DNA of 38,175 nt from Saccoglossus kowalevskii (taxonomy: Eukaryota > Hemichordata > Enteropneusta > Harrimaniidae). Numbering within the stretch: the stretch's first letter is position 1; each line of letters opens with the position of its first letter. Below the pieces are notes generated by a model. The model was not told where the DNA came from. It ran no database searches and worked only from the letters and a program-made list of their open reading frames with translations. The translations under genes and the position numbers were made by a program. Below, one piece after another: positions 1 to 38,175 of this stretch. The stretch is from NCBI RefSeq assembly GCF_000003605.2, contig NW_003119427.1, positions 361,306 to 399,480 of the forward strand, in the 5' to 3' direction.

Positions 1-832
1 ATGTTTCTGTAATTTTCGGGGTATTTTTTTATTTTTAAGTAACCGAGCATTTCACGTTTGTGTATTTTGCCACTGAAAGTTAGTTATCGATGACAGCACA
101 GCAATGGTCTGAATGGTGTTTATCCACTACTACATCGCAATGCTATCAGCAGTGATCGTTACAGCGAAACGACAAATGTAAAATTAGTCAGTTTTATAAT
201 GCATTCGGAGAAAAAAAAATGCTTGAAAAAAAAATATTTAACAGTACTCCACTGGAAGCTGCCAGGCTAGAAGTTGTCGACATGTTGCGAGATAAGGGTG
301 AAAAAGTTTACTTATCATTTACAACTGTATGTTTTTTGTATTCCGCTTGCATGCTGGAAGCGTCTACGTCTTGTCTTTTTTTTTGTAGTTTGCAAGACTA
401 GTTGGTAGCGCTTGAGGTAAGTTAAACAGGGTCGCGGACAGAAAGTTACACATCGCCGCACCGTAACTGAGGCCAGCAACTAACTTGCATATAACATCAA
501 CAGTGACTTGTCAATCAAAGAGCAACGTAAACAAACTTTCGGGACTTTTAATCACATACGCGTGCCTCGATTCCCTATATTTTAAAATCCATTTTTGGGC
601 ATGTTCCAGCATTGACAATGCTCCGAAATTTCAACACTATCTAGAAAAGACTGTCTGGGTAAGAAAAGCAAAAAAAAATCACTCCGAGTGCCCACGAACA
701 CGCATCTATACCTTAATGTGATAAACAATAGACGTGCCAGCCGTTATGATAGATGATTTTACTTGTATGACGAGGATCGTGAATGTATGCAATGCTACGC
801 TCATTCTCGCGATTGAAAATTATAACACTTAC
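1..832. other. Start of the intron after exon 45; no exon recognised
   Basis: Neither strand shows MAM or LDLa motifs or other convincing coding sequence. Short open frames here are unsupported. The next exon of the minus-strand gene must lie left of the window. Confidence 0.6.
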
Positions 833-949
833 TACAGTCTGTTTCGTCAGATAAGTCACCACAGTCGTCGGTGAAATCACATAATTGACTTTCAAGGACA
901 CAACTTCCTCTGTCACACTCCACTTCCCCGTCAACACACGTCCTGATCT
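833..949 (-). CDS. Exon 45 (last visible): LDLa5
   Basis: Stand-alone six-cysteine LDLa: [32 protein letters not shown]. Phases 1-1, acceptor aatgtttcag, strong donor A|GTAAGT. Closest relative in the window is exon 15. The donor shows that the gene continues to the left. Confidence 0.94.
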
Positions 950-3900
950 CTGAAACATTACACATACAAAATGTAAATATAATTAGAAATACCGTACATA
1001 TAATGTGTATATTACGGTAGATGTAATATGTCGCGTACGACCCATACATATGTATGTACCCCGACAAGCTTACCGGGCATTTCACAGTTCAGAAACGATA
1101 CATCATCGATAGCTATATCACCATACACACCAAACCCTCGGTAGGACGAAAACATTATCTGTAACATATAACAAGCGCACATCATGATTGAATCCGACAC
1201 CGTTTCGTAGTTTCATATTTAACCACTATTGGCAATCCAATTCTCATATATCGTGTTGCTGCAGTAATTATTATTGGTCAATTTAAAAGAAATTCAGCGT
1301 AGTGTCCATGTATCATTTGTTTTCCAGTGCGATATTATAACATTGATATTTTATAACCTACCTCGAATGGTGTGTTTATACGACCGAGTGCAACAATGCC
1401 ATGTTTCCACTCATCACCTTGGTTGCCAGGGAGATGCCAGTATCTGCTAGATATGCCAGACTTTAGCATGTATACATCTAAACGACCAATATCTATCAAT
1501 GTATATGTTGTAGGTATCAGTGAGGTATGTTTACAGATATTGGCAACATCTCGATAATATATAATAATAATGATATACACATAAATGACGTATACACACA
1601 GTGTAGAAATCGTAGCATGAATAGAAATTTGGAATTGCACTAATGAATTTTAGTTTCCCCAGAATGGCTGCAACGATAGAATGTACTACTGAAAACATGA
1701 TTTATAATAAAGTGCACATACTTTCACCGAACATGTGATACCAGAACGAGATCTCGCAATGTGACCCAGTCTCCATCAGCAGTCTGCTTCGCAACCTAGC
1801 AGGGTTGAACGCTGTGCCATTTGCTGCTTCAACTGCCATGTACCAGCCTACAAAAGACTTGCGTTAAATTAACATATAGCTGCTCTCATGGATCGAGTAT
1901 ATGGCATTCCCACTGTGACAAAATGACCTTAAAAATATGTTCTATTGTAGGAATGGTACGAGATTAAAAAATATTTTTTTTGTTGGTTCTTCCAAACATC
2001 TTCTGCTACATAGACACTCCCTCAGTCAAATACGTAAATAAACATGAACCAATAACAATATCTTTTTCGAAGACATCGTACCACAACTGGCATTGTTCTT
2101 CAAGCAAAGAGTCTAGATAAGATAGACGTGATATGATCATCACCCTGATTCATTGATTCTGATTCATACCTTTAGTGAAACCATTACATAATTAAGTATG
2201 CGTGATAATGCATACTTAGCCTGTTTTTTGTACCTAATCCACATACCTTTACAACCCAAATCACTATCATGGAAATAAATCTTAAATTACCGTATTCGTC
2301 CCCACGTGTGTGATCGTATGAAGGACCAGTTTGTGACGTTTCAGTACCATTCCTATCCCGAACCCATAAGTAGGAACCATATCGACTTTGATCATAGTAT
2401 TGACAGGTATCGACTTCAAAATTGCAATCACCTTGAACAAAACGTGAAAACATCATTGTAGAACACGAAAAACTATCTCACATAGTGCCACAATCATTTT
2501 TACACGAAGTTACTTTACCACAATCGACTTCATCCGAGCCGTCACTGCAGTCGTCCTCCCAATTACACACTTGACTAAAATCAACAAGTACACCATCACC
2601 GCATTCGAATGGTGGCGGTAACGTTGGAATAGCACAGACACCGGGCGTTGAAAAAATATCATCCAAAGCGATATCCCCCTGACCAGTTAGTCCACCACCA
2701 GCACCTGCGATTCCCTTGAAGATTACCTACATTGATAAACCATACACAACTGTATACGAAGAAGAACACATGTCTTGGGTGTCCGCAATAGTGGATACGC
2801 AAAGATCGATTTTGAGGATCAATTAACAACATTTGAATCATACGACGTTTCTATACGTTATTGGGGGCGTATTAAAGTGGGAATAACATATGTAATGTAG
2901 ATATGGGTACAGAACTCGTATAAGAAAATTCAAGAACACAAAAGACAACAATAGATAAAACCAAACTGACAAACACACTACGCAACATCGTCCAAATCAG
3001 TAAAAGAAATATTTATACCCTATGGTATTTACGAATACCATGGGCCTATCATGAAAATACCGCAAAGTATGCACGAAGGCAGTATGGGGGATCGCTTCGA
3101 TGAACGTATAGCGAAGTACGATAATGTAATCCTGTACTGCCTAAGTGCACACGTTTGAGGTATTCTCCTGACAACCTTATTATTATTATTATTATACATG
3201 ATTTTCCTGCTTGTAATAATGATATAATGAGAGATAAGAGCCAGAAATGTCAACAAAAGGAGGTGTTCGAATGTGACGTATAAGTGACTCAAATAACTAA
3301 AGGAAGACACTTGAACACGTCGTTAACACTTCGAACACGTACGTACGGCGTTTTTCGGTCTCAGATGTGTAATATATATATAAATACACATCGCTAACAT
3401 GTCCGTACCTGATAATACTCATCAGAATATATATCACCGGAATAGAAATACCATACATCTCCCTTGTTACCAGTTGTTTCCCATAGAATATACTCTTCTG
3501 TCGCTTGTCGTACAATGACCTGTGGAAAATACGCACACAGCACTTATGAGTATTTATTGATCAAAACAACATATAAGTTTTTCCATTTACAGATTTGGAA
3601 GCCCCACTAGTTTGCACAATCCACGGTATACCGGTATATTTATACGTGTTTATTCAATACTTCATATTCCCTGACTAAACCCGGGACGCCCTACCCTACC
3701 GCCGTACTATTCCCGAGAATAAACATAAATTCGTTTCTCTGTTCAACATTGAATACATTTAGATGGAACCTACTTGTAATGTGCCCACGTCCGATCCATA
3801 CATATGATACCAGAAACCAAAACAACGAGGTTCTGGTGCAAATGATTCTGAATATAGCATTGCAGTTAAACCCTCGTAGTCACCTATAGCTGTGTTTAGC

Positions 3901-6900
3901 AGCATGTAGTAGCCTAACGAATTCAACACATGTTAAACGAAACTATGAGCTCCAGTCCCATTATATATCAATACATAATAAATAAACTCAATAAAGATAC
4001 ATCGGTGTGTAACACGTGTAGCAAGCTACGATAAATCTGCCATGGTAATACTAATATTGAACTTGAATATACTATACCATAATGAAATAGTTCAGAACTT
4101 TACAACGTACCGTGTTCAGTTTGTAACGTGTGATCTTTGGAGGGACCACTAAGATCAATATAACCATAAAATGCTGTACTGCCGCTGTATCTCACCCAGT
4201 CCAGGTCGTCTTCCCTTCGAGAGTTTGTCCACGTACAGGTACCCATCTCAAAGTTACATGCTCCTGTAATTTGAAGTATATGTTTTTTTCAACATGCATG
4301 ATTAGCTCACGTATATTACAACATACGTTGTGTACATATAACAACATACGTCGTGTCTATATTACAACATACGTTGTGTACATATAACATACGTTGTGTA
4401 TATATTACAACATAATTGTGTATCTATTACAACATTCGTTGTGTATATATTACACACATAATTGTGTATCTATTACAACATACGTTGTGTACATATTACA
4501 ACATAATTGTGTATCTATTACAACATACGTTGTGTACATATTACAACATAATTGTGTATCTATTACAACATAATTGTGTATCTATTACAACATACGTTGT
4601 GTACATATTACAACATAATTGGGTATCTATTACAACATACGTTGTGTACCTATTACAACATAATTGTGTATCTATTTCAACATACGTTGTGTACATATTA
4701 CAACATACGTTGTGTACATATTACAACATACGGTGTGTATATATTACAGCATACGTTGTGTACATATTACAACATAATTGTGTATCTATTACAACATACA
4801 TTGTGTACATATTACAACATACGTTGTGTACATATTACAACATACGTTATGCACATATTACAACATACGTTGTGTACATATTACAACATACGTTATGCAC
4901 ATATTACAACATACGTTGTGTACATATTACAACATACGTTATGTACATATTGCAACATACGTTGTGTATCTATTACAACATACATTGTGTACATATTACA
5001 ACATACGTTATGTACATATTGCAACATACGTTGTGTACATATTACAACATACGTTATGTACATGTTACAACATACGTTGTGTACCTATTACAACATACGT
5101 TATGTACATATTACAACATACGTTGTGTACATATTACAACATACGTTATGTACATATTGCAACATAAGTTATGTACATATTACAACATACGTTATGTACA
5201 TATTGCAACATACGTTGTGTATCTATTACAACATACATTGTGTACATATTACAACATACATTGTGTACATACAACATACGTTGTGTACCTGTTACAACAT
5301 ACGTTGTGTACATATTACAACATACGTTATGTACATATTGCAACATACGTTGTGCATCTATTACAACATACATTGTGTACATATTACAACATAAGTTGTG
5401 TACATATTACAACAAGCTTCATGACATGTTCGCTGAACTTTTTCTGATTTTCTAATTAAAACCTAAACCCACGTATTAATTAGGCTGAAACGAATCGTAA
5501 GTGAAATATGTGGACGAAGCCAATTGGTAGTCATATTATTATTGTCAAAATTGATTTTGAAAAGTGGCACTGAAACATCAATCATACATCAGGACAAATA
5601 TATCTATATTTATCGAATAAGAAATATTTTCGTAGGGTTCCATAATCATAACCCCAGGATGGGGTGAGAGTTTGCACATAAAAAAATAGGTGCAAATGGG
5701 GAGCGAGGGTGTCATTCATCTATCAAGACCCCCTAGCTGTTAGACGATTCATCATTGCCTTAGTAACTCACCATCCGGACTGCAGGGGCCGTCTATAATT
5801 TTGACATCGTCAATTGCAATGTCCCCTTTATAGCCGTTTACCACCCCTTCAAATACGACTTGGTAGTAGTAAAAACTGCGATAGTTAACAGTCGCTGAAT
5901 GCCAGAATTCACCAGCATCTCCAGACATTCTCCAGATAGGGTTGCCACGTATTCCATTCGTCATGATGTACACATTCAATGAACCAATGTGCTCACCTAA
6001 ATGTGAAAATATAAATTAAAGTATCTAATACATTAAAAATTAGACATCAAACCTGTCTATTAATGACTGTGCAAGACAAACAGCGGAACAGAATATATGG
6101 CAATTAGTAGACAAGACAAAAATTTGCCTCAAAACACCCACCATTCATGTGATACCAAAAATGTAGACATTTAGATAACTCCGGAGAATACACTGGACTG
6201 AGTAGACGTGATTTATCTCCTGCTGGTCGATCAGACGCGTCAATGTACATATAGTGACCTGTGGAAAGATGTATTTATTGAGTAGTTAGTACCAACTGTA
6301 CCCCGCAATTGCGATGTTGTAAAATTGGTATTGAGGTGTGATGAAGTGACAATTTTCTTCAAATTTGACATATCCGATGAGTTGATTTGGCATGCAGACG
6401 CACCGTATTCGGTGGCATACGTATGGTCGTACTTAGGTCCTGTGTCTGATGAATGTTGTTCGTTTCCACTGGCCCAAACCCAATCAAATTCGGGACTGTC
6501 TTCAAGGTCTTGATGATAGCCACATATATCCGAACTCTCAAAGTCACAGTAGTCTACGAATACAAAAACATTATATATTAGTAGAATAAGATTATAAACT
6601 AAAATATAGCCAAAACGGTCACGTGTTGGGTACATACCAAGAGGCGGGCACTCTCCGTCCAACACGCGTATGTCATCCAACGCAATATCCCCTTGGAACA
6701 TTTCCCCAGCGTGGCCTTCGAATACTAGTTCAATATCAGCATTCTCATTAAGAAACACTTGACCATACATCCAATCGATACCCTGTGTACCTGTACGGCT
6801 CCAAATGGCGTCACCTGTATGTGCGATAGATACATATTTGCATATACTCAACTAGTAAGTACAATTTAACCGTAGATGTAACTGCAAACTATATAAATAC

Positions 6901-9900
6901 ATGCGCTGATTCACAACGGCAGGTCCATTTCCATGACGTGTGGTTGCTGGTTTTCGCCTATACAATTACACATTTATACAAACTCCATGCATTAAAACTT
7001 CGATTATATATTAATCGGATTCTTACGATAAATTGTATTTTTCCTTGCGATAAGCTGATACACATTCATGAATAAAAATTGTTGGATATTATTTTTGAAA
7101 TACTCACTCAATAGGCCCAAAATTCCACTTCTGTACTTCAACGCCAAGGTGTTAACGTTTTCTCCGTACATATGATACCAAAATGTCACACATCGGCCAT
7201 CAGAATTGCTGGGAACTGTGCTGCTTCTTAAGTTTGCAGTCATGTTTGCGATGTTAATAAACGAATCGATGTATGCATACCATCCTAGCAACAAAGTATA
7301 ACAGGCGTATGACAAGGAATCACATTATATAATATTCACATGCGATCGGAAAACAATTATACGTTGAACGTCAAATGGTACAACTTTTACGAATTGCTCA
7401 TACGTTTCGACATGTACATATTTAGAGAAATGGTACAAAGAAAATGTCAATGAAAGGGTTTGATTGGGTTATTACGTTTCTCTTCCATTAAAGGAAAACA
7501 AATAAAAATCATATGCAGTCTCACCATTTTTTGTTCCAAGGGTGTGGTCAGCGGGAGGACCTGTGTTCGAGTGTCCTGTGTCACCCTGCTGAACATCCCA
7601 GTTAAACAAGTCGTTGGGGAAACTTTCTTGTTCCCACGTACAAATGTCACCTTCTTCAAAGTCGCAATCCCACTCACTGGGTGGCTGCGTTGGCTCAGGA
7701 GTGGCATCCGTTGGTCGTGTGATAACTGGCGGTTCAGCTGTACCAATATTAGATACAATATATATGTTACTGGTTATGTAATACGTGGCATGCAAGCAAA
7801 AACTACAGATATGCAACTCTCATACACAAATGACATCTATTCACAGCACGGCAGAAAAGAATATACTATACATTTCCTACTAATAATAATAATCTGAGTC
7901 CAGAACGCTCACAATATTAAATTGCAAACAGGACTTACTATTGCATGAACCTGGATATAGATCTGTGTCATCAATCGCCATGTTTCCTAATTCCCCAGGA
8001 CCAACCGTTGATTCAATTACTATCATGTACTCGCCAACAGGATGAGTGACATTAATCATGGCAGGCAACCATATATCACCATAGTCAGCGCCATCAGACC
8101 ACAGATATTCTCTGGTAGCCGTATTCCCAGCTTCCATCAAATAAACAGTTAGGTTCCCCATAGCTGTGTGAAGAAAAAAAAAGTATTATGAGTATTAGCC
8201 AAAGATTACGTATAACCTTCCATAAAACGACAACCAATGCCAACCGAAGAATCTTTTGTACACCAGTAATGTGAGTATTTTGTTTAGGATTTGGTCGAAA
8301 TAAGATAATATCATGTCTATTTCGCATGGGTTATACAACTCACAAATAACACACAAATTGATAGTACGGCGAGATGTCATACTTGAATGTAATACGTGCA
8401 AACAGGTTACATCAGACACAAGCCAGTTATAATTCCCTTTTCAAGAAGAATGTGCATAATCCAAAACAAATAAAGGGTGATTGAGTGGCGCCTTCGTTCG
8501 TGCATACTCATTAAAGCGTTCATTCCATAAGGCGGCGTCTCTGATGCAAATGCGCAATGTAAAACTAAGTTAGATTTCATACTATTACTTACTGCTACCA
8601 TACATGTGATACCAGAACGTAAAGCATGACAAGTCAGTTGGTTCATGATGTTCACTGATTAGTCTAGCTACCCATCCTTCTTCCATTGGATCAGAAGTTT
8701 CCGTGTACATATAAAAACCTGCGTAATATGATTTAATGTTAGAGTGCGTTGAGTAAAACAGGCATTGTCTCACAAAACAAACAAACCAGCGAGGGATAGA
8801 TAAATAAATAGATTAACAGGCAAACAACAAGTAAACAAACACAAACAAACAAGTAAACAAAAACAAACAAACAAACAAATAAACAAATAAATAAATAAAT
8901 AAATAAATGAATAAATAAATAAATAAATAAATACCTTGATTATTGTAGCTGGTATGGTCCACGACAGGCCCAGTTTGCGCTGTTGGTGTGCCTCCTTTAT
9001 TTCGCTGCCAATCAAAATCGTCGTCCCTATCTTGGGTCCAGCCGCACAATCCAAATTGGAAGTTACAGTACCCTAGAAATTGCAAAGGAACAACTGTGTG
9101 ATGGTGCGTGTGATGATCGGTTGCTATATTTCACTGCAACCTGCCTGACATGCATTATGATAAATGATATATATTATGCAATCACACTAACCTTTAATGC
9201 CGCAAGGACCCTCCACTGGTTTCAAATCATCTATTGCGATATCCCCCTTAGAGTCCTCGCCACGCGTGGCTTCTATGATAATCTGATAGTCGTTATCACT
9301 ATATCCCTGGTAGTGATCATATCGCCAGAGATTGCCTTGGTCAGCTGTGACAACGGAAGCGAGACAAAATTAATGCATAGTACTGACTTACAAAAAGTGG
9401 TAAAAGAGAGAGTTATAGATACGAAACCAAACCACCGAAGCTCTTTTAAGGCTTGTAGATACATAATGTGGATCCAAAAGCGTGAGGTCAAGACCGACCG
9501 CATTCAATGATGCATACGTACATTCAAACAAAGATGGCGACTTTGACTGTTGCACAGACCAACGGAAACAAACTGAGACGTTACCAAGCTTTAATTAGGT
9601 AATTTTGTTGGTGATTGAAAACATATTGACGGAGTAACCGGTGGTAATTAGTGCAAGTCGCGCCCAGGTCAAAACTCAACACAGCACTCACAATTTCATC
9701 AAAATAGCGCATTGGATTGTGTGAAAATCAATGCGGAGCGGTGACCACCGCCCTTTAAATAAGTTGAGTGCTGTTATATCTGTAAGCAACACGGCGCGAA
9801 CAGACGAGACCCGGTATAACAGGATACGGTTTGGTTGGAGCATGATATCATACTAGAATTATCATGCACATTGTTTGAATTGAGAGATATATTTGGTTGA

Positions 9901-12900
9901 CATCTTACTTGATTTTGACCATTCAAAATCGCTTTTGTCTCCGCTGTCGACATCTCTGGCATACACACTGAGCGTTCCAATATCCGTGCCAAACATGTGA
10001 TACCAGAATTCCAGACACTCCATAGTGCCACCCGGATACACGTGACTAGCTAACTTCGCTTTACTGTTTGGAAATGGTCTAGGTATAGAAGCTTCGATGT
10101 ATGCAAACCACCCTGTAAAAATAAAACACTTATAGTACCATTTGTATGTGGGTGAAGTTGGACAAAAATTTAATTTTAATAACCAACACTTCCGTAATCG
10201 TCATCCACTCTGCTATACAAACTAAGTTACAAAACACGTTCGTCCATATGTTCTAAATTATTCTTTTTTTCAAAATAAAGTATACATTAGATACACGTTT
10301 AGGAACTAGTTTTATTAAAATGATTGATTGTGGGCATTCCCCGGTAAACACAAAAAGAAAACAAAATGACATACACAGTACCCAGTATAGCAACAATGAT
10401 GTATAACCCACCACGGTAACTAATCATAGCAGATGTTGTGATATAACAGACGTAACTATAATTGTTTTTTTTTCTTTTTTCCCTGTAAATAGCTTGCTCA
10501 TAAGAGACTTACCTTCAGCCGTTCCAGTTGTGTGGTCATACGCAGGACCAGTGTCACTGGACGCTGAACCATCTCGCCCTCTGAGCCAATTAAAGTCACC
10601 TTCATTCGTCCAATCACAGAACCCAGTCTCAAAATCACAAGCGGCTGTGTACATAAATTATATCCAACAAAGCCGCTAATTTATTAATTCAAACTTTAAT
10701 TAATAGTTAATCGAACTTCGAGTCAACACAAATAACAAATTTAGTAAAATTTAAAGTTAAACAAAAAAACAAACCAACGAACTATGTGTTGCCCGTAACT
10801 TGAACTTAACTGTTAATTGAGCATCGACTTAAATTTGGGCGTGGTTTCTAAAATATGGGTGTGGTAATTTGAATCCCATACCTTGTGGGGGACATTCCTG
10901 TGGCACGAGTTTAACGTCGTCAATAGCGAATTCACTCTTTATACCCGAGCCTATAACAGCTTCGATGGTTAGCTGTGTGATAACGGACAAATCACTTATA
11001 TTACATGTGAAAAACCTCCTAAATGCAGGGTACTTGTTACAGTGTTATACTTCTATGGTTCACGTTTGTCATATCCGTATCTTGTCATGGCAGTAAGCTC
11101 AAAAATATTCATATTTCTTTAAATACAGTTTCCATATATAAACACAGGCACACACTATTAAATTACGTCTTCATTCACTGCCCGGGCCTTGAAGGTATTG
11201 CCAACAGAGTCAAAACATGAGAGATTAAAACCGTTGAATAATCAAACAAATCCTTGAAAACGTGGTTCTGATGTTGCTAAAATACCAGTATTTCATATTT
11301 AACACAGTTACAAAATATATTACACGGAGTAGTTAAATAATATAACATAATGTCGATAAAATCACCCTAAATATCTAGATTACTAGATTAGCATCATTTT
11401 TAATGAATAACATTGATAGTCACCTGGAACTGGAGATCCGCGCTGATTGTAGCCTGGTGATAATGCCATTGATTTCCCCATGACCCGGTCTTAGTGAAAA
11501 TCTTAGTCTCTGGCCATCCTAATCTATGAAAGTACACATTGAATGTGCCCATTGTAGCACCATACATGTGGTACCAGAAACTGAAGCAGCCGATTTCTAA
11601 CGGTGACTGTGGATAGATAGTGAGGCGAGCAATATCTCCCGCTGATTGGAACTCCGCCTGGGTGAACAGGAATCGCCCTTAAACGAGAATCATTACACAT
11701 GTAAATTATTAGTAAGATCGACATATTACCATGTAACCGCATGATTCGGGCGATGACAGTGTGTATATTTATAGAGTAAGCTACGATAGAGAGGAATATG
11801 GGTCTGTACTTGTCATGTAGATATTTCTTTAGGAGATTAGATTACGGAAGTTATTTTGAACCTCAATTTGTTCCCCCTCGGGATGAACCGCTTCTCGTTG
11901 TTCGTTCATGCTGTGTTCATACTGAATTTTCCAGATATTATACATTATAATAAACTTCGAACTCCCATAGCTCTGGGGATATAGCCCGTAATGTTTTTTA
12001 GTCTAAAGTTCATTGACGCGTTCGTGATGTTGTTGATATTATAAAAAACGTTGTGAGATGTCTTCTTTTAGCAAATGGTGTGATGAATCTCAGACTAGTA
12101 ATAACATTACTACATGCTAATTACATGTCGCTAATATAAACGACTGCACTCATCCAACGATCCGTGGTACATCGTGGCCATTTCACAATGTAATCTCATC
12201 CTTACAATTAATTAAATAAAAATTTAGTATATTAGTCTTATTATTGACTCGCTGTTAATATAACTCTGTACTATGGTATTGGTGATATATGAATTGGGTG
12301 CCATAGGATGGTAATTGATGGCCAACCAACCTATTCAAATATGTATTTTGCATTGTACGAGTGCAAATTAAGTTATTAGGAAATTAGGATAATAGGATAT
12401 TAGTACCAGCTGTTTTATACGCATGCGCATTGGCCGATCCTGTCAAATGTCGTCATCTGTTTTGGGGCGTGTCTGGTCGATGTGAAACTGCTTCAGCCAT
12501 TGGGTAACAGAATTACCTGGTGTCTGTAAAAACCGCTGTAAAGTGGCAGTAAAATGAATTTGCGCGGTTTTTGCGCTGCCATTTTCTGAATGATTTTGGA
12601 GCAGCAATGGAAGCCGACCATTTAATTGTCCAGAATATGATTTTAAATGGCCGAACTTATAGAGAAATCAGTCTCGTATTGGAAAGCACGTTTCCACAAA
12701 GTAGAGGTATCGAGGAGGAGTGGCGTGGTAAGTAGATTTCCTCCCCAGGACGCCGAGTTGGGCGTCGGTACCGAGAGGAATATGGTGTCGAGCGACCAAC
12801 ATAGTAAACCAAACTTAGAACTCGCGATACTGGTGCAGACGACTATGGTCGAACAACCATGAAAAATAAATGGCGGGTTTGGTGTTGCACATTTAGCACA

Positions 12901-15900
12901 GAAATACAAAACACGCCCACAGTTTAACATACACGATGTGCCGTCATCCAATGGCGGGATAAGCGGCTTCCTTTGTGTACAATCAGCGTCAACTTCATGA
13001 GTGAAACACGACGCACTTGCTAAGCCAGACCGTCTGGTGGCGCCCTACTTTTTCATCAATAACCAAATATACTATTATCCTGTTCCCGAATTGGACATTT
13101 GTTTATTTGGAGTAATTTCCAATTCTACGCCAGGTCCTTAGTAATTAATGATTCCACGTATTTATTTGGCCGTTATTTGACAGACGTAAAATGCCATAAT
13201 GTTAATTCGCGGAAATTTAAACACACTGATACTGATAGTGAATTACAAATTTGCCAAAAAATACTAAATTTGTTATCCCATATAAATAATTGAAATCAAA
13301 ATATTTTGCAGTATATATGTTTTGCGTCGCATGCACACGATTGAAATATCATATATAATGGCCCTAATATACTAATGTTGTATTTATTTAATTGTAAGAA
13401 CGAGTTTACATCATGGAATGGCCACGATGTACCACGGATCTCCAACATTGCTAACATTATCATTATCAGTATAGTAGCATCGTTTTACTCACACTCTTAC
13501 ATGTTACTAGTATATACTGGAAATGAATAACATATAATGCTCACCGTCTCCATATTGTCCTAATGTATGATCGTAACTCGCCCCAGTAGCTAAGTTCGGT
13601 GATTTTCCGGATCTAGATACCCACTTAAAGTCTGAGGAATCATCCTCAACCCTTATCCAGCCACAGAACTGATTTCCAATGTCTTCAAAATCGCATGTGA
13701 TGTCTGTATAATAAATAAACATCTACATTTATATAGATAGTATACGATAGCATCAAAAACAAAAAAACAACACAACATAATATGAACTAGAAATGTAATA
13801 TCATATTTCAATTATCAGCAACAAAATTAAATGCTGTACACGAACGAACGTCATAATTGCGTGAAATTAGTTTGGAACGGTCGGTCCGTTTGATTGATTG
13901 TGCGTTTGTCCTGCCAGACGCCCGGTGCCGTCGATTGCTTGTTGGCCTGTATAACTGTAACAACAAACTGGCTACATTTTAAAAACAATCAGCGACGAAA
14001 AGGCGGAGGTTAACGAGACAAACCATTTACTCAAAGGAGTGGTAACAGTGATCTCATTTGCGCCGAACAAACCCGGAATGCGACAGGGATCGTTCGTATA
14101 AAAACAAGATTTGGATGGTAACGGTTTGACAATTTTCGAAATATACCACCGAAATCCACCGAAAATTTGCTCCCCAAAAATGCAGGAAACAGCGTTTCAG
14201 AGGGTCTAGATTTCAAAATTTTTCCCGGGGGAGCAAGCTCCCAGACCCCCCAAGAAAGGTCGTCCTCGCGCCATCGGCGCTGGATTTGTTGACATTCACA
14301 TAAAATCTTTGCCCCCACAGTCAAAAAAAGCTGCCGCCGCCTCTGACTAGTGTAACAGTTTGACTTAACTGTGGGTCCGTTGCTCTTTTTTTGTCAGCGT
14401 TTAGTCTTTGTGGTGGTTTTTAGTTGGTGTCATTAAGATTGTTATCGACACAGAAGAGCTATGCCCCCTATAAACTAGCCTAACACAAATGTGCGTCGCC
14501 AATACAACCTTTACCGTCACCTATTTATATTACGTGTAGTGGGCGGTTGGGCGTTATGTTTGCTACAACGTATTTGTTTATCATAATTGTCTACTCTACT
14601 AACCAAAACATATCAGTTTACAAAGCCTGTCGCCGACACTGGGACACGTTTCGATCTGACTAATTTCACGCAATTGTGATGTTTGTTGTATCTTGTGCGA
14701 TTTGCGTNNNNNNNNNNNNNNNNNNNNNNNNNNNNNNNNNNNNNNNNNNNNNNNNNNTTGGTGTATGCAATATGTGCGTGGGTCGAGATATACGGTATGT
14801 GGGTTAGCGTATACGGTATGTGGGTTAGCGTATACGGTATGTAGGTTAGCGTATACCGTATGTAGGTTAGCGTATACGGTATGTGGGTTAGCGTATACGG
14901 TATGTGGGTTAGCGTATACGGTATGTGGGTTAGCGTATACGGTTTGTGGGTTAGCGTATACGGTATGTAGGTTAGCGTATACCGTATGTAGGTTAGCGTA
15001 TACGGTATGTGGGTTAGCGCATACGGTATGTGGGTTAGCGTATACGGTTTGTGGGTTAGCGTATACGGTATGTGGGTTAGCGTATACGGTTTGTGGGTTA
15101 GCGTATACGGTATGTGGGTTAGCGTATACGGTTTGTGGGTTAGCGTATACGGTTTGTGGGTTAGCGTATACGGTATGTGGGTTAGCGTATACGGTATGTG
15201 GGTTAGCGTATACGGCATGTGGGTTAGCGTATACGGTATGTGGGTTAGCGTATACCGTATGTGAGTTAGCGTATACGGTATGTGGGTTAGCGCATACGGT
15301 ATGTGGGTTAGCGTATCCGGTTTGTGGGTTAGCGTATACGGTATGTAGGTTAGCGTATACGGTATGTTAGCGTATACGGTATGTGGGTTGACGTATAGAA
15401 TATGCTGGTTGGTATAAGTGATATGTGGGTTTGCGTTTACGATATGTGGGTTGGCTTACTTGATATGAATCGGTGTATACGTTAGGTGGGTTGACATATA
15501 CGATATTTGATTTGGCGTAATAGCTATATCAATTATTGAAATGTTATACTCACCCGATACTGTATCCTTGACGTCCTCAGGGTGGCAATCACGTAGCACA
15601 ATTTCGTCGATTGCAACATCATTTGCATCGCCAGTAAACGATCCCAGAAGAGGGAAAGACTCCACATCGAACTGCATAAATAAGATTTTCATTAGAAAAT
15701 TGTTAGTTTCAGTTTCAACGTCAGTGCCGTTATACATTGACTTTAACCTTGAGGTTTTTGTACAGCAACTTTCTGTCTCGTATCCTTGTTTAACATATAA
15801 TTTAAAAAAAGTTTATTTCATTTCATAAATGTAAAACAACAACATCTTGTTTCTTTGAACATGCATAATTATAATATTCTAATATGTATGTTAATTCTTA

Positions 15901-18900
15901 CCCTCCATCTTCGAGGGTGGGCGCCAACATACACGTCATGTCTGTGCCATTCGTTTCCTTGATCTCCCTGTGTTTGAAATAGAACATACAGGTTCAGTCC
16001 ATCCGCTGGATCTTGTAGGAACACGAAGAGAAGTCCAACACCGTCGCCAGACATGTGATAATTGAATTCCATCACGCAGCATTGCCCGATCTCACCGTGT
16101 ACATCAGTCACTAGAAACGCCCCAATATACCATTGCGAATTGGCACCGTCTACCAACATATAGTGACCTGGTATTGGAAACAGAGGCTGAATTCAGTAGT
16201 GACGAGACACGTCAATTTAAGTTGTGACCTACATTAGAGCAGGCATGAACGTCACTAGGTTGAAAATAAACAATGCTTCATTTATGTTACGTTTAATAAT
16301 CAAAAGAAATGAACAAATGACAAATGTATTTAAAAACTTCGATTTAGGAAGGAGAAATTGTTCAAAAAAGTTCAAATTTTATTTTTGTGATGTGATAGTC
16401 ACCAGGAGGAATTGAATATATGTATATGCACATTTATATAAAATTTCTAAATAATAACCATCTAATTACAATACCAACTTGTTCTTTGTATAATCTAGCT
16501 ATATTACGGACAGTTCTTACCATCGCTTCTGCCAGCAGCGTCCTCCTCAGGAGCCTGCACTGCCGTTGACTCGCCGACTTGGTACCTATCCCATCGATAC
16601 ACGCCCGTACTGATGTCTGTCCATCCACACTGGTCGTTTTCATAGTCACACGTACCTAAGATTATACGATAAAAGAACAGTCACACAAGTAATAGGTCAG
16701 AATAAATGATTATAATTGACTACAATATTGGTATGTAGGAATGGTTTGTGGACACTCATAATGAAGTGCTCAAATAGCAATCTTTTGCCGAGGACGAAAC
16801 GAGAACTTCTCGTCGCCAGTTCGTGGCAGTCATTGGTCAAATTATTTGTGTCCTCATTTAATGGCAATCGACACCTCAGTCTGCCAGTCAAATTTACCAT
16901 ATTGTGTATTCATATTTCATTGTCCGTAATCGATTACTATACAAGTGCACCATTCAGACCAATCATATGACGAATTAGTATATTTCAGGTGGTAATATTT
17001 CATAGATTTAAGTTCGCAAACAAAGGACTTGAACATGTACACAGTGTTTGAATGAAGGGCGTCACCATTGTTTATGTCGCAATGTGTAAAACATCTGTGT
17101 GTGTGCGTACGGTGATAATGAAATAATTTTACGACAAGAACTAACAAACCTTGTACACGACTTAAAAAAAATACATATATGTGTATAGATGTGCATATTA
17201 ATTCTTAAAAAATAGCACACATATCCTACCGCAGATATCTTCATCTGACCCGTCGCTGCAGTCTGATTTGAAGTTACACGTTAGGTTCCGAGGGAGACAC
17301 GTCCCATCGCCGCACTCGAATTCGTCGGGACAGGGTGATGGAGTAGTCGGCTCAGGAGTTACTATGGGTAGTTCGTTATCTGATGGCTTACATTCTGGAG
17401 TGAAGGTGATGTCGTCCAATGCTATGTCTCCCTCAACACCGCCACCGATAACGCCCTCTATGACAACCTATGTAAGACAATGCATATAATATTTATCGAG
17501 ACATAACATTCGCTATGTTCATGAGTGTTACCTTCTGCATATACAGCAAAAGCCGATAAACGTATCCCGGGAATGTATTCCAGAAAACTCGCTGTAGCGA
17601 ACACAATACAGAAAACCAGTAACTGTTGTTTAAGTGCATACTCGGTGCTACGAGAGATCTAATTTTATCATTTGATAGTATGATAGTATTTGCCGGACAT
17701 AGTAGGATACAAATACATACAATGAAATAATTGAAAATCGATGATGCAGATGTAAAAAATATTTCCTCCCGGTATTGAAACATATGAAGGAGATACTAGC
17801 ATTGGAAAACCACCAATCAATGGTCCAATCTATTTGCAAGCTACACATGAGTTGCTCTCACCTGGACTCAATAAAGTGCAAGAGAACATGCGAGACTTCA
17901 ACAAACGTAGCGTATCGAGTTTTAACGGAACACTGCATGTATCATGTACATTTACGCTCATTGACATAGAAGATTTCAAAAAATAAATTACCTGGAAGTC
18001 GTCAGGCGAAACTATGGCAATCTCGTCCCGAATATACATATCACCTGCTTGTACGTCACGTGACCATAATAGTTGTAGATGTCCACCAATTGCGGTACGT
18101 ATATAAATATTCAAATTACCAATATCTTTTCCCCACATATGATAGTAGAAACGCATCTATAAACAAACGGACTGTTTCATATTCATTTCCTGTTTAAAAT
18201 ATGGGTTAGTCGTGTGTGGCGCCATCTTGAATGACCCCGCTCAACTCACGCATGAACTAATAACTCTCGACGTCCGAAGTTCATGCGCTTTGACGTTCTA
18301 TGGTTACTTATTTCTGTTTTTAGTCAATAAATAAACTATTCATGTCTGTTACATATTACTAAAATAGTAACAGCATGCCAATCGGATAAATTCACTACAA
18401 GTTAAGTTATTAGGGCTTATTAAATACATTATTTGCAAATGGCCGCCGCGACCTCGTTGAGGAAGAGAGCCACGCGACTTGTATTTTTTTCTCCCTAATA
18501 ACGAACCATTTTCTACTGCAATCGCGTCCACTGTACCACACAAGTGGGAGTGATGACTGTAGGTAATGGAACACTACCTACTCTCTCTCAGTGATACTTG
18601 GGCGGCCATTTGCGAGTTAGGTATATTAACCATTATACATTAGATATATTAACGCTCGAATGTAATTCTTATGGGTTAGTATGTTTTATAAACAATTTAT
18701 TTTTTTTAAATTTTTCTCGCAGGATATTCTATTTCTTCAAAAATGTCTTCATGCAGATTTTGCTTATAATTTCCCCCTATCCCCTGCCTCTAGAATTCCT
18801 AATGATCGACAGAAAATACCGTGCAATTGCCGGATCCATCCATTCCTTTGAAATTTCGACTCAATAACCTGGCATAATCTCCTGGACTTTGTGGTACTCG

Positions 18901-21900
18901 TGAATAGATATACACATAATGACCAGCAGCTGTGTTGAGGGTGTGATCTCTACTAGGACCAGTCATTAGCAATGTGGAAGTTTTACCATCCTCCCGATCC
19001 CAATCTATGTCATCGTCCGTATCCTGGGTCCAGTCACACAGCCCAACCTCAAAGTTGCACCTCGTGTAGTCAGCTGTATACACAATATTTACATGAATAC
19101 ATATAATTATGGGCTGTGTTTGTTTTGAGAACAAGTCTCAATATTCAGTTGTCACGTTATGTATTGAGAGTAATCTACAAACATAATTTTCATTATCCCT
19201 CTATCATGAAAGATAAAACTATACATTTCAAATAGAGAATATAACAAGAAACAAAAAAAAACTTTTAGTGGTAAGGTACTGTTCAATATTTACCACAAAG
19301 AGTTTGATTTTCATCTGAGAAGTCTCCGCAGTCGTCTGTATAATCACAGATCCATTCGTAGTCCACACACGAGCCACGATTACACGTAAACCGATCACCA
19401 CAATCATCTTCAATCTCTGTTTAAAGAAATGTAATGATAGTAAATATGATAAATATATTACATTTTTTGAAAAAGGTGACACTCACATCACCGGCGCACT
19501 GTTAATATGCAAATTATGGCCACGTTTCTTATTAACAGCATGTCTTAGAAGTAATGTGGCAACCAATTTGTAAACTCGTCAACTCTGGTAAACAGTGGTC
19601 GCGCCCACTCTAGTAAAAATGGCCGCGCCTACTCTGATAAAAAGTTACCGTGCCTATTCTGGTAAAAAGTGACCGCGCCTATTCTGGTAAAAAGTGACCG
19701 CGCCTATTCTGGTAAAAAGTGACCGCGCCTATTCTGGTAAAAAGTGACCGCGCCTATTCTGGTAAAAAGTGACCGCGCCTATTCTGGTAAAAAGTGACCG
19801 CGCCTATTCTGGTGAAAAGTGGCCGCGCCTACTCTGATAAAAAGTGACCGCGCCTATTCTGGTAAAAAGTGACCGCGCCTATTCTGGTAAAAAGTGACCG
19901 CGCCTATTCTGGTAAAAGGTGGCCGCGCCTATTCTGGTAAAAAGTGACCGCGCCTATTCTGGTAAAAACTGGGCGCGCCTACTCTGGTAAAAACTGCATT
20001 TTTGAAAAAAACAGTATCCCTTACGTACATGTACTACTATTTATACTTAGCAAGGATCCGAAAACAACATAAAAAATAAAACAGTTATGAATGCATTTAT
20101 TTGATCTGAAGTAAACTTTTAGGTAACTCGTGTGAGTACGATAAGGGCTTCGGATTTTGTATGGTTCGTGAGAAACCTTATCCAACAGAATTCTGAATCT
20201 GAATCTGCAAATAAGAGGCTTTGAGTGATTACGGCAATCAAAATATGGCGATTGGACACAACGACCTTGTCAAATGATTTTATCTTTTTCCATGGTGGTC
20301 ACAATAATCAGTAACAAGTGTTCTACATATATTACAAAGTAGAATTCAACATTAAACGTACCGGGCAGTTGACAATTAACCAAAAAGACTTGGTCAATGG
20401 CTAGATCTCCCTCTGGTCCAAATTGACGCTTTGCCCTAAACACAAGCTGGTATATATATATATAAGGAATTAATATGTTAATTTAAAACAAATTTGGAAA
20501 TTGTAAAATTGCAATATTAAAGGGCGGCGTGCCGCGTCCTGTTCGATATGGGACTCATAGCGACGTATACAACGCGTGTAAAATACATTGTTTATTTACA
20601 TGAAATTCGAACACGCGCTGCGCGACACCGCGCTTTAATAAATTGAAATTTGTTACCTGCCAATCTGTTGCTATTCGGCCCACACCAGCAGAAGCAGTCA
20701 CCCAGTTATCGCCGTAGTCGCCTTTATGACTCCAGATTCGAGTCTGCATTCCATTCTGTACAAAATACACTTCCAACTTACCTGTATCTGTAATCGAATA
20801 GAATTATTATAATAAGATAATTAATAATTATATAATCGCATTGTTTATATTTTATGTAAATTGACACGTATTGAATTATTTGTTAGAGAGGCAGAATTCG
20901 CAAAATCATTACATGAAATCTGAGCCGATCAGCTGATGACTTACCGTCGCCATACATATGGAAACAAAAATAGAGCTGGCACGTAGAGCTACATTCTCTG
21001 ACAATTGGTCCGTCTAGCACAGCGTAACTTAATACATTCCCACTATCAGCTTCTACTGCCATGTAATAACCTGCGGATATACAAAGAAAATGTAGTGGGA
21101 AAGAGTGACATTTGCTGACACATGGACAAAAAACTTAAAAAAGCTACCAAATTTCAAGCCAACTGAAAAAACTAGTGATACAGAATAAACAAGCAGAAAA
21201 CAGTTAAATAGTATATGACAAGCTTAAAATACTTTACATTGTGTATATATCAATTATCCAAATGTACCTAAGTTGCAATCCATTTGAGCAAACAGTTAGG
21301 ATACAAACAGAACATAATAAAACTATGGAGGTATTTTACCCCCATGATAGAACCGGCTAATATGTAAATGAGCCAATACAGAATAATCAAGTTCAAAACA
21401 GTTAAATAGTATGCAAATTAGCTAATTAATATGTACATATAATTTAGAAGTTGGTATGAGAGATATTGATCAACATAAACAACAATCGTGTTCCAAGTTT
21501 CAATGAAATTGTTCAAACAGATTCAGAGGTACACTATCAGATTTGGTGCTCATAAGTAGCTTTGCACAAAGTATTTCAGTCCAGTAATTGTCTCTTGAAA
21601 TATCAGATTTAACAACACGATTTGACACATGTACACAAACGGCCAAACATCGTAACACCGGGGCAAAACGTACATAATCCCCTCTACATTGCATTTTTGT
21701 AACTCGATTTTTTTGTAACTCGAACGTTTCGACATCTCTGTAACAACACGTATTTGATGCAAATTGACAGTCTAACTTCTGTATAAAACAAGCTGCCTTC
21801 TCAAACAACAATATTTTGAACACAGAATACAATACTTTCGTTCACAAAACTTTCAGTGTAAAATAACGTTGTAATGCTGTAACGATGCTGTAGCGACGCG

Positions 21901-24554
21901 AATGCAAATGAAAATAACCTTGAGCCATACTGTAGCGGATTTTTGTTTATGTGAACCTGGAGTCAAATAAGCCAAAGCCTGTCTGACAGCGGTACTGTAT
22001 TCCTCAAGTGCCAGTTCCTGGATATTCATTTTAATGGGCCTCACTGGAACTACGTAAAACGTTCATGAATGTTGAATGCTGAATTTAGAGGGGAATCATG
22101 GGAATCGATGTCACGCAAAACCTTCTCACCTCCATGCACACTTTTGCTCAAGAGGCTCTCTGACTCGTTCACACAACGTATGCAACAATAATAAAAATAA
22201 GTATAAGTATTCATACTAGTAAATACACAATGATGAATGTGGAGTTTGTCCCCATGCCGGACTAAATTGACCGATAAATTTGTGTTTACCTTCTTTGTTA
22301 CCAGTGCAGTCAACAGATGGTCCAGTTTCAGGTGTGCTTGTACTTCCTTTCATTCTTTCCCACTCGTAGTCACCCCGGCTTATGTCCACGTAGCCACATT
22401 GGTCATCCTCGAAAGTACACTGACCTGTATATATACACACACAACAAATAAATAAACGAACAGACATACACGCAATATTTACTTTCCCATCTATCCAGAT
22501 ATTCTCCCTAAGACGAGTAACGCGATTTTCAATATATTTTGGATTAAAGAATGTGCCCGCGGTCGAATTAGCTTCATATGTGCTTCGACGATATCATCTG
22601 CGTTGGGGAACTGAAAACCATATAACGCAATGTTCTCTTTTTGAGATGCATAATTTGAACACGAAGTTCATCTTAATAATTAATATGCAAACATTTTTTT
22701 ACCACAGTCGATTTCGTCTTGTCCGTCATCGCAGTCTTTCACCCAGTTACATTGTTGGTCCTTTGTGATATTCAACGTTCCGTTATCACACAGGAGCGGC
22801 GGTTCCACGGGTCGCTCGCTACAAGCCACTTCGTGCATATATGTATCGTCGATAGCAAGGTCGCCAAACAGGACATTATCAAGCTCACCCACAATAACTA
22901 TCTGTTGTAAAATAATCATGAACCACATCTCAAATTTAAATGAATCGTATTTACAACATCGCGATAAATACGGCATGGTATAGTGGTGATATATACAACA
23001 TGGCATAGTGGCGATACTTACGACATGGCATAGTGGCGATATATACGACATAGCATAGTGGTGATATATACGACATAGGATAGTGACGATAAATGGGATA
23101 TGGTATAGTGGCGATATATACGACATGACATAGTGGCGATATATACGACATTGGATCGTGGTGTTATAAACGACATAGCATAGTGACGATACATACGACA
23201 TGGCATAGTGGTGATTAATGGGATATGGCATATTATAATGATAAATACAACATGGCATAGTCTTGCGATATAAAGGAAATGGCGATATATGATGATAATA
23301 TACACAACATGGTCTAATATGCCTATCTAATATACGACATGGCATAGTGGCGATATATATATATGACATGATATTGTATCGTGATATATAAGGCATGGCC
23401 TAAATGGCGACATATACGACAAGGCATAGTGGCGAAATGTTCGACATGACACAATATTATCGATATGTAATAGTATTATTACACTGTGGAGATGCAGTAG
23501 TGGTTAGATTGGTACATGTAATTAATAGACATATTACAACATATACCCCCTTTGTATAATAGAATTGGTTATGAAAGAGTATGCCATCATATAAGGCGAC
23601 ATATACGTACTTAATATATTGTGACATACCCTATATGGTTCGTTCCGATTAATGTCAACGGCGGCTTCGTGCCATCGGTCACCTTGATTACCAGTCTCCG
23701 ACCACAGCAATGTCAAGTCCATTGTACTTGCATGTTCGGTATAAACCTACACGAGTACGTGAGTTGGATACGGTTACAGAAGCAACTATTTATATGTGAA
23801 TTGGGGCATACTGATGAAGACTACTATCGAATTAAAGATAATAATGATAATATGTGTGCGTACATGCACTGAGAGCACGGACTAATGATCACTGGTATAT
23901 AAATAAAGTTACATACAAGTATCGCAGTGCTACGAGACAGAAAGTATGCGACACGTCTAATTTCTCACCGAGATCGTGCCCGGAGCTGCAGAAGGGCCGT
24001 ACATGTGATAATGAAATTCAAAACAGCGGTGGTTGGTATCGCTGAAAACGTCTGATACCATTATTGCTTTATCGCCATCTCTTGCTGGCGGTGCGCTTTC
24101 AAATAACATATACCAGCCTGTCAAGATAAAAAACAAAAAGTATATTACAAATTATTCTATCGCCATGTTTCAAATTACGAGTAGTGTTTAGAGGGAACTC
24201 ACCTAACGGTGTGCCAGTAGTATGGTCACTGTGTGGTCCCGTGACACCAAGGAGAGAGCCGGATGAGCCGGTAAATCTTATCCAATCGAAATCGGCCCCG
24301 GCATGATTGGTCCAGGTGCACATGTCATATTCGAATGTACAAGAGGCTACATAGCAAAAAAACAAAAACAGGTTAATAACACGGTATATTTGACGACAGA
24401 TAAATATACGATTGGAATTACGAAAGTTTATCATTCCATTCATAACATACGTTAAAGCGGGCGAGCCGTCACCTGCGCATGCGTCATATGGCCATACCGT
24501 CTCATTGTTTACAAACAAGCGTATACCCATGAATGAATACAATCAATATATGAT

Positions 24555-24625
<71 letters not shown>

Positions 24626-27600
24626 GATCAATATATTGTATACCCATGAGCCTTTGCGTTTTTAGTGTGTGTTGTTATCGTCGCCTGGGACTCAATCTGA
24701 TTCCCGCGCGTGCTCAGGTGACAACCCTCCCACGTTAATACCTCGAAGGCCTGTGCACCTCCCGGCTTCTATTTTGACGTCATCGAGTGAAATGTCATAC
24801 ACACTGGTGAACCCAATTTCAGCCTCGAATGCAAGCATGTATTTTGTAGATGACGTGAACTCTGCAGCACCGACATGCCAGAAAGATCCTTGGCTGAACT
24901 GAGTGACAAATATTGGTTCGTCTACAGGTGAACTATTTTCTGGGACTACGTGAACTGAAAATCTGCCGCCATTATCCCCTGTGAATGCAGACATTGTGTT
25001 ACAAATTATGGTACATGTTAACATTTATATAGCTCCCGTTATAAGATTAGCACGCGCTTGCGTGTTCGGTTTATCTTATGATTCTATCCTGTACTCGACG
25101 ACCTGGAAGGTTTACAAAACTAGAACATACAACGTGATACTCTGACTCGTCTTTTTTCAAAGAGGTGCAACCGTGGACATAGCCATAGAAGTTTATTGAG
25201 TCAACAATATTCAATAGATGGTATTTTCCAAACAATATGCTAACCTTACAGGAGAGAGTATTTTTATTATATTTACGTAAATAACCAACTTTGCACGTAC
25301 CTGCCATGTGGTACCAAAACTCAACACAAGACTCCGGCGTGGCATTGTACAAAGGTGTCAACAGTCGTGATACAGCACCTTCTGGTTGATCTGTTGAATC
25401 TACATACATGTAATGACCTATACATGCAATATAGGGATACAAATGTAAATGACATCGACATACTTTCAAAAGTATTTCCGGTATAAATACTTATTGGAAC
25501 TGCCACGAGTTCAGAAATCTTGCTCACATTCACACGGATTAATCGGTTCAGTCACAGCCTAAGAGTTACATATAAGTGAGATGCGCTAACTATAGTTTGA
25601 TCCCGATAAAGGGATGTTTTTAGTATAAACTAACCCGACCCTGTCCCATATGTGTGATCCATTTCTGGTCCTCCTTCGTGATCAGCAGCTAGGATGCGTT
25701 GCCAGTCGAAATCATTGTTCACGTTGTTTGTAAAGCCACATACATCTTCAGCTTCGAAATCGCACTGGTCTGTAGAATTACAAATATCCTTGTAAACTAG
25801 TCAATTGAATTTGCCATGTGAATGTAAATTCGAGCCATAACACCATATAACACAAAATTGAATACAAATAAACCATAACGCACTGATAACACTATTTATT
25901 CTTATTTAAAACATATATGTTAATGAATCCGGAATTGTTAGATTTTAAATGAGAAGTACATATTTATTTGCCACATCTGGGGTACCAAATCTGTATCTGA
26001 TTCACTTCAGCAGATCTGACACCAGGGTAATTTGTAACGAATTACTGGTTGACTAAGCTGATACAAATTTTAGTAATAGCATGGTTAGCATATTAGCGTT
26101 TCCTGACACTAACATACCTCACGAATACCTCAAAGTATGCACGAAGACAGTACAGATGGAATATCGACCGACGCGCAGCGGAGGTTGTTGCGCGGCGTAC
26201 TCTCTGAGTGCATACTTTGATGTATTCTGGCAATAACCTTATTATTATACATTTCTCCCTCCAAGGATACACCATGGGAATGCTGAAATCCAAAATGTTT
26301 AGAACAGAATCAGCGAACTTCTTTGTGGTGGAGTCCGGTCAAACCCTAGTGGCAGCCATGTTTGTCTTTATTGTTAGAGGACGCTTACGCGCGTAATCGT
26401 TCCATATTTGGAATTCGCATTTCCTTATATGGTAAGATGAAAATACCCCGTAAAATACCACAAAATTACGGCATGCTGTAATTTATGGCGTTACGGGGAC
26501 ATATGTATAATAATATAATTTATGTTGTACTTACTCAGTGGTGGGCAATCTCCATCATATATCACGATGTCGTCAATAGCAACGACGCCTATGTTGGTGA
26601 TACTTGCTGTTGTCTGAATAGTGATAACATGTTGTGAACTACCTGTTGCTAGAAAAATCTGCGCGTACACCCAGTCAGGACCTATGTCTCCCTCCCTGAC
26701 CCAGACAGTCTCGTCAGCTGGATAACAATTACAGTAAGATGAAAATTATATGTCTTTCAACACTCACTGTTGGTGTCACAAACAAAACGGACATTCCAGA
26801 ATAAAAAAAAAAAACTGTGTTAGGCTATGTACGACACTTACGCAGTATGTCCGAATCAGATATCACTTCCAGTGTACCCACTTGTCCTCCGTGCATATGA
26901 TACCAAAATGATAGACAAACCTCCGATGATATTGTCGGGCTATTGAGTTTGGCCTTGTCATTCAATAATTGCGTTATCATTTCTACTGATGCATACCAAC
27001 CTGGAGCGATAAACGACAGTCACCAACACATTCAACAACTGAGCCGGCTTTCTCATTTTAATAAAACACGTAATCTCTTTCGTCTGAACATTGATCCTGT
27101 CCATCTATATCCCTATTGAACCATTTTTGAGGTTAAAATCATTTAATGTATCCCCTATCCATACCGGGGAGCGTACACCATACATTGCAAAATCGGCCAT
27201 ACTAACTTGTAACCTGTTGTTAATATGGCCGCTTTTATACCTTATACCTAATATAGTCAAGCGACCGGGTCATTTTAATACAATACTATTTAAAGCGGGG
27301 CAGTCGTCACCTACGCATGCGTCAGGTGGTCATAGCGTGTCATTGTTTACAAACAAACGTCTATATATGAGCCTTTGCGTTCTTAGCGCGTGTTGTTATC
27401 GTCGCCTAGGACGCAATTCCCGCGCCGCGTGCGCAGGTGACGACCCTCCCGCTTTAATGCCGTCCTAATTCTGAATAAAAAAATAAAATAATTTTCGTTG
27501 GAAAAGTGTAGTTAGTTAAAAGATGCCACGGTATTAGATTATATAAATGACTGACTAAACAGACTGTCTAGAAGCATTGTGTTTTATCGCTGGTAGGCGC

Positions 27601-30041
27601 GGGAGGACAGGGTCGAATCCGTTCAAGGCAGAAATATTCACCCGAAAACTAGACAAACACAGACGCTATGAAATTCGTTGAGCGACAACAGGTATACGTT
27701 GTTCCAGTTTTGTGTTATTGTAATGATTTTCGTTTGGTCCAACAATCGGCATGAACACACTCATTGACATTGGTTTTCTTGTAATGGTATCCACACCTAA
27801 TTTCTTGTTGAAAAATATAAGATATGCATATAAATGAGAGGACTTCTGTTGAACACTGTAAACGGACAATAACGAACATTTTGATAATTTCAAAATACGT
27901 CATTATGGCAGGTTCACCTGCATTCTCGTCAAACCGCTTGGAATGTTGATCTCCCAATACCACGTAGTGTTTTTGTGCACAAATATCCAACATGCAAATC
28001 AGTGACGAAACCTAACACAGCAAAGTGCTAAGGTTTAACATTGTGTTATTAATTTTTATTTATTTTCATTCACTGTCGAACAGCGCCACCTGTTCTCGGA
28101 CGATGAACGGTTGATGGCGTACGCGAGCTGCTTAGTATGGTTTGTGATAAAGAGATGTTATCAGACGAGCACGGTCATGTTGTGAAGTAGGACACCGATT
28201 TGTAATCACGTGATATACTTGCCAATTCAGACAGATTAAGTGTCAGTGGATACAATTCAAAATGTCAAGGTTTCCAGTCCGACATTAAACAATGCGGTTG
28301 TTCATTGCTTACGGGGAGAGGGCACTTTACATAGATCTATGTGTACAGTCCATCATGAGAAGATGACATTCCTATTTTAAAAATTTTAACACGTTTTCTC
28401 ATTTGGCGATTCCTAAAACATATACAACGTGTATATATATGTTATATATTAACGTGTTTGCGATTATATATTGTTTGTGTCTAGCCTGAAATATTACGTC
28501 AGACTTCCTTCATCAGCTTCATTCGTGCGTAACAGTAACCGGTTACCCTAGACTTAGAATCAACATCATATTGGGCCATGAACCAGTCATGCAACCCTGA
28601 AACACGAAGACAATTAAAGGGCGGTGCTCGTCGCAACGCGTCCTTTTCAACTCATAGCGACGTACACAACGGGTGTATTATGTATTATTTATTTACATGA
28701 AATTCGAACACGCACTGCTCGACGACCACCGCCTTTTAAACAAAATCAATAACCGATGTCAAACTTTGCTTTATATTTTTAAATGATTTTCCGTTAAAAC
28801 ATAAAATTTAGTGTCAGTTTGGAAATTTTAAAGTTGGGGCCTCACATTAGTCTTGTGTTGATTTCTTTTGAAGTTTACCGCAATGTCACCGTGTGTCAGT
28901 TTTATGCTGCGTGACACACTTACAGGCGACTCGGACTCTATATAAACAACATGCATGTGTTTAAGATAGGCGATGTCGTCGTGCGTTGACCCGCGTAATC
29001 ACAGACGACATCTCCGATCAAAACCGAGTACAAATTGTACCACTGCCAATAAATAGGTCCGCACGTCTCTGCAGAATTTAATCAGAGGTTGTGGCCTCGA
29101 CAACGATTTTTGTAATATTTACATTTGTCGTTCATTTTCAAATTTTCTCAAGTGTGCTTCATTTAGTTTATGTGAATATTGCTACAGTAATAAGATTGTG
29201 CACATTTTCGGGGGATGAAATTTTAGTCGGTACATCAAAAAAAAAGTCTAAGGAGCTAAACCTTATCCTAGGTCCCACATATATTTTGTATTTAAAAATA
29301 TAATTTTTACTTTGTCCTGTTTTCTAGTATCCTACTTGTAAGGCATATACCAATGGAAAACGTTTGAGTATGTACAGACATAATGTTTAAAGGGCGGTAG
29401 TCGTCGCGCCACGCATGCGCGAGATATATGGGTCTCATATAAACAAAGCTGGCAACGTTGACTGTTGCGCAGATCAACGAGTACGAACTGAGATGTTTAC
29501 AAGATTTAATTGGGTAATTTTCAGGTGATTGGAAGTCACCGGCGGTAATCAGTGTAAGTCGCACCCAGGTCAAAGCTCATACTTGTGATTTCCATTTGAA
29601 GAGCGCATTGGATTGTGGGAGAATCAATTTTTATCAACACAAATGTTGCACATGCGCAGGGCGGCGACTACCGCGCTTTAAACTGCACTATTCATATAAT
29701 GATTGGGGAAAATTACTTCATCAGTAAATTTCACATGTATGTGTTACCTCATGTAACACACTTGTGAAAGGCGACGTGTATTTCGTACGTTTTCATGAAT
29801 CAGGACAGCAGATACCACATGAAGTGAATATCAGGAGGATAACCCATTCTACGCGTAAGTGACCTACCTTCTGCCGTGCCAATGGTATGATCAGCTGGTG
29901 GTCCGCTTCTCGTGAGTGGTCCAGACTTGCCTTGTTGGATCGCCCAATCATCGTCGTCGTCCTGGTCTTGCAGCCAGTTACACGTATCGCCGTTTTCAAA
30001 GTCACAGCCAAGTTCAGGGATAGGAGTGAAGGCCGTCGCAA
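833..30041 (-). CDS. Giant MAM/LDL-receptor class A mosaic protein (45 exons, partial at the 3' end)
   Basis: Joining 45 exons gives a 2,379-codon open frame with 13 MAM domains and 5 LDLa domains. Approximate joined residues: MAM1 1-172, MAM2 173-335, MAM3+LDLa1 336-538, MAM4 539-695, LDLa2 696-736, MAM5+LDLa3 737-955, MAM6 956-1128, MAM7 1129-1296, MAM8 1297-1459, MAM9 1460-1622, MAM10 1623-1811, MAM11 1812-1975, MAM12+LDLa4 1976-2179, MAM13 2180-2340, LDLa5 2341-2379. Recurrent motifs are CDFE, Cx[11 protein letters not shown] and GDIAIDD (MAM), and [16 protein letters not shown] (LDLa). MAM domains are extracellular adhesion modules and LDLa modules are calcium-stabilised ligand-binding modules. 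Proteins of this type include vertebrate MALRD1 and secreted coral skeletal-matrix proteins; the role here is unknown. No membrane segment is seen. The first exon could carry the signal peptide or lie downstream of an unseen one. The gene continues past the left edge. Family assignment is secure; orthology to any named gene is not claimed. Confidence 0.93.
1074..1158 (-). CDS. Exon 44: C-terminal part of MAM13
   Basis: Encodes [28 protein letters not shown]. 85 bp, phases 0-1, acceptor atgttacag, donor G|GTAAGC. Same length, phase and NC-x-x-P ending as exon 14. Confidence 0.92.
1362..1492 (-). CDS. Exon 43: second central part of MAM13
   Basis: Encodes [41 protein letters not shown]. Phases 1-0, acceptor tacattgatag, donor G|GTAGGT. 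Joins exon 42 as HMFGE-N-IGRL. Confidence 0.91.
1722..1847 (-). CDS. Exon 42: central part of MAM13
   Basis: Encodes [32 protein letters not shown]. 126 bp, phases 1-1, donor A|GTATGT. WYMAVEA matches YYMAVEA of the cassette paralogue exon 12. Confidence 0.93.
1848..2290. other. Intron 41, no recognisable content
   Basis: AT-rich intron sequence between MAM13 exons. No repeat array or coding signal seen. Confidence 0.6.
2291..2431 (-). CDS. Exon 41: N-terminal part of MAM13
   Basis: Encodes [42 protein letters not shown]. Phases 1-1, acceptor ttgttcaag, donor G|GTAATT. Confidence 0.92.
2519..2726 (-). CDS. Exon 40: C-terminal part of MAM12 fused to LDLa4
   Basis: Encodes [31 protein letters not shown], a proline linker, then LDLa: [30 protein letters not shown]. 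As in exon 10, LDLa cysteines 1 and 3 are missing and four remain. Phases 0-1, donor G|GTAAAG. Confidence 0.92.
3053..3167. mobile_element. Small inverted-repeat element (MITE-like), GAATAC family copy 1
   Basis: The left end reads aaaataccgcaaagtatgca and the right end, reverse-complemented, gaatacctcaaacgtgtgca, with matching AGGCAGTA inside. The same ends occur at 26123-26228. About 115 bp with no coding capacity. An (ATT)n run lies just outside the right end. Boundaries approximate. Confidence 0.6.
3409..3519 (-). CDS. Exon 39: second central part of MAM12
   Basis: Encodes [35 protein letters not shown]. 37 codons, phases 0-0, acceptor ttttccacag, donor G|GTACGG. Confidence 0.91.
3774..3913 (-). 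CDS. Exon 38: central part of MAM12
   Basis: Encodes [37 protein letters not shown]. Phases 1-0, acceptor gaattcgttag, donor A|GTAGGT. Confidence 0.93.
4111..4263 (-). CDS. Exon 37: N-terminal part of MAM12
   Basis: Encodes [42 protein letters not shown]. Phases 1-1, acceptor caaattacag, donor G|GTACGG. First exon of the second copy of the nine-exon cassette; TCTWTN matches MCTWTN of exon 7. A 23-bp minisatellite begins about 45 bp upstream of its acceptor. Confidence 0.92.
4310..5415. repeat. 23-bp minisatellite, about 48 copies
   Basis: Unit approximately ttacaacatacgttgtgtac plus ata. Each unit holds an ACAAC/GTTGT inverted repeat around ATAC, so each can form a small hairpin. Three unit types are regionally grouped: ..aattgtgtatct.. 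mainly on the left, ..cgttgtgtacat.. throughout, ..cgttatgtacat.. mainly on the right. All three plus-strand frames stay open because the unit has no stop and 23 is not a multiple of 3. Lies in intron 36. Confidence 0.95.
5772..5996 (-). CDS. Exon 36: C-terminal part of MAM11
   Basis: Encodes [49 protein letters not shown] and IIDGPCSPD. 225 bp, phases 1-1, donor G|GTGAGT. A complete MAM end. Confidence 0.94.
6142..6258 (-). CDS. Exon 35: central part of MAM11
   Basis: Encodes [32 protein letters not shown]. 117 bp, phases 1-1, acceptor tctttccacag, donor G|GTGGGT. Equal in length to exon 5, the matching part of MAM2. Confidence 0.94.
6404..6553 (-). CDS. Exon 34: N-terminal part of MAM11
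   Basis: Encodes [43 protein letters not shown]. Phases 1-1, acceptor gtattcgtag, donor G|GTGCGT. The open frame reads on past the donor and into the intron before exon 35. Confidence 0.92.
6638..6814 (-). CDS. Exon 33: C-terminal part of MAM10
   Basis: Encodes [40 protein letters not shown] and VLDGECPPL. Phases 1-1, acceptor cacatacag, donor G|GTATGT. Confidence 0.94.
7108..7284 (-). CDS. Exon 32: central part of MAM10
   Basis: Encodes [48 protein letters not shown]. Phases 1-1, acceptor gttgctag, donor A|GTGAGT. Confidence 0.92.
7525..7737 (-). CDS. Exon 31: Pro/Thr linker and N-terminal part of MAM10
   Basis: Encodes a linker [19 protein letters not shown], then [25 protein letters not shown] and [14 protein letters not shown]. 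Phases 1-1, donor G|GTGAGA. The linker resembles those in exons 1 and 18, which also introduce a domain. Confidence 0.93.
7939..8163 (-). CDS. Exon 30: C-terminal part of MAM9
   Basis: Encodes [51 protein letters not shown] and PGSCN. Phases 1-1, donor A|GTAAGT. The ATG near the acceptor is internal. Confidence 0.92.
8164..8592. other. Intron 29, no recognisable content
   Basis: AT-rich sequence between MAM9 exons; no repeat family or coding signal recognised. Confidence 0.55.
8593..8718 (-). CDS. Exon 29: central part of MAM9
   Basis: Encodes [32 protein letters not shown]. 126 bp, phases 1-1, acceptor attacgcag, donor A|GTAAGT. Confidence 0.93.
8785..8933. repeat. Compound (AAAC)n/(AAAT)n microsatellite reaching an exon donor
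   Basis: Plus strand shows interrupted aaac repeats followed by aaat repeats with a few substitutions. On the minus strand the array starts two bases into the intron after exon 28, so the donor reads GTATTTATTT. Confidence 0.93.
8935..9072 (-). CDS. Exon 28: N-terminal part of MAM9
   Basis: Encodes [37 protein letters not shown]. The donor is G|GTATTTATTTATTT: the splice site itself merges into an (ATTT)n microsatellite. Phases 1-1. Confidence 0.91.
9192..9344 (-). CDS. Exon 27: C-terminal part of MAM8
   Basis: Encodes [36 protein letters not shown] and PVEGPCGIK. Phases 1-1, acceptor gtcacag, donor G|GTTAGT. Confidence 0.92.
9526..9758. mobile_element. TTAA-type MITE, long family, degenerate copy
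   Basis: Shares a string of segments with 29387-29681: gactgttgc, aactgagang, gcgcattggattgtg, cccaggtcaaa and the terminal ccgccctttaa. The right end is clear, with TTAA at 9755-9758. The left terminus has decayed; its true edge may lie as far left as about 9446. Lies in intron 26. Confidence 0.65.
9909..10112 (-). CDS. Exon 26: central part of MAM8
   Basis: Encodes [38 protein letters not shown] and FEWSKS. Phases 1-1, donor A|GTAAGA. Confidence 0.93.
10113..10512. other. Intron 25, no recognisable content
   Basis: AT-rich intron between exons 25 and 26. No repeat or gene recognised. Confidence 0.55.
10513..10644 (-). CDS. Exon 25: N-terminal part of MAM8
   Basis: Encodes [36 protein letters not shown] and TGTAEG. 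A textbook MAM N-terminus. Phases 1-1, donor G|GTAAGT. Confidence 0.94.
10882..10972 (-). CDS. Exon 24: C-terminal part of MAM7
   Basis: Encodes [30 protein letters not shown]. Phases 0-1, acceptor cacacag, donor G|GTATGG. 91 bp. Confidence 0.9.
10973..11423. other. Intron 23, no recognisable content
   Basis: AT-rich intron within MAM7. Plus-strand short open frames here have no supporting motifs. Confidence 0.55.
11424..11677 (-). CDS. Exon 23: central part of MAM7 (fused exon)
   Basis: Encodes [52 protein letters not shown] and LQFQ. 254 bp, phases 1-0, donor G|GTGACT. Like MAM6, it lacks the intron after HMYG. Confidence 0.92.
12153..13446. mobile_element. 1.28 kb DNA transposon with 77-bp TIRs and TCCAAC target duplication
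   Basis: Arms at 12159-12235 and 13364-13440 are inverted copies, 77 bp each, with 24 identical outer bases (gatccgtggtacatcgtggc and on) and roughly 80-85% identity overall by eye. The direct repeat TCCAAC lies immediately outside both arms (12153-12158 and 13441-13446), as expected of a target-site duplication. The interior is GC-richer, with a promoter-like start and a plus-strand first exon. Superfamily not determined; a 6-bp duplication is uncommon. Confidence 0.8.
12607..12727 (+). CDS. Candidate first exon with helix-turn-helix-like peptide inside the TIR element
   Basis: ATG in a good context (gcagcaATGG) opens 40 codons: [20 protein letters not shown], then [14 protein letters not shown], ending at the strong donor [21 protein letters not shown] resembles the N-terminal helix-turn-helix of DNA-binding transposon or recombinase-type proteins. 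An NRF1-like CGCATGCGCA and an inverted CCAAT lie about 180 bp upstream. No second exon was recognised, so this may be a transposase remnant or a captured host exon. Confidence 0.4.
13545..13703 (-). CDS. Exon 22: N-terminal part of MAM7
   Basis: Encodes [41 protein letters not shown]. Acceptor ttattatacag, donor G|GTGAGC, phases 1-1. Confidence 0.93.
13855..14675. mobile_element. Possible decayed inverted-repeat element
   Basis: A perfect 17-bp inverted repeat, aattgcgtgaaattagt, lies at 13855-13871 and 14659-14675. Inside is a GC-rich patch near 14222-14260 with cccgggggagcaagctccc and a C-run. The pattern resembles old transposon remnants, but no family was identified. The second arm stands about 30 bp from the assembly gap. 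Confidence 0.35.
14708..14757. other. Assembly gap of 50 Ns
   Basis: A run of exactly 50 N, beside a long minisatellite, suggests assembly failed or collapsed in the repeat. True gap size unknown. Confidence 0.99.
14786..15510. repeat. 21-bp minisatellite containing GGGTTAG
   Basis: Unit gtgggttagcgtatacggta plus t, about 29 good copies to 15395, then degenerate units to about 15510. Each unit contains GGGTTAG, a permutation of the animal telomere repeat plus one base, and the palindrome CGTATACG. Because 21 is a multiple of 3, each frame gives a 7-residue repeat and long spurious open frames on both strands. Lies in intron 21. Confidence 0.95.
15554..15671 (-). CDS. Exon 21: C-terminal part of MAM6
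   Basis: Encodes [29 protein letters not shown] and a charged tail EDVKDTVS. Phases 0-1, donor G|GTGAGT. DVAIDEI replaces GDIAIDDI. Confidence 0.89.
15902..16167 (-). CDS. Exon 20: central part of MAM6 (fused exon)
   Basis: Encodes [62 protein letters not shown] and RRWR. The intron after YHMxG seen in four-exon MAMs is absent. CC adds one cysteine. Phases 1-0, donor G|GTAAGA. Confidence 0.91.
16168..16520. other. Intron 19, no recognisable content
   Basis: AT-rich intron within MAM6, nothing recognised. Confidence 0.55.
16521..16655 (-). CDS. Exon 19: N-terminal part of MAM6
   Basis: Encodes [21 protein letters not shown], then a divergent acidic stretch ([11 protein letters not shown]) where TGPxxDHTxG normally lies. 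Phases 1-1, donor G|GTAAGA. The DHT motif is lost. Confidence 0.9.
16656..17229. other. Intron 18, no recognisable content
   Basis: AT-rich intron between LDLa3 and MAM6. Only short unsupported open frames. Confidence 0.55.
17230..17467 (-). CDS. Exon 18: C-terminal part of MAM5, Pro/Thr linker and LDLa3
   Basis: Encodes [25 protein letters not shown], then a [12 protein letters not shown] linker likely to be extended and O-glycosylated, then a canonical six-cysteine LDLa: [31 protein letters not shown]. Phases 0-1, donor G|GTAGGA. Confidence 0.94.
17468..17991. other. Intron 17, no recognisable content
   Basis: AT-rich intron within MAM5, nothing recognised. Confidence 0.55.
17992..18156 (-). 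CDS. Exon 17: central part of MAM5
   Basis: Encodes [33 protein letters not shown] and VSPDDFQ. 55 codons, phases 0-0. The initial ATG is an internal methionine after the acceptor ttgtttatag, not a start. Donor G|GTAATT. Confidence 0.9.
18157..18819. other. Intron 16, two GC-richer patches
   Basis: Two patches with GGCGCCATCTTG (near 18218) and GGCCGCCGCGACC (near 18440) stand out from AT-rich sequence and could be old insertions. No terminal repeats could be confirmed. Confidence 0.4.
18820..19073 (-). CDS. Exon 16: N-terminal and central part of MAM5 (fused exon)
   Basis: Encodes [40 protein letters not shown] and GDYARLLSR, ending GNCT. The intron that separates DHT..G from HYxYI in most other MAMs is missing here. 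Phases 1-0. The donor ACG|GTATTT sits directly before the FYYHM exon. Confidence 0.91.
19294..19416 (-). CDS. Exon 15: LDLa2
   Basis: A stand-alone LDLa exon with all six cysteines: [19 protein letters not shown], then [20 protein letters not shown]-x-S-D-E provides the calcium-site acidic residues. Phases 1-1, donor G|GTAAAT. Paralogue of the exon at 833-949. Confidence 0.93.
19580..19996. repeat. 25-bp GC-rich minisatellite, about 16 copies
   Basis: Unit tggtaaaaagtgaccgcgcc plus tattc. Central units are almost identical, while edge units carry shared variants (ggccgcgcctactctgat), the usual sign of homogenisation from the centre. CpG-rich GACCGCGCC contrasts with the AT-rich host intron 14. 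Confidence 0.95.
20362..20446 (-). CDS. Exon 14: C-terminal part of MAM4
   Basis: Encodes [20 protein letters not shown], then FLVNCQLP. 85 bp, phases 0-1, donor G|GTACGT. The acceptor lies in a TATATA run ending accag, with no pyrimidine tract. The exon at 1074-1158 has the same length, phases and ending and is its paralogue. Confidence 0.87.
20517..20638. mobile_element. TTAA-flanked MITE, short family copy 1
   Basis: 122 bp from TTAAAGGGCGGCG to CACCGCGCTTTAA; the ends are inverted copies. Shares an internal segment (actcatagcgacgta, then ttacatgaaattcgaacacg) with 28614-28739. TTAA at both ends suggests a TTAA-target element. Lies in intron 13. Confidence 0.8.
20657..20781 (-). CDS. Exon 13: second central part of MAM4
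   Basis: Encodes [36 protein letters not shown] and TDWQ. Phases 1-0, donor G|GTAACA. Matches the MAM segment between FWYHMYG and the closing strand. Confidence 0.9.
20945..21070 (-). CDS. Exon 12: central part of MAM4, cysteine-rich
   Basis: Encodes [38 protein letters not shown] has become FCFHMYG, and a further cysteine sits at REC. These two extra cysteines may pair with each other or with DCT in exon 11. 126 bp, phases 1-1, donor G|GTAAGT. Confidence 0.9.
21071..22289. other. Intron 11, no recognisable gene
   Basis: 1.2 kb AT-rich intron within MAM4. Contains internally similar stretches (cagaataaacaagcagaaaa and cagaataatcaagttcaaaa, each followed by cagttaaatagtat), perhaps an old duplication. 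No coding motif found. Confidence 0.5.
22290..22424 (-). CDS. Exon 11: N-terminal part of MAM4
   Basis: Encodes [21 protein letters not shown], then [13 protein letters not shown]. The usual DHT is DCT here, an extra cysteine. Acceptor tatatacag, donor G|GTAAAC, phases 1-1. Confidence 0.91.
22703..22901 (-). CDS. Exon 10: C-terminal part of MAM3 fused to LDLa1
   Basis: Encodes [25 protein letters not shown] (MAM end), a short PVEPP linker, then an LDLa: [24 protein letters not shown]. Cysteines 1 and 3 of the LDLa (normally bonded to each other) are both absent; four remain. Phases 0-1, donor G|GTAAAA. The open frame also runs back through the neighbouring minisatellite, but the acceptor caacag sets the exon edge. 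Confidence 0.9.
22960..23460. repeat. Degenerate minisatellite of about 25 bp
   Basis: Repeating gatatatacgacatggcata with gtggc, copies diverged and of uneven length. It makes a long minus-strand open frame of [14 protein letters not shown] type that runs into exon 10. The repeat is intronic (intron 9). Confidence 0.88.
23630..23746 (-). CDS. Exon 9: second central part of MAM3
   Basis: Encodes [32 protein letters not shown] and NEPYR, 39 codons in phases 0-0. Acceptor actcgtgtag, donor [20 protein letters not shown] is the typical MAM W-x-x-x-G-x-x-G-x-x-W segment. Its paralogue is 3409-3519. Confidence 0.9.
23969..24117 (-). CDS. Exon 8: central part of MAM3
   Basis: Encodes [19 protein letters not shown], then [14 protein letters not shown] and GTIS. 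Phases 1-0, donor G|GTGAGA. FHYHMYG replaces FWYHMYG. Its paralogue in the duplicated cassette is the exon at 3774-3913. Confidence 0.92.
24203..24346 (-). CDS. Exon 7: N-terminal part of MAM3
   Basis: Encodes [21 protein letters not shown], then [12 protein letters not shown]. Acceptor gctatgtag, donor G|GTGAGT, phases 1-1. This is the first exon of the nine-exon cassette repeated later at 4263 down to 833. Confidence 0.93.
24452..24738. mobile_element. TTAA-flanked MITE, middle family copy with internal (AT)n, abutting exon 6
   Basis: Ends TTAAAGCGGGCGAGCCGTCA and, reverse-complemented, TTAACGTGGGAGGGTTGTCA, each followed by CCT and a GCAT/GCAC motif. Shares gtctcattgtttacaaacaa-like and gagcctttgcgtt segments with 27290-27457. 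The terminal TTAA lies 3 bp from the end of exon 6. A long AT dinucleotide run enlarges this copy. Confidence 0.82.
24560..24620. repeat. (AT)n microsatellite
   Basis: About 30 AT dinucleotides, inside the MITE at 24452-24738. Confidence 0.97.
24742..24978 (-). CDS. Exon 6: C-terminal part of MAM2
   Basis: Encodes [30 protein letters not shown] and [17 protein letters not shown], a complete MAM end in one exon. Phases 1-1. The donor is G|GTATTAACG. The TTAA at donor +4 to +7 is the end of an inserted MITE, so the element abuts the splice site. Confidence 0.9.
25301..25417 (-). CDS. Exon 5: central part of MAM2
   Basis: Encodes [19 protein letters not shown], then [12 protein letters not shown]. 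Acceptor catgtatag, donor G|GTACGT, phases 1-1. A possible N-glycosylation site (NAT) precedes the conserved cysteine. Confidence 0.93.
25635..25769 (-). CDS. Exon 4: N-terminal part of MAM2
   Basis: Encodes [21 protein letters not shown] and [10 protein letters not shown]. The CDFE, C-G-F and DHT positions match the family. Acceptor attctacag, donor G|GTTAGT (a less common GTTAGT form), phases 1-1. Confidence 0.93.
25770..26534. other. Intron 3, mostly unannotated
   Basis: AT-rich intron holding the small inverted-repeat element at 26123-26228; nothing else recognised. Confidence 0.55.
26123..26228. mobile_element. Small inverted-repeat element (MITE-like), GAATAC family copy 2
   Basis: Left end gaatacctcaaagtatgcac; right end, reverse-complemented, gaatacatcaaagtatgcac. 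About 31-bp TIRs with few mismatches, GC-rich centre. Same family as 3053-3167; both are followed by an aaccttattatta-type tail. Confidence 0.72.
26535..26717 (-). CDS. Exon 3: C-terminal part of MAM1
   Basis: Encodes [19 protein letters not shown], a strand ending ITIQTTAS, then [18 protein letters not shown], the closing MAM motif with its final cysteine. Acceptor gttatccag, donor A|GTAAGT, phases 1-1. The usual GDIAIDD is VVAIDD here. Confidence 0.92.
26842..27000 (-). CDS. Exon 2: central part of MAM1
   Basis: Encodes WYASVEM, then a conserved cysteine ([13 protein letters not shown]) and [13 protein letters not shown]. Acceptor cgctccag, donor C|GTAAGT, phases 1-1. FWYHM is the core MAM beta-strand. 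It joins exon 1 as GTAEG-WYASV. Confidence 0.92.
27290..27457. mobile_element. TTAA-flanked MITE, middle family copy
   Basis: 168 bp. Left TTAAAGCGGGGCAGTCGTCA, right (reverse complement) TTAAAGCGGGAGGGTCGTCA, each followed by CCT and a CGCATGCG-like motif. Related to the copy at 24452-24738. Lies in intron 1. Confidence 0.82.
27458..28613. other. Part of intron 1, no recognisable content
   Basis: AT-rich sequence. A GGGTCGAATCC string near 27611 resembles a tRNA B box but no tRNA fold surrounds it. Nothing else recognised. Confidence 0.5.
28614..28739. mobile_element. TTAA-flanked MITE, short family copy 2
   Basis: 126 bp from TTAAAGGGCGGTGCTCGTCG to CGACGACCACCGCCTTTTAA; ends are inverted copies. 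The internal match to 20517-20638 includes ttacatgaaattcgaacacg. Confidence 0.8.
28740..29386. other. Part of intron 1, no recognisable content
   Basis: AT-rich, with only short unsupported open frames. Confidence 0.5.
29387..29681. mobile_element. TTAA-flanked MITE, long family, intact copy
   Basis: 295 bp with about 20-bp imperfect TIRs: TTAAAGGGCGGTAGTCGTCG and, reverse-complemented from the right, TTAAAGCGCGGTAGTCGCCG. No open frame of note. Homologous to the degenerate copy ending at 9758. Confidence 0.85.
29868..30041 (-). CDS. Exon 1 (first visible): linker and N-terminal part of MAM1
   Basis: Encodes a short TPIPELG linker, then [11 protein letters not shown], an acidic DDDDDW run and [13 protein letters not shown], the N-terminal MAM signature. 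The donor is G|GTAGGT. On the right the acceptor reads tcttccctag, giving a phase 1 start. The same frame is open further upstream to an ATG at 30075-30073, so this could instead be the initiating exon (see the signal-peptide entry). Phases 1-1. Confidence 0.88.
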
Positions 30042-30075
30042 CTAGGGAAGAAAATATCAGATAGCTAATTGTCAT
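30042..30075 (-). other. Possible start codon and signal peptide overlapping the exon 1 acceptor
   Basis: Reading upstream in the exon 1 frame gives an ATG and the peptide [15 protein letters not shown], then FTPIPELG. It has a hydrophobic core and an A-x-A site typical of signal peptidase cleavage. The same bases form a pyrimidine-rich splice acceptor (tattttcttccctag). Only one can be right for a given transcript. For a start: no MAM or LDLa exon is visible in the next 8 kb upstream. Against: the ATG context is weak (T at -3) and a phase 1 acceptor fits all other MAM N-terminal exons. Confidence 0.4.
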
Positions 30076-30914
30076 CGATCATTAGTAGAAAATGTGATAT
30101 GATTCTCTGTGATCGGATACAATACTGTATTGAAGACTGGGCTTCTCATCTTCAGAAAGATATCGATCTTATTGAAAAGAAAGTTTAGAGCAGAGCGACG
30201 TAATTGTAGTTACGAACACAGGCTTCGCAAGTTTAATCTAACAACATTATAAGTTTCACATGAACTGTGGAAGAGTGCTGCAAAACGAGAGGTATGATTG
30301 AGTTTTTTTTTTAGTTATTAAGGAATGACATAGATCACATGCAATATTCGTGGTAACTCGATGTGCTTCCAAAAAACGTCTTGATCTCAGTAAACATTTA
30401 TGTAACTAAAGAGTAAATTCATAGAACAATCTGTTAGAATCTGTGATTAGGGCACAAACAGTCAATTTGAGCTTCAAGAGAAAACTTAACATCATGACAA
30501 AAAAAGAAAAGGATACGTATATACAAATTGACTGACTGACTCATTGCTGCAGCAAGTTTCAGTGCTGTAGCCATCAAGTAAAATTACGTCTATTAATCAT
30601 ACTATGACATTTGCTGATCACAACGTTGCAGTTGCGTTTATTTATTGATGGAAACTTTCCACCAGTAATCAAAACCTGAGTGTTCACATCAGTGAACAAA
30701 ACAGGAAAGTATCCATGTTTCACAGTCGTTAATGTCAAAGACTACTAAGAGTCGCTAATGTTAGGTTGTATACGTAGCAGAGACACTGTATATTCGAGTA
30801 GGACAACAGTGTGACAACATCTGGTGACATCTGCTGCCAGCTTGTTGTTTGTTTTATGTTGTTGCAAACTTGATTTTTCCATATTATATATCAATAAATA
30901 AATGACCACGGCAC
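30076..30914. other. Region upstream of exon 1, no recognisable content
   Basis: If the ATG at 30075 is used, this stretch holds the promoter and 5' UTR of the large gene. No TATA box or CpG cluster is evident. Otherwise it is intron. Confidence 0.45.
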
Positions 30915-31178
30915 GGTCTGCCACAATCTGATTAAAATCTAATGTAGTGTACGGGCTTTAATTATTTTGGCTATAAACTTATTTTAATTTTATTTTTTAT
31001 TACTTTTGTTATTAATTCCCTTTTATTTCATTATTTTACTTTGATTTTGATTTTGTGATTTTTTTTAATTCCGCCCTACCTACATCTGACCCGATGCCTA
31101 TGTAACGAGATTTCAACGAGACCCACTACCGACGATTTTAGTCAACGAGTCTCAGACCTCCTTCTATAGCGCACATGA

Positions 31179-31186
31179 TGACGTCA
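31179..31186. promoter_or_regulatory. CRE-like palindrome TGACGTCA
   Basis: Perfect match to the CREB/ATF site, 37 bp before an AAAATGGCGG motif and about 85 bp before a splice donor, in a GC-richer patch. A single 8-mer could be chance. Confidence 0.35.
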
Positions 31187-31945
31187 CCGGGCAGAGTCAG
31201 GTGGCAAACACACTCAAATAAAATGGCGGATTATACCGACGTTAGCGACCGTGAATAACACGGCTTTTCGGTAAGTTTATCATTGTCAAATGCAACGAAA
31301 GTCATTTGTATGTTAATATTGTGGCTCGAATGGTTCGACTTTAGATCGTTATTTCGCATAGTTATTCTGGGAGTGACGATTTTGTTTCCACCGGTTCGAC
31401 CGAACACCAGTGTCTTTTTCCAGTCCGACTGGAGTCGCCTGCCCTGGAGACGGGTGATGTTTTGTTGACGATCGGGTCAAAATCGTCTACGATATTGAAG
31501 CTGTAAATATTCATCAAATTGTATCATCATTTTGTACATTATATAATAACTCTTTATTAAAGTAATTGAGCTGATTTGGACTGGAATAAAATATTTTTTA
31601 TTTGGAACACATCGCAATTGATCAGGAAATATTTGTTTGCTCCAATTTTCTGCGTCGATGCCGTGGGCCGGTGACCGTTATACAATTTAAAATCAGTTTG
31701 CATTGTTTACTATAACTGTTTACAGTGTTCTAATCATTACGATTTACTTATTTTTTTGCTTCCATTCTAGAAAATTATGATCAGTGATGTAAAATTGAAG
31801 CCATGACTGAATGAACGAACTTTGGCTGGCGAAGATGTATCTGGAAGTGTTGTTGGAAGTGAAAAAAATATTCAATGTAAAGACAAAATTTGTAAAATGC
31901 TGTGGAATTTTTTTTGCAAATAAAAATATACTAGCAATTTTCTAT
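31179..31945 (+). other. Candidate two-exon transcription unit inside the MULE-type element
   Basis: In order on the plus strand: a CRE palindrome TGACGTCA (31179-31186), an AAAATGGCGG motif (YY1-like) at 31221, exon 1 ending at the strong donor G|GTAAGT (31270/31271), a 500-bp intron, a pyrimidine-rich acceptor ttgcttccattctag (ending 31770), exon 2, and AATAAA at 31919-31924. Coding capacity is tiny: ATG at 31223 gives MADYTDVSDRE then stop, or 27 codons from 31175. It could be a captured gene 5' end, a non-coding RNA or a short-peptide gene. Confidence 0.45.
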
Positions 31946-32257
31946 TAATGGTTTATTCAAGTGGGCAAAATATAATGTACAGAAAGATTGCCCGTATACA
32001 CTGAAAAGTAAGGACCCGACAGCCTGTATAAAAGGGGGGCTGTGATTGGCTGTTACTTACGCGAGATTTGAACGGGACTTGCATAGGCGTCGGATCAGGT
32101 AGGGCGCTATTAAAAAACAATCTCAAAATCAAAGTAAAATAATAAAATAAAAGGCATTAATAACAAATATAATAAAAAATAATATTAAAATAAGTTTATA
32201 GCCAAAATAATTAAAGCCCGTACACTACATCAGATTTTAATCAGATTGGGTCTGCCA

Positions 32258-33060
32258 TATTTGTTTATCACTGAAAAAAATATACGGTTGTGTAGTGCAT
32301 GTACATGCTCCGCAAAATCAAAGAGACCATTTTCAGTTGACTTATAGATTTGCATTTTTCTCGGGAGGAGATCTGAGTTAAAACACGCCCTTTTAGGGTA
32401 TTGGGTGCATTCGCGCGGGGGGGGGGGGCACCCAGTTCATCGATAATCGTTTCAATTCACCAGGAATAAATAAAGACTTTTATCTTTTCAGGTTGAAATG
32501 AACCATTTTTTGTATTTTGAAAAGTAAAGTTTTCGTTTTTTTAACATGAAGTTTGAAAATAAATACCCCCTTTTTCCTGCAAAATTCAGAACGCTCAATC
32601 ATGTCTCTTAACCGGCAAGGTGGCCGATCATCCGTTACATTAGCAATCAAAGAATCATTTTGAAAAGGGAAGCTAAAGGAAAGAAACGCGTTTATTAATT
32701 TTGTTTATTTGAATCTAGGTTTGATTAGTACATAGGCATGTCATGTGAAACAGTCGCAAGTTTATTTTTAAGTTTGGACATTTGCAAATACAATTATTTT
32801 TTAATTCTCTAGAATCGATGTAAAATTTGCAGAGTTATTACGCATGTGATAATTTTGGACTTGTGTTAAAAACAATGTGCGCAAGCGTGTTGAACATCAA
32901 TAGTATTATTTAATCATGGATTCGATGGCAGGCACGCAATGTCAATTTCATCTCTGAATATAAATAGTTAGAACGACGTCTAGTATTCTAAAACAAAATT
33001 ATTACTATAGCAACATCCTAATTCTAGCTATGAACACAAAGTAATAACATAACATAACAT
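32258..33060. other. Intergenic stretch with a 12-G run
   Basis: Holds GCGC followed by 12 G (32417-32428). No coding signal recognised; AT-rich elsewhere. Confidence 0.55.
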
Positions 33061-33235
33061 TTGCACAATATGCAGCCGTATCTGGGTCCGATACACCCTG
33101 ACGTGTCACCCCATAATCCAATCCATTCGCCGGAAGTATCAATGCCCCAATTTGTAATGTACAGGCAGTCGTTGGGAACTGTTCAATTTCTAAAGCGTAA
33201 ATACAACTCAACAGTGTTTTCTTTTTATTTCACAG

Positions 33236-33441
33236 GAAATGCAGCTATTACATAGACTGACCACGGACCCAAGTGTTAACGAGGTCAGACATGATGTTCA
33301 ATGTTTACAGTCACCTGCTGGTAAATATCACAAGAAGCACTAACCTGCACAGAAGCAGAGTAACACAGTTAACACACGTATTCCATCCATGTTTTAGGCA
33401 ATGGAACGCCTTATCTCGCAAGTATACCTGCAGACCTACTG
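33236..33441 (+). CDS. Low-confidence pair of exon-like segments
   Basis: After a strong acceptor (ctttttatttcacag) there are 85 open bases, EMQLLHRLTTDPSVNEVRHD then VQCLQSPA, to a donor G|GTAAAT at 33320. A second acceptor (atgttttag) begins NGTPYLASIPADLL at 33398, ending before GTAAAA at 33441. Phases agree (1 to 1), but the intron is only 77 bp and no domain is recognised. The adjoining 33061-33198 stretch is open on both strands, so strand and reality are uncertain. Confidence 0.25.
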
Positions 33442-36133
33442 GTAAAATACTTTTAAGTGATGACCGCCAACGTTAAGGTACGGTGACATTAAAAATAATA
33501 GTTACTATAAACACCTAGGGCGTAATTAGCACACACGGACATTGATCTGCGCATCTGCTTTGTGCAGACTGTTGCTGTTACTAATTAACTCTCTTAACAG
33601 TTTGTGATGATTTATAAATGTGATTAAAACACGAAGATATTGGATAATGTCAACACGTCATTTCACCTAATATGTCCGATGTAAGCAGCCTGATGAGACT
33701 GAAATGCAAAGTGACCCAGTATTTATCGTGAACAATTTGTTATAGAATATAATTTGAATAGAGCATTTTCATGTTAATTGCATTTTAAGCAAACATTACA
33801 AAAGAACATTTCTCATTTTTTGTTATATCAAAATTTTGCCGTTTATGTGAGATAACTTACGTAAACTTTTGAAATGTCATATGTTTTACTGATCACATAG
33901 ATAATTATACGGTCTCATTGACGGATAGGAAAAAAAAACAATGGTGAGACAGGCGCAGTGATCATGTTAAGCTGTGTAAACAGGGACCAAGGTCACCGTT
34001 TTATCATTTCAGATTCGGTGCCAATTGTTACGAATAGATAACAACCTCCCACTAAATAGATAATTCCGATATGATGTGTCATCTATTCAACTGTATTATC
34101 GTAAACCACGTGATAATGTTTGGTTAGTTTAAGCCCTGCTTGCACGGTCTTCACTCCGGCGTACACACCATCCTGGCTCGACTGTAAAGCTGCTTACTGT
34201 ACTTATTCGACACAGATAATACCTGTATTAAAACGTGTTTGGTTTATATGGGATATTTTTTTAGTTTTGTCTTTTTTGATACCACCATATTTTATGTGTT
34301 TTATATAATTTATATACGTCACCCCAAGAGGGCGCTTTACAGAAAAAGAAACTGATTCTGTGTGTTCAATCGGAATAAAAAATAGTTATCCCATATCTTT
34401 CGCAAAACTATATGATGTGAATTACATATAAATAACACTAGACTTTGCAATATGCCTTATACTTGAATGTCCGAAGACACATACCTGTACTCTGGGAATG
34501 GGAGGAAGCTCTGAATGATTTTATTTTTAAATGAACAAGCAGCTTTTATGGAATTAAAAATTATATAATGGTATGCGCGAATTTGAAAGTGTTAATCGTC
34601 GTGTTTTGTGTTTCAATTATTTACAATGTACTACGATCAAAAGCATATTGAAAAGTGCAAAATCGCATTAGTTCATTTATATTGCTCATAATCTCCCAAG
34701 TTTAAAATTTATTTTAGGTGTTAGTTTTAATTAAATATTTTTTTTAAATCATGATTCAGTGGAATTTCTTTTCTCCAAAATCTGTCTCTAGTACAAGTTT
34801 AATGAACATAAACATATACACGCTTTAACGTGTTGACAAGGTGACCCAATTTAAAACACTGAAATTGAACCATGGATCTTCCGGCGATGTCTCTGTGAAC
34901 AACCTGGCGCTTACCCAGCTGACCTCAAACCACAATAGTTAGGGTTAGGGCTAACATAAAAGAAACCTTCATTTGCGAATTTAATTTACCCGAGACTTGA
35001 AACACCACGTTCTTATGATTCGTTATGAGATATTTTCAAAATTTGGCGTGTTCGAATAAAACTTGATAGTTATCAAAGCCTTCTGCACTTACTAGTGATA
35101 CATTGTCTCCATTGCTAACCTTTGTCAGACATGTATGTATTAAATCTTCATTCGTGTTCCAGCGTTTTGCATATTCATTGTAGCCTACGATCTCGATTTC
35201 ATCATGAAAGAATTACGGACGCCTGATTTGAGCATGCGTATAATTATTTGTTAGCGCACATTTGAGTACGGGAAAATCAAAATAGAACCAACTGGGCCTT
35301 ATACTGGTTGTTTACAATACACACACAATACTAACGTCATATAAGTCGAATACGGAGACATACACAACACACATACAATGCTGTCACTGTATACAATATA
35401 GAACAACATCATAGACAAGCAGAGTTATTATTTCAGATAATAAGAGTCAAACGAACACCACATACGTACATTACCCGGGGTCTGTGTAGGTTATATAATA
35501 TATGTAGACATTTTATTGAAAAATTGTGTTTTTGTGCATGTATTATTGTATATTCGGCTATTTTTAAATTAGTGTTTCTAATGATATTCATGTTGTCACA
35601 AAACAGTGGACGATTTAGCTGCCCTGGTATCTGTGTCTGTGTTATCGCGACCTGTACATTGTGCAACTGATAATTATTATCTAGGCTTTGGTATTCGATT
35701 GGTGTGAGGGGTGAGTGTATGTAATGATGTTACACGAGATGGCTTGACATACTTTGGTTATTAATTCATCAGAATCTACTAGAAGGTTATTTACATCAGC
35801 TTTGTATTGTTTAGCAATAAACAGTTATTTTCTAACAGCACTAAAGCTGCACTGAAAAATACAAGTGCTGTACTTTTAACGAGTCTGCACGTAATGGTAT
35901 GTTCCAAAACAATTTAATGTATCTTTCCTATATCTGTCATCCTTGTTGCCATGGTTTCACAAAGTCCATCCCACTTTACGAATGTTGTAAAATAAATCAG
36001 TGCCACATTGTACCTGGCTTCGTTAGACCGGGACTGATGATATTTTGTTCAGTTAACCAGACCTCGTCTCGGAATTCTTCACAGCATCTTATACAGGCAA
36101 TTGGGAAAGTTGCAACTCCTCTGTCTCGTCAAA
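33442..36133. other. Intergenic stretch without recognisable genes
   Basis: 2.7 kb, AT-rich, only short open frames without motifs. Two TTAGGG units occur near 34940 (gttagggttaggg), too few to be an array. Confidence 0.55.
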
Positions 36134-36173
36134 ATGAAGGGCCTAGCTTTACTGTGGGTTCTCTGTTTTACAG
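36134..36173 (+). CDS. Candidate first coding exon with signal peptide of a plus-strand gene
   Basis: ATG with A at -3 opens MKGLALLWVLCFTG: a positively charged start, a leucine-rich core and a small residue at the end, then an exact donor G|GTATGA. Phase 1 exit is the usual phase joining a signal exon to extracellular modules such as MAM or LDLa. The rest of the gene would lie to the right, and no further exon could be recognised before 38175. It is divergent from the MAM/LDLa gene. A chance short hydrophobic frame is possible. Confidence 0.4.
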
Positions 36174-37097
36174 GTATGAAAACCTATTATTTTTATGAAA
36201 AACATTTTCCTTTTCAGGGATATGTAAAACAATGGCCGACGTTGCATATTGTTTACTCGTTTCAACATTTACAGGCGTGTTTGAATCGCGGCATACTGTG
36301 AATCGTGACAAGTTAACACATTTTTATTTTTGTTGATGTTGGGCCGCAAGTTGTTATGTGTCCTTTACCGGGAAAGTTAGTGTGTTACTCTTATATAGTA
36401 ATGATAACTCCATATATTATTTGAAAGTATAATAGAAACTTCGCCGCCTTGGATGAGGCAACGCTTACATTGAGGTCGAGTAAACTAACAACCATTACAC
36501 GTCATCGCGTGATGGCAGATTTGTGTCGTGATAATACCGGCATACACTTACACAATCACTAATTACAGTTATTTAGTTATGTAAATAATTATATTATGCT
36601 TACGTAAGATTTAAATGCTTCTATTAACTTTGATCTTAAAACTGTAATCCATAAAATCTCTGGCGTCCGAATTTCTTTGGCAATAAAGTTATTTTGCATA
36701 AGTATATCCTATATCATTACTGTCACACTTTTATCTGCGATTAGTTACAAGCAAACGCCATATATTTAGTGGCAGCCCAAATATTATTGAAAATGAACCC
36801 GTCCGAAATGTTGACGTCTCGTGTAAAATAAACTGAAACAATGGCGGCTCTATCAGTGAGCCTCTCAATACAACGTTACCCCATCATCCGATGACCCATT
36901 GTACCTTAGACTCATTAACGATCTGAGATGAACAATAGATACTGTATAAACGCGACACATATAATCTAATTCGCTGTGCGAGTATCAGTATTTGCATGTT
37001 TTTTACTGGTATCATTAACAACGATGTATAAAACTGATAAAATACAAGGTTTGATTGTCGTATGAAATACCGTTTTTTGAGTTGAAAGATGACTCGT
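36174..37097. other. Possible first intron of the plus-strand gene; nothing recognised
   Basis: AT-rich, no exon or repeat recognised. Confidence 0.5.
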
Positions 37098-37221
<124 letters not shown>

Positions 37222-37782
37222 TAATAAATTTTCTTTATCAATCATAGAGGTAAGTAGTGGTTTTGAGTAAAGTGTGTAGCACTCTGTGAATCAACATCAT
37301 TTCATATACAATGTAGATATAATTCTACTCGATCTCTTCAGAACATGAGCTTTTAGTAACCCCCCCACTTCATTACATATGAAAATTGGTGCTTACAAGT
37401 CTTAGTAGGGGATTTGGATTATAACACGATCTAAATCCAACGTTAAGCCTGTAAACGTTCCATTGTTTTTAGTGCCAAACCCCTTTATTAAGTACAACAA
37501 CAAATATTTCGTTGGTGTTTGTGAGCTCTTGTGTGATTGGTCAATGCATGGACAGCTCTTCCACTTCCGTGTTTTACTCCCTATCAATTTGGGCCCTGTT
37601 TAACCATAGACAGTATAGTAGTATAGTAACACCAATGCCAAACTTAGGCAGAGCTGGAATATTATGATGAGCAAGTAAACAATGACGTCATATTTACTTC
37701 CATGCGATGTCACTAATTAATTGAATAAAATTAAAAGTTAGTTTAAGACGGCAGTAATGTTTCCGTACATGTTATATTCAGT
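37222..37782. other. Intergenic stretch, no recognisable content
   Basis: AT-rich sequence between the (AAAT)n array and the tandem duplication; nothing recognised. Confidence 0.5.
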
Positions 37783-38175
37783 CTGTACCCCATTTTCGAC
37801 AAAATATTTGAATATTTTTTGTTTTCATGGGGCATGAATCTTATTATGTTATTGTTTACCGACTATGTCGTTTTTTTATTTTCTCTGCCACGCATTTTTT
37901 TTCAAACAGACTTTGAATCCGTATGTTCTCTCGTCTGTCACCATCTTGACAATAGCTCACACTCTTTCAACCGGAATTCATGTCTAAGGTTGTACCCCGT
38001 TTTCGACAAAATACTCGAATATTTTAGTTTTCCTGATGCATGAATCTTCTTATTATGTTATTTTCCACCGACTGTGCTCGGTTTTTGTTGTTCTCTGTCT
38101 TGCACTTATTTTGAAATTAACTTTCAATCCGTCCGTTTTCATGTCTGTCGTCATCTTGACTACTTATTCACACTC
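37783..38175. repeat. Diverged tandem duplication, spacing about 207 bp
   Basis: gtaccccattttcgacaaaa at 37785 recurs as gtaccccgttttcgacaaaa at 37992. Later parts match in order: tgaatctt, ttattatgttatt, ccgact, ttctctg, ttgaatcc/tcaatccg, catcttgac, tcacactc. At least two units; the second reaches the window edge, so a longer satellite may continue to the right. Confidence 0.85.

Follow-up and report, generated by a model that had tools for sequence, protein, structure and literature searches.

A non-autonomous Mutator-type element with a gene-like interior and a 17-bp direct repeat at its inner arm edges in Saccoglossus kowalevskii

A stretch of 38,175 nucleotides of Saccoglossus kowalevskii DNA (contig NW_003119427.1), analysed here as a whole and referred to as the window, contains a mobile element of 1325 bp (30924–32248), bounded by inverted arms. 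The element is a non-autonomous Mutator-type (MULE-like) DNA transposon with a gene-like interior and one unusual structural trace, a short direct repeat that lies exactly where the arms meet the interior. The most likely reading of the interior, to which we give about an even chance, is as the stub of a gene belonging to the transposon family itself, and we prefer this to capture from the host.

The first-pass annotation had taken a pair of inverted arms and an exact 9-bp duplication as the limits of the element, and both were borne out. The left terminal inverted repeat, which starts CAATCTGATT, comprises 182 bp (30924–31105, plus strand) and the right one 170 bp (32079–32248, minus strand); the two match each other in BLASTN with an E value of 5e-56. 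In their alignment, 158 of 183 columns are identical, the remainder being 14 gap columns, 6 transitions and 5 transversions, and identity over the 169 ungapped columns is 93.5%. The target-site duplication, GGTCTGCCA, flanks the arms on the left (30915–30923) and on the right (32249–32257) as an exact 9-bp match, for which the chance probability at fixed ends is 0.25^9. No further copy of the element was found within the window, the next blastn match having an E value of 0.043.

An exact 9-bp duplication and arms of this length both fall within the ranges given for MULEs in the available text of PMC6446971 (target-site duplications of 8–11 bp and terminal inverted repeats of 14–500 bp). Pfam searches of the element covered five hand-typed peptides of possible spliced frames and five of the seven ORFs of at least 55 aa that overlap it, the remaining two straddling its ends; this is less than a full six-frame scan, and within it no transposase was matched in either set. 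The assignment to a Mutator-type, non-autonomous element made in the first reading is thus supported by the 9-bp duplication, the long arms and the lack of a Pfam transposase in the scanned frames; within those frames the interior is transposase-free, as that of a Pack-MULE would be. The internally tandem-repeated arms of Foldback (FB-type) elements were not seen, Tandem Repeats Finder reporting no array in 30924–32248 at a score threshold of 50. A MULE-type transposase supplied in trans would bind the arms and move the element with a 9-bp stagger, the gaps being filled by the host. Without a transposase to classify it by, the superfamily of the element cannot be fixed. Duplications made by Merlin elements are 8–9 bp long, and we consider membership of another superfamily that makes duplications of 8–9 bp, for instance Rehavkus or Merlin, in place of MULEs proper quite improbable; this question is separate from that of the origin of the interior, and the likelihoods attached to the two are not to be added. 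In favour of such a membership, Rehavkus, the outgroup in PMC6446971, likewise has 9-bp duplications, with arms of 26–400 bp (Table 1 in the available text of that paper).

Searches of other collections added little. Patterns derived from the arms gave no match in viral and prokaryote contig collections, which hold no animal genomes and so carry little weight, and there was no match to Rfam at gathering scores anywhere in the window. The arm ends, searched as text in the literature, retrieved bacterial papers only, which we took as chance, and a scan for bacterial promoters and terminators was set aside as inapplicable to such sequence.

Outside the element, the MAM domain (PF00629) was matched in 8 of 13 scanned ORFs, all on the minus strand, seven of the matches lying above the Pfam cut-off and one (22216–22593) just below it. 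Together with introns, these domains suggest an animal genome. The start of the minus-strand ORF at 29800–30078 resembles, in our own reading, a signal peptide and is followed by a MAM domain; its upstream edge is 846 bp from the element, which sits upstream of what is likely to be the start of a MAM-domain gene. On the plus strand, ATGAAGGGCCTAGCTTTACTGTGGGTTCTCTGTTTTACAG followed by GTATGA (36134–36173) resembles the first exon, encoding a signal peptide, of a gene in that orientation, again in our own reading, and the ORF around it gave no Pfam match. CpG is not depleted in the window (observed/expected 1.07). There are four large tandem arrays (4313–5414, 14789–15452, 19584–19993 and 22961–23448, with units of 23, 21, 25 and 25 bp, respectively), the first two of which read as long repetitive open frames. 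A CG-rich, foldback-like inverted pair with 46-nt arms that are 78% complementary occupies 29385–29683, and arms of the type TTAAAGCGGG...GCATGCG at 24452, 27290 and 27426 may represent a related MITE family. A second element with terminal inverted repeats (12159–13440, 1282 bp) has 77-bp arms (12159–12235 and 13364–13440) and a 6-bp duplication, TCCAAC; an ATG and a GTAAGT site (12728) lie between its arms, together with a short open frame. The frame gave no match in Pfam; we take it to resemble the N-termini of IS3EU-type transposases, which make 6-bp duplications.

The interior of the Mutator-type element carries, in order on the plus strand, every motif that had been reported for it. A CRE-type site, TGACGTCA (31179–31186), with a putative promoter role, is followed by an ATGGCGG start at 31223 in a Kozak-type context (AAAATGG), by a donor after 31270 and an acceptor before 31771, and by AATAAA at 31919–31924. 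The start opens an ORF of 11 codons, MADYTDVSDRE, ended by TAA (31223–31258). Donor and acceptor would delimit a candidate intron of 500 bp (31271–31770, CG/GTAAGT ... TTCTAG/A), and the predicted second exon would extend up to and include AATAAA (31771–31924). Nearer the right arm lie TATAAAAG (32027–32034, plus strand) and ATTGG, an inverted CCAAT (32045–32049). TATAAAAG faces right, towards the outside of the element, so that not all of the promoter-like sites are compatible with a single unit. The G+C content of 31106–31305 is 0.46, a value reached by 58 of 760 segments of the window. Within the window the CRE occurs three times and ATGGCGG five times (four on the plus strand, one on the minus strand); AATAAA occurs 99 times on the plus strand and 41 times on the minus strand, and with so many plus-strand occurrences this motif carries less weight. 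A layout resembling that of the element occurs at 36812–36847 on the plus strand, where ATGGCGG (36841) comes 22 bases after TGACGTC, but the interior of the element has no BLAST match there.

Splice sites were scored with approximate frequencies as weights. The donor after 31270 scored 9.1 and the acceptor before 31771 scored 7.0; an acceptor at 31422–31423, within the candidate intron, outscores the latter at 8.1, the right arm holds a donor-like site at 32096 with a score of 10.3, and acceptor-like sites on the minus strand of the element reach 11.7 and 10.8. A donor/acceptor pair equally strong was obtained in 54 of 1000 dinucleotide shuffles of 31106–32078. In view of this frequency, of the stronger acceptor inside the candidate intron and of an ORF of just 11 codons, the complete two-exon transcription unit proposed at first reading is not confirmed; the present interior would make at most a short RNA with the 11-codon ORF.

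In a transcript spliced from 31270 to 31771, the frame of the ATG would continue as HGFSKIMISDVKLKP, a stop, LNERTLAGEDVSGSVVGSEKNIQCKDKICKMLWNFFCK and a further stop, the final one overlapping the AATAAA stretch. Across this junction the frame holds 2 internal stops in 63 codons, as compared with a mean of 5.3 in 5000 mononucleotide shuffles (P = 0.086), a difference that is not significant and that hints weakly at the decay of a coding sequence. We presumed a likeness of the joined frame to the N-termini of animal transposases, which no result of the analysis bears out. The five hand-typed peptides, three overlapping ones from this frame and two more, had no Pfam match at E values of up to 10. 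A comparison of the joined-frame peptide with viral contigs returned 18 pattern stretches, none of which was confirmed by tblastn, and a match to SP24 of the ORF reading through the donor (31259–31468) was discarded, its E value being 0.023 and its score of 15.1 bits lying below the cut-off of 30.

These data bear on the possibility that the element is one of an ordinary family of non-autonomous copies, with an interior that does not descend from a gene and motifs that have come together by chance. The frequency of the splice pair in shuffled sequence, the abundance of AATAAA on both strands, the shortness of the ORF, the non-significant depletion of stops and the stronger minus-strand acceptors in the same element are all in keeping with this, but the full ordered set of CRE, Kozak-type ATG, donor, acceptor and AATAAA, chosen after it had been seen, appeared in none of 1000 shuffles and, again for a set chosen post hoc, has no second occurrence with sites as strong on either strand of the window. 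We regard a chance origin of the motifs as fairly improbable.

The structural trace is a feature absent from the first-pass annotation. CGAGATTTCAACGAGAC adjoins the left arm (31106–31122, plus strand) and CGAGATTTGAACGGGAC adjoins the right arm (32062–32078, plus strand); these 17-bp sequences have the same orientation, are alike at 15 of 17 positions and lie exactly on both inner arm edges. Among random ends of equal base composition, the score of this repeat was reached in 0 of 300000 cases with the edges exact and in 1 of 20000 with the edges free by 4 bases. Such ends were found in 92 of the 36180 stretches of 973 bp in the window, 91 of which have their start or end no more than 25 bases from a tandem array; the remaining one is the element. 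The element contains three direct 17-mer pairs alike at 15 of 17 positions, the other two lying in the A+T-rich left arm, and the window contains no additional match to either copy when up to four mismatches are allowed. Since the 17-mers are direct repeats between inverted arms, removing the interior together with one 17-bp copy gives arm, 17-bp loop and arm, that is, a foldback. This arrangement suggests, although it does not prove, that a foldback element may have received the interior at its loop, the loop being duplicated in the process. Direct repeats at arm/interior junctions were not found in the literature consulted, including the available text of the paper on Tm1 (PMC3169594), and nothing on such junctions was found in the accessible part of a 2026 review of capture in plants (PMC13317346), although earlier studies of maize Mu1 may bear on the matter.

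MULEs that carry pieces of genes are well known in plants, and the first-pass annotation had proposed that the element is a Pack-MULE that captured a host promoter and exons. We consider this possible, if unlikely. Its sole support in the form of a mark of later insertion is the 17-bp repeat on both edges, to which no comparable repeat was found in the second element with terminal inverted repeats (12159–13440; best 5 of 6); in addition, G+C, measured in bins of 60 bases, rises from 0.13–0.37 within the left arm to 0.45–0.48 in the next three bins. In a capture of this kind, a foldback precursor consisting of arm, 17-bp loop and arm would have suffered a staggered break across the loop, about 940 bp of foreign DNA would have been put in, and filling of the gaps would have copied the loop to either side of it, where it would persist as a scar. 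That we are dealing with an animal Pack-MULE that displays precisely this route, its foreign promoter and exons having entered a foldback loop at a staggered hairpin break and the 17-bp loop having been duplicated as a scar, appears rather unlikely.

Several observations weigh against capture. The remainder of the window (31 kb to the left and 6 kb to the right) yielded no parent of the interior, the best candidates, with E values of 0.37 in blastn and 0.47 in the translated search, being rejected as chance, and no scanned frame matched a host protein domain in Pfam at cut-off. According to the available text of Tan et al. (PMC8277862), 160 of 281 animal Pack-TIRs lie within 15 kb of their parent, and the marks described at their junctions are microhomologies of 1–36 bp with a median of 2, not duplications. 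Nor do the motifs establish a Pack-MULE, because the gene-like parts could equally form the start of the transposon's own gene.

An intron-bearing transposase gene that had undergone internal deletion would be expected to keep a start codon, an exon and an intron at its 5' end and, at its 3' end, a stop next to AATAAA. For this reason, and because the second element (12159–13440) has a similar layout, itself unproven, we prefer to see the interior as a stub of the family's own gene. Internal deletion would leave a decayed 5' end, comprising promoter, first exon, first intron and the beginning of the second exon, together with the 3' end of the gene. Maize Ds and defective MuDR elements are internal-deletion derivatives, in which the arms are retained together with a stub of the parental gene. 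The duplication and arms, the Kozak-type ATG and the joined frame, with its two stops and its end at the AATAAA stretch, support this origin, as do the absence of a parent from the rest of the window and of a host-domain match from the scanned frames. On the other side, similarity to any transposase was not found in those frames, the depletion of stops falls short of significance, and stronger splice-like sites occur elsewhere in the element on both strands; moreover, internal deletion would not account for the 17-bp repeat at the arm edges, unless the full-length element carries the repeat too. An own-gene stub and capture are not exclusive at depth, as the gene of the family could itself have come in at the loop at some earlier time.

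Known systems offer partial parallels. The nearest precedent in the literature consulted is Tm1 of root-knot nematodes, an animal Mutator/Foldback family that likewise makes 9-bp duplications; its non-autonomous copies are mostly ∼0.9 kb, and one of them carries the intron-bearing transcript Cg-1 between its arms (Gross and Williamson, 2011, PMC3169594, available text). The same text describes Tm1 arms as composite with internal repeats, whereas those of the present element are simple, and reports a Tm1 copy with a Phantom-like transposase. In the available text of PMC8277862, Drosophila Ssk-FB4 elements, termed Pack-MULEs by the authors, resemble the present element in having long arms, 9–10 bp duplications and gene sequence between the arms, but their source gene (Ssk) is named and the FB4 arms measure ∼700 bp, as compared with 182 and 170 bp here. 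Rice Pack-MULEs, as treated there, similarly have MULE-like arms and a duplication around gene-like DNA; they are defined by a parental host locus, whereas none was found here in the 38-kb window. MULEs were found in all the mollusc genomes analysed in PMC10294476, going by its available text, and animal MULEs with gene pieces comprise, in the available texts, Ssk-FB4 (PMC8277862) and perhaps Tm1-HH, according to the Tm1 authors (PMC3169594). The first-pass remark that such elements are little described in animals agrees with Tan et al. (2021; PMC8277862, available text).

The meaning of the element turns on the origin of its interior. If the interior comes from the host, the 17-bp duplications bordering the arms would be a physical trace, open to testing, of the way in which such capture takes place. 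If, as we prefer, the interior is what remains of the gene of the family itself, the case would be an ordinary one, and it would serve as a warning that promoter, ATG and splice motifs within a non-autonomous element are not enough on their own to show capture.
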